Assembly: GCF_026210795.1 (NCBI RefSeq)
Contig: NC_089442.1
Span: 2,418,001-2,482,000 of the forward strand
DNA length: 64,000 bases
Source of the DNA: Rhizophagus irregularis
Taxonomy: Eukaryota; Glomeromycota; Glomeromycetes; Glomerales; Glomeraceae
Direction of reading: 5' to 3'
In this document: in pieces, positions 1 through 64,000 of the stretch
How the letters are laid out: every line of letters begins with the position of its first letter
Position numbering within the stretch: the first letter of the stretch is position 1
Position numbers and translations under genes: made by a program
The notes under the pieces: generated by a model
Seen by the model: only the letters and a program-made list of their open reading frames with translations
What the model was told of the DNA's origin: nothing
Database searches by the model: none

Positions 1-141
1 TCAGGTACCTGATATATGTATGATATATATATTAGTACCCGATATGTGTATGATATGTGTATTATTTGTGTATGATTTTTTACATTTTGAGTACCCAATA
101 TGTGTAAGATATGTGTAGGATAAATCATTTTTTTACCAGTG
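1..141. mobile_element. CACTA-type MITE, right half (cut by window edge)
   Basis: The sequence matches the right half of a complete element at 42970-43245, including runs of ATATGTGTATGATATGTG and a terminus ending TTTTTTTACCAGTG. The complete copy has CACTGG...CCAGTG ends and a 3-bp duplication, the hallmark of the CACTA superfamily. Here the left end lies outside the window, so the target duplication cannot be tested. Exon-like array 1 starts just beyond it. Confidence 0.7.
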
Positions 142-199
142 AAGAGAATGTTTTTAAATTGAGAACATTAGAAATATTAATAACGTCCTATTTTTAATA

Positions 200-1060
200 T
201 TTTTTTTTATTATAGAACCCTTTAGATATCCCAGAACCGACAAAACACTCCGGAAGGTATTTAAAAAGGTGGGGGAAATGTTTTTAAATTGGGGATCATA
301 GGGACCCATCAAAAACTTTCTCAGAGTGGCATTCCCAAGAGTGTGTCGGCTTTATGTCATTGGCAATGATCTGAACCCCAGAATTGAAAAACTTATCGAG
401 GGTCGAAATGGGTAAGGTAATCTTGATTATGAGTTGTTTAGAATTGTTTCAGGGGATTCATTTTTTTTTTGATGTTTTAAAAACATTGAAACATTTTTAA
501 ACTTTTTTTTTATTTTCTTATAGGAATTGCTGGACGAAAGTTACGAACCGGACTTTTGAGAAGGTAAATAGGGTGAAATTTTGGTTTTTTGTTGTATTTT
601 TTAGAAACGTTTTTAACGTTTCTTTTTTCAACTTTTTTTTATTTGTAAAAATTGCCAGATGAAAGTTACGAACCGGACTTTGGATAATAAGGTAAATAGA
701 GGAAGGACTTTCATTTATTTTTTGTATTTTAGAAACGTTTTTAACATTTCTTTCTTTTGTAAGAACTTTTCAGATCCTTCCTTTGGATTTGTATCGGTAA
801 GTTTTGAAAAGTTTCATTTTGAAACTTTTTTTACTTTTATTTAATAATTAAAAAAATATTTATTTTTTTCTTTTTTTTATTTTTGGGCAAGCACATCAGC
901 ACTTGGATTTGGATCAGTAATGGTAAATTTCGAAAAGTTTCATTTCAAAACTTTTACTTTTATTTAATACTTAAAAAGATATTTGATTTTTTTTCTTTAT
1001 TTTTTAAGTTACTATCAGCTCCGATCTTAGACTTGGATTTGGATTGGTAAAGTTTTAAAA
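200..1060 (+). repeat. Exon-like tandem array 1 (degenerate)
   Basis: There are about six loose units. Each has a T-rich tract ending in AG (for example near 222, 343, 523 and 771), a short core, and a GTAAA/GTAAG donor-like site (near 412, 564, 690 and 797). Two cores share the string GAAAGTTACGAACCGGACTT (539-558 and 661-680). Between cores lie inverted repeats of the type AAACGTTTTTAACGTTTC and AGTTTCATTTTGAAACT. The architecture matches the arrays at 34.06, 37.5 and 46.9 kb, but the core sequence differs. No long reading frame runs through it, so I do not call a gene. Confidence 0.55.
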
Positions 1061-1671
1061 GAATATGATAATATTAGTAAATATATATAGAATTATTAAA
1101 TAATGTAAATAATTTAGTAATTAGTATTTCTGATTTTTGTAATTTTAATGTAAATTTTAAATAATTTTAAATAAAAATAATAAAAATGCATTATTATAAA
1201 TTAATCGAAAAGTAACAATCAGTACACTAACATTTAATCAAAAAGTTATCAATCGGTATACTGATATGTCAAATAGTAAATATTCTATTAGTAACTATTA
1301 ATACCCGATTGTACTCTAATGAATATTCCGATTGGTACCCGAGTATCCTCCTTTTGCACCATCTTTTGGCAGCAATCAGGTTTACCGATTGATGAAAATT
1401 TTAAAAAAAATAGGGACCAATCGGATGGAATTCAGTCACCTGATTGGTCCCTGATTTGACATCATTTGACTAGTGAATCTAATGTTAAAAAGTTTGCAAT
1501 TATCCCTTAAACAGTAAAACATTGCAGGCAAATTTGCTTGCAATTATACCAAAAATTCAGTTTTCATCTAATTTTATGAAAAATGAAGTTATTTTAATAA
1601 AAATTTTTTCACAAAGAGTTTAAATTATAATTTATGTGACAATAATCATTATTTATTAATTACATATTACA

Positions 1672-2087
1672 CAGGTCAAAAAGTGAAAAATCAGGTACCA
1701 GGACCCCGGATATCTCCAAAACAGGTCATAAGTCACACTTTCGGCAGATTGGACCCGTTTTCGGAACAAAAAGGGAAAAATCGTTTTTTGTAAATATCTC
1801 AGCATCCAGTAATCCAATTTTGATGAACTTTTTTTTAAATTGTAGAGCTAAATGAGGGTTACAAAATAAAAAACAGTTCATTAAAATTGAATTACTGGAT
1901 GCTGAGATATTTACAAAAAACGATTTTTTGAGTTTTCCATTGAAAAAGGGGTATTTTTAGGTCAAAGTTCATTATGACCTTTATATTAGATATCCGGGGT
2001 CTCAGGTACAATCAGTCACCAATCAGATACCTGATTGGTGACCGATTGGTGACTGATTGATGCCTGATTTTTCACTTTTCGACCTGT
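1672..2087. mobile_element. MITE family F2, copy 1
   Basis: The inverted termini are CAGGTCAAAAAGTGAAAAAT at the left and its complement (CACTTTTCGACCTG) at the right, with subterminal 'gattggtgacc' repeats. The same termini flank 29836-30303. This copy is interrupted by an F1 element at 1700-2002. Confidence 0.65.
1700..2002. mobile_element. Fold-back MITE family F1, copy 1 (8-bp TSD)
   Basis: One of four copies in the window. The TIR is AGGACCCCGGATATCT. Inside, two long arms around 'aaatatctcagcatccagta' are inverted copies of each other, so the whole element can fold back. It is flanked by CAGGTACC (1692-1699) and CAGGTACA (2003-2010), an 8-bp duplication with one change. An 8-bp duplication fits hAT-type mobilisation. 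There is no coding capacity. Confidence 0.8.
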
Positions 2088-2381
2088 GTTATAAGATTAA
2101 AAATTGACCATTGGTCAAAAATTGTATTTTTTAAATAACAAAAAATTTTGAAAAATTTTGCATTTAACTTTAATGATCTCATTGGGATTTGATTGCAGCT
2201 ATATTAAAGCTTAATAGAATATGTAGAATTTTCTATGAAGAATAACATTTGTTATGATGATTTTTAATGTTTAGAAGTGGCATTTTGACTTTACATAAAA
2301 TCCTAAAAAAAGAATTATTTTTATGAATTTGTAAAAAATGCATAAAGTTAAATTTTATTATCTTTATTTTGTTCATTAGAG

Positions 2382-2536
2382 TATACTTTTTGTCAAAATG
2401 ACAAAATACTAATTAAATTTATTTTGACAGATGTAATGTATTTTGACAGACGTAATTAATTTATAGTAATTTTATAATAAATAGTGAATTGGTCCGTTCG
2501 CTGAAATACGACGTAATTAATTAGTAGAGAAGTATA
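2382..2536. mobile_element. 155-bp MITE with 8-bp TSD
   Basis: A perfect 8-bp direct repeat CATTAGAG (2374-2381 and 2537-2544) flanks a 155-bp insert with short inverted ends TATACTT...AAGTATA. The insert is missing from the related F3 copy at 17.5-20.2 kb, which supports it being a separate insertion. Confidence 0.65.
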
Positions 2537-2856
2537 CATTAGAGTGTAAAGTTTCATAATAAAAATAAAAAATATATTAAAATGCTTTGTAATAAAGCAG
2601 AATGTTATGGTAAAGAAAATTAATTTATTATATAAAAATTCTGATGTTATTTTTTTGAGGTTAATTTGTGACTAATTTTGGTGATTAGCGATCATTAATC
2701 ACATATCAAAACCATACAATTAATGCTAAAAATGTAGATCAATATAGCTGCAGAATTATAGGATAATTCAAATCATATTGACAAATTTTATATTTGGATA
2801 TAAATTTATTTTAAAAAATTGCAGGCAAATTTGCCGGCAAAACTGTTTAAAGGATA

Positions 2857-4332
2857 ATAATATTATACTATAATATAATATAGAAATTCTATTCAAGTTT
2901 GGAAATAAAAATAATAAAAAATAATAGTGAAAATACTTTAAAAGTAATATTCATTAAATGTTTAATATAAGTAGTATTTTAAAAGTAGTAGTATAGTGTT
3001 AATAAAAGAAGAAAATATAAGAAATTAACTTAATCAAGTATATAATAAAAATAATATATAAAATAATTTGTTTATATTAAATTTCTAATATTATTACAGT
3101 TTAACCTCGATATACCGATATTCGATATACCGATATACTATTAAAAACTTGATATACCGATAAAATTTTATTTTCCCACTATATGTGAGGACATATAAAT
3201 ATCGGTATAACTTTGATATAACGATATTTTCTAAAAATTTCATATATGTCCCGACATATCATTATATAAAGGTTTGAATAAACTAAACTATTTGTTTATT
3301 TATATAATATATATAAATAATTGTTAAATTTTCTTTTTAAAATTTCTTTAATTAATACAGTTATATGAATATTAAATGCTTGTTATTATATATAATTTTG
3401 AGTAATTAAGTGAAATAGAAAGTTTTTTACTTTTATCTAGGTAACATATATTTTAAATATAAATATTTTTTATAGGAAATAAGTAAATATTTGTTATTAT
3501 TAGTAATATAATAATAAAAAAGCAAATAGCTAAGCCATATTCTTCTATATAAAATATTAATTTTCTCAAATGCATAAATCTTTTATTATAATTTTATAAT
3601 TATTATTTGAGATTATTGAAAACATTTAACATTTAAGAACTTTATACAGTATTATTCAAATTATTAGTGGAAAAAATATATATAAAATCATATAAAATCA
3701 GCATTATCTATTTATAAAAATTCCTTTTACCGAGATTCAAGCTGAATTTATTAATCTTTTGACAATTGTACTTCTGTAATTAAACTAATAATTTTAATTA
3801 ACTTTTAAAGGAATTATGTAAATCTTATATTAATGGCAGAATGATTGAATTTTTCATCCGGTAAGATGAAAATTCAATCCGGTTTTAATTTCTTTTTTTT
3901 TTTATATTAGAAAAAAATTTAAAATTTACTAGATTTAGGTGTTTCAAAAATTGCATGTATAGTTTGCAACTCTAGAAGCAGGCGCAAAATGAAAACATGC
4001 AGATATTTTATTTGTTTACTTACTTTCTCACTTCCTGAATTTTACAAAGTTAACTCGCTATAACTGATTATTTTATACATAGTAGTAATTAACTACAGTC
4101 GGCTATTTATGTATACAGTATAATGATCAATTCAATCCACCCGATTCGAGAGTCTTTTTAGGACGAATAATTTATAAAAAGTAATAATTCATTTTTTAGT
4201 ATTATTAATGTTGATATACAATGTTATACATATAATCATGATACAATAATTTGTATTGAAACGACTTTAATACAAGTAAAAATAAACACAAATATTCCAC
4301 TAAATAAATATCTTCATAATCATACATACATA
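2857..4332. other. AT-rich intergenic region with a pogo-type repeat remnant
   Basis: No gene is supported. Around 3096-3260 there is a TA-CAGTTTAACCTCGATATACC start and several 'gatataccgat' repeats, resembling the terminus of a pogo/Tc1-like element. I could not find its partner end. The rest is low-complexity AT sequence running into the 3' flank of the FHIP gene. Confidence 0.5.
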
Positions 4333-7300
4333 TTACAAATATCTAACTTCATCGATACCTAGACTTCTTCTAACTTGTACTATTGCCACTAATTCTTTAA
4401 TAGCTTCCTCTAAAATAACAACATTATTTAGGAGTGTGCTTAATGTGATCTCTTTAGGTTTGGTTTCTTTCGTTTTAGTTCTAGTCTGTTTCCTTGATGC
4501 AAGTCCATCTTCATCATCTTCATCCCCGTAATCAATAGGATCTTCTTCTTCTTCTTCATTTACAAAATGTGTGGGAAATAGTGGTTGAATTTTGATACTT
4601 TCAGTCTTCGCGAAATGTGTTGAAAGGGGTGTACTGATATTTGAAGATGATGCGGGTGATGACTTAGAGAAAGAAGATAAAGGTGAATTAATTGACGATT
4701 CTGTTCGTGATAATGAATTAGTCCTTCTAGGAGGGTGGTTAGCTGAAGAAGAAGAATGAGCAGTGTTTCTACGGGTCCTTGATGAGCTAGATGAATTAAC
4801 AGAAGTTGATGAACTATTTTTTTTAGTAGGAGTACGAGGAGGGAATGTAGGTTGCTGTTTAAAGAAATTTTCGTCAATCTCATCATCTGCGTCTAGTAAA
4901 CCATTCCTTCTATCTTCAAGAAATTGATTAAATCCATCAATTTCACTTCGATAATAATCAACTTGTTGCGTTAGAGTTTTAAAAATAGTGAAGAATGGTG
5001 GGAAATTTGTCCACATTGGCGTAGCACCAATTGCCTTTGCGGCCGATGGACTTTTATCGGCATTATAATCAACAGAACGATCATCATCTTCGTCAAAGTC
5101 ATCTATAACTTTATCATCACCATTGGAAGTAGAAATACCTTCTTGGTTATTGATGCCCAATGATGGTTCTAAATTTTTCGGTTCATGTTGAAGTCTCTCA
5201 AAATCTTTCGTAGAAGAATCACGTCGATTGTCTAATCTATCAACACCACTAAATACGAGCCAACCTTCTAATGATCTATAGGGACAAACAGATAAAGCAG
5301 ACAATACACCAGTCAAGGTTAAATTTAACTCGGGCGAGTGTGCAAAGAAATTAGAAAGAGTGCCAACGAGAATTTGTAAAAGTGAATCTCCCGGGTTAGT
5401 AGGAACCAAACGATGCTTGGGTACTTTAGACATGCATTTGAATGCACTTTCCGCTCCTTTTCCAGGGTTATAAGTTAATAATTTTTGTCTATTCGATTTG
5501 TTGGATTTTGGTCTGATAGGACCGTCTTCCGTCCACTCCACATCCTGACCATTAATATAACATCTATCTGCCTCTATAATCATTTCGGCATCACGAACAT
5601 AAGAATCGTAACCATTAGTGAAGATTTCCATGTTCTGGGTTGGATCAATAGCAGAAATTAAGTCAAAGAAGAGGTCCAATTCTCTCAAATGATGACTAAT
5701 CGTTGTGAGCTTTGGTTGGCCAGAACTGGTAGGACCGGGTTGTTCAACATTAAATGAACTTTCCAACAAATAATTCGGTCTAGGAAAACACGTGGCATTC
5801 TCATCTAATTCAATATTCAGTAATTTCAAGGAATACCTACAGTGTTTAGAAATAACTGTATGAAGAAGCTTTAGAGTGGCAATAACAGCTTGCTGTGAAG
5901 AAGAACGAAGGCGCGAGAAAATAAGATCTTTGAGAGTAAATCGACCCGTAGAAATAAAATAAGGAGATGATTTTATTTGATTATTTTCAATGCCTTCAAA
6001 AAGATTAATTGTACTTTGTCGTTTTGCTATTTTGCTTGTTGTGGTAGTTTGTTTCCAAAAATCTTCATCATCCCCATCAGAGTCCATTAAAAATCCTACT
6101 ACAACGTCAACCAATTCTTCTTGATTCAAAGTTTGCATGATAATATCAATATAAGAAATAACAGCGACGGCTGAACCGTCGGTATCAGAACATTCTAGAA
6201 TTGATGGATATAAAATGCTCTCAAGGAAATGTGTTTTTACGTTTTTAAGTAACGCTATAGAAATTTCTACGTTAGGACATATATTTAAAACGTCCTGACA
6301 AAATTCCAACAACTTTAAGAATGAATCTAATTGACTTTTGAAAACAGGCGATGAAGAAACCTCTATACCCCCAGAACGCAATCGGTCTAACTCGGCAAAA
6401 GTATTATCTCCAAACCCTAATAAAGTGGCGTTTGTCAAACCACCACTTGAACTTTTCACCATCAGTTTTCGAGGTAATTGAGAATAAAGAGCACCCAATC
6501 CCGCAGCCATAATCGTAGCGAAATCGCTTTCAAGGATAAAATCTCCTAGTGGGCCCTTAGCAAGTTCTATAATGAAAAGTAGACCATATCTGGCGTACTC
6601 ACCGCTCTTACCTTCTCTATGAAGAAATTGTAATAAATATGTAAAAAGTAAAAATTCATATTCCGGTTTTTCTTGTTCTTCAGTAAACTCAGTAGTTTTT
6701 GTAGCCGATGTATTTATGTTAGTTGATATTGAAGCACCATCATCAAAATTCCCATCCTGACTACTATTTGATGAAAAACTTGCTTGACCAGCTTCTTTTT
6801 TTATATAGGCCTTTTGAGGCGTAGTAAGCCAATGGGTATCGTGGAAAAAAATATTCAAAAGGTCAGGAAATGCATGAATTTTAGAGCAAATAATATACAT
6901 CAGGTCTACCAAATCTTCATCGTATCTTTCACCTTCATCGTGAACACATGTTCGCAAAAGTTGTACGGTAGGTTGGTGAACTGCATTATGGACCAAAAAT
7001 CGATCATCCAACAAATTTATCATTTGAGCCACAGTTCGAATAATTTCACCACGAATACCCTTCGGAACATCGGGTTTAGCAAGTGCGACTAATTCTTTAA
7101 GAATGTTGTTTCTTAAGAATTCTTCCATGCAAAGACCCGTATTTACATCTTCAAGCATTAAACCTTCGTCAGCAAGGAGGTCAACCATAGTCTTGAGATG
7201 TTGCGAAATTTCGGTTTGGTCGACGTGGCTTGCGATGGGCTTTTTATCGTCATTATTGAAATGATTCTGAATTTTACATCAACAGGCGCGATTTAAAGCC

Positions 7301-7518
7301 TTTACGTAGTGAGTTATCTTTTTCAACTAGTTCCAAGAAAAGTTAAAGTAGTTATCCGCTTTAACAAGGAAAAAGGGAGGTTCATCAGTGAAAGTTGAAT
7401 CACCTCCACTCACCTCGATATGAATCCAAGCTTTACGAAATTTTGCAAGCTGTTCGGCATGTGTAGGTTGCGTTTTTTGAGGCGTTATTCTACTCTTTAA
7501 ATTTTTAAAATAATCCAT
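4333..7518 (-). CDS. FHIP family protein (FTS- and Hook-interacting protein, RAI16-like)
   Basis: FHIP proteins bridge FTS and Hook and link dynein to early endosomes; FhipA does this in Aspergillus nidulans. The model has two exons on the minus strand, 7518-7414 and 7266-4333, encoding about 1012 residues. The short intron has a GTGAGT donor and TTCAG acceptor, and splicing joins AWIHIE to NHFNND in frame. The RAI16-like domain covers roughly residues 25-700. It includes the diagnostic block EFLLFTYLLQFLHREG...YARYGLLFIIELA (about 237-270) and ends in a conserved helix NNVVILEEAIKELVAIVQVRRSLG at the C-terminus. A Ser/Asn/Asp-rich linker (about 820-950) separates the last helix from the core. 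The frame is fully intact over about 3 kb, in contrast to the transposon genes. The family call is firm; assignment to the FHIP1 or FHIP2 branch is not attempted. Confidence 0.9.
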
Positions 7519-10204
7519 GTTCGTGTCTATACTGGCAAAGGAACGTCAGTTACAAATTATCATAAACTTGAAGAAAAGCTGTTGTTGTTTTGCTAGTCAC
7601 GTTACTGTGTGGAATGTGATCTTTGATAGATATAGATGTATAGTTCTATAGGTTTTGTGTTCCGAAAAAAAATTTATGATAGTGCAATGAATAAGTATTG
7701 ATAATTTACACGTATGTATTAATATATTATTTGCTACTTACTTATTAAATATTATAAAATATATCTGATATATTCAACCAAATTTGAAATAAGAATTTTA
7801 TAAAATACAAATACCATAAAAGTAAAAAAACCAATTAGATAAATTTAAAGTAGGGCCATTTAAAAATATAATATATATTTTTTCTATCACTGGTCACCGG
7901 TGACTGAAATTATGACGATCGACCAGCATTAAAAAAATATAGTGCCGGTAAAAATTGATAATTCTGGCCAACGGTGATGATTACCCCCGGTGATTTGAAG
8001 TAAAAAACAAAATTTATATTGGAAGATAATTTTACATTTACTGAAAGTTAACTTAAAATTAATTTATAAAAGGTAAATTTTACTTTAATTTATATAAATT
8101 TTTATTAAAATATAAAATTTTGATAAAATTTAATAAAGGTAAATTTCATTTTGATTTACATTTAATACATTAAATTTTCCAATATTTTATGGTAAAATTC
8201 ATCAAAAGTAATTTTACCTTAATTTACATAATATATAAATTAATTTTTAAACATAATGTTATATTAAAGATTATAAAAGTTTTATTTTTTAATTTTTTTT
8301 TAATATAATAAAAAGGCAATTTCTATTTGTACACAGGATGTTTAAACACGGGTCATATTAGTAGATTAAAAACGGCATTCAAAACCTCCTTTAATGCCTT
8401 AAGTAAACTTGCAGAGCAGGTGAAAATACATATATTTATCTGTAATATAATAAGAATAAAAAGTAAAAGAGTATAATGTCAGTAGCATTCAATTTCAAAT
8501 TAAAAAACAAAAAATTAGTCTATTAAAAATTATATTTATATGATCTGTGTACAAACACCCCATGTAAACTTAGAAATTTTCTAATAAAAATTACTTCAAA
8601 TGAATTTTACTTGAAATAATTTTTATCCTAGTGAATTTTACTTCTAATAAATATTAAAATCATTTTATTCTTAAATATTTTTATTTAATAAAAAGGATTT
8701 TATTTTTTATTATACCTGTAATATATTATATTAAAATCCTAAATAATATTAAAATAACTTAGAAAAAACTCTTTCTAGTTGATCTCATACCCACATTTTG
8801 AACATTTAGAAAATTTTACAAAGTGACTTTTTATTACTGAAACTACTTAAGAAATACATATTTTTGCTTGCCAAAATAGAACTTTTAACCTGCTATTCAT
8901 AATATTCATAAAAAATGCTAATATATTTATAAAGGGCTTAAAATTTAAAATGTAGATTAGTTACTTTAGTAACGATTAATTTATACAATATGAATAAAAA
9001 TGTTTGAAACAAATTTAAAATAAAAAAAAGTAAAAAAAAAGTTTTTTAAACAATAAAAAAATATTCAATAATAAAAAAAAGAAAAAGTAACTTTTATTTT
9101 TAAGAAAAATAAATTAAATTAAAATAATTACCTTAATTTTCAAAAGTTGAATTAATTGAATTAAATAATATAATTATTAAAATTAGATAATAGAAACTAT
9201 TAAAATGTTTGAAGTGTAAAAAATATATATGTTTAATAGTTAGTAGAATTGTTTTATAATTTTACCAATTTGATATTTAGCATTTTGTATTTTATAATTT
9301 TAATATATCAAAGTAATGATTATACTAAATTTATATAAATTTGTATAATTGGTTTATTTTAGTTTAATTAATTTTATTTATTTTATTTAGTTGTTAAATA
9401 ATTTTCATTATAAAAAAAAACTTTTTATTATACACATCTTATTTATTAGTTTAATTATGATAGTTTTAATATCTAAAATTTAGAAAAAATGCTTTTTAAC
9501 TTTTCTTATAAAAGTATTTTTATAATATTTAAGAAATGAAAAATTTTTTTTTGTTCTCTTGTTGTATTTAACCCTGCCTTGTTAATTAAAAAAGAAATCC
9601 AATAGTATGATATGTAAAAGATAAGTTTATTTATAAAGTAAAAGACCAGTTCTTTATTTATTAGGAATTAAGTTGAGATTCTAAAATTCAATAAACATCT
9701 ACAACATTTTCTTCTACATCAAATGATGCACTACAAAAAGATCTTTAACAAAGAATTAAAAAAGGCTTGTTTAATTAAATTTCCGGTGTTAAATTTCCGG
9801 ATCTAACATCACGTTAATATATGAGTATATATCTACACGTGCAATAATCAATGCAAGTGCACGTGATTTGTATTTCTTATATATTAGCATTTTGAGGTTC
9901 AGAATTCATCTCAACTTGAATTTTGTTCGAAATTTCAATGCAAGACTTTTTTTCATTTGACGCCCTGATACTTGATTTACAGTTTCATTACGCGAAAAAA
10001 AACGTGTTTTTTGTTTCTACTATAAATATTTGAAGGTTAGTTTTTTAAAAAAAGAATAAAATGGTTGAATGTAGAAGTATGAAAACTATAGAATATAATA
10101 ATACCAGAGATACATATAAGTTTTTTCTCATAATTTATTGTAACAAAGCATTTATTATATTTTTGAAGCTTCTTGAATTAAAATAAAGTTTTGAACGCGT
10201 AGCA
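7519..10204. other. Intergenic region between FHIP and the GATA-SET gene
   Basis: This is AT-rich sequence without a supported gene. It holds a small palindromic repeat near 7890-8005 (CACTGGTCACCGGTGAC at the left, GGTGATT at the right), which resembles 50085-50185 in inverted orientation. It also holds the F5 element at 8312-8580. The last 400 bases before 10205 contain CACGTG-like boxes (near 9870) and probably include the promoter of the downstream gene. Confidence 0.5.
8312..8580. mobile_element. TIR repeat family F5, copy 1
   Basis: The left end reads AATTTCTATTTGTACACAGG followed by GTTTAAACACGGGTCAT. The right end is a diverged inverted copy (GATCTGTGTACAAACACC...CTTAGAAATTTT). A nearly identical element lies at 34755-35030 and a more diverged one at 13845-14240. 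It has no reading frame. Confidence 0.7.
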
Positions 10205-12679
10205 ATGGGCAAAGTAAAGGTACTTCGCACACAATATAACACTCGATCTGCAAGAAGAACAATACCTACACCTGAATCTTCCAGTCAACCCGATACGCCA
10301 GAAGATGCTTCCCAGATTATTCAACAAACCGTCTCTAGTGATTCAACAATACCTACACCCGAATCGTCAGCACAAGTAAACTTGACAAGAGAAACTATAC
10401 AAGCCGTAAGCAATGTTATAAATACAACCATTTCAACAGCTATTTCAGAACGGATATGTGGCAATCCTAATTGCCAGACGAGGGAACCTTCAGCTTGGAG
10501 AAGAGATCTTGCCGGCACTGGCTGGCTTTGTAACGCATGTGGTTTATTGTATGTAGAAATATATATATCATTCTACGTTTTTTTAGTGTACGAATAATAA
10601 CTTCTTATTTTATAGCATACGAGCTCGAGGTTTTCATCGACCTAAAGATGTTTGTTTAGCTTCAGCAGCAAAGGTACATTAAAGTTTCAATAATATATAT
10701 TGTTTGACCTAAAAGCCTTTAATTTTAATCATACCATATGATGCTTAGTTACAGGCAATGTATAGCAATTCGCAATCTATCAAACTGCAGAAGAGTGTAA
10801 AACAACGTAGGGTGAGCATTAACATAATAATGATTATAACAAAATTTATAATTTGATATATAAGATCACATGTTTATCCCACTTTATTTTGTTGATTCAG
10901 TCTCAAAATAATTGTGATGGTCCCGATAATGACTATGGGACACAACCATCAACAACCGCACAGACAACAGAACTTTCTCTCGTTGATGAAGATGTCATGA
11001 TGTCAGAAGCATCAACACCAGAACCTATGAACGATGCAAGCAGCATAAAAAATGAAAAACGGCCATGGGAAAAGAAAATATACTTAAATTGCGGCTTATA
11101 TTCTGTTGATCTTAAATACAAAGATATACCAAAAAGGCGTAATAAAGGCAAGCAAAAGGAAAGGCCGACTGAAATTTTTCCCCTTCCAATACAGTACGGC
11201 ACATTTCTTATGACAGAAGAAAGAAATTTCCGCTTGCCTTGGGATGTAATGATCGCTCATAAACAGGGAATATTAAAAAGACGCCCCGCACCATATAAGA
11301 AAATCCCTTGCAGTAAGTTGTTATAATCATCTTATGACCATTTTAACTTTAATGACAAATTTACGACTCTAAATACCTTTTAATAGATATATTCATTGAG
11401 CGTAGACGTAAGCATGAAAAGCCAGTAGTTTGTCAATGCATTTTACCCAGTGATGGGGGTACTGGATGCACAGAAGAGTGCTATAATCGGTATTTACCAA
11501 ATTTCTTAATTCGGTCTCATAAAAATGTTATTTATTCGTAAATTCTCATTTTTTATAGGGTAATGTTCTACGAATGCTCTCCTAAAGATTGTCCGTGCAA
11601 AGACAAATGTTCCAATCAACGGTTCCAAAAGAAGGAGCGTGTAAAGGAACTTGAGGTGATTGAGGTAATTAGCATTCCAGTGCCAATATATGAATGATAA
11701 ACTATATTGATATAATACATAAATCTTAGACTCCGAACAAGGGATTTGGTCTTCGCACGAAAGTGCCAATCAAAAAAGGTCAACTAATAATAGAATATCG
11801 TGGTGAAGTAATTTCACACGAGACAGCAATGCAACGAATGGAAACGCTATACAAAAATAGAAGACACTCGTACTTTTTGGATTACGAAAAGGGCGAAGTT
11901 CTTGATGGAGGTTCACGTGGCACAGAGGCTAGGTTTATCAATCATAGGTATATAATCAGATTTTTTTTTTGTTTATTTTGTTAATAAATTAACAAAATAA
12001 ATCACTTATTAACGCTTTTTTATTTGTAAATTCTAAGCTGTGCACCGAACTGTCATATCGAGAAATGGTATTAATTTGTTTCTTTATCCTGATCGTTAGA
12101 AGTTGGCAATTTTTTATTGTAACATTAATATAATTATTTATAAATAGGCGAGCTCCACAGGGCGAACTTTTTGTTGGCGTATTCGCGTCAAAAAATATAG
12201 TGGCGAGAACTGAGTTGACGTACGACTACAACTTCTCGAAGTTCGGTGGTGCCGAAGAGCAGTTATGTTACTGCGGAACACCTACATGTCGCGGTTTAAT
12301 GGGCTCAAAACGGGGCCAAAAGGAGTCCATCAAATCCATAAAGAAGAAAGTGAAAGTCAGTGACGATTAATCCACTATTGTTTCGTTTATATTTAAATCT
12401 TTAATTTTTTTTCCTATTTTTCCTATTTTACAGGGTGCTCCCGCAATCACGGCATGTACGCCGCTCTCGCCGAAAGAGCAACTGGTCGAAACATCGGCCC
12501 AAGAGGAATCGATCGCAGGACTTTTATCCGATGGGTCACTTTCATCGGTTGATTCATCGTTGGCCGCGACACCTACTGAGTCGTCACCTTCCATATCTTC
12601 GTCCACCGCAAGCAATCCGTTATTGCTTGCGGTGGATATGCTTGAAGTGGATATGCTTGATGACCTAATGGAATTGTAG
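10205..12679 (+). CDS. GATA zinc finger plus AWS-SET-postSET histone lysine methyltransferase
   Basis: SET enzymes with an AWS pre-domain (ASH1/SET2/NSD group) usually methylate histone H3, mostly at K36, using S-adenosylmethionine. The model has ten exons: 10205-10548, 10616-10673, 10755-10811, 10901-11312, 11387-11489, 11559-11664, 11730-11947, 12038-12067, 12148-12355 and 12434-12679. All are in phase and encode about 593 residues. Near the N-terminus is a GATA-type finger C85-x4-C90-x18-C109-x2-C112 containing WRR and LCNACGL. The AWS cysteines begin at about 306 (CQC...GC...CYNR...C.C...CSNQ). The SET motifs are NHSCAPN (about 431-437) and ELTYDYN (465-471), followed by the post-SET motif CYCGTPTC. 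The last exon encodes a Ser/acidic tail. The first cysteine pair spacing (x4, not x2) departs from the classic GATA finger. The enzyme class is firm; the target lysine is inferred. Confidence 0.88.
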
Positions 12680-13672
12680 GGCCAGGTCACAAGACCGCTT
12701 TAAAAAATAAATAATAAATAAAAATTTAAAAATTCATAAAAAACGAAAAAAAATTAGTACAAGGACTATGGTAGAAGATGGGATATCAGCATATTCTGTA
12801 TTATTATCTTTTGGATTAAATATTTCAAAATTCCTATAATCTCCCCCAATATCACCGTCACTTTTTCCACCCCTGTGTTTTTATTACACTGATTGGTCCA
12901 AATTAATAATCAGCCACATTTAATTTTCATTTTTTCGCATCTTTAAAATTAATAAACATAAAGAAAGTAAAGAAAGTAAAATTTTCATATTTTAAAATAT
13001 TTATTTTTCATACCTTTAGAATATAAAAATGTTTGTTTTTATACTTTTATAATTTTGAATATATTTTGGATTGTTTATTTATAATTTGCTAATAAACAAA
13101 TAATTTAAAATATAATTATTAAAAACAAAGTGAAAAGTTTATTTGATTTTAATATTGTTTATTGTATTACGCATTATAAAGTAAATAAACAAGTCGTTTT
13201 TTTTTTTACTAGATATTAATATAATTATCTTAATATTGCTATCAAAAATAACTATAATGTCAATAAATTAGATACATAAAAGCTTTATACCTGCTAAGTA
13301 ACTTGGTTTTCATTTAGTTTTTAAGTTTCCAAAAGCAGTTTAAATCTTCATACAAAAAAAATGATAATTAAATGTGACAATATATAAGGTGAAAAAGTAT
13401 TAAGAAAGATAAACCACATAATTTTAAGTAAAAGTATTTTTTTTTTTATTCTATTCTAAATAAAAAATTTGTAAAACAAATTGGAAATTACTTATGGTTA
13501 AAATTTACAAGTAAAATCTCAAAAAAAACTATAATTATAGATTAATAAAATAATGTTGGTTTTATTAATTACTAATAATTTAATAATTTGTATTATCAAA
13601 ATATTCAAAATATTTTTATAAAAAAGTATAATATTAAATTTAAAAGTATATATTAGTTAAAACTTAGATATA
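12680..13672. other. AT-rich intergenic region
   Basis: This is the 3' flank of the GATA-SET gene followed by low-complexity AT sequence with poly-A and poly-T runs. I see no gene, RNA or clear repeat terminus. Confidence 0.5.
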
Positions 13673-13844
13673 CAGTTAACTTTGGTTATAATGAATCTGT
13701 TTGTATTAAAATCTTGTTATACCAAATCATAATTTTCAGAACTGATTTTTTATAAATAATTTTACTAGATATAATGAACTTTTATAATAAAACACTATAT
13801 AATATATCCAAATTGAACTTAATTAATTGAAAATTTCAAAGTTT

Positions 13845-14240
13845 ACACAGGATGTTTGAACATGGATCATGTGAAATATAATGATACCAATGTCACACCC
13901 TTTTACTTTTTCTATGTAATATGTGTATTTTTAACTGCTCTGAGGTTTTGAATGCCATTTTTGACTTATATATGAAAAACTGTCTTTGCCGATCATTTCC
14001 CAAATTTTTTTAAGAGCGATCAGTAAATCAATTATTCCCAAATTTTTTTAAGAAAGTGATCAGTAAATCAATTATTCATAAGTAAAGTCAAAACTGATAT
14101 GCAAAGCATCTTTGATATCTTATGTAAACTTGTAGAGCAGGTAAAAATCTATTTATCTACTAATTTTGAAGTTTATACTATTAGTCAAAGTGGCAATAAT
14201 CACATGACTCAAGTTTAAACATCTCATGTACAAATAGAAA
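13845..14240. mobile_element. TIR repeat family F5, diverged copy
   Basis: The left end is GTTTACACAGGATGTTTGAACATG and the right end is the inverted GTTTAAACATCTCATGTACAAATAG. The ends match the 8.3-kb and 34.8-kb copies, while the interior has a duplicated block near 13990-14080 ('cccaaatttttttaagaa'). Confidence 0.5.
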
Positions 14241-14819
14241 TTATCATATTAATTATATTATAACTTTATACTTTCTATAATAAATGGTCATGTAACTATA
14301 TAGTAGTTTAGGTTAATTTTTATAGTACTGGTGGTTTGCCAGAATTACAAGTAATTTTTTTAATTTATGTTAAATAAAATTATAATTTTATCTAGCATTA
14401 CAAATTTAGCTTAAATTACCTATAAAGAAAATTAGTTTGATATATTATCTAATGAATTTACTATATACTGAATTTTTTTTTTTTTTAAATGTTGAATATT
14501 AAAATATATTTGGATTACATAATAATCACAAATATTCTATAAATGATACTTTCAGCTCCAGGCCAGTCTGATCAAACATTAGATATTATATTACCAATAG
14601 AATTAAGAATAAAAGTAATCAAAAAGCAAACCAAAATAACATATTATAAACTATAAACATAAAAATTAAAATAAAAACAAAACAAAAACCAATATAAAAA
14701 TAAAAACAAAAACAAAAATAAAAATAAAAATATTAATAAAATAAAATTAATAATAAAATATATGTCTAAAATTATAAATATAATTGAGAACAGAATAAAA
14801 ATATTATTTTAGAACTATT

Positions 14820-15300
14820 AATCCAGTAATTTCTTGCTCATGTATAATGTAACCTTATCAACTTTCTTTTTTATTGGAATCCAATCCTCACATATGTATT
14901 TCCTTACAAAGGTATCCATTGATTTCTTTACTAAGGAGACTGACCTCTGTAATCAATCTATTTTTCCTGTTTGTAGATCTTTAACTTTATTTGAAAGTTT
15001 ATTTGCATTGTCCTTTACTTTGAATTCTGAAGGTTGATTTGAATTGTCCTTTTCCTTGGATTCTGAAGTAATTTTATCTGTTTTAGAAATGCCTCTTCTT
15101 TTTTCCCATAAAATAACTTGTTTACATCTTGGTTTCCATATTAATTCTTTAAATGCTAAAATAAATCTAATTACAATATTAGCCATAAGTGTCTATGCCT
15201 CAGTAAAAGATATCTTAAAGTCTTTTGTAATTTTGTTGTTAAAAAGGTTTTGACTTTCATTTCCAATGCCAGCTGTTGAAACTTTTGAAATTTTTCTGAT
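14820..15300 (-). pseudogene. LINE C-terminal fragment
   Basis: The minus-strand frame at 15186-14953 includes LIWKPRCKQVILWEKRRGISKTDK. This resembles the C-terminal IIWQPRCKAVAECEHTKGIKKQD of the LINE at 33459-33720, so both probably derive from the same retroelement family. The flanks are shifted and stopped. It is a relic inside the pogo-like element. Confidence 0.5.
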
Positions 15301-15644
15301 TTTGCTATAATTCCTAGTATGTTTTATAATACTTTTCTAATAAAATCTTCACCTTGACCTCTGTTTTAAACATATAATTATAGATTCACTATATACCAAA
15401 TTAAACCTCCTGGAATAGAGAATTTATTATATTTAAAGTTAACTGTATAAAGTAAATTTATTTGATTAATTTATAAAATATAATTAAATTACTTATTAAT
15501 AATTTTTTTAAAAAAAATAAATTTATAAAAACCAAATAAAATAATAAATATTTTGATGATTGTATTTTTCTGAATGGATATAGCTTATGATAATTTGTTT
15601 ATATGGTATATAAACTATATATCAATAAAGCATATATAAATCAT

Positions 15645-16129
15645 TAAGGGGAGTATAGTCACGTGATTTATAATAAGACTATCAATGGCATAAAAATTTA
15701 AAATATGAAGCTAAGAACAAAAGTACTTTAGTTTGAATAATTATGTATTATTTTATTATTATTTTTGTAAAGACATGTGAAAACATACCTATAGAATACA
15801 AATATATTAAATTAATTAATGATAAAATGCTTTTTGTTAAAAAAATAATATTATATTAGTAGAAGATTCTAAACTTTCACTAAGCGATTCGCAACCTTTT
15901 TGGAACTTCTTTTGATATTTTCTCCAAAATATAATATTTAAATCTAAATAAAAACTATATCTGGTGAACTTTCAGATTCTAAAAGGTAAGAAAATAATAT
16001 ATTTTTTTTAATATTTAGTAATTTACAAATGTTTTATTAAACATTGGACGTTCTGAATAGCACAAAAAAATTTTTACACCATGATAGTCAATTAAAAGTC
16101 ACATGACACGTGATTACACTCTCCCCTTA
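15645..16129. mobile_element. Candidate TTAA-flanked MITE
   Basis: The inverted ends GGGGAG.AT...TCACGTGA (left, about 15648) and CACGTGATTACACTCTCCCC (right, ending about 16127) are each followed by TTAA, which would fit a piggyBac-type target. The ends are short and palindromic with the TTAA, so this call is tentative. There is no coding sequence. Confidence 0.35.
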
Positions 16130-16235
16130 AAAAAAAAAAATAAATAAAATAAAATAAAATAAAATAATAAAGTTAATTAATAAAGAATTTTAATAATTAG
16201 TTAGTATATTATTATTTTATAATTTATATATTAAA

Positions 16236-16580
16236 AAATACTGCAATCACGTGAGTGTTATGTTTAGATTAATCATATAAATAAGTCATTTGAATTGTGT
16301 AATCCTACTCCTATTCGTCACCAATGTCACATAAGACCAAAAAAGAAAATTTTATTTCTGGTGAAAACCTGAAATTTTGAGTTATATAGAATTCCATAAA
16401 AGGAAATTGTTAGTTATGCGAATTTCTAAAAAAAGGAAATTTTGTCTTCTGTTACTTTTCAAAGAAATTAAAAAATTGTGTTGCTCAAATTTCCAAAAAA
16501 GGAAATTCTTTGCAGATCTTTTAATTTTAGCCAGAATTACATATTAACCGTTGTCGTAAACAACAGGTAAACACTAGTAA
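16236..16580. repeat. Dispersed repeat family E, copy 1
   Basis: The copy runs from CTGCAATCACGTGAGTGTTATG to CAACAGGTAAACACTAGTAA. It is repeated in inverted orientation at 20857-21200 with high similarity across the whole length, including the repeated 'ggaaatt' blocks. It may be a MITE of about 340 bp. No frame is conserved between the two copies. Confidence 0.65.
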
Positions 16581-16588
16581 TCTAGTAT

Positions 16589-16830
16589 TAAGGTTACTTG
16601 TCTAAACCTCTTCAAAATCCTACAATTAGTTTCGTCAAAATTTTACTATAGATTTATTATAGTTTCAGCAGAGTTTCAGCAGTTTTGGCATTTATAATAA
16701 GTTTCAGCAGTTTACTTTCTCCAAAGTTTTGCCAGTTTTTTAATATAACTTTAATATAGTTTCGGCAGAATTTCGCTTTTCGGCGAAACACCATCTTGCC
16801 TAAACCCCTAGGTTTCAGCAAGCAACCTTA
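16589..16830. mobile_element. MITE family F4, copy 1 (8-bp TSD)
   Basis: The inverted termini are TAAGGTTACTTG and CAAGCAACCTTA. It is flanked by TCTAGTAT (16581-16588) and ACTAGTAT (16831-16838), an 8-bp duplication with one change. The interior repeats 'gtttcagcag' motifs. The family recurs at 19519, 20348, 33729-35392 and, degraded, 44397. Confidence 0.8.
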
Positions 16831-17374
16831 ACTAGTATTATATTAAAATTATTTATTTTTTAATTATAACTAAATTGGAATTTAAATTTTAAAATTTAAT
16901 TTTAAATAATATCTATAATAAGTTATAGTATATATGAAATTGAAATTAAAATCTAAAGGGTTGATTTTTTTTATCCCAGTGGTATTAAAGTCATTAAAAC
17001 CTCTCATGAAGTCTGATTATGGTGAGATTACAGGTTCAATTTTACTGATTAATGAAAATTAAAAAAATTTTATTGCAAACGTTACTACTAATAGCATGAA
17101 GATATGAGGATTAGCATAAGTTGAACTAAGATTCCATCTACTATTAAGATAAGTCATTTTGTAGCCTAAAGTAAAGTTTACATATAAAACTCTTTAAAGA
17201 TCCTACTATAAAAGGTAATTTTATATTACATTATTATAATTTTTTTTTTTAATTAATTAATCAATAGAATTTAAGTAAATTCTAAGGTAAGATTATATAA
17301 AAGTAAAATTTTTATTGGTAACATATCTTAGTAGTAGGGGTTCTATTGGACTGCATTATGGTGAATTAACTTTA
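16831..17374. other. Non-coding AT-rich stretch
   Basis: No gene is supported. A short segment at 16975-17050 ('ggtattaaagtcatt...ggttcaattttact') faintly resembles a tRNA-derived SINE head, but no cloverleaf can be drawn with confidence. Confidence 0.4.
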
Positions 17375-18549
17375 TAAAAGAAAAAATCCAGAAAATGTAC
17401 TGAAAAAACTGAAAACACTTTTGAGTTATTTCAAATTTTAATACATTTTCCATATCCCTTAAACCATAAACAATTGCAGGCAAATTTGCCCACAATTTTA
17501 CCAAATTTCAGCTCTCATCTAATTTTATGAAAAATAAAGCAATTTTAATAAAATTTTTTTCTAAGATAGTTTAAATTATATATTGTATAACAATTATTAT
17601 CATTTATTAATTATATATTAGAAAATCGAAAATTACCCATTGATCAAATGTTGTATTTTAAGATAATCACAAAATTTTAAAAAACTTTGCACTTAACTTT
17701 GATAATTTTATTGATAATTAATTGTAGCTATATAAAAGCTTAATAGAATATGTAGAATTTGGTATGAAAAACAACTTTTGTTAATATAATTTTTGATGTT
17801 TAAAAGTAGGATTTTAACTTTATATAGAACTTTAATGAAAATTTTATGATGTATTTTAATTATATACAGTCAACTCTCTTTATAGTCACACATTTGGGAC
17901 AGTCCATATTTGATGATTATAAAGAGATGTTACTATATAAAAAATTTCTTATATTAGTATATTATAATTCTGGCCAAAAATTAACATAATTTTAGATAGA
18001 ATTATACTTAAAACTTTATTGTATTGTAACTCTGCCAATATTAATCGTAGAGAGATGATCTTACCGCCATTTAATTCATCTTGATAAGACGGTTTTAATA
18101 GTATAAAATACATCGAAATCCAATTACTAGATTAATTTCCAAAATTAAAAAAATATTAATGGTTTTTGTGTAATAACTCTGCCAATATTGATCCTAGAGA
18201 GACTATCTTACTACCATTCGATTCGTCTTGATGAGACGAATCTAATGGTATAAGATACATCAAAATCCAATTACTAGATCAATTTCTGAAATTAAAAAAT
18301 ATTAAATGGTTTTTAAGTACTTGTAACTCCGTCAATATTGATCACAGAGTAATGAGTTTACCACCATTAGATTCGTCTTAATAAGGCGATTCCAACGAGC
18401 TATTAATCATCTTTTTACAATCATTAGGTACCAAGAAATTTAGCAAAATGTTAAATAGTGCAGTAAACGTAAATCAAGAAATATTATATTGCTGATGTTA
18501 AATATTTTGTTAAATAACTCATCATCCAGTGATCGTAAAAGAATAAAAC

Positions 18550-19352
18550 CAGATGCCTGCTACTTCCTGTCTGAGTGGTCACTACAAAGTATACCACTTG
18601 GGTAAACAACTGTACTATCAGTGCTAGGTAATCGCAGGTTGTAGTGGCCTTTGAGTGAGACTTAGTACTTAAAATGATGGTATGGAAGGGTACTAGATGG
18701 TTGATGTTACCTGTCGAAAGTCCTCCATGAAAGTAGGTGCTCTCTAAAGGTCATAAAATAAATTGAGTACCAGTGTCATGCAATGGATTAAGGATGAGTA
18801 GGCGGCGTATACCTAGCTCCAGATCAGCCTAAAATGGCCCGATGAGAGATGTCTTTTAAGTGGTGCTGTTACCTGAGGAATTAAGTACTCGGTATAATGG
18901 TTGCCCATGGAGATGATAGAACACAGACCCGAGATTAGTCTCATAAGAGGCAATGGGTGGTCTGGCCATAAACACTAGCAAAGTAAAAGGATAAAACTTG
19001 GCCTTTGAGTGAGACTTAGTACCTAAAATGGTGGTATGAAAGGGTACTAGATGGTTGATGTTACCTGTCGAAAGTTTTCATGAAAGTAGGTGCTCTCTAA
19101 AGGTCGTAAAATAAATTGAGTACCAGTATCATGCAATGGGTATAGGACGAGTAGGCGGCGTGTACCTAGCTTCAGATCAGCCTAAAGTAGCCCGATGGGG
19201 GATGTCTCCTATAGTGGTGCTGTTACCTGAGGAATTAAGTACTCGGTATAATAGTTGCTCTTTGAAGATGATAGGATACAGACCTGAGATTAGTCTCAAA
19301 AGAGGCAATGGGTGGTCTGGCCGTAAACACTAGCAAAGTAAAAGGATAAAAC
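18550..19352. repeat. GC-rich insert with two 354-bp tandem units
   Basis: This segment is much richer in G and C than its surroundings. It holds a 96-bp leader (18550-18645) and two near-identical units (18646-18999 and 19000-19352) starting GGCCTTTGAGTGAGAC. AAAGRATAAAAC occurs just before it (18538-18549), at the end of unit 1 (18986-18997) and at the end of unit 2 (19341-19352). The site is empty in the related element P2, so this is an insertion with a duplication of about 12 bp. No convincing protein is encoded. I do not recognise it; a retroposed structured RNA is possible. Confidence 0.7.
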
Positions 19353-19518
19353 TACCACCATTCAATTCGTCTCAGTAAAATGATTCTAACAAGCTATGGT
19401 ACATCTTTGTACGATTATTAGATGCCAAGTTATTTAATATATGATTTATATAACTGTAATTATAAACAGTTCTTTTTAATATAAGATTTTTGAGGATAGG
19501 TGTGATAGTGACTATAGA

Positions 19519-19762
19519 TAAGGTTGCTTGCCGAAATCTAGGGGTTTAGGCAAGATGGCGTTTTGCCGAAAAGCAAAATTCTGCCGAAACTATATTAAAG
19601 TTATATTAAAAAACTGGCAAAACTTTGGAGAAAGGCGAAACTGCCGTAACTTATTATAAATGCCAAAACTGCCGAAACTCTGCCGAAACTATAATAAATC
19701 TATAGTAAAATTTTGATGAAACTAATCGTAGGATTTTGAAGAGGTTTAGACAAGCAACCTTA
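19519..19762. mobile_element. MITE family F4, copy 2 (perfect 8-bp TSD)
   Basis: The TIRs are TAAGGTTGCTTGCCGAAA and CAAGCAACCTTA. ACTATAGA is duplicated exactly (19511-19518 and 19763-19770). It lies inside P1 and is absent from P2. Confidence 0.85.
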
Positions 19763-20347
19763 ACTATAGATAGATTGTGACTATATAGGATAGATTTTAA
19801 TAACAAAGTGTTTTGAACATTCAACTGATGTGACTATATAGTAGAATGTAACTATAACGGAAGTGACTATAGAGGAAGTTGACTGTATTCATAAAAATTT
19901 TTTTTATCTCTATTTTGTTTATTATAATGCAAAATTTTTATAATGAAAATAAAAAGTTATAATAAATATTCAAATAGAGAAAAAAAATATGGTAAGAAAA
20001 GTTTAGATTTTATTATATAAAAATTCTAATATTATTTTTGCGGGTTAATTTCTCATCCAATTTTAATGATCAATCGACTGCATATCTAACTCATACAATT
20101 TATGGCCAAAATGTAGATCAATTTGGCTTCAAAATTATGTGACAATCTGGCCAAAATTAAAGAATTTTTTATAGTGTCATTTATTCTAATTTAGAAATTG
20201 CGGGCAAATTTGTTTGCAAAATGGTTTAAAGAATATGTTTGAATGTTTTTTATACGTATTTTAATATTTTCCATACATATCTGGATGTTTTTAGTTTTTT
20301 CAGTATATTTTCTAATTTTTTCTTTTTATAGAATAATATGTATAGTT

Positions 20348-20589
20348 TAAGGTTGCTTGCCGAAACCTAAGGGTTTAGGCAAGATGGCGTTTCGCCGAAA
20401 AGCAAAATTCTGCTGAAACTATATTAAAGTTATATTAAAAAACTGGCGAAACTTTGGAGAATGGCGAAACTGCCGAAACTTATTATAAATGCCGAAACTG
20501 CCGAAACTCTGCCGAAACTATAATAAATCTATAGTAAAATTTTGACGAAACTAATCGTAGGATTTTGAAGAGGTTTAGCACGAACTTTA
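20348..20589. mobile_element. MITE family F4, copy 3 (perfect 8-bp TSD)
   Basis: The left end is TAAGGTTGCTTGCCGAAACC. The right terminus has decayed to CACGAACTTTA. GTATAGTT is duplicated on both sides (20340-20347 and 20590-20597). The interior is nearly identical to copy 2. Confidence 0.8.
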
Positions 20590-20856
20590 GTATAGTTAAA
20601 CTGTATATTTTAATAAAAGGTTGTAATGTTCTCTTAACATTTTCTAAAAGGCCATTAAAAGTTTCAAAGTCCTATTCTTAAAGTTACTGCTTATATATCT
20701 TGGAAGGATGATCTTATCATTTTAGTTAAAATTATAACATATTTTATAATTTTAATTAAATATAAAATACTATAAAATTCAAATCATGATAATTTCATTA
20801 ATATTGAAGTTATAAATATAAAATATATATAAAAGATATTGTATTTAAATTATTAC

Positions 20857-21200
20857 TAGTGTTCACCTGTTGTCTACGACAACAGTTAATATGTAATTCC
20901 GGCCAGAATTAAAAGATCTGCAAAGAATTTCCTTTTTTGGAAATTTGAGCAACACAATTTTTTTAATTTCTCTGAAAAGTAACAGAAGACACAATTTCCT
21001 TTTTTGGAAATTTGCGTAACCGACAATTTCCTTTTATGGAATCCTGTGTAACCCAAAATTTCAGTTTTTCGCCAGAAATAAAATTGCCTTTTTGGTCTTG
21101 TGTAATATGGGCGACGAATAGGAGTATGGTTACACAATTCAAATGACTTATTTATATGGTTAATCTAAACATAACGCCCACGTGATTGCAGTGTTTTTTA
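20857..21200. repeat. Dispersed repeat family E, copy 2 (inverted)
   Basis: This is the inverted copy of 16236-16580, running from TTACTAGTGTTCACCTG to CACGTGATTGCAGTG. The open frame on the minus strand here is not conserved in the other copy, so I treat it as non-coding. Confidence 0.65.
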
Positions 21201-21539
21201 ATATATAGATAGATAAATATGGTTTTAAGGGAATTCTTTCTGATGATCATTATGACCATTTTTTAGCAGAAAAATAATTTTAATTTTATAGTTTTAAAAA
21301 TGTCTTATTTGGATAAATATACTAATATTATTGACTTTAAGTAAGCCAATCAGATCTCATAAACTAATCTGATCCATAGGCAGTTTATAAATTAGGATGT
21401 AATGTAGAGCTCTACAAACTGACCTGACAGATCGGGTGATCTGACGGGTTGACCTAAAATATTCAGGTTAGGTCATCAAATTCATGACCTGATGCCATAG
21501 AATGTAATATTAATAGAAAGAGTTTTCTCAAAACATTAC
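21201..21539. other. Intergenic, no feature recognised
   Basis: AT-rich, with a short palindromic patch around 21420-21490 ('gacctgacagatcgggtgatctgacgggttgacc'). No gene is supported. Confidence 0.4.
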
Positions 21540-22202
21540 GTATTACTCTTCAGAAGGTTGAACTTACTTATCTGACCGCTATTCAGGGCTATATAAAGCA
21601 TATATTACCTACTAAAGAATACAACAATACTGAAACCTTTGTCAAAGACTATAAGCTGTTACTTAAAGAACTGGTATTTAATAAGAATGATGTACAACTC
21701 ACCTACTTGTTATTTATTCTCACCGCTTTTACCAACGAGTATGAAATTTCTATAAAAAATTACATAAACAAAACAATCCAAGAACAAGTGGTGTAATTTG
21801 ACTAACTAATAATATGCCAATATCAATACAAGTACAGTTGAGGATACAAAAATTTTTGAAAATATCGAATACTAATCAATAAATATGGAATGTGTTGATC
21901 AAAATACTGAATATCAATTAGAAGATATGATTGCAGAATCTTCAACAAAGAGCTCTAAAAAGAGTTTCACAAAATTGAATGCCAAAGCCATACCCTATAC
22001 TTCAAAAGGAAAAGGATGTACTATTATATTTGCAAAAATAGTCTCCAGAAATTTAGATATAAGTAGCAACTATAACACCTCCTCAACTCATCTAGTAATA
22101 GATAAAAAAATAATGTGACCAAGTGTACAGTATCGAATAGCAAGGCTCAGCCAGCTAAGAAGAAATAATAATACGCTCTTTTAAAAGAAATACAATCAGT
22201 AA
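21540..22202 (+). pseudogene. LINE ORF1-like remnant, 5' part
   Basis: Fragments in shifting frames read LQKVELTYLTAIQGYI, then a stop, then a frame at 21885-22118 of unknown type. The last bases before the Plavaka element (LLKEIQSV) connect across it to TGYILAPKNNVQEITLYNI at 29047 onward once one TGA copy is removed. The sequence looks like the first ORF of a fungal non-LTR retroelement. That identity is inferred from context and general resemblance and is not certain. Confidence 0.4.
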
Positions 22203-22317
22203 TGACACTAGTCGAAATAAGGCAAATCGGCTAAAAATCGGATATCCGATTTTAGGTCAAATTACGGCTGAAATATGTCCGATTTTTACAAAAAAAATAT
22301 ATTCCGATTGTTATCCG

Positions 22318-22526
22318 ATTGACTGCCAATCAGATGTACTTCGGAACTTAAATCGGATATAAATCAGAACTAAATCATACTAAATTCGGACAGTCAATCA
22401 GATGTACTTCGGAACTTAAATCGGACATAAATCAGAACTAAATCATACTAAATTCGGACAGTCAATCAGATGTACTTCGAAACTTAAATCGGACATAAAT
22501 CAGAACTAAATCATACTAAATTCGGA
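22318..22526. repeat. Left subterminal tandem repeat of Plavaka
   Basis: Three near-identical units of about 72 bp begin CAATCAGATGTACTTCGGAA and end ACTAAATTCGGACAGT. Repeats in this position are typical transposase-binding regions of CACTA elements; binding here is inferred. Confidence 0.75.
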
Positions 22527-22656
22527 AAATTATTATATATAGAAAATTCGATTTAAATTTATTATCGTTATATATTAATTATCAGAAATATTTACGAATA
22601 ATACATGAAAAAAAAAAATTTAAAATAAATGTAATCGATAGTTCCGCTTCATTCAG

Positions 22657-24690
22657 CTAAATCATCGCGGCTCCACTTTTTTGACTATCGATTAACACCT
22701 CTTCCGTTTCTTCACCATAGTCTTCATCTTCGTCGAAACCACTTCTACTATCGATTTCCGTATCATATATAAAATCCTCTTGCTCGACATATGACCATTG
22801 TGGAGCATCTTCAGTGCATTCGGTCGAAGTGTTGAACTTCATCATCATACTGGCGAGGTCGTTGTAATTTTGCCGTTTGAATATCTGCCGAATGTGAGTC
22901 GATGACGTTTCGAAGTAAATTTTTTAGCTAAAAAAGATAATATAATAAAATAAATACAAAATAAAGAAAGGAACAAGAGTGATATATCGAAGTATAAATA
23001 TCGAAGTATAAATATCGAAGTATAAATATCGAAGTATAAATATCGAAGTATAATAAATATCGAAGTATAATAAATATCGAAGTATAATAAATATCGAAGT
23101 ATAAACCTCTTGTGATCGCCAAGAATAATCATAGACGCATACGATCGTCTTATCTGGATTCTCTTCATCTGACTCACTGATTTCCGGCGAGTAGTAAGAT
23201 CGATTTGCCAACATTTTTAATAATTGGCGTTTTTCATAACCAATTATTCTTTCGTCACTTTTCCTATAAAGATCCTTTGCAGCCTTAATTCGACGCAATT
23301 TTTTCTTAAATGATAAATATATAAGAAAATTAGCATAAATCATTAACATGATGATAAAGGAAAAAATTCGACAATTTTACATTTTGTACGCGACTGTTGT
23401 TGTGAACTCTGCGACTGTCCTCGTCGCTTTTTCCACTTTTTTCAGTTGTGTTTGTGATCTTCGCGACTTATGGAGGGCGCTTAACCAGTTCGTCAATTGT
23501 GCTATGAAGGTTTATAATTCGGAAACATCGCCCTTCGAAGTTCGGGAATTAATCTACTGCGAATTTCAACATTTTTTGGACTATTAAACGTTTCGTTATC
23601 ATCCAAATTGTCATTAGGTTTAATAGTTTTGAGGATCATTTTCATTTCAATCTTTAAATCGGAACAATTAGTATAAAAGTATAAAGACTGTACAATTCTG
23701 CCTAAAATTACAAAATTACAAACCCTCGCCTCCTTTTCACGTTGTTCTTCTTGTTCTTCTTTTGGTTGATTTTCGGCGTAGTGTACCGTCTTCTTTACTT
23801 TTTTTGACCCATCCGATTTGAACCGTTTTGCTAACCGTTCTTCTGGAACATCAATAAAATCAAGGCTTTCAGATGATGATCGTATCTGGTATTGTTCGAG
23901 TTTCGTTTTTAATTCGTTAACCTCTTCTTTCAAGTCGTTATTTTCAGAACCGAATTCTGCGTTAACACCAGCAAGAAATTCGTTATTCTTCGTAAGCGAG
24001 CTATTTCAGTGGCAACGACAGCTGTATGTTTGGTTAATTCATTATTTCGTCGTTCTAACTGTAAACACTTCGCACGCAAATCGGATACTTCTTAGAGATA
24101 ACTCGATTCTCTGTATAAAAATGTAAAATCAACAAAAAAAAATACTAAATCTAACTGACGATATATACACGATACAGACCTGTTGATGCATCATCATCAT
24201 CGCGGGTAGGTTCATTAGTTTGATATCTGACCGGAAGCCGAAGATTTTTATATCTCTTTTACACTTTGGACTCGTTGCTCGTCGACTTGGCGCAGCAGAT
24301 GGTGGTTGAGTATTGGACGAATCCGGAAGCCGAAGATTTTTATATCTCTCTTTTACACTTTGAGCTCGTTCATGACTTGGCGCAGCAGATGGTTGTTGAG
24401 TATTGGACGAATTTTTATTGATGTTAGTAGTTTGAGCTTCGCTTCATAATTGGAGTGGCGTTCAAGCTTCAGCTTGTTGGATATTGGACGAACTTTTATT
24501 GATGTTAGTAGTTTGAGCTCGCTCTATGAATTGGGGTGGCAGTTCCTTCAACAGCTTGTTGGATATTGGACGAACTTTTATTGATGTTAGTAATCGTTTT
24601 ATTTCGATTATCACTAGCCAAACCTTTTTCAGTATTTTTATTTTTTCTATTTTGGATCATTATTTTTTTTGGTTGCGAATTTTGGCTCAT
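22657..24690 (-). pseudogene. Plavaka accessory gene (coiled-coil protein), frameshifted
   Basis: Blocks on the minus strand read in order. First is a basic Asn/Ser-rich N-terminus (24690-24505) with a partly repeated NINKSSSNIQQ motif. Next is a coiled coil with heptad leucines (about 24090-23890, DLRAKCLQLERRNNELTK then NNDLKEEVNELKTKLEQ). A basic nuclear-type patch KRFKSDGSKKVKK follows. Then comes a block with RSYYSPEISESDEENPD and WRSQE (23310-23108). An intron built from a minisatellite follows, and then LKNLLRNVIDSHSAD and an acidic tail DAPQWSYVEQEDFIYDTEID (to 22657). At least two single-base shifts (about 23980 and 22815) and stops near 24440-24460 break it. The function is unknown; the position opposite the transposase suggests a second element protein. 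Confidence 0.5.
22982..23106. repeat. TATCGAAGTATAA minisatellite inside an intron
   Basis: Four 15-bp units and four 18-bp units of ATATCGAAGTATAA(ATA) lie between a GTTTAT donor and a TTTTTAG acceptor of the minus-strand accessory gene. Long frames across it (TSIFILRYLYFDIY) are artefacts of the repeat. Confidence 0.7.
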
Positions 24691-25269
24691 TATTTTTTTA
24701 TTTTTTTTTTGGTTGCGAAGAGTATTAGACGTTAAAACTCTAAAAAGAAAAGGTGAGAAAAAATGAAGTTTTATTTAAAAAATTAAACTTTAAGAAACTT
24801 TCGCCATCATACTGATCGAATAGTCTATTTTATTATTAATATTATTAATCGAACGATTTGAACGCAAATCGACATCATGTAATATTTATAATTTAAGTGA
24901 TAGTTGATGATTTTAATAAATTTAATATAATTTAAGTATTATATCGACAATTAAACTCTAAAAAGATTAAACTCTAAAAAGAAAAAGGTTGGTGAGAAAA
25001 AATGAAGTTGTTTAAAAAATTAAACTTTAAGAAACTTTCGCCATCATACTGATCGATCGAATAGTCTATTTTATTATCAATATTATTAATCGAATGATTT
25101 ATATTTATAATTTAAGTGTAGATTGATGATTTTAATAAATTTAGTATTACATCGACGCAGTTGATGATTTTAATAAAATTTATTCTAATTTAAGTATTTT
25201 AAACGAATTATATTGATATTATTGATATATTATTAACAATTAACTTTATTTCGAAAAACGTTCACAAAA

Positions 25270-28200
25270 ATGACGAGAAAAAGATCATTATCAAGTATAC
25301 TCAATGAAGAATCAGATTCTAGACCTCATGCCATACCTTCATCACGTATACAAAGAACCAGATCAGTGTCAAATATAATTGACGAAGAATCTTCAAATCA
25401 ATCTTATCCTACATCATCACGTATTGGAAGGTTAGTTGCATGTAATTGTTCTGAATGTAATGGACGATTAGTAGATCCTCGTACGAAAACTATCCATGAA
25501 ATTAACCAAGATTCAGAGGATGATGATTCAGAAAGAACAGAAGTACATCTACCTGATGAAGCTGAATTGCCTAGTGACGAACCATACGAAAGTGCCTCAA
25601 TATCAGATGAACCACGAATGAGAGAATCAGAAGCTGAATTGCCTAGTAGACAACGATCAAGAAAATATGTTTGACCGGTTATAATTGCTGAATTAGGAGA
25701 TACAGTAGATGATAAATCTTCTGAATCTTCTGAATATACTACGGAGGAAGATGCAAATATCGATGATAGAAATGAATCATCCGATAATGAACCATCCAAT
25801 GATGACGAATACCACGAAATTTTTGAAGATTATTCATGTCCACCTTTCGAACCATTTCAAGATTCTGATACTGAACAATCAATAAATAATCGGTTCTTAT
25901 GGATATTATTATGGATCATGAGCTTCCGAACCAGGTTTAACTTACCAGAAACAGCTACAGAATCATTGATAAAATTCTTGAAGCTTGTTCTAACAGAAAT
26001 CGGTAGTCCTGATTTTGACACATTTCCTGACACTTTATATCTAGCAAGAAAAGCCCTTAATCTTGAAGACCGGTTTCATAGTTTTGTGGCGTGTTCCAAA
26101 TGCCACAAATTATACAACAAACAGGAAATAAAAAGTTTTCTCCAAAATGAGCAACCTGCCATCATGAAGTGTTGCCATGTCGAATTTCCTAATTCGACAA
26201 CTCGAAGATTAAGGTTGTGCCAAACACCTTTGGCACAGAAAACAACATTGTTAAATAACCAAATTTCAATCAAACCTGAATTATTATTTCCGTTTGTGAG
26301 TATTAAGCAGCAATTGGAAGCAATGTATCGTCAACCTAACTTTGAAAATTCTCTAAGGCATTGGATAAATCGTCCAACTTTCGATAATATCCTAACTGAT
26401 ATATACGATGGTGAAGTTTGGAAAACTTTTAAAGAAACGACAGATGAAAGTTCGAATAATTTTTTCTGATCTGATGTTGCTGATTCGCACCTCGGATTGA
26501 TTTTGAATTTGGATTGGTTTCAACCCTTCGACGGCACAATCCACAGCACCGGAGTAATATACGCTGCAATCGGTAACCTTCCGAGGGATGTCAGATTCAA
26601 GCGCAATAATATCTTGATTCTTGGCTTATTTCCGGCCCAGATGAAGTAAGTTTACATAAGATTAACCACTATCTGGCGCCAATCATTGATGAGTTGAAGT
26701 CACTTTGGGAAGGAGTGACATTAAATAAAACGTATGAATGTCAAGAAGGGAAAAGAATTCGCGCAGCTCTGATTCTTGTTTCATGTGACATACCGGCTGC
26801 AAGAAAAATTTGCGGACATATTTCCGCTTTGGTGTCGTGTCATAGATGCGAAAAGAAGGCGAATTATGAAAATCGGCAGCATAATTTCGCTGGGATAAAT
26901 GAAATGGACGAATGGTTTACTTGCCGTGATTCGGCTCAACATCGTCAAGATGCTATAGGATGGAGACGCTGTAATTCGGACGCAGCAAGAAAGCGATTTG
27001 TAAAGCAAACTGGAGTTAGATGGTCCGAATTATTGCGTCTACCATATTTCGATCCAATTCGGTTCATTACAATCGACCTGATGCACTGCTTGTTTCTGGG
27101 CATCGCAAAATGGATTGTAAGAAGACTTTGGATCGAAAATGGCGTATTAACAACACATATTTTGAAAACAGTTCAGAAAAAAATGGATGAATTTAAAGTT
27201 CCAGCTGACTTGGGTCGAATCCCAGGAAAAGTCGATTGTGGAGATGGGTTTTCAAATTTTACTGCGGATCAATGGCGAATATTTTTTACAATATATGCAA
27301 CGGTCTCTCTCGGGAACATCTTTCTGAGAATGACCGGAAGATTCTCGTGAATTTTGTGAGAATTTGTTCAATTTCAGTAAGTCGAATTGTAGAAGTCGAT
27401 TTCATGAGAGAGGCGCATCGAGGCTAATTAACCTAGTGAAGTTGATAGAAGAAAATTACGGTCGCGATAAAATCACACCGAATTTACATTTATCACTTCA
27501 CTTATGTGAATGCTCACTCGACTATGGACCTTTATATACATTCTGGTGTTTTTCCTTTGAGCGCATGAATGGCATGCTAGGTATAATATTTTAAATATTC
27601 TTGTTACTTTCTAAAATAATGCATTTTTATCAACTTTTGTTTAAAATAAATTTAGGCTCTTTTCCGAATAGCAGAAGGAAAATTGAACCGGAAATTATGC
27701 GCCGCCTGATGTTTGATAATCAAATCAGTAATATCATTAATTCCGGCGTGGAATCAAAGGGCCTAGATTTGATTAGTAATAGACCATCTGTTGGCTCTCT
27801 ATCAGAAGCCGACCAATTTTCTGCTGATGAAATGAGGCGATTTTGGTTGACTTCAAGAAACATTCATGAATCGACCACCACAGGAAAAGAAGCATTTCCG
27901 GGCGAAATGCTCAGACCAGTATTTAACGATATTGTAATGTCAAGTGATATGCTTGACTTAATAGTTGAATACTACATGGCGAAGCTACGAAACGATGGAA
28001 TTTCGGAAACCATTTGGAGAGGGTGCAGAAGATTCGATAATAGTTCAAGTTAAAATGAATCAATTTGGAAGGTGCCGAATTGGTTCTGAAATATTCGGCT
28101 CTTCGATATCATCACGTCATGTAAAAAGCTCATTTATCTTGGCAAAATTTATGACAGAAAGTGGTGATATCGATTGCTATCCTGGACAAGTCCAATACTT

Positions 28201-28490
28201 TTTTACACATGCCGTTAATTTGCCGGATGGGTTATCCGAACATAATCTAGCATTTATTCGCTGGTATAAACCTGCAGAATCATCAAATATTCGGTATCAT
28301 TTCAGAGTTAGAGATGACGAAATATGCAATGTTGAATTATGGGGTACCGAGTTTTACCTAGAATCCCGCGACTGTATTATTCCAGTTCATCATATTCTTG
28401 GCCGATTTATACCAACGAAATACCGAATTTCAGGCAGGGGAGAAGTTCAAACATCTATTTAGCGGTAAATCCAGTCAATAGAAAATTTCA
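25270..28490 (+). pseudogene. Plavaka-type transposase, multiply broken
   Basis: The gene starts at 25270 (MTRKRSLSSILNEES). It has an acidic Ser-rich N-terminal region, then a zinc-binding block (ACSKCHKLY...MKCCHVEFPN, about 26090-26190). The catalytic-type blocks follow: LNLDWFQPFDG, then RIRAALILVSCDIPAARK, CHRCEK, ITIDLMHCLFLGIAKW and LHLSLHLCECSLDYGP, and a C-terminal RDCIIPVHHILGRFIP domain. One intron (about 27580-27655) joins NGMLG to SFPNSRRK. Damage includes in-frame TGA stops at 25672 and 26467 and single-base shifts near 26635, 27313, 27430, 28000 and 28450. Neighbouring host genes have no such damage. Assignment to Plavaka rests on these blocks plus the CACTA ends. Confidence 0.85.
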
Positions 28491-28544
28491 TATTCGCTGA
28501 AATTAGTATCTTTTTCGAACTTTATTTTGATGAAATGACATATA

Positions 28545-28790
28545 ATTTCAAATAATACAAATATCGGAATTTATTAAATTTTAAAATAATACAAATTTCA
28601 AATAATACAAATATCGGAATTTATTAAATTTCAAAATATACAAATTTCAAATAATACAAATATCGGAATTTATTAAATTTCAAAATAATACAAATTTCAA
28701 ATAATACAAATATCGAAATTTATTAAATGTTAAAACAATACAATACAAATATCGGAATTATTAAATGTCAAATTTACATATAATATAATT
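28545..28790. repeat. Right subterminal tandem repeat of Plavaka
   Basis: About five irregular units of 45-55 bp have the form AATACAAATATCGGAATTTATTAAATTT. They lie between the transposase end and the right TIR, mirroring the repeated left end. A further direct duplication (GCACCGCAAATC..CTATGCCGAATG) lies at 28850-28960. Confidence 0.7.
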
Positions 28791-29049
28791 ATCGGAATGT
28801 CGAAATATTATAATGCGCAAACATCGGAATTTGAAACAAATATCGGAATTTGCACCGCAAATCGGCTATGCCGAATGTCATCTGATATGCAGCCGATTAT
28901 CGATCATATCCGAAATCGGAATTTTGCACCGCAAATCAGCTATGCCGAATGTCAGCCGATTATTGATCATATCCGAAATTTATCCGAAATTTGGCCAAAA
29001 TTTGGCTGATTTGCCTTACTTCCGATTTGCCTTATTTCGACTAGTGTGA

Positions 29050-29835
29050 CTGGATATATTCTAGCACCTAAAAATAATGTTCAGGAAATTACTTTATATA
29101 ACATCCTCTCCACTTGGGCTCAATTTAAATTCTTCAACATCTTAAGGAATGGAATCACGTGATCGCTTTCAAGACTAAACATCAAAAGAAATATTTAATG
29201 ATCACTGTCTCAATCGACTTCAACGAATGGACTATAAGTCTATGAAATTAAAGAGTTTGGACTGCTCCTTTAGAAGGACTTCCTATCTATTGGTATCCAG
29301 CTAACTGGAATCTTTATCAAAGAAAGGAAAGAAAACGATTTCAGGTTGTGATGAAAAATTTACCTTATTCTTTTTTTTATTTTTCTTTAATATGAATGAT
29401 TACTAACTGTTTTTTTTTTACTTTTTTTTATTAAGTTTGACTTTTGAGTGGGCTTCTGAGGTATAGAAACTCCAAAGATTTGTAAGTACGAATTCTTTGG
29501 AGTTTTTTTTATTTTTTTTTAATATGAATAGTTAATATACTAATCTAGAACTGTCATCACTTTAATATTATATCCTTTAGATCCTTCCCAATCACCTATT
29601 TCACATTTAAGATGCAAAGTATTTAAGGTGGTTCAGAAGAAAAATATCCATAAGCTTATTACATATTACAAAAATTGTGCTGATTTGGATAAAACTATAA
29701 ATATTAAGTTAAATTTGCAAGAATTTAAAAATGTTTGGATTAGGTACTTTTCATCTCAACTATCTAGAGATCATAATCGACCATCAAAAAATGGCTAAAA
29801 TTAGAAGCAGAACTAAAACTCAGTTCATAAGGTAT
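29050..29835 (+). pseudogene. LINE ORF1-like remnant, continuing beyond Plavaka
   Basis: This continues the sequence interrupted by Plavaka: TGYILAPKNNVQEITLYNI, STWAQFKFFNIL, then out-of-frame pieces to about 29350. More follows at 29595-29835 (FKVVQKKNIHKLITYYKNC, FKNVWIRYFSSQLSRDHNRPS). Multiple shifts and stops are present. It is then cut by the F2 element at 29836. Confidence 0.4.
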
Positions 29836-30303
29836 AGGTCAAAAAGTGAAACAAGCATCAATTAGTCACCAATTAATCACCAATCAGGCAGTTTACTAAC
29901 TTTTGATCTAGTAATCAGAAAAGAATAAAATATAGTTTATTAGAATTGTCTCAATAAGACAAATCTAATGGTAGTAAAATCGCATTTCTAGAATTAATAC
30001 TTGATGATAAATTAAATAAAATATAAAAATAAAATTATATCATTTATATTTTATTTAATTTTTTATTAACTATTAATCCTAACAATGCGATTTTACTACC
30101 ATTAGATTCGTCTTATTGAGATGATTCTAATGAGCTATATTTCATCCTTTTCTGATCACTGGATCAAAAGTTAGTAAACTGCCTGATTGGTAACGTGATT
30201 TTATAATAAAATGCCAATCAGTCACACCGCCCTCACCAATCAGCTACTTGATTGGTGACCGATTGGTGCCTGATTGATGCCTGATTTTTCACTTTTCAAC
30301 CTG
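29836..30303. mobile_element. MITE family F2, copy 2, with an internal fold-back insert
   Basis: The ends AGGTCAAAAAGTGAAA and TTTTTCACTTTTCAACCT match the copy at 1672. The middle (about 29890-30182) is a near-perfect inverted repeat bounded by GCAGTTTACTAACTTTTGAT and its complement, containing the same ATTCGTCTTATTGAGA hairpin motif seen in elements P1 and P2. It looks like a separate fold-back insertion flanked by 'ccaatcagg'/'cctgattgg'. Confidence 0.6.
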
Positions 30304-30794
30304 TAAAGTTAAACCAAATACTACAAATAACAAGACTATGGTGAGCAAGCCTTTTGAAAAAAAACATGTTTCTAATACTTTAAAGAATATGCAGAAAAGT
30401 TTGAATGGTAATGAATTTGGAAAACTTACTTTGTTGGCAGAATTATTAAGAAGGCTTTGGAAATTGACAGGATAACTACTTGGCCTTGATGACTATAAGT
30501 AAAATGTGGGAAATACTATAGTAGACTTCATATTTGTAGTATACTAATATTTTTTTTTAGTTATCTCTGTTTTAATTTTTTTTTTTACCCTACCATTTTT
30601 GTTATTGCTCCTTTTACTTCTTTTTGTTTGTATTGGGTTTTGTTTGCAGTAGCAGTGAGTTCTTGGGGATACTCATGATATGGATTTCTCTAAAAAAAGA
30701 TACTTTTAAGGTAGACTTACTCCTTTAGCCTAAGTCCTTTACTGATAGTACACATATAGTTATTTTGCTAAAGTTAGCAGATAGATAATTCTTA
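30304..30794. other. Decayed retroelement tail and spacer
   Basis: A short piece reads MVSKPFEKKHVSNTLKNMQKSLNG in the plus direction and may belong to the same LINE-like remnant. No intact gene is present. Confidence 0.35.
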
Positions 30795-31751
30795 CAGTCA
30801 ACTTCCTCTATAGTCACTCCCGTTATAGTCACATTCTACTATATAGTCACACCAGTTGAATGTTCAAAATACTTTATTATTAACATCTATTCTATATAGT
30901 CACAATCTATCTATAGTCACTATCATACCTATCCTCAAAAATCATATATTAAAAAGAACTGTTTATAATCACAGTTATATAAAGAATATATTAAATAACT
31001 TAGCATCTAATAATCGTACAAAGATGTACCATAGCTTGTTAGAATCGTCTCACTGAGACGAATCAAATGGTGGTAGTTTTATCCTTTTAAGATCACTGAA
31101 TGATGAGTTATTTAACAAAATGTTTAACATCAGCAATATAATATTTCTTGATTTACGTTTACTGCACCATTTAACATTTTGCTAAATTTCTTGGTACTTA
31201 GTGATTGTAAAAAGATGATTAATAGCTTGTTGGAATCGCCTTATTAAGACGAATCTAATGGTGGTAAGCTCATCTCTCTGTGATCAATATTGACGGAGTT
31301 ACTACTTAAAAACTATTTAATATTTTTTAATTTCAGAAATTGATTTAGTAATTGGATTTCGATGTATCTTATACCATTAGATTCGTCTTATCAAGACGAA
31401 TCAAATGGTAGTAAGATAGTCTCTCTAGGATCAATATTGGCAGAGTTATTACACAAAAACCATTAATATTTTTTAATTTTAGAAATTAATCTAGTGATTG
31501 GATTTCGATGTATTTTATACCATTAAAACTGTCTCATCAAGACGAATCGAATGGCGGTAAGATCTCTCTATGATTAATATTGGCAGAGTTACAATACAAT
31601 AAAGTTTTAAGTATAATTCTGGCTAAAATTATGTTAATTTTTGGCTGGAATTATAATATACTAATATAAGAAATTTTTTATATAGTTACATCTCTTTATA
31701 ATCATCAAATATGGACTATTCCAAATGTGTGACTATAAAGAGAGTTGACTG
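30795..31751. mobile_element. pogo/Tigger-like non-autonomous element P2 (uninterrupted)
   Basis: The ends are TA-CAGTCAACTTCCTCTATAG and the inverted AGAGAGTTGACTG-TA. It is collinear (inverted) with P1 at 17867-19885 but lacks the GC-rich and F4 inserts, so it shows both empty sites. Four hairpins of the type ATTCGTCTTATCAAGACGAAT are spaced by about 150 bp and each sits next to 'aatggtagtaag'. No transposase is encoded. Confidence 0.8.
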
Positions 31752-33458
31752 TATTGTGAATTAGAATTTTCAATTAGTTTTACATATATTGTATTAATTT
31801 TTTTATATAAAATTTTAATAAATAATTATATGTTTTGCAGCAAAAATAAATAAATAAATAAATATGGGTTTAAAAGTTTATATTTAATAATAAAATTGGA
31901 GTATTTATAAATTTTTAATATTTTTAAAAAATATATTTTAAGAAAGTAAACTGGTAACTTTATTCTTCAAAATAAAAACTATTAAATTACCAATCAAATT
32001 TTTTAAAAAATATCTATATAAAAGTTATTAGTATTTAAATTTAGTAATTTCTATATAATCAGTTTAATTGCCGATCTGTCTAAAATCGGCACTGCATTAC
32101 TAATAAAATTCAGGAATAATTAGCGATAATAAAAAAAAGCATTTTTTGCATCTTACATGCAAAATAAGTTTCACCCGTTTTACAAACAGAAATATCATAA
32201 ATACAATATTTTCTTTCATTTTATGACAAGTCATATTCGCCAAAAAATTTTATAATTATATTTCTATAACTGGTTTTCTTCAACTTTCACTTGTTTTTAA
32301 TAATAAAAATATTTCAAAAAAGCTTTTAAAAACAACTTTAGAAGCTAAAAATTATAGGTTTTTAATGTAAATAATGCAATATAGTAAAATGAAATATTGA
32401 AATTTTGTATATTTTAAGGTGTAAATCTGACACACACGCATAGTAAACTCATTATTTTGCATATGAATGTATAACTTTTTTTTGCAAATTCATTTTTTTC
32501 AAATATTTTTTCAGTATATTATATGATTTTTTTTTTATAGTCAATATGTCATTTATGAGATATCCTTTTTTGAAGTTTGTATTCTAGCACAAAATCGGCA
32601 AATTTAATCCTGAATTTTATTAGTAATGTAGTGCTGATTTTAGGCAAATCTGCAATTAAATTTAAAACAAAAAAGTCATGTAAATGTATTTATTTTATAA
32701 AAATCTACATAATTCAAATCAATATTTATTTATTGAATATTATTCTAAAATTTAAAATATTGAATTTTTTTTCAATATTTAAATTCTATAACTACTTGTA
32801 TATTAATTTATTAATTTTTATAATTATAATACTTGTAAAGAATATTACATTTTTTAAAATGGTACTAGACTACTAGCTTTTAAATTTTTCTTTTTTTATT
32901 TGCTAATTTTTTTTATTAATTAAATATTATTAATTTATTTTTACAATATATTATTCATTATAAATTATATTTAAAATTGTATTTAAATAAAATATTTTTT
33001 TTTTTTTTAGCCAAGGTAGTGCAATTTGTGAGTTTATTAATTATATGTAAGAATATAAAAAAACATCTGTTATATAACTAATTTATTAAAACTCCAAACC
33101 AGTTTTTCATCCATAAGATTACTTCTGTGCCCTACCATTACCTTATGAAATTCACCTATATCCTTCAATAGTAGCTATTAAATTATATAGGATTACTATT
33201 TCATAAGGCTTAAGTAAATGCTTTCACTACCCTCTAAATAAAAAAAAAAAGAAAGTTTATATTATATTTGTATATTTTTGTATTATTATATACTTTCCAA
33301 AGTACCCTGTTTCCTTCTCTAATAAATTGGTTAATGTATTGTTTTGTTTTTTCTAATGCTATTGATCATTGTTCATTATGTTTCAACATTTTCCTTTTTT
33401 TCAAGTCAAATGTACCCTCTTCTGTTTGTATAGTTAGAATCCATTTGTATGTAATACG
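31752..33458. other. AT-rich spacer with one TIR repeat
   Basis: No gene is supported. It contains the element at 32060-32672 and a small inverted repeat CCTTATGAAAT/ATTTCATAAGG (about 33142-33213) next to the end of the LINE. Confidence 0.45.
32060..32672. mobile_element. Element with about 55-bp inverted termini
   Basis: The left end TTTAATTGCCGATCTGTCTA...GGCACTGCATTACTAATAAA (32062-32113) is an inverted match to 32612-32670 (TTTTATTAGTAATGTAGTGC...). The interior is AT-rich and non-coding. No clear target duplication is visible. It is probably a MITE of unknown superfamily. Confidence 0.5.
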
Positions 33459-33720
33459 TTAATGTGCTAATGGCCTTTTTCTTAAATCTTGTTTTTTTAT
33501 GCCTTTAGTATGTTCACATTCTGCTACTGCCTTACAACGTGGTTGCCAGATGATATTGTAAAATTCACTAACAAATACTTTCAAGAAAAGAGCTGCAATA
33601 GTTAATGCTATTCTCTTTGACTTAACAATGGTCTTGAGTTCCTTATATTTTTCTTTTGAAAAAAAACTTTTTATCATTAAGTGAACATAGGGAATAGGCA
33701 TATTCAAATCAACAACAGTT
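33459..33720 (-). pseudogene. LINE reverse-transcriptase polyprotein, C-terminal segment
   Basis: The minus-strand frame reads LNMPIPYVHLMIKSFF...IIWQPRCKAVAECEHTKGIKKQD and ends at a TAA just after RKRPLAH. It joins in frame to the pieces at 35393-35434 and 42676-42966 when the intervening elements and one copy of each target duplication are removed. The piece at 14953-15186 is a relative. Confidence 0.7.
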
Positions 33721-34059
33721 GTGTTAACTAAGGTTGCTTGCCAAAACTAGGAAGTTTCGGCATGCCAAAACTGCCAAAACTGCTAAAACTAGGTTTCAGC
33801 AAGCAATCAAAAATGCTGAAATGCCAAAACTGCTGAAACTGCCGAAACTGTTTCGGCGTTTCGGTGCAGTATATCATATGATATACATATAGTTTCAGCA
33901 TTTCCGATGTAATATTGTCCAACCTGCAGTAGCCGATCCGATTTTACCGATCTAATCGGCTGATAATCTCTTTTTTTTATAAAAAAATATTTTTTTTTTA
34001 ATACCTTTAGTCTTGTGAATTGACAAACAAGTACGGTATCTTTTTTTCCGATTCTTAAA

Positions 34060-34690
34060 TGGTAACGGTAAGTCTATTTTTTTTTCTTTTATTATCTTAT
34101 GTATTTTTCTTTTATTAACTTAATTTTATTTTTTTTATTTTAGGTTTTGGTTGCTTGGCATTGAGCGGCAATGTTAGAAGGGAGGTTTTTTAATATATTA
34201 ATATAATAACATTTAATAATGTTCTTTTCTTTTCTCTTAGGAACGTTCTTTTCAGCGCATTTTCTGGACTTGAAGGTATAGTATTTCGAAGGGGAGGGGG
34301 GTATTCTTAATATAAGAACGTTTAATAACGCTCTTTTCTTTTTCTTTTTGTAGGAATGGACTTTTTGACGTGTTTCCTGAACTTGAAGGAACAGCAATTT
34401 GAAGTGGGAGGAAGGTGTTCTTGATATAAGAACGTTTAATAATGTTCTTTTTCTTTCCTTTTTGTAGGTTCCAAATTGGAGCCTTGGAATTGGAGTGACT
34501 GGGAGTTTTTAGTTTAAACTCTTTTTACTTAGATTTTTGAACTGGAACCTTAGAACTGGGCGGGTACTATATGTGGTAGTGGGAGATAAGAGATGGTGAA
34601 GAAAGTGCTTCAGAATGTTTTACTAATATTCATTATTTTTTTATCGTAGATTCCGTCGTGCTAGACTGAAAACGGAGTTTCAGACTAAAT
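34060..34690 (+). repeat. Exon-like tandem array 2
   Basis: Four T-rich acceptor-like ends (TTTTAG, CTCTTAG, TTTTTGTAG, TTTTTGTAG) precede short cores. Two cores are 35 nt each and both end in ACTTGAAG (34242-34276 and 34355-34389). Between cores lie inverted repeats of the type AAGAACGTTTAATAACGCTCTT. A donor-like GTATAG follows the first 35-nt core, and the second has lost its GT. The layout is that of the arrays at 37.5 and 46.9 kb, but the core sequence is different. Confidence 0.65.
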
Positions 34691-34754
34691 AATATACTTT
34701 TCTAATTAATCTGTTTTAATATAAATAAAAAATTGCAATAAACTAATATATTAA

Positions 34755-35030
34755 ATTATAGGCAATTTCTATTTGTACACGGGGTGTTTAAACACGGGTC
34801 ATATTAGTATATTAAAAACGGCATTCAAAACCTTCTTTAATGCCTTAAGTAAACTTGCAGAGCAGGTGAAAATACATATATTTATCTGTAATATAATAAG
34901 AATAAAAAGTAAAAGAGTATAATGTCAGTAGCATTCAATTTCAAATTAAAAAACAAAAAATTAGTCTATTAAAAATTATATTTATATGACCCGTGTACAA
35001 ACACCCCGTGTAAACTTTGAAATTTTCTAA
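34755..35030. mobile_element. TIR repeat family F5, copy 3
   Basis: Nearly identical to 8312-8580, with termini TTTGTACACGGGGTGTTTAA and GTACAAACACCCCGTGTAAA. It is the least diverged pair of repeats in the window, which suggests recent activity of this family. Confidence 0.75.
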
Positions 35031-36539
35031 ATTATAATATAAACGAAATAATTTTTTTTTAATTTTTGTTTTTTTTTTGTCGTGTTAGTAGTAACTTAAA
35101 ACAAATTAATAAAAACCTTTAGCTTAGTAACGAGCAAATAATTTAAATGGGGTGGGTATGTATGTGTGAGAATAAGTCTAAAGAAACAACTGTTTCTTTC
35201 TTTTATTTTTTATAGAAAGTTAATACTATATATGCCAAAACAATGCCGAAACTCTAATAAAGTATTAGTATCAGTTATGCCGAAACTATGCCAAAATGCC
35301 GAAACAGTTTTGGCAGTTTTGGCAGTTTCGACACTATATAAGAAGTTTCGACTTTCAGCATTGGGCCAAATGAGTTTCGGCAGGCAACCTTAGTGTTAAC
35401 AAAGAAGTTGTTATTCCATGAGAGCAGTTGTTGTTAGGGATGGGGAAGTTCCACAAATGAGCGGCTCGAGCACGGTTCAGAACTGAGAACCGAGCTGGAA
35501 CCGAGAATCGGTTCCGGTTCTCTAGAACTCAGCCGCTTGACTCGAGCAGTTCAGTTCGGTTTATAATATTATAATAGTCATTTGTTAGAGTCGATTTATG
35601 GAGATCAGCGATCAAGTGACTATCAGATGCTATCGGATGATATTATTTTTCGGCAAATACGTCATAAAATAAATATTAAATCATAATTACGTCAATGATT
35701 TTTTTTTAAATTTTTTTAAATAATAAAAGGACTTTTATTCTAAAAACTATTTCAATTATTCGTAAATAAAAATTCTAAAATTGTGATGTATTAACAAAAT
35801 TAATCACCATCTCGAAGGTTAGATACTAAGAGGCAAAGTTTTATAATTCTTACGATTATTTCTTAAAACGTAAGAAATAATTCTTACGATTATTTCTTAA
35901 AAACCATTATACGAAAAAATTTACATCCCAATAATCAAAGAACTGAAAAATGGTTGAATTAAACGGGAAAGTTACAATAATTATAAATATACAAAATAGG
36001 AAATTTGAATTATTCCTTTATGTTGAAATAATAATTAATCGGTTAAGAAACTTGTATTTGATCCCGTACACTATGAAATTAACAAAATCGGCTTTATAAA
36101 TATGATGATTTTCCTAAAAAAGAATCTGTAACAGACTAATAGCTGATAAAATAAATACCGATAATCTAAAAAGATGACAAAAAAAAAATCCACTCTCATC
36201 TCAAAATGTCATTAAGTGACGAAGAATTTGTTCCCGACCAAGAAGATTTAGTGCTTGAAGATGAAGAGTTTGATGAGGAGTGGGAAGATGTTTTAGATCC
36301 TGATGATTCAGCTAGCCAGTTGTCACGTATGAATATAGGATCAGATACTGACATTTCGGATATAACAACTACGTCAGGAAGTGCCGTATGGCAATACTTT
36401 TATAAAAATCCGTCATATGCTCACTGGTCGAAATTAAAAAAATTGGACATATGGAAAATCGGCCAAAAATCAGACCAAAATTGACTAACATTATAAATCG
36501 GCACATCTGATTGATGCCAATCAGACAATTTGATAAAAA

Positions 36540-37240
36540 TTCAGCAAAAAATCATTATATTTGATTGACGGCTGATTGATGCTAGTTGAAATCAAAAAAA
36601 AATGGACAAATGGCAAATCAACCTAAAATTTGCCCAATATTCAAATATGCACTTCCGATTTATGGAAAATTGACAATTCAATAAATATTCAATAAAAATT
36701 CAATAAAAATTCAGCAAAAAATCATTATATTTGATTGACGGCTGATTGATGCTGGTTGAAATTAAAAAAAAAATGGACAAAATAGCAAATCAACCTAAAA
36801 TTTGCCCAATATTCAAATATGTACTTCAGATTTATGGAAAATTGACAATTCAATAAATATTCAATAAAAATTCAATAAAAATTCAGCAAAAAATCATTAT
36901 ATTTGATTGACGGCTGATTGATGCTGGTTGAAATTAAAAAAAAAATCTGACAAAATAGCAAATCAACCTAAAATTTACCCAATATTCAAATATGTACTTC
37001 AGATTTATGGAAAATTGACAATTCAATAAAAATTCAATAAAAATCCAACAAAAATTTGTTAAAAAATCATTATATTTGATTGACGGCTGATTGATATCAA
37101 AAAAAAATCTGACAAATTTGTAAATCAACCTAAAATTTACAATATTCAAATATGTACTTCAGATTTATGGAAAATTAACAATTCAATAAAAATTCAATAA
37201 AAATTTAGCAAAAAATTATCATATTTGATTAACAGCTTAA
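36540..37240. repeat. Left subterminal tandem repeats of the CACTA element
   Basis: Four to five units of about 150-175 bp each contain ATCATTATATTTGATTGACG, 'caacctaaaatttgccc' and 'cagatttatggaaaattgacaa'. The units decay toward the interior. Confidence 0.75.
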
Positions 37241-37479
37241 AATTTGCCTAATATTGTCTGATTTATGGCACTTTTATATCAAATTGCACTGGTCGAAATC
37301 AAAACTTTTGGGCATGGAAAAATTGTCTCAATTTCAGAAGTTATTCGAATAAACGATTTTTCAAAATCAACTTATGATGTACTAAGCCGCAGCCACAGTA
37401 AAATTAATCTGGCAATTAGTTGATCTATTACCGAATTTAGACTTTATTTAAACTAAAGTTTCGAAACTTTATCTTCATC

Positions 37480-39420
37480 TAACTTTATTCCTAAACAAAA
37501 CGGTTTTAAACGTTTTGGGATTTTTTTTTAATTTTTTATCGGAAATAATGTTCCAATTTTTATCATTTTTATTTTTTACGAAACGTTTTTTAACTTTTCA
37601 TTTAATATTTTCAATCGGAACATTAGTTAACGTTCTGATTTTATTAATTTTTTTTTGCAAAACTATTACTTTAAAAAACGTTTTCTAACATTTTTTTTTT
37701 ATACTTTTAAATAGGAAATCGGCTCCTACTTGGATACTGAATTCCAAAGGTAAGTTTCGAAGAATTTCTTCGAAACTTTATAAAAAAAAACGTTTTCTAA
37801 CGTTTTTTTTATACTTTTATATAGGAAATCGTCTCCTACTTGGATACCGAATTCCAAAGGTAAGTTTTGAAGAATTTCTTCGAAACTTTATAAAAAAAAA
37901 CGTTTTCTAACATTTTTTTTTATACTTTTATATAGGAAATCGGCTCCTACTTGGATACTGATTTCCAAAGGTAAGTTTCGAAACAAAAGTTTCGAAACTT
38001 TAAAAAACGTTTTTTAATATTACTAAAAACGTTTTTTTTTACTTTTGTATAGGAAATCGGCTCCAACGTGGACGCCGATATTCCAGATAAGTTTCGCATT
38101 TTCAAAACTTCTTTGAAAAAAACGTTTAACATTTTTTTTTTTAATATTATTGTAGGAATACCGTAAAGTTTCGAATTTTCAAAACTTTTTGACAAAAATT
38201 AATAAAAAACGTTTAATTTAACGTTTTTTATTATATTTTATTATTTTTTTTTGCAGGGAAATTGGCTCCAATATGGATACCAGAATCCCACATGCAAAGT
38301 TTCGATTTTTCGAAACTTTTTGAAAAAATTAATAAAAAACGTTTAATATAACGTTTTTTATTATATTTTATTAATATTTTTGCAGGGAAATCGGCTCCAA
38401 TATGGATACCGGAATCCCACATGCAAAGTTTCGATTTTTCGAAACTTTTTGAAAAAAATTAATAAAAAAACGTTTAAATTTAACGTTTTTTTATTATTTT
38501 TATTAATTTTTTTTGCAGGAAATCAGCTCCAAATTGGATATCGGAATCCTGCAAGTAGTTTCGATTTTCGAAACTTTTTGACGCAAATTAATAAAAAAAC
38601 GTTTAAATTAACGTTTTTTTATTATTTTTATTATTTTTTTTTTGCAGGAAATCGGCTCCAAATTGGATACCAGAATCCCGCAAGTAAAGTTTCAAAGTTT
38701 CGAAACTTTACGAAACTTAATAAAAAAACGTTTAAATTTAACGTTTTTTTATTATTTTTATTAATTTTTTTTGCAGGAAATCAGCTCCAAATTGGATACC
38801 GAAATCCCACAAGTAAAGTTTCGATTTTCGAAACTTTTTGACGCAAATTAATAAAAAAAACGTTTAATTTAACATTTTTTTTATTATTTTTTATTATTTT
38901 TTTTTGCAGGAAATCGACTCCAAATTGGATACCGGAATCCCGCAAGTAAAGTTTCGAAGTTTTGAAACTTTATGAAACTTAATAAAAAAACGTTTAAATT
39001 AACGTTTTTTTATTAGATTTTATTATTTTTTTTGCAGGGAAATCGGCTCCAAATTGTACCAGAATCCCGCAGGTAAAGTTTCGTCAAAACTTTTTGACGC
39101 AAATTAATAAAAAAAACGTTTAATTTAACATTTTTTTTATTATTTTTTATTATTTTTTTTTGCAGGAAATCAGCTCCAAATTGTACCGGAATCCCGCAGG
39201 TAAAGTTTTGATTTTTCGAAACTTTTTGACGAAACTTAATAAAAATGTTTAATTTAACATTTTTTATTATATTTTATTAATTTTTTTGTATGGAAATTGG
39301 CTTCGATTTGCCATCCTACAGGTAACGTTTTGATTTTTGAAACTTGAAACTTAAAAAAAAACGTTATTTTAATGTTTTTTCTTTTTTTTTTGTAGGAAAA
39401 TCATCTCCAATTTGTAGAAA
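37480..39420 (+). repeat. Exon-like tandem array 3 (about 15 units)
   Basis: The units are 105-130 bp. The core begins GAAATCGGCTCC and ends near ATTCCAAAG, ATTCCAG or ATCCCGCAA, with lengths mostly 34-36 nt. It is preceded by 10-20 T plus ATAG or GCAG and followed by GTAAGT or GTAAAG. Each spacer has two inverted repeats: AAGTTTCGA..TCGAAACTT next to the donor, then AAAACGTTxxxAACGTTTT. Cores start near 37715, 37825, 37938, 38053, 38258, 38386, 38519, 38648, 38777, 38910, 39037 and 39166. Some units have lost the donor GT (38093, GATAAG) or show GC (38296, 38424). Core lengths do not keep one frame, so a normal coding function is unproven. Confidence 0.75.
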
Positions 39421-39529
39421 CAAATGGGAATTAAGGAATTTAACGTATACCGGATTTGTTAGAAAGTTGGGATGATTTTTGGTGAAATTGTTTTATATGT
39501 ATATGTAATATTTTAAATTTCAGAATAAA

Positions 39530-39800
39530 ATTTACTGTAATTTGCGATACAATTCAGAATACAAATCAGAATAAATTTTTTACTACAAATCGGAATAAAT
39601 TTTACTACAAATCAGAATAAATTTTACTACAAATCGGAATAAATTTTACTACAATTCGGAATAAATTTTACTACAAATCAGAATAAATTTTACTACAAAT
39701 TGGAATAAATTTTACTACAAATCAGAATAAATTTTACTACAATTTGGAATAAATTTTACTACAATTCAGAAAATTTTGTCACAAATTTACCATAATTCAG
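39530..39800. repeat. Right subterminal 22-bp tandem repeat
   Basis: About ten units of AATCAGAATAAATTTTACTA (with 'tacaa') lie between the array and the right terminus of the CACTA element. Confidence 0.75.
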
Positions 39801-42371
39801 AATAAATTCACTGCAATTCGGTAAATTTATGAATAATATTTTTTAAACAATTCGGATTAAAAATACTAAGCAATTCAGATACAATTCAGACATTCTGATC
39901 GGCATCGATCGGCCTGCCAATCAGAACTTTGCCTAAATTAATAAATCGGCCATATTTATCACCAAATTCAGCCTAAAATCGGACATCCGATTTCTAGCCG
40001 ATTTGGACTATTTCGACCAGTGGCTCCAGGCTATAATATTTGCAAAATATGTTCCAATAGATACAGAATAACAACAAGTGTTAGTACTTTGCGAAAGCAT
40101 CTTAATAAACATCGTTTAAGTGTACCTAAGAAAAAACATGTCTTAATTGAAAAAAGGGATCCTTTTGATGAAGAACAACAACAAATTCACGATAAATACC
40201 TTACTGATTGGTTGATCTGTGACCTTCAGCCATTCACAGTTGTTGAAAACCATTATTTTAAAATATTCATCAATTTTTTCTGCCCGCGATATATTATTCC
40301 CGATAGACATAAGGCAAAAGGTAATTATCTTAAAAAATTTTTTTAAAACTCATAAAATAACATCTAATTTTCTTTCTAATTAAATAGAATTAATAATTGC
40401 TACATTTACAAACCGAAGAGATGCAGTTATCAATGAACTCCATAAAATTGAAAAAAAATTCGCGTTAACGGCAGATATGTGGACGTCTACCATAAACCGG
40501 GAGGCATTTTTAGGACTCACTATCCATTATGTGGATTCCAACTGGAAACTCCAGAATTTTCTTCTCGATATCATCCCTTTTACAGTTAGCCATTCCGGAG
40601 CAAATATTGCAAGAGAAATAATGCGAATTTTGGAGGAGTTCAATATTTCCAATAAAATCATCGCGCTCACGACAGATAATGAATCTGCAATGATAGTTTG
40701 TGGGAGAGAGATTACTTTAGACATGGATGACGAATTTTCATCCATGATTTTTTCTCACTACCGATGCGCTGCACACGTCCTAAACTTAGGTGTAAAAGAG
40801 GGACTAAAATTAGTTAACGATTCCATTAAAAAGTAATGAATAGCATTAAAAATTCGACCCGTCTATGTGATAGTCTTCGTCTCTTATGCAACTTAAAAGA
40901 AATGAAGTACCTTAAACCTATTATTGACGTAGAGACGTGCTGGAACTCTACTTACTATATGCTGAGGCGTTTGGAGGTACTTGAACCAGCACTAAATTTA
41001 CTAGTAGCTGATAATCGATCAATTCATGCCTTTTACCCAAATGATGACGATTGGATTGCTATCAAAGTAAATAATTTAGAAAATTTTAATTATTATTTTA
41101 AAAAAAAAGAATGTAACAATTTTTTTTAAAAAAATACTAATATTACCTATTTTAAATAGGATACGCTCTTGCTTCTTGAACCCCTAGAAAAAGCTACCAA
41201 ATATTTGTCAGCATCATCCTATCCAACGATGGGTGAGACTCGTTTTATTTTTTCAGGAATCCAGGCACATCTAATGAAAAATATGGAAAATGAGACCTTT
41301 ACGCAACGCGAAATGGCAACTTTGATACACCAGAAAATAAGACAATATTGGATGATTATGGATAAATCTTCAATTACTTCTGCAATTCTGGACCCTCAAA
41401 ATAAACTTACAATATTCTTGGATGAGTCAAGAGTAAGTGCTCTCCAACATATTCAAGACACATACAATATATATAAAAGACGGTCCTCATCACCTATGAA
41501 TGCAAAACAATATGCTCCTAATAGTACACGCCAGTATTTTGCACGATTGCAACAAATAAATGAAGAAATTGATCAAACCAATGACGAAATTTCTCCTCCA
41601 GTAATTCCAGCAATAGAATTTGAAGAACTGAATCGGTATCTTCAACTACCGATTGATGAGGGGACCGATCCTCTCATATGGTGGCAAGCGCATTCTAGCG
41701 AATTCCCGGTATTATGTAACATTGCGCGAGATTTTCTTTGTATTCAAGCAACAAGTGTTGCGTCAGAACAAGCCTTTTCGGTAGCTGGAAACACAATCAC
41801 TAAAACCCAGAATCGTTTATTGCCAGAAACGGCAAGGGCTTGTTTGTGTATGAAAAGTTGGATTAATAATAAGCTAGTCAAATAATAATTTTTTTTTCTT
41901 AGCCAGTTAGCCTAGCTGTTATTCAGTTTTTTTTTACTTTACTTTACAATGCCACCAACTCGAATTTTGTTATTTTTCACTGATATTGTAAAAAAAAACA
42001 TTTTAATAAATATACGAAAGTTGGTCAAATATATTAATATTGAATTTATTTTTTAGTAAAATTTTATAAAATTATCAAAAAAAAATTTTATTTTCAGTTG
42101 CGTTTATTTAAATAGTAAATTTTAAGTGTGCAACTTTAAAAAACCAATTAAATTGGCACTATTTTAAGGCGAATACATCTATTACTAAATTAGTAATGAA
42201 TGTAGATGATTGGTTCATCATTAATTATAAATCAAATTTAACCGACTCGAACCGACTCGAACTGACTCAAACCGACTAGAGCCGTTCCATAAAACTGAGC
42301 TCGGAGCCGGCTCCGCCGCTCTGCAGAACCGGAACGGAACCGATGGAACCGTCCCCATCCCTAGTTGTTGT

Positions 42372-42667
42372 AGGACCCCGGATATCTCCAAAACAGGTCA
42401 TAAGTCACACTTTTGGCAGATTGGCCCATTTTTTAGGGGCTCAAAAAATCGTTTTTTGTAAATATCTCGGCATCCAGTGGTCCAATTTTGATGAACTTTT
42501 TTTTAAATTGTAGAGCTAAATGAGGGCTACAAAATAAAAAAAGTTTATTAAAATTGAATTACTGGATGCTGAGATATTTACAAAAAACGATTTTTTGAGT
42601 TTCAGCAAAAAGGAATGTTTTTGGCCAAAAGTCCATTATGACCTTTATATTAGATATCCGGGGTTCT
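42372..42667. mobile_element. Fold-back MITE family F1, copy 2 (8-bp TSD)
   Basis: The ends are AGGACCCCGGATATCT and AGATATCCGGGGTTCT. It is flanked by GTTGTTGT on both sides (42364-42371 and 42668-42675). The left copy is at the same time the right target duplication of the hAT element, so two elements used the same 8-bp site back to back. Confidence 0.85.
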
Positions 42668-42675
42668 GTTGTTGT

Positions 42676-42966
42676 GTGTCTTCTTGACTTAATTGAATAT
42701 GTTTTTCTTATAATAAAAAATTTTTGATTATTTGATTACATTTACATACAGTGTTGTCAACTACAATTGTCCACTTATTACTGAGCTGTTGACAATATAT
42801 CATATGATCATCATCTTTATTTTCTTCAAGACAAAACCTACATTTTACATCTCCATATAAGTCATATCTTCTTTCCTTCATGATTTCTAAAGTTGGGACT
42901 TGGGAGCAAACAATTTAAAAGTTTCAAGTGTTTGATGAATCTGTCATTTGTTAGTGATGTTGTACA
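42676..42966 (-). pseudogene. LINE polyprotein middle segment with zinc-knuckle
   Basis: The minus-strand frame reads TLEIMKERRYDLYG, then CRFCLEENKDDDHMIYC, a CCHC motif of the kind found near the C-terminus of non-LTR polyproteins. It ends at the F1/hAT insertion site. One single-base shift lies near 42895. The upstream part joins the RNase H segment across the CACTA MITE. Confidence 0.7.
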
Positions 42967-42969
42967 GTT

Positions 42970-43245
42970 CACTGGTAAAAAAATGGTACTATCTACACAT
43001 ATATACACATATCTTACATATATCGGTACTCAAAATGTAGAAAATCATACACAAATAATACACATATCATATACATATCGGGTACTTATATATATAGTAT
43101 ACCTATCAGGTACCTGATATATGTATGATATATATATTAGTACCCGATATGTGTATGATATGTGTATTATTTTGTATGATTTTCTACATATTGAGTACCC
43201 AATATGTGTAAGATATGTGTAGGATAAATCATTTTTTTACCAGTG
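42970..43245. mobile_element. CACTA-type MITE (3-bp TSD)
   Basis: The ends are CACTGGTAAAAAAATG and ATTTTTTTACCAGTG, with GTT on both sides (42967-42969 and 43246-43248). The two halves are inverted copies rich in 'acacatatc' and 'gatatgtgt', so the element folds back. A half copy starts the window. Confidence 0.85.
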
Positions 43246-43930
43246 GTTGTGTTCTGTATTTTTTTTAAACAGTGTCCAAGTAACTTCTTCTTCTATTGTG
43301 TTAGTTGTATCTGAAAATACTGATCTATGTGTGCGGTTGAGAGACCATGCAGCACCTAATGTAGTTTCACACAATTTATCTATAAATTTTCTGATATTTC
43401 TGTCAACTCTTTTGCTATTTCAGTAAATATCGTATATTAAATCCTTTTGTTGTGAATTTTTAACATTGATGCAAGTTGGTTTTTTTGTGTTGTTTTTTGC
43501 CATCCTATCTGTTTCTTCATTACCCTTGACTTCTGAGTGACCTTTAACTTTTACCAACTTTATTTCTAGCTGTTTTCTATCAATAAGGTTAATTATACTA
43601 CTTACTATACTATTATTGTTACATTTGCATCATGTTTGAGTTTTGTTTTTACTATTTGTTAGATTTGTTCTTGTGTAATTAATGCTATCTATGGTAGCTT
43701 GTGAGTTTGTAATAATATTTGCTTTCTGTCCTGTCTATAAAACTAATATGGCTGACAGAATGGCTCCTAGTTCTGCACATGTGAATGAAGGCCAATCTGT
43801 GATTGAACTGTTGCATTCTAATATTACTTCATCTTTATTATTCAATATCATCCAACCTGTGCTCATGAGTTTTGTAAATGTGTTAGAGCTATTGTTAAAA
43901 TGATTTGTTAGTGAGCCATTAAATAAAATA
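43246..43930 (-). pseudogene. LINE RNase H domain segment
   Basis: The minus strand reads LFNGSLTN, TGWMILNNKDEVILE, FTCAELGAILSAIL, ANIITNSQATIDSI and KVKGHSEVKGNEETDRMAKNN. This order of blocks is characteristic of RNase H domains attached to non-LTR reverse transcriptases (GSL, E-LGA, NSQA, GHS-KGNE-DRMAK). The first catalytic Asp appears as Asn in LFNGSL. In-frame stops are present (about 43735 and 43635). Nothing recognisable precedes it beyond 43930, so the element is truncated at its 5' side. Confidence 0.75.
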
Positions 43931-44733
43931 TTTTTAATAAATATATAAACAAATTGTTTTTATCAATTAATAAATATTCAATAAATACAGTATATTTATA
44001 AATTACGTAATTAGTGATGATTTATTATTAGTAAATATTAAAATTATATATGATTTTAAAGATCTGGTCAAAATCGCAATAGGTCAAAATCTCAAATTCT
44101 AATGCTGGTCAAAAATATCACATGATTCTGCATAACTCTGCATAATGCGGCTAATTGTTATGATTTTAACCCATTCGTGATTTTAACCCGTTATGATTTA
44201 GACCTATAACCATGATTTTAATTATTGATCTTAATAAATTTTTATATTTTTTAAGTAATTATAATATAAAATAGTCATAAAATAAATTGTTTAGTAATGT
44301 AAAAATCTTAATATTATAATAAAAATTTGCTTAATAGAATTGAAAATAGTTTGCTTATTAATCTTAATAAATTTTAAAATTTTTATCAACTTATATAAGG
44401 TTATTTATCTAAACTTTTCTGAATTTTATAATTAGTTTCTTTAAGATTTTACTATAGTTTATTATAAATTTTAGCAGTTTTAGCATTTATAATAAATTTT
44501 GTCAAATTTTACTTTTCTTCAAGATTTTACCATCTTTTTAATAAGATTTTTATATAGTTTTGACAAAGTTTATTATTTCAATATTTCATCAACTTGCCAA
44601 AACTCTCTAATTTTTCCAGTAACCTTAAATCAGGATTCAGGAATATATATACAGGGATAGGGATTTAACATAACCAATAAAATGAATTAAAAAAAGAAAA
44701 AATAAAGAAAGGAATAATAACCTTGTTAAATGT
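43931..44733. other. AT-rich spacer with a degraded F4 copy
   Basis: 44397-44631 aligns with F4 MITEs (AAGGTTATTTATCTAAAC ... AGTAACCTTAA) with many substitutions toward A/T. 44045-44230 repeats 'tggtcaaaat' and 'gattttaaccc'. No gene is present. Confidence 0.5.
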
Positions 44734-44748
44734 AATACTTCCTATTAC

Positions 44749-45479
44749 AACAAGAGCCGTTGTGATAATTTTGATACTAATAATACTCTAATTAATTTCA
44801 TAAAGTCTTCAAATAACTTATTACCTACAGTTGACAATCTCAGAAAACGTAACGACATTTATGATGATGTACCGTGTCCAGCTTCCATGATAGACGCTAG
44901 ACTTGAACCATTTAGTAATATGTACTTGGATTGGAACAAGCTTTCCTCACTGCTGAAAAAGAAATGATAGATAAGATTCGGAAATATCTCAAACGTTTCA
45001 AATGCAAAAAATCTGTCACGATCAATGAACTCTACATCAGCATATTTGAATATAGAGACCCTGAACTGAAACAAAGAAACAGACAGGAATTACTACGTGG
45101 TTTGATTTCACACACAATCGTAAAGAAGCTTAGAAAACTCACATCAAAAAGAATTGCTTCACTCCTGTCTTTAAAGATCATTAAATACTTTCATGAAGCT
45201 TTTAGAAAACATGTTTAGAAACCACGATGTAAAATAATGAACGAACTAAAAGAATCGTTGCATATTACACATCAGGACAAGTGTAAGACCTCAAGGACAC
45301 ATAAGGAGGACGCAGAAACTCAACGCGATCACTATCGACATACTCTAACTGCATTTCGTGAACAAAAGGCATCAAAATATAATGAAGGCTTGCGTTGATG
45401 CAAAGATCATCTATATCGTTTGGTAACAACTGGTTTATTGCCTCCCTGGAAGTCTAGAAAAATTACCGTTCAATATAAA

Positions 45480-45511
<32 letters not shown>

Positions 45512-45780
45512 TTATGATAAAGTTGCAGCGTAGTGGGTCCCGTGATCACCAGACATTGAAGATAGGGCCTTTATGGCTAAGATGACCCATTACTAAACGA
45601 AGTCTACCTACGGAGTCAAACGATCACTCGACAGTGCACACGTGGGGTACTACTGGTATGACGAGTGGTTTGTAGTTTAATTATATTAGAGTAGTTATTA
45701 GGGAATTTTACTTTGTATATATTTTCTTTATTTTTTTACTTTAATAAAACTGCAAATGCGCTGCGGAAAAAAAAAAAAAA
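44749..45780 (+). mobile_element. Retroposed cDNA insertion with poly-A tail and 15-bp TSD
   Basis: AATACTTCCTATTAC is present exactly at 44734-44748 and again at 45779-45793, directly after a 14-base poly-A run (45767-45780). This is the product expected of target-primed reverse transcription. The insert contains a frame at 44931-45218 (KEMIDKIRKYLKRFKCKKSVT...) and shifted pieces upstream (DNLRKRNDIYDDVPCPASMIDARLEP) and downstream. It then has an (AAT)n run and a GC-richer 3' segment (45520-45670). I do not recognise the protein. It may be a 5'-truncated LINE or a processed pseudogene. Confidence 0.75.
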
Positions 45781-45793
45781 TACTTCCTATTAC

Positions 45794-46217
45794 GAATTTA
45801 CCTTCCTCCTGTATATTCCCATAATTAAAAACAGCCTTTGTTGAAAGCTCTGTAATCATTAATAATTATTTGGGAATAGGCAGTAACCGCTGAAGCTAGT
45901 GTCACATTTGTTCTTAAAGTAAGTCCTTTAATATATTCTTTAATTAGATTATTATCTCCACCTTTCCATTCATTGGTGGCTCATTTAAAGAATAGTATTT
46001 AATTTGAATATAAGGTACACAGATGCGTAACCATCATAGTGGAATTAGACAGAGTAAAGTTTTGATTTGCGTACAATTTTAGAATTTTTTATCTATAGTT
46101 AGGTCATCAAGATTGCATATTTTTTATCAAAATTTTTATATGTAAAAATTAGTTTGCATATTTTTGGCCTAAATTTGGCTAATCTTATATACAGTCAACT
46201 CTCTATATATAAATACC
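45794..46217. other. Spacer with a solitary pogo-type terminus
   Basis: At 46195 TACAGTCAACTCTCTATATA matches the P1/P2 terminus but stops after about 25 bases where the F1 copy begins. No partner end is seen. No gene is present. Confidence 0.45.
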
Positions 46218-46514
46218 AGGACCCCGGATATCTAATATAAAGGTCATAATGGACTTTTGGCCAAAAACACCCCTTTTTGCTGAAACTCAAAAAATCGTTT
46301 TTTGTAAATATCTCAGCATCCAGTAATTCAATTTTAATGAACTTTTTTTTATTTTGTAGCCCTCATTTAGCTCTACAATTTAAAAAAAAGTTCATCAAAA
46401 TTGGACCACTGGATGCCGAGATATTTACAAAAAACGATTTTTTGAGCCCCTGAAAAATGGGCCAATCTGCCGAAAGTGTGACTTATGACCTGTTTTGGAG
46501 ATATCCGGGGTCCT
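46218..46514. mobile_element. Fold-back MITE family F1, copy 3 (no TSD)
   Basis: Full-length, in the opposite orientation to the other copies, with the same AGGACCCCGG ends. The flanks TAAATACC and GTTAAGAG do not match, so one side was probably rearranged after insertion. Confidence 0.8.
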
Positions 46515-46859
46515 GTTAAGAGCTTTCAGCATAATTTTTGCCGATTGGTCATGTGATTCATCACATTTTTTGACCAATGGCAAAAATTGTTAAAATCAAT
46601 CACAAATCGATTGTTAAACGGATATTTGTTCAGTCTTTTGGTAAAAAATCAACTTATACCAATTGTTATATGAAAAATTGTTCCTTTAAGATCATTCAGT
46701 GAAATTATACCGATTGGTCATATAAATCAACACAATTTTGCCAAATTTGCCAAACGGTAAAAATCAATAACTAATTGGCAATAATTCGGCAAATCAGTTG
46801 ATAAATAACTGAAAATCATCAGATGATCCAGATCGACATTTTACAGGTCTTTTTTAAAC

Positions 46860-48920
46860 AAACTTTTTTAAACTTTTTGAACCTTTCGCTTCCTTTCCTC
46901 CTTCTCTTTGTCCTTTTCCTTCTCTTTCTTACACCTTAGTTCTTTATGTAAATGTACACATTGAATTCGGTAACTTTTAATTAAATCAAAAAAGTTTCAA
47001 AATTTTCTTTAAAAAAACGTTTTTTAACATTAAAAAAATGTTTCTTTTTATACACTGTGAAGAAAATCGGTTCTGGCATGGATACCGTTTCTCTAAGTGA
47101 AATTTTGAAGGATTTTCAAAACTTTCTTAAAAAAAAAACGTTTTATAACTAAAAAACGTTTTTTTAAATATTTTTTGTTTAGGGAATTAGTTTCGGTGTG
47201 GATACTGTTTCCCTAGGTAAAGTTTCAAAAAATTTCGAAACTTTCTTAAAAAAAAACATTTTTTAATTAAAAAACGTTTCTTTTTATTTTTTTTTTTGCA
47301 AAGAAAATCGGTTCTGGCGTGGATACTAATATTCTAGGTAAGTTTCAAAACTCTTTCGAAACTTTCTTTTAAAAAAAAATGTTTTAACGTAAAAAAACAT
47401 TTTTTTTATTTTTTTTTGCAGAAAATCGGCTTCGGCATGAATACCGATGTTCCAGATAAGTTTCAAAAAAAATTTGAAACTTTATAAAAAAAATATTAAA
47501 AACATTTTTTTTTTCATTTTTGTATAGGAAATCGGCTTCAACGTGGACGCCGATATTCCAGGTAAGTTTTAAAACTAAAGTTTCGAAACTTTTTTAATAA
47601 AACGTTTTTAATGAAATGTTTTTTTTATATTTAATTATAGGGATATCGGTTTCAGCGTGAATACCGAATCCCAAAGATAAGTTTCAAAAATTTTCGAAAC
47701 TTTAATATAAAAAACGTTAATTTTTAACGTTTTTTTTTATTTTGTTGTAGGGATATCAGTTCTAGCGTGGATACTGTTTTCCTAGATGAAGTTTTGATAG
47801 ATTTTCGAAACTTACTTATTAAAAAAATCGTTTTTTAGCTAAAAAATGATTTTTTTTTATATTTTTTTATAGGAAATCGGTTCCGATGTGAATACCGTTT
47901 CCCCAGGTAAAAAAGTTTTAAAGAATTTCGAAACTTTATTAAAAAAATGTTTTTTAATATAAAAAATGTTATTTTTATTTTTTTTTTGTAGAAATTCAGT
48001 TCTGGTATAGATGCCGATATTCCAGGTAAATAAAGTTTCAAAAGATTTCAAAACTTTATTAAAAAAAACATTTTTTAATAACAAAAAATGATTTTTTTTA
48101 TTTATTTTTTTTGCAGGAATTCGGTTCCGGCATGGATACCATTTCCCTAGGTAAAAAAAGTTTCAAATATCGAAACTTTATTAAAAAAACGTTTTTTAAT
48201 ATAAAAAACGTTATTTATTGTTTTTTTTTGTAGGAATTCAGTTCTGGTATAGATGCCAATATTCCAGGTAAATAAAGTTTTGAAAGATTTCAAAACTTTA
48301 TTAAAAAAAAACGGTTTTTAATATAAAAAATGTTATTTTTTTATTTTTTTTTGTAGGAATTCAGTTCTGGTATGAATACCGATATTCCAGATAAATAAAG
48401 TTTCAAAAGATTTCGAAACTTTATTAAAAAAACGTTTTTAATAACAAAAAATGATTTTTTTTATTTATTTTTTTTGCAGAAATTCAGTTCCTGTATAGGT
48501 ACTGTTTCCCAAGTAAAGTTTTGAAAAATTTCAAAACTTTTTTTTATTATATTTTTTTTGTAGGAAATCAGTTCCAGCGTGGATACTGTTTCCCAGGTAA
48601 AGTTTTGAAAAATTTTTGAAACTTTCTTTAAAAAAAAAAGTTTTTATACTAAAAAACTTTTTTTTATTATATTTTTTTGTAGGAAATCAGTTCCAGTGTG
48701 GATACCGATATTCCAGGTAAAGTTTTAAAAATTTTTGAAACTTATTTTTTTATTAAAAAATCGGTATACTAACCGTTTCTTTATTTTTTACTTAGGTTTT
48801 CTTTGGATTTTTGTTGAATGAGCGGTAAGTTTATTTTCGAAACTAAATTTTTTTTTTAAAGGATGGTTTACTAACCGTTTTTTATTTTTTTTGTTTTGTA
48901 GGTTTCCGGATCTTTGTGAA
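46860..48920 (+). repeat. Exon-like tandem array 4 (about 16 units)
   Basis: The units are 105-125 bp with core GAAATCGGTTCCGGCGTGGA and ends such as ATATTCCAG or GTTTCCCAG. The core length is mostly 33-35 nt. It is flanked by TTTTTTGTAG/GCAG and GTAAG/GTAAAG. The spacers carry the GTTTCAAAxATTTCGAAAC and AAACGTTTTT..AAAAAACGTT inverted repeats. One unit (47529-47562) is nearly identical to a unit of array 3 (38053-38086), so the two arrays are one family. Several donors are mutated to GATAAG or GATGAAG. Confidence 0.75.
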
Positions 48921-48927
48921 TTAGACT

Positions 48928-49226
48928 AGGACCCCGGATATCTCCAAAACAGGTCATAAGTCACACTTTCGGCAGATTGGCCCATTTTTCGGGGGAGAAC
49001 AAAAAATCGTTTTTTGTAAATATCTCGGCATCCAGTGGTCCAATTTTGATGAACTTTTTTTTAAATTGTAGAGCTAAATGAGGGCTACAAAATAAAAAAA
49101 AAGTTCATTAAAATTGAATTACTGGATGCTGAGATATTTACAAAAAACGATTTTTTGAGTTTCAGCAAAAAGGGTGTTTTTGGCCAAAAGTCCATTATGA
49201 CCTTTATATTAGATATCCGGGGTCCT
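48928..49226. mobile_element. Fold-back MITE family F1, copy 4 (perfect 8-bp TSD)
   Basis: The ends AGGACCCCGG and CCGGGGTCCT are flanked by ATTAGACT at 48920-48927 and 49227-49234. It is inserted just after the last unit of array 4. Confidence 0.88.
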
Positions 49227-49662
49227 ATTAGACTTTTATTGGGTCAGTAAGGATGGTGGTAAGGATGGTGGTGGATAGTGGATAATGTAGCGGGTGCGTG
49301 TAGTGAATGGTGGAATGGTGGACGACGGATAGTAGATAGATTTAATATGTAATTTTAATATGTAAAGCAAATTAATAGAATTTAATTAATAAATTGTTAT
49401 TACAAATTAAAATTAGCTAAATATACTAAATATACAAAATCGGTAATAATTAAGTTGATTATTAACAATCGTCAAATTTGGTTTTACCGATTTGTTACTA
49501 ATTTTACTGATCGATTTGTTGACAAGTGGCAGGTGTTATGGTGCAAATCGCCTATAAAATTAGTTGCCGATTTTTTTAGTACTGATCGGCTAAGGTCAGA
49601 CTAAATTTCGTCTAACAATCGGCAATTTAAAATTTTGCCAAAATGGACTATTCTGACCAGTG

Positions 49663-51445
49663 CCTTACATAGTAAATTATATATAAACTGAATGAATTAC
49701 GGCATCCTAAATTATAATTATGACATCCCAAAATAATTTGGGCAGCATGTATACCTTATAGTAAAATTTTAAAGAAACTAATTGTAAAATTTTGGAGAAG
49801 TTTAGATAAGTAACCTTAACAAAAATGTAATCTATTGGAATGATAATCTTTCAAATTTTTATGAATTAAACTTCTAAAAAAAAAGAATATATTAAGTTAC
49901 ATATATATAATATAATACTTATGAGTTATATAATATGAAGAATTTAAATGATTTCAATTTTTTATAGTTTAATTTATATAAAACTATATTTTAATTTGAT
50001 TGTTTGTTTAATATAATATTTTATTTTCAGTTTCTTTAAATTTAAATATAATATTATAAATTTTTCAAAGTTTTTTACTTTAAATCACTGGAGGTGATTA
50101 TCACTATTATTAAATTTTACCAGTACTTATATTTTTTTAATATTGGTTAATTATCATAATTTCAGTCACTGGTGATTTAGAAACATTCTTTTATTATATT
50201 TATTTTATTTAATCTGTTTAATAAACACTTCTTTTCTTTTTAAACTTTTCAAAAAATCTGGATATTGAATAATTAAATTGAAACAGCTTGATATAATTAT
50301 ATAGATAATCATTAAAATTTCCTTTTTTAAATTTTTTAATTAATATGATTAGGGAGCTTACATATATTACGTAATTATTAAAGGGTGGAGGGGAATAACT
50401 AAAATCTTACATTGCACTTAATAAAATTATATGATTTATAAATATTATAATTTGATTGGTTATTAAATCTGACAAGGAGAGGGAGGGGAGTAAGTTTATA
50501 TTAAACAGAATATTACGTAATATGTGTAATTCCCCTTATATAAAGACTAATATGAAATTTTAAATATTATTGTGTATTAAAATTCAAGTATGATTATTAT
50601 ATATAATTTTAAGTAATTAATAAAAATAAAGAATTTGCTACTTTTATTTAAATAATATAATATAAATATATAATTATAATTAATATCTGTAAAGATATAG
50701 ATTTTAAAAATATATAATATGTAAATTTGGTGAAAAAATATTAAATAACTAGAAAATCTGTAAATTATTATAATAGTAAATCAAATCTATAAAGCTTTTT
50801 AATTTCTTTATTTTATTATTTTATATAAAAAATATTACAATTTGAATTCTGATTGTAAGAAGATTTTTTAAATTTAATTATAGAGTTTTATAAGGTTAAG
50901 AAAAAACATTAAAAGGATTTGATTTGTATAGACAAATTGTTAACTAACTGAATAACATATGGAATTTTTTAAAATAATGAATGGTGTAAAATTTAAAAAA
51001 TTAGATTTTTATTTATTACTTTTGATTAATAAATTCTCACATATTTTACAAAAAAGTAATATATATAATATTATAATAAAAAATAAAATACTTAACACAA
51101 CTTATCAGTCCAGTTATTTTAGGTATATTCTGATCTTTAGAGAGTTAGAAAAATCTGTTCAGAATTCATTTAGAACAGATTTTTCTAACTGTTTTTCTTG
51201 CATTAATAGTATAAGTTTTTAGTTTCATTGTTAAAGGAGCCAATTTTGTAAGAACCAAGGGTTTTGGCACCAACCATTGAATTTAAGAATATATTTGATG
51301 AAGATCATGTGTTAATCAACATAGTCAAGCAAAAAGATCATAGTGTCACATTGTATATCACTAAGGTCATATGATCATGATCGGTGTAATAAATTTAATA
51401 AATGATTCTCGATAATAAAACTGTGTAATAAATTTCATTCTTTCC
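49663..51445. other. AT-rich intergenic region with small repeats
   Basis: 49757-49819 is the right part of an F4 copy. 50085-50185 is a small palindromic repeat related to 7890-8005. 50351-50536 is a MITE-like segment with ends AGGGAGCTTACATATATTAC and the inverted GTAATATGTGTAATTCCCCT. The open frame at 50959-51222 has AT-driven composition and contains a hairpin, so I do not call it a gene. Confidence 0.5.
51143..51190. repeat. Perfect 18-bp inverted repeat (hairpin)
   Basis: The arms AGTTAGAAAAATCTGTTC and its exact complement are separated by 12 bases containing GAATTC. It lies about 250 bp upstream of the Cue1-like gene. It could be a small MITE core or a hairpin in a transcript. Confidence 0.7.
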
Positions 51446-52503
51446 ATGGCTATGTTTAATGATTTCCTTAGTTTATTGTTTGCAATCTGTCTAATTGTAT
51501 GGATAATTAAAAAAATACGGGGTATGTTTATTTATAGTTCAATAAACGTCGTCTTAACAATTTACTTAACGATTTTGAAATGCAGGCCAAACGCATCAAC
51601 CAATTGCAAGAAATCGTAGAGGAAATAATGTAGCAAACGAAGGTCCTAGAGCTAGACTTAGGGCAGTAACTCCTGAAATGGTAGGTAATATTCTTTGTTG
51701 AACTTTTGTTGTTTTATAAATTATAATTATTACCTAAAATTAACCACAATCAAAAGGTTGAAACAGTATGTTCCATGTTCCCCAACATACCGCCCGCAGC
51801 GGTACAATATGATCTTCAGAAGACTGGTTCTGTTGAAGTTACCTGCGATAATGTTCTTCAGAACGGTGGACTTCCTTTGGTATTTAACTTGAATTTGTTT
51901 GATTAATGTATGATCAGTTTTAAGTATTATATTTATTTAACATCAATTTTATTTAACCTCGTGGTTTTTTGTTAAAGCCTCCACCTAATGTAGTAGCATC
52001 ATTTACAATTCCTTCCACAACGCAAGCCTCTACGTCATCGACAGGAATAAGTACATCTTTAACACAACAATCTCTTATTGAAAAATATAAACTTCAAGAT
52101 GCTGTAAAAAGAGGATTAATTCCACCCGAACCTCCGAAAAAATGGGAAGCTACAGCTGAAAAAAGACAAGAGTTATTGCAATGGAAAAAAGATGCGATGG
52201 TATTACAAGCAAGAGAGTACGTAGAATTTGTAATTTAGAGAAAAAGACTTTTTAAGTAGTGTCTATTATTCATAATCTCAATCTTATAATTGTTTTAGAC
52301 GATATCTTGAGAAACAAAAAAAGAAACAGAAAGAGGAGATTGAAGCGAAAACAAAAAATAATTCAGATTTTAGCGCTTCATGTCAACCACAATCTATTAA
52401 TCTTAATAATACTGATAAGGAAGAAGTAGTTACTCTTGAGCCCGAGGTAAAGCGTCGCCAAATACTACAAACGACAGAACGAAAATGGAAAAAAGATGTA
52501 TAA
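51446..52503 (+). CDS. Cue1-like ER-anchored CUE-domain protein
   Basis: In yeast, Cue1 anchors the ubiquitin-conjugating enzyme Ubc7 at the ER membrane and activates it in ER-associated degradation. Five exons are predicted: 51446-51521, 51586-51680, 51757-51879, 51978-52216 and 52299-52503, about 245 residues, all in phase. An N-terminal membrane helix (residues 3-21, FNDFLSLLFAICLIVWII) is followed by a basic stretch. The CUE domain (about 53-96) begins VTPEMVETVCSMFPNIP. A conserved helix at about 156-186 (EKRQELLQWKKDAMVLQARE) resembles the E2-binding region of Cue1 and of gp78 (G2BR). The C-terminus is Lys-rich. All parts needed for an E2-recruiting factor are present. The short membrane helix and order of parts make Cue1 more likely than other CUE proteins. 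Confidence 0.82.
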
Positions 52504-53153
52504 TATGGTATATATAACAAGGTAATAAAATTTTTAGAAAACTTGTTGAATCAGATATGATTTAGAATATTATTCCGGCATAATCATAGAAATTTTAATA
52601 ATTTGTACAAAGAATGGTGGTTAGCTAATAAATTTCCACCTTCGAATCCAAAAAAAGAAAAATTTCTCCTGTATTTTTTATTTATCATTAATTCAAAACT
52701 AATTTTATTTTCTACTTAAGAATTTGATTAAGTAATTTGAATGCAGATTAAAAGGAAAAATATTAGTGAATTAAAAAACAAATTTTGTCAGCAATTTTTT
52801 TATGATGTCTGTTCAATGATCATTTGTTCGAATATATTAGTTAAATAAAGACGGAAAAAAAAGTACTTTTTTGTTCCACAAAAGTACAATTCGATCATAT
52901 GACTTTCAGGATCAGTTTGTGAAATGTTGTACGAAATCGTCAAGTTTCGCTTTCAGTCAATTTTTGACCAATGCAACTGTTATGCATAATCCCAAGGAGT
53001 TACATAAACAAAGTTCATCAACTAAGTCATCAACATACAGTTCATCGTTACTCTTAATAAATCCCCCCACGGGACGAAAAGAGAGTTATAGCTTCATTTA
53101 TATTCAAAAATTATTTTGTTTCTTTCACTTAGTCTTTTAGATTATCAGTTACA
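52504..53153. other. Intergenic or 5' region of the RasGEF gene
   Basis: The open frame at 52871-53140 has no homology I recognise and ends before the RasGEF start, after a TTTTAG. It may be 5' untranslated sequence or an upstream exon. No separate gene is supported. Confidence 0.45.
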
Positions 53154-55762
53154 ATGAATGGTTGGGAGAGCCTGTACTCTACAGCGACAGGCGACTATAA
53201 CAACGGGAACTATAAGGTATGAGAAAATATTAAGGTAGTTTTGTTTTAAAAAACTTTTTTAATCAAATCAGCTACAATATTCTTAGTTTAAAAAGTGATC
53301 GTATAAACCGTCTTTTCAATATTTAGGACTCGTACATAAACTACTTAAAAGCAGCTAACGCGCTGTTGTATAAGCTTAATAATGAAGTTTCCTTCGCTAA
53401 TAAAGGTATAACTCATTTTTTCTTTTGAGATGATAAGTAGTTTTTCAATATTGACGTTTACGTAACCTTTTTTTTTTTACCAGACGTTATAAAAACCAAA
53501 CCACATAACGCTGCCCATCTGTTTACTCAACTCAAGTCATGTGTTCAGAAACTTGAGGATATCTTACAAAATAGGACGACGAATGGAACCACTTCTTCTC
53601 CACAGCCGTATAATACTTCTGATCTAGCCACTTCGATAATTACAGCTAATCCCACTCCCCAGCACTTACCACTTATTCCATTTTCTCCACTTACTCGACA
53701 GTCTATGCATCACGCTCATCAGCTCGCCACGGCTAATCAAAAAGTTTCTATTACTAAACAAAAGAGTTCAGACAACAACAATAAAGATGATCTTGCTATT
53801 CTTCGTAAATTAGACGAAGAAATCCGTTTTCATAGAAACAAGCTCGACCAAGTTAACAATCAGATTCAATCAATTGGTGAGGTTACTCTCCTTCATTGGG
53901 ATGCCAACGATGTTTCTAAACAATTAACCATTATTGAAAGTGAATTATGCAAAAAAGTTGATTTCAAAAAAGATTTGACTTTAATAAAAGATAAAAGAAC
54001 ATCAAAAGCACAAGCATGCATGGATTTCCATCGTTACTTGACTAATAGTTTTACTCACCAGTTCATGATTTATGCTGATATGGCTCGAACTTCGGCTAAT
54101 TCATCACGCGGTTCTCAACATCCTAAGGAAAATATTATTGCACATGCTGTTAAAATTGCACACACATTATTAAATGTCCATCGTAATTTTAACAGTTTCG
54201 CTGCGCTCGTGAAAGCTCTTACATCCCCTGAAGTACGTAGAATAAGAAGATTATGGGCTAATTTACAAAACCGAACCATCCATCAACAGATTAAAGAATT
54301 TTCATCAATTATTAAGAAAGAAGATAATGAGTACAAAGCGTATAAAGACATCCTCGCTCAAAAAATTGATACGTTTCGTGATGTACGGGGAATGGTTGTA
54401 ATTCCTTGGATGCAATCCCATTACGAAGAGATCAAATCTATAACCCAATCTTACGCTAGTGGTAAATCGGGAGATAATAGTGGAGTTTTTCTTTCTGCAC
54501 CAGGTCAACGTAAATTAGCGTCAACTTTCTCTCTTCTTGAACAGTGCCAATCTAATAACTGCGATGATGAAGGATGGCACTCCAATAATACTGATAGTAC
54601 CCGCAAAGTTTCTTCAAATTCACATAAAACCCCGATTGGAACGGCTTTGGATTGCATGGGTAATGGAAATTTGGAATTGCATCATTGGCTTGTATCTCGT
54701 GTTTATTTGACCAAACAACAATTAATTGACGAAAGTATGGAGATTGAACCACTTGCAGATAATGAAGTGCCACTTTACGTTGAAAATGAATATGAAGAGG
54801 AGGAGGAAGAAGAATCTGATAATAATAGTGTTGGGCGCCTTGACATCGGTAGCGAAGATGGTGGAGATAATACTGAAGCTGGTACATCATCGAATCATGA
54901 AATGACCAACGGATCAAGATCTCAATCTAATAAACCCTCTCCTAATAAATTAGAAGAGCATAATAATAGTTTATTGTCTTCAAAATCTCTTCTTACAAAC
55001 AAACATGAACGAAGTGAATCTGAATCCAAATCTATTATTAATGGTACATCTTCTACCTCCGTTTCATATGAAATTTCTAAATCCGAGGAACCTAAAATCA
55101 ATGTAGAAGCTATAGATAATGGTTCAGTTGGTACAAATTCATTAACTAGCGTTGTAAATAGCACAATTGAAAACAGTTTCACAAGTAAAACGAAAGCAAT
55201 TCCGATCCCACAACCACCGGGCCAGAAATCTCATCAACCTTCTCTATCGCCTTCTTCTATGTTAACAAATCTTAATCCTAACGCTCAACCTTTTGTTCCT
55301 CGTTCTAGCCTATCCAGTTCAGCACCAGGTCCCACTTATAATAACAATATTATGATTTCCATTAAAGACTTAACCGAAAGGGGTAAAACTATGAGCAATG
55401 CAAATATAAATACGGAAGATGATGAAAAATTTGTTTATCCAGTTAATCAAGTTAAAGACGAAGATGATGATGCTTTTATATATCCCGAGAACAATAACGC
55501 AGATGATGATGACAATGACATGGTCTTTGTTTATACCGAAGATAGTAGTAAAGAAGAAGAAAAATCAGATGCAAAGAATTCACAAGATGATAATGATGAA
55601 GGCGAAGGAACTAGTTTCGTTTACCCAGGAAATGACATAAATAGCTCCGATAATAATAATACAAACATTAATAAAAGTGAAGTTCCCAAAGTTGACAAAC
55701 CATCAGACTCAATTAGTGTAATTAGTGTGAAACTTACAGAAGGAGTATTTACAAAGGTTTAA
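53154..55762 (+). CDS. RasGEF-domain protein with N-terminal helical region and acidic C-terminus
   Basis: RasGEF (CDC25-homology) domains load GTP onto Ras-type GTPases. Three exons: 53154-53216, 53327-53405 and 53484-55762, about 806 residues. Residues 1-75 are helical and look like a MIT/TPR-type bundle (WESLYSTATGDYNNGNYKDSYINYLKAANAL). The RasGEF core spans about 178-370: VTLLHWDANDVSKQLTIIES, a long helix with AVKIAHTLLNVHRNFNSFAALVKAL, EVRRIRRLWANL, and a diverged VVIPWMQSHYEEI where typical domains have a PFLG motif. The rest is Ser/Asn/Asp-rich with F-V/I-Y-P/T motifs repeated four times between acidic runs. No REM domain is evident, so catalytic activity is not certain. The whole frame is intact. 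Confidence 0.78.
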
Positions 55763-56319
55763 GGTTGATTCACTCCAATTATTTTTTCACCCTTTTTATT
55801 TCATAAATTTTTACATATTTTTTACATTCAAGACGCTTTCTGTTTGTCTTTTTGGGGACTTCCATGTATTTATTTATTGGATATTAAATTTTAGGAATAT
55901 TTTTATTCAGTTTTTCGTATTTATTATATTTTATGGAAGTTTTTCTGAAAATGATTTATTTATACATTTCGATATGCGAGGGTATTCTTTTTTTTGAACT
56001 CATTTTCGAATGATACAACCGATTTTCATTATTATTTTAATAATGTATTTCGATTTTAAAGATATGCCTTGCTTTTTTTATTATATTACATTATCACATA
56101 GAAATATTATTTTTGAGTATTGAAATTCGAATTATGTATTTATATTGATTTGTATAATCTTTTGTGAAATAAATAAAATAAATGTTAAATGATTGTATGA
56201 TCGGATGATCATTACATCAACCAATTATGATTGGATAAAATAATATCTTGCAAAAAAAAAAAAAAAAAATTTAAGGATCACATAGTATTTAAAGTTCTCT
56301 CTTTTCCACGAAATTGACA
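55763..56319. other. Spacer between RasGEF and RPL7
   Basis: 3' flank of the RasGEF gene with an AAATAAATAAAATAAATG-type poly-A signal region, an A(17) run at 56254-56270, and the short promoter region of RPL7. No gene or repeat element. Confidence 0.5.
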
Positions 56320-57693
56320 ATGTCCACCGGGTTGTAAGTATATGAAGCTAAACCATTTCATTTATCTAACATTGAGTAATGTACTCTCATATTATAATGT
56401 TTTAGAACTGTGCCCACTGCTGAGCAGATCCGTGTCCCTGAGACCCTCTTAAAGAAGAGGAAAAACCAAGATAAGATTACTGCGGAGAAAGCTGCTGCTC
56501 TCGCAGAGAAGCGTAAGGTATATGAGCATTATCATTTCTTATTTACTAATTCCTTTATCCAAATTTTCATGTCAAAAATGAAACTTGAACGAAAAATATG
56601 ATAGTGGGAACAATAATATTTTTATTGGAGAATTAGTTTATATGATGATAAAGGGATATCCCATAAATGATTCTAGCTTCGGCAATGTTGAACTTACAAA
56701 ATACCATCTTTCGGGACTGATAAACGACAATTTTCCAACGAATGTTATAATTTTTAATTAGATAATATTACTATTTAAATAAATACATTTATTATGATCA
56801 AAATTATTCAATTAGGCAGCCAAAGAGACCCGTAGAAAAATCTTCAAACGTGCTGAAAGATACATTAAGGAATATCGTGCTGCAGAGCGTCAAGAAATCC
56901 GATTGCGTCGTCAAGCAAAGGCATGTGGTAATTTCTATGTTCCGGCTCAACCAAAGTTGGCCTTTGTTGTTCGTATCAAAGGGTAATTATCACACAAAAT
57001 GGAAGTCGCGGTTTATTTTTTTATGATTTATAATTTTTTTTTTATAAAAAAAAAACTTAGTATCAATCACATACCACCTAAGCCACGCAAGATTCTTCAA
57101 CTTTTGCGCCTCCTTCAAATTAATAATGGAGTTTTTGTTAAATTAACTAAGGCAACCAAGCAAATGCTTCAATTGGTTACACCCTATGTTGCATATGGTG
57201 AGCCCAATTTGAAGTGAGTATATAATTTTTACGCATCTTTCTTATTAAGTGACGTTTTCGTCTTAACTAAGTTTTTTGTTTAAAGATCAGTTCGAGAACT
57301 CATCTACAAACGTGGATACGTAAAAGTAAACAGGCAGCGCATTCCTATAACCGACAACGCTATCATTGAACAGAATCTTGGAAAATTTGGTATTATTTGT
57401 GTTGAAGATTTGGTTCATGAGATTTTCACAGTTGGGCCAAATGTGAGTATGATTCGTAAAAATTATTTTGCGTAATTAATCTTGAACATATAACCATTTA
57501 TTTATTAATTCATCGTTTATTAATCTATCAATCAAATTAATAGTTCAAACAGGCCAATAACTTTCTTTGGCCATTTAAGCTTTCCAATCCTAATGGTGGT
57601 TGGCATACTAGGAAGTTTAGACATTATGTTGAAGGCGGTGATTTTGGTGATCGTGAAGATCGTATTAATGAATTAATCCGTAAAATGAATTAG
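56320..57693 (+). CDS. RPL7: Large-subunit ribosomal protein L7 (uL30)
   Basis: A structural protein of the 60S ribosomal subunit. Six exons: 56320-56333, 56406-56517, 56816-56982, 57061-57213, 57286-57442 and 57544-57693, giving 250 residues, the usual size for eukaryotic L7. The first exon holds only 14 nt (MSTG and part of the next codon), a common arrangement in ribosomal protein genes. The basic N-terminal extension [14 protein letters not shown] is followed by [27 protein letters not shown], then the L30 fold ([30 protein letters not shown]). The C-terminus ends [19 protein letters not shown], typical of the family. The second intron is the longest (56518-56815, 298 nt); I see no snoRNA in it with confidence. 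Confidence 0.95.
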
Positions 57694-57973
57694 GACTTTT
57701 TAATTCTCTGACGAAAACAGAATAAAATATAATTACTATTGAATAAATATTTTTTTTATCACACGTGAAAATTTAAAATTCATCGGCATAAATAACGGAA
57801 TTACTCGGGATAATTAATTGTCCCACGTACTCACGTAGTTGAACGCTACATGCACATTGATATATTGATATTAGTTGATTCGAATTTTTAATTCGTCACA
57901 CATCAGAAAAAAAAATTTTTATATAAAAATAGGCAATTTGAGATCATTTTTTTTTTTTATTATTTCTGGCGAC

Positions 57974-59388
57974 ATGGAAAAGAAAAGGATCGAGTTATAT
58001 ACTCCAAAGTACTATTATACGTGTGCTATTGCAGGTGTATTAGCATGTGGGTTAACTCACACATTTGTGACACCTCTTGACCTTGTAAAGTGCCGTAGAC
58101 AGGTATAACCGTTTTCGAAACCCAATGTCAAGATTAAAAATATTACCTTAGAATAAACAAGAGAGATTTTTTTTAAAAAAAAATTTCTGCTTAATTATAC
58201 ATGATAAATCTGCAAAGCAAATTTTTCTTGGATATTGAAATAATTTATTTGAAAGAATACTTTGATTTTAGGTCGACGCCAAACTTTATAAGGGTAATTT
58301 CGATGGATGGTCAAAGATCTATCGTGCCGAAGGATTTAGAGGATTATACACTGGTTGGGGACCTACTTTCATTGGATACTCCTTCCAGGGTGCCGCAAAA
58401 TATGGTTTCTATGAATTATTTAAAAAAAAATATACTGATCTTGTCGGCGAAGAAACTGCTCACAAATACCGTACGACTGTTTATTTGGCCGCCAGTGCAA
58501 GGTAAACAAATTCATCCATATTTATTTTCAATCACGTGCTAACTTTATTTATTTATTTAAAAGTGCCGAAGTTCTTGCCGATATTGCTTTGTGTCCATGG
58601 GAAGCATTGAAAGTGAGAATGCAAACAAGTACCGTACCATTTGCTAAAACTACATTTGAAGGTTTTAATAAAATTAAGAGTCAAGAAGGGTTAAGTGGGC
58701 AAGTATTGTTATTTCATCTCATTTTTTAAATGTAACCTTTTTAATTAAGAAAATGTATAAATATCTTTTTTTTTGACAGCTTTTACAAGGGACTTACTCC
58801 TCTTTGGGGTCGACAAGTTCCTTACACTATGATGAAATTCGCTAGTTTCGAAAGAACTGTCGGTATGTATAAATTGGAATACCATTTAATCATTTTAATA
58901 AGAAACCTGTTATAATTATAAATCAATTCAATTGATACTAATCATAATTTTATTATTCAGAATTTATTTATGCTTCTCTCGGAAAACCAAAACAAGACTA
59001 TAATAAACTTGAACAATTAGGCGTTTCTTTTCTTGGTGGATACATCGCTGGTGTATTTTGCGCAATTGTCAGTCACCCTGCAGACACCTTGGTTTCTAAG
59101 GTAATATTGGCAATGATTAATTAATCAATATGCAAGTAAAACTGTCTTATTGATTTGTTTTTGTGTTATTAGCTTAATAATGTAAAGAAAGCTGAAGGTG
59201 AATCAACTCTTGCACTTTCTCTACGTCTTACGAAAGAACTTGGATTCACTGGGATGTGGCGAGGACTCGGCACTCGTGTTATTATGATTGGTACATTAAC
59301 TGCTCTACAATGGCTTATTTATGATTATGTTAAAGTTGCAACCGGGTTACCAACAACCGGCTCTAGTGGTGGTCAAGAGAAAAAATAA
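57974..59388 (+). CDS. Mitochondrial phosphate carrier (SLC25A3/MIR1/PIC2 family)
   Basis: Imports phosphate into the mitochondrial matrix for ATP synthesis. Six exons: 57974-58102, 58272-58501, 58564-58698, 58780-58862, 58961-59100 and 59173-59388, giving 310 residues. Three carrier repeats each carry the signature: [10 protein letters not shown] (34-43), [10 protein letters not shown] and PADTLVSK. Phosphate-carrier blocks include [35 protein letters not shown] and [21 protein letters not shown]. The third intron starts with GC rather than GT (GG|GCAAGT), the only choice that keeps SGFYKG in frame. The start codon follows a T-rich leader. No long presequence is seen, as in PIC2-type members. 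Confidence 0.93.
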
Positions 59389-60041
59389 GCGGAAATTGAA
59401 ACACGTTTATCACTATACTATTACTAATGAAAAAAGGACAGTCTATTTATTTTCAAGTCGGTTAAAAGAGTTAGTATTTTACAATCTTTAGATTGGATTT
59501 TCAAGATGACGTTGAACAGTTATTCAATTCCGAATTTTCTCTTTTATCATCAATCTTTTCTTTAGCAAAAAAATAAAAATAAAAATAAAAAAAAATTATA
59601 GAACCTTTATTTATTATCTATAAAAAATGTAATATGTTGTCGTTAAACTGAAACATATTGTTACAGTTTAAGTGTTCGATCAAAATTTTCAAAATCACGT
59701 AGCCATCACAACTAAAAATACGTAGATGATCAATACGTTAAAGTTTACTTAAAAATCAAAAATCGATTTTATGTACATATTTGATTGTCAATCATTTGTC
59801 TATTTATTGTATAGTATCTTTACACCAAACAATAATGATTATTGAATATCGATATTTGTTAATACTCACTCAGCATGTCTAAGACTTTGTTCTAATATAG
59901 TGAAAATTCTACATGAAAGTATCGAAAAACTCTTTATTATTTACTTAAAAAAAAAAAAAAAAACAAAAAGTGATTACATAAAATATTAAAAAAAAATTTA
60001 AAAAATTTAAAATCAAGAAAAATGAATATGAAAAAGAAACT
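59389..60041. other. Convergent 3' spacer
   Basis: This lies between the 3' ends of the carrier gene (plus) and the HMG gene (minus). It has A-rich runs near 59570 and 59950 and no coding signal. Confidence 0.5.
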
Positions 60042-61342
60042 TTAAGATTTACCGCCGCGCTTGCGACGTGTAGTTGAGGAGGTGGTTTTAGACCCTTGTG
60101 CAGGTGTTACGCTTCCATTGGCTGAACTTCGTTTGGTCCTTTGCCGCTTAGTTGTGGTTCCAGTCACGGCCTCATCTTGTTCGGTTGATGCTTCTGGGTC
60201 GTCAGGTGGGGTAAAAACAGAACCATCTTGACCGGGCTCTGTAGTAGTTTGATTTTTCTTAGATGAAGCACGTGTTCGTTTAACATTTGATGCTTCTTCG
60301 TCTTGCTTTTCACCACCTCTGGGCTCAGGAGAACGACGCTTCTTCGATAGAGAAGTGGTAGCCTTATCACTTGATACGGTCTGTGTAAAAGTAGTCGAAT
60401 CCGTTGGGAACGTACTAATAATGGAGTCCAGCATAGTAGTATCGGTTTCGGATGGCGGTACAGAAATAGGTAAAACTTGGCCACCTAAAGCTGTAGAATC
60501 AACTTGAGACATATGCAATTGAGAAGCAAAATGGCTTTTTGTGCCAGTTTGTACTTGCTTGGAAACAAAAGGATGTGATGTATGAACTTGTTTGGAAGAT
60601 GATGCTGCACCTGAAGCATTAGGATCCCCATTGTCTTCGTTCGAAGAAGTTTCAGGAGGCGACTCAACTTGACCATGTGTAGCTCGGTAAGCACGGAGTT
60701 CTTCGTCATATCGTTCTTTGTCAGCAAAATAACGATCCTCATAAACCTATGGTAAAAATAGAAATCATATTTATAGATGAACATAAAATAAAGAAACGCG
60801 ATAATTCTAATTTGTTTATGCACTTTGATAGTACCTTTTTTTCTTCCCTAGATAAAGCCTTCCATTTTTGCCCAATGAGTGTGACGATTTCTTTTTGATT
60901 GGCTTGGGGGTTAGCTGCTTTTGTATCGGCGCGAATTTCGTTGCTAAAGAGAATATAAGCAGTATTTGGTCTCTTGGGGGCATTTGGATCTTTAATCTGA
61001 GGTTTTTTGAATTTTCTTTGGCTCCCAATAGATTGACTTGATACGCCCAAATCACCAGGGATAATTCCGACATCTCTTGGAATAAGTGCCTGAAACTCGT
61101 CACAGGCTTTTGCTGCATATCTTAAAGCTTGAGCTATTTGCTCATAAGCGTAGACAAGCTGAATAAAACAATACAACAGATGTAAATTCAATTACAAATA
61201 TTAAATTGCAGCAATTATATCACTTTCGAAGACTTACATTATCTCTTTTGGCATTGAGTTGTGCTAAAAGTTCGGGGTCAATAGTATCAACAACGTTAGG
61301 AGATTGAACAGTCTGAGGAGTTGGACGCGTGTCACTAGGCAT
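60042..61342 (-). CDS. HMG-box DNA-binding protein
   Basis: HMG boxes bend DNA, usually without strong sequence preference in this NHP6/HMGB-like group. Three exons on the minus strand: 61342-61238, 61158-60835 and 60746-60042, about 377 residues. I chose the start at 61342 (MPSDTRP) because the sequence above it in the same frame is compositionally unlike coding. Residues 36-80 form a helical region. The HMG box covers about 91-165: KDPNAPKRPNTAYILFSNEIR, QKEIVTLIGQKWKALSREEKK and YEDRYFADKERYDEEL, with the second intron splitting it after EEKK. The C-terminal half is disordered, Ser/Thr-rich, with several basic clusters (KKRR, KRQRTKR, RRKRGGK). This gene and MSH5 diverge from a shared 0.7-kb upstream region. 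Confidence 0.88.
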
Positions 61343-62075
61343 ATCGTTCTTGACGGATGAAGTTAAATTAATGCAAGTATGTAATTGATAGGTAAAATGT
61401 ATAAAAATTCTTCGAGAAGAAAATAAAAGATTTATGTAAGGATGATGCTCCAAAATGTTTATAATAAATGATAGCAATTAATAACATTATAGCAGGCCAT
61501 AAGAGAGGAACGAAAGTGATGAAGAAAGGAACGTGAAATTATATATTATATATAAATAATTAATATTTTTATTTTTATTTCCAAAGAAACGAATTAGCGT
61601 ATAGAACTTTCTTTGAAAACCCTGTTTATTTTAAATATTATAACAAGAAGCTTACCTTTTTGTACGATGGAGTACACAAAAAAGTCCAGTAAATTCAGTC
61701 TCCTTTTAATAAGATTTATTAAATTTATTAAGAATAGCACGACGCGAATGAAAGTAGTTTTTGTTGGCGCAACAAAATAAAACAGTATTGGCTTTATTTC
61801 TTCAGTGTCAAACTCTGGTAAACTCTGCTGAGAGTCAAAGTTTTATGGTAAGTGTAGGAGAAAACTAAAAATGAGGGATCATGTAACAAATTAGGGTTAC
61901 GAAATTCAGAATGTTTGGGCAGTTGGGCTGAGTTTTTCGGCTGGCTAGTTTATTTTGGCCAATAAAATTTTTTGTAATCTCTATAAACAAATCACGTGGT
62001 AAAGTTATTTGTGATCTAATTATACTTATTATATATTGACTTTGATTCGCAATTTTTTGTAATTTATTTATCAAC
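61343..62075. promoter_or_regulatory. Shared upstream region of divergent HMG and MSH5 genes
   Basis: 733 bases separate the two start codons. It contains TATATATTATATATAAAT (about 61540-61557) and a CACGTG-like box (61992). No repeat element or third gene is seen. A bidirectional promoter is inferred from geometry only. Confidence 0.45.
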
Positions 62076-64000
62076 ATGTCGGAAACTTGTAAAAGTACAA
62101 ATGAGGAATTATTTCAATCAAATAAAACTAAACAACACGAATCGATTATGCAAAATGAAAGGGATTTCCTTCCTAAATTTTTAGCAGTGCAACATGAAAA
62201 CTTTCATTCAGAAACTTTTGAAAATAGTGTTCTTGACGAAAATAATAATAATGTTTCGAAAGAGAATAGTGTAAAATCATTACAATCTAATAACGTATCA
62301 ATAGATTATGTTTTAACTCATTTTAAAGCAATGGAAAAAATGGAAGCCAATGAAACGTTGAATGATAATTTTACTCAACTTAATTTCAATATTATAAGTG
62401 CTGAGCCTTTCAAAAGTAATCATACACAATCGAAAAATGAACGTTCAGACATTTCTCGTTGTTATGATAATAATTCTTTGAGATCAGCGCCCACTTCATT
62501 TATCATGAATGTTGTGGATGATCGTTCTTCGCGCTCATCGGTTGATTCACGCGTCTCCACTCCTTCATGGACTGTCGGATCAAATTTAAACTTTCCGATA
62601 GACTCTGATAATCGAACATTCAAACAGGCAAAAATTATTAAATCGTGTGGAAAAAATAACGGGAATAATCATAAAGTGACATTTATAGGTGATTTAAATC
62701 ATGAAAGAGCTCCAGAAGAGCAAATGCAAACAGTTCAGTTTGACGAAAAAGAACTCGATTTTAAGAATAAAAATGGCGAAAAGGTAGAAATTTATGGTAT
62801 TCTTTTTTGCGAACAAATTCTAAATACCTTTTAATAGGTTATTATGGCGGTAAATCATAGAAATCGTAAATTGGGGTGTGCTTATTATAATTTGGAAACT
62901 TCCAAATTATATCTTATGGAAGATATCGATGAAACATTTCCATACGATTTATTAAATTTATGTAATATATAAATTGTTTTATTATTACATACATATATAA
63001 ATTATTAATATAAATTATTATATTTTATAGTACGTTATCAAATTCTACCCACAGTTATTATAGCAAATTCTAATGCAGATGATGATTTTATCGAAATTCT
63101 AAAAATGCAAGGTTTTAATAAATTTACTACAAATGTTACTTCACCATATTATTTGCTTAAAATTTGAACAATATATCAGATGATTCTATTTCCGTTGAAC
63201 CTGAGCTTATCATTCGACCAAGTACTGAATTCTTATATACTTCAGCGAAGATGAGACTGCTCTCGGTTCGTTTTGGAGAATATAACCACGTGACTTCAAA
63301 CCTTGAATCAAGCAAGAGGGAAACATATTTACAATTATCATGTGTTGTGAATATGGAAAGCGTTGAAACTGTAAGAAAAAAATCTATCCATTCTCTTAAC
63401 AATTAAAAATTAAATATAAAGTAACATTCATTTATAAAGATATGTTGTGCTGGCGCGTTAATAAGTTATATTTCAAGAGCCAAAATAACAGAAGGAATTC
63501 CTGAAGATCAACCTTTAGATATTTCAGAAATTGAGCAATTCTCTTTGTATGAAACAATTTTTTTAGTCGCATGTTATTTACTATTTACTTATAACTTGAT
63601 CTGAACAATTTGAACAGAAAGAGATTCTTACATATAAATTCAGACGCGTTATGGTATTTTATATTTTTTTCGATTTGCAATACAGTATATACAATATTGA
63701 ATAAACATTAAAAAAATTCGCCAAAATTTTAGTTCGCTTCAAATCTTTGAAGATGAATCGCATCCGAACATGCATATGCGAGCCAGAAGCAAAGAAGGAT
63801 TATCTCTTTTTGGTACGAAACCATATTTTTTAATTATTTAAAATCAATATCTAAGATATTGAAATTTTATAAAGGTATCCTCAATAATACGCGAACTACA
63901 TCTGGAAAACAACTACTTAAGCAATGGTTTCTTCGACCTACTCTCGATTTAGATATTATTGACGAGAGACATCGTACTATCGAATGTTTTCTACAAACAG
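62076..64000 (+). CDS. MSH5: MutS homologue MSH5, N-terminal part (runs off window)
   Basis: MSH5 pairs with MSH4 and stabilises recombination intermediates in meiosis. Exons: 62076-62783, 62838-62961, 63031-63111, 63180-63370, 63440-63546, 63618-63653, 63733-63812 and 63875 onward, all in phase. The first 230 residues are Asn/Ser-rich and family-unlike. From about 237 the MSH5 core begins: VIMAVNHRNRKLGCAYYNLETSKLYLMED, then VEPELIIRPSTEFLYTSAKMRLLSV, ALISYISRAKI, SLQIFEDESHPNMHMRARSKEGLSLFG and ILNNTRTTSGKQLLKQWFLRPTLDL. The last two blocks are diagnostic of the MutS core (domain III). The ATPase lies beyond the window. The donor of exon 1 (AAG|GTAGAA) was preferred because it alone keeps the frame. 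Confidence 0.88.

Follow-up and report, generated by a model that had tools for sequence, protein, structure and literature searches.

A tandem array of micro-exon-like cores and intron-like spacers lies inside a transposon of the arbuscular mycorrhizal fungus Rhizophagus irregularis in the window, that is, the whole stretch of 64,000 nucleotides that was analysed. The transposon is a non-autonomous element of the CACTA/EnSpm type, its array gains and loses units, and arrays of the same design, with hairpin stems that covary between array types, recur over the genome. We favour, with modest confidence and reasoning from the sequence, the reading that these are transcribed and at least ancestrally spliced non-coding micro-exon arrays carried by transposons; from the features described below we infer that the arrays would be transcribed and spliced, that the AATAAA-rich end would be used and that the second hairpin of each spacer (hairpin 2) would affect how efficiently splicing proceeds. 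Both the transposon setting and the persistence of the hairpins while the cores change across array types are additions to an earlier sequence-only reading of this region, which had called it array 3.

That reading had placed about 15 units in the range 37480–39420. A real tandem exon-intron-like array (array A in Table 1) was confirmed there, and it was also detected by Tandem Repeats Finder; its limits lie slightly inside that range, with the first acceptor at 37715 and the last at 39396, and the count comes to 14 complete units and a fifteenth acceptor. The units are 101–133 nt long, with intron-like spacers of about 69–97 nt. From 5′ to 3′, the spacers show a donor adjoining or inside a first hairpin (hairpin 1), then hairpin 2 with (C/T)TAAC in its 3′ arm, a motif that we take to be of the fungal branch-point type, then a T-tract and AG. 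The splice-like signals were found as they had been described: AG stands before the core in 13 of the 14 units, with AT in its place at 39292, and is also present at the terminal acceptor; GT follows the core in 11. The loss of GT from some units was also seen, the three donors without it being one AT and two GC. The core lengths are 35, 35, 35, 34, 7, 37, 37, 36, 36, 36, 36, 35, 34 and about 29–33 nt; the proposed length of 34–36 nt is therefore right for 10 of the 14 and 34–37 nt covers 12 of them, but one core has only 7 nt.

Table 1. Positions of the arrays, the transposons and their parts in the window.
Feature	Position	Strand	Remarks
Array-like units, TTGCCAGACGAAAGTTACGAACCGGACTTT-type core, AACGTT-type hairpin	524–1060	+	
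CACTA element with tnp2 match (26610–27350, +)	22206–29046	.	TIR CACTAGTCGAAAT, nearly the same as in element A; TSD TGA
Short array, further core type, AACGTT-type hairpin	34060–34480	+	
Target-site duplication GCT, left copy	36419–36421	.	
Element A, non-autonomous CACTA/EnSpm-type transposon with array	36422–40022	+	Copies share ends; TIR CACTGGTCGAAAT/ATTTCGACCAGTG; 3-bp TSD in 9/9 copies
Left terminal inverted repeat CACTGGTCGAAAT	36422–36434	+	
Subterminal 172-bp tandem repeats, 4 copies	36533–37205	+	Region similar in tnp2-encoding L022, L023
Internal extra copy of TIR sequence	37287–37299	+	
Array A	37715–39396	+	14 exon-intron-like units and terminal acceptor; cores mostly 34–37 nt; 2 hairpins per spacer
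22-bp subterminal repeats, 9.5 copies	39560–39771	+	
Right terminal inverted repeat of element A	40010–40022	-	
Target-site duplication GCT, right copy	40023–40025	.	
Element B, older related element	46513–49662	+	Left end abuts short inverted-repeat insertion; right TIR CACTGGTCAGAAT at 49650–49662
Array B, homologous exon-intron-like units in element B	46986–48902	+	

Element A is 3.6 kb long and has the terminal inverted repeat (TIR) CACTGGTCGAAAT, which begins with CACTG, at both ends without a mismatch. Its boundaries at 36422 and 40022 are common to the window copy and to the eight copies fetched from the genome, and a 3-bp target-site duplication (TSD) flanks all nine. The 1,140-bp core of the array gave at least 352 match pieces in the genome (40 of 158 candidates scored), and the 421-bp segment directly before the array at least 19 full-length matches at 96% identity or more (40 of 96 candidates scored). 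Two longer elements, L022 (8.3 kb) and L023 (8.4 kb), have the same ends as element A; the left and right terminal regions are common to all three, at 82–93% identity in the best blocks, and both longer elements contain Transposase_21 (tnp2; Pfam, E 4.6e-10 and 2.8e-11). Since the ends of element A match those of tnp2-encoding elements of the same genome, and since CACTG-type TIRs, a 3-bp TSD, subterminal repeats and an end-sharing tnp2 relative are all present, it is a non-autonomous CACTA/EnSpm-type transposon, which exists in many recent copies and holds the array as internal cargo.

In L023 the tnp2 match is on the strand opposite to that of the array, and frames resembling the other gene of the CACTA element of the window are on the array's strand, so that the array sits about where a second gene would be. 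An origin of the array from this second gene was considered and rejected, since neither L022 nor L023 shows similarity to the array or the hairpin-2 pattern. The right end of element A (39396–40022) contains 12 AATAAA on the plus strand and none on the minus strand; the same bias towards the array's strand was found at the right ends of L023 (12 against 0) and L022 (9 against 0), and it is thus not special to array-bearing elements. As to the wider surroundings, the CACTA population of this genome is very large; CACTRGTCRAAAT has 699 matches genome-wide against 15 for its reversed control, and at least 150 tnp2 matches were counted (150 of 497 candidates scored). The 6.8-kb CACTA element at 22206–29046 has tnp2-related sequence in several frames and tandem repeats at 24231–24592. 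To the right of element A, at 40384–41885, lies hAT transposase sequence, with Dimer_Tnp_hAT and hAT-like_RNase-H identified by Pfam at 41160–41885; element A may have inserted into the adjoining hAT copy in the sense direction. These hits and a frame of 190 codons over the empty site, against 129 for the control mean, point that way but are suggestive only.

The sequence-only reading had proposed, among possible roles, that the splice-like signals act as a decoy, by which the element is spliced out of host transcripts. It has been mentioned for plants that CACTA ends sometimes mimic splice sites (PMC4219821), and the longest frame without a stop that spans the empty site exceeded the control mean in five of the nine copies, the window copy having 190 codons against 129. 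On the other hand, the frame was shorter than the control mean in the other four, the array sits in the middle of the element, and the patterns tried found no strong donor in element A before the first acceptor (36422–37715) or after the last one (39396). A first exon is therefore missing upstream of 37715, the RNA would retain about 0.6 kb, and removal of the 1.3 kb upstream would need a donor supplied by the host. These observations do not support the decoy model, which we regard as highly improbable.

The nine copies of element A have 11, 14, 14, 14, 15, 16, 16, 16 and 17 units and, since they differ, arrays grow and shrink; the suggestion of ongoing unit amplification was therefore borne out. 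The 422 reciprocal-best unit pairs (133 units, nine copies) differ by 2.3%, and in these young copies substitutions per compared site reached 0.117 at CpG columns and 0.010 elsewhere, so that CpG-column substitutions are about 12-fold commoner among the units of the window copy and of the fetched copies L005–L012. Transitions account for 691 of the 715 CpG-column changes. The drift of bases among copies is mostly CpG decay, which is consistent with the decay of methylated cytosines; R. irregularis transposons are described as carrying CpG methylation, lower in old and short ones (PMC8647823). The changes in young copies amounted to 0 of 441 at AG, 14 of 784 at the donor GT and 149 of 11,362 at non-CpG core columns; the selection at AG and GT that had been read from the drift is not supported, as the donor GT changes no less than the non-CpG core. 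Recent copies are too young, and too strongly marked by CpG decay, for the conservation of AG and GT among them to be informative on selection, and we discarded this test. The variable unit number and the prevalence of CpG decay would also suit a selfish, functionless minisatellite, which would have arisen by slippage from an old fragment with an intron and would pass on its splice signals and palindromes through copying only. CACTA elements are, moreover, known to hold internal tandem repeats.

An older sister family (family B) gave matches at about 40 places or more, many of them partial and mostly 70–92% identical (40 of 320 candidates scored). Five of the seven fetched loci have ends of the CACTGGTC type that face each other and are flanked by a 3-bp TSD, and the same end test gave no such pair in L013 and L014. 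Among 127 units from eight loci the A of the acceptor was kept in 127 and the G in 118. At non-CpG columns the family consensus reached 0.936 in the hairpin-1 arms against 0.790 in the cores (Mann-Whitney p 5e-4), the arm columns having been named only after the alignment was seen; the hairpin loop reached 0.63, and the donor columns averaged 0.70, below the core, in an alignment where cores differ in length and donors are perhaps partly misaligned. GT(A/G) was present in 65 and absent in 59 of the 124 scored units, at least seven of the 59 having GTT. By these column values, acceptor and stem are kept better than donor and core. Taking the young copies and family B together, an excess of conservation over the rest of the unit is seen at AG and fails at GT. 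The many donors lost from this older family again suit a minisatellite, but that family B keeps its acceptor and hairpin arms while its cores change speaks against copying only. A separate element of about 300 bp with inverted ends GACCCCGGATATC/GATATCCGGGGTC occurs at 46220–46512 and 48930–49224, both at or in element B, and the stretch 1696–2001 near the start of the window resembles it (90%).

A second array, with unrelated cores but an identical order of the parts, is found in each of the CACTA elements L020 and L021; in the array types examined the parts stand in the same order on one strand. A pattern made of hairpin 2, spacer, T-tract and AG matched 644 + 729 = 1,373 times in the genome and 7 + 18 = 25 times as a reversed control. 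On contig C1, 94 hairpin-2 sites form 38 clusters, with 77 of the 94 in clusters of two or more, and of the 56 spacings within clusters 26 measure 81–132 nt and 10 measure 226–252 nt. Intact CACTRGTCRAAAT CACTA ends that face each other enclose only three of the 38 clusters. No CACTA end pair with target duplication was found in L024, L025, L027, L028 or L029, and L026 has a single weak pair, mismatched at 3 of 13 positions; the idea that arrays always lie inside CACTA ends was thus abandoned. The transposon link could be established for some arrays only, and either the array superfamily is wider than the CACTA elements or their ends have decayed. In fact, L024 and the CACTA element L021 have 1.25 kb of array in common at 88% identity, so that arrays occur in more than one context. 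In L026 and L028 the donors are mostly GTAAGTTTC and mostly intact. In L024 (247–1323), frames of a DDE_1 transposase lie directly upstream of the exon-intron-like array, and ARAGORN found no tRNA-like remnant beside the L024 and L025 arrays. Two other tandem arrays of the window, at 18027–18349 and 31234–31599, have units of about 147 bp that look mutually reverse-complementary by eye.

The two hairpins described for each spacer, one of the TTTCGAAA type followed by one of the AACGTT type, were upheld by folding, since array A introns fold into both: two introns gave z of −4.9 and −5.5 against dinucleotide shuffles, and eight gave a mean of −4.2. A loose AACGTT-type inverted-repeat pattern matched all 14 units (0.05 matches per unit after shuffling), although in the first three units the reported match begins in an arm of hairpin 1, and a stricter pattern requiring the T-tract and AG matched 11 of 14 spacers. 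A fuzzy TTTCGAAA-type pattern for hairpin 1 also matched 14 of 14 units, yet it occurs 0.93 times per shuffled unit and, as shuffles match as well, it is uninformative. Hairpin 2 of array A encloses the branch-point-like CTAAC or TTAAC. Rfam 15 gave no match at the gathering score in the region 36000–50000 of the window. Over 13 array segments, which include three of the eight family B loci, 143 introns gave a mean z of −2.8, with 62% below −2; the segment means go from −1.0 (W34) to −4.9 (L028), and folding is weak (mean z −1.0 to −1.5) in five of the 13 (W1, W34, L025, L029 and B_L013). In L020, two introns folded without their exons gave −0.2 and −1.8, hairpin 1 extending there into the exon. 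As a host control, 11 predicted introns in five TCP-1 gene loci gave a mean z of +0.45 and none below −2.

Covariation was then scored in these 13 segments at stem positions that the choice of hairpins left free, the choice having required the core arms and not the scored inner or flanking positions. Hairpin 1 was scored in those 37 of 58 two-armed donors whose arms are 9 nt or more apart. Of its inner three positions 106 of 111 were paired, where permutation gave a mean of 78 (maximum 88 in 2,000); with duplicates removed the count was 82 of 87 against 58 (maximum 68). For hairpin 2, 74 distinct hairpins were scored at four flanking positions each, of which 226 of 296 were paired against 143 (maximum 169), and, when each distinct flank pair was counted once, 19 of 36 were fully complementary against a mean of 5.4 (maximum 13 in 5,000). 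Since the units of one array are related, the permutation counts overstate independence, which the count of each flank pair once reduces and does not remove. The stems of both hairpins thus covary between array types whose cores are unrelated. Together with the common one-strand order of parts, this speaks against inheritance of the palindromes through copying only, and we consider the functionless minisatellite unlikely.

Hairpin 2 was recognised by pattern in 71 of 128 array introns from nine segments and not in the other 57; its motif reads CTAAC 49 times and TTAAC 22 times. The presumed branch-point A is paired in 65 of the 71, a pairing partly expected from their having been chosen for hairpin 2, against three of nine among those predicted host introns for which a branch point could be proposed. 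As this A is mostly paired, hairpin 2 tends to hide the branch point. The donor G is paired in 37 of the 71 array introns and in 8 of the 11 predicted host introns and, being paired no more than in the host, it leaves hiding of the donor by hairpin 1 unsupported. If hidden branch points stalled the spliceosome, the array could instead be a source of hairpin or double-stranded RNA that feeds or triggers small-RNA silencing, which would agree with the frequent pairing of the branch-point A and with CpG decay in the copies. It is in Cryptococcus, however, and not in R. irregularis that stalled splicing is linked to small RNAs, and the stems are short, about 8–16 bp in the folds. Even if R. irregularis transposons are described as producing small RNAs (PMC8647823), we find such a source rather improbable.

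It had also been stated that the core lengths preserve no frame, and this was confirmed: the cores that were called measure 21–53 nt, fall into all three residue classes modulo 3 and differ by 1–2 nt between homologous units. They are richer in G+C (0.45). In 82 cores, 73 stop triplets were counted against 119 ± 7 in shuffles, a partial tally, since the strict exon caller, run on 17 segments, gave no cores from W1, W34 and B_L014 and only six of the 14 of array A. The antisense strand is just as poor in stop triplets (67), so that the deficit in sense looks compositional, and stop depletion was dropped as a sign of coding. The sole stop-free frame of 150 codons or more in element A runs through the array and matched no Pfam family at E 0.001; four frames of L020 and L021 fell far below the cut-off, with a best E of 0.33. 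Stop counts, core lengths and Pfam searches thus gave no coding signal in the array. These results bear on a further explanation, by which the arrays would be decayed or fast-evolving protein-coding micro-exon genes captured by CACTA elements, the repeats having once encoded peptides of 11–14 residues. Some 42-nt core types are indeed readable in one frame by eye (L021, L024 and L025), and the higher G+C of the cores and their having fewer stops than shuffles speak for it, but the antisense control, the core lengths and the Pfam results argue against it, and such a coding relic seems to us a doubtful origin.

To return to the reading that we favour, of a spliced non-coding array, the array would be transcribed from left to right, now or recently, as an intron-rich untranslated RNA with its 3′ end at the subterminal repeats, which are rich in AATAAA. 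Its spacers would be removable by the spliceosome, with an efficiency set by hairpin 2 through the pairing of the presumed branch-point A. Units would multiply by slippage or unequal exchange, and arrays might spread between elements through transposition and capture. As to why a transposon keeps such cargo, we would guess that a partly spliced RNA rich in introns disguises the element as a host gene, or tunes its silencing. A bolder version, which we put forward tentatively, is that of a new class of mobile, spliced and non-coding micro-exon arrays, with over a thousand branch-point hairpins per genome, that may pass between CACTA elements and other loci; the donor and branch-point hairpins would be maintained through compensatory change while the exons are free, and the branch-point hairpin might serve as a brake or switch of splicing.

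If the arrays are spliced, they would amount to a natural intron library on a genome scale, with a conserved splicing architecture and freely varying exons. They would also be a case of transposon cargo under selection for RNA processing and not for protein, and would provide a route for the multiplication of introns and micro-exons. Even if unspliced today, they offer a covariation-rich set on the effect that hairpins at branch points have on fungal splicing. Some of the many unclassified repeats of R. irregularis, in which two thirds of the transposable elements are given as unclassified (PMC11075540), may also be explained by such arrays.

Among known systems, non-autonomous members of CACTA/EnSpm (CMC) resemble element A in their CACTG TIRs, 3-bp TSD, subterminal repeats and ends shared with tnp2 elements; unlike them, element A has in its interior a tandem array of intron-bearing micro-exon-like units. 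A search of open-licence papers found no CACTA element described with such cargo and, for that PMC literature, the remark that no described family has this design stood. Proliferating fungal introns and stwintrons in the Hypoxylaceae are reported with inverted repeats or predicted stable structures (PMC8469720), a likeness that introner-like elements and stwintrons have with our arrays, unevenly between array types. Introner-like elements are presented as near-identical introns in unrelated genes (PMC4457414), whereas here exon and intron multiply jointly and in tandem, and 77 of the 94 sites on C1 are clustered instead of being single near-identical introns. In stwintron-related introns, moreover, the branch-point A is said to be frequently unpaired (PMC8469720), unlike the 65 of 71 paired in the array introns chosen for hairpin 2.

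The array also recalls micro-exon genes and tandem-repeat effector genes. In micro-exon genes (MEGs) the exons keep the reading frame, and the first one carries a signal peptide. Those of Schistosoma are described as series of very short exons in one gene, encoding secreted proteins, with long introns of up to 5 kb (PMC10526429). In contrast, the array introns measure about 90 nt and no frame-keeping coding was found, the core lengths keeping no frame and the stop deficit being the same in antisense. The SP7-like effectors, of the same fungus, share with the arrays imperfect tandem repeats and dispersed paralogues, which are reported as conserved; their genes have a signal peptide, hydrophilic protein repeats and a conserved intron before the first repeat (PMC11333574), whereas each array repeat has its own intron-like spacer and gave no coding signal. 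CACTA elements, proliferating inverted-repeat fungal introns and micro-exon genes are thus already known, and their combination is new to the open-licence literature searched. Since related arrays elsewhere retain both hairpins in many spacers, they may represent an as yet unrecognised kind of putatively spliced, probably non-coding transposon cargo.
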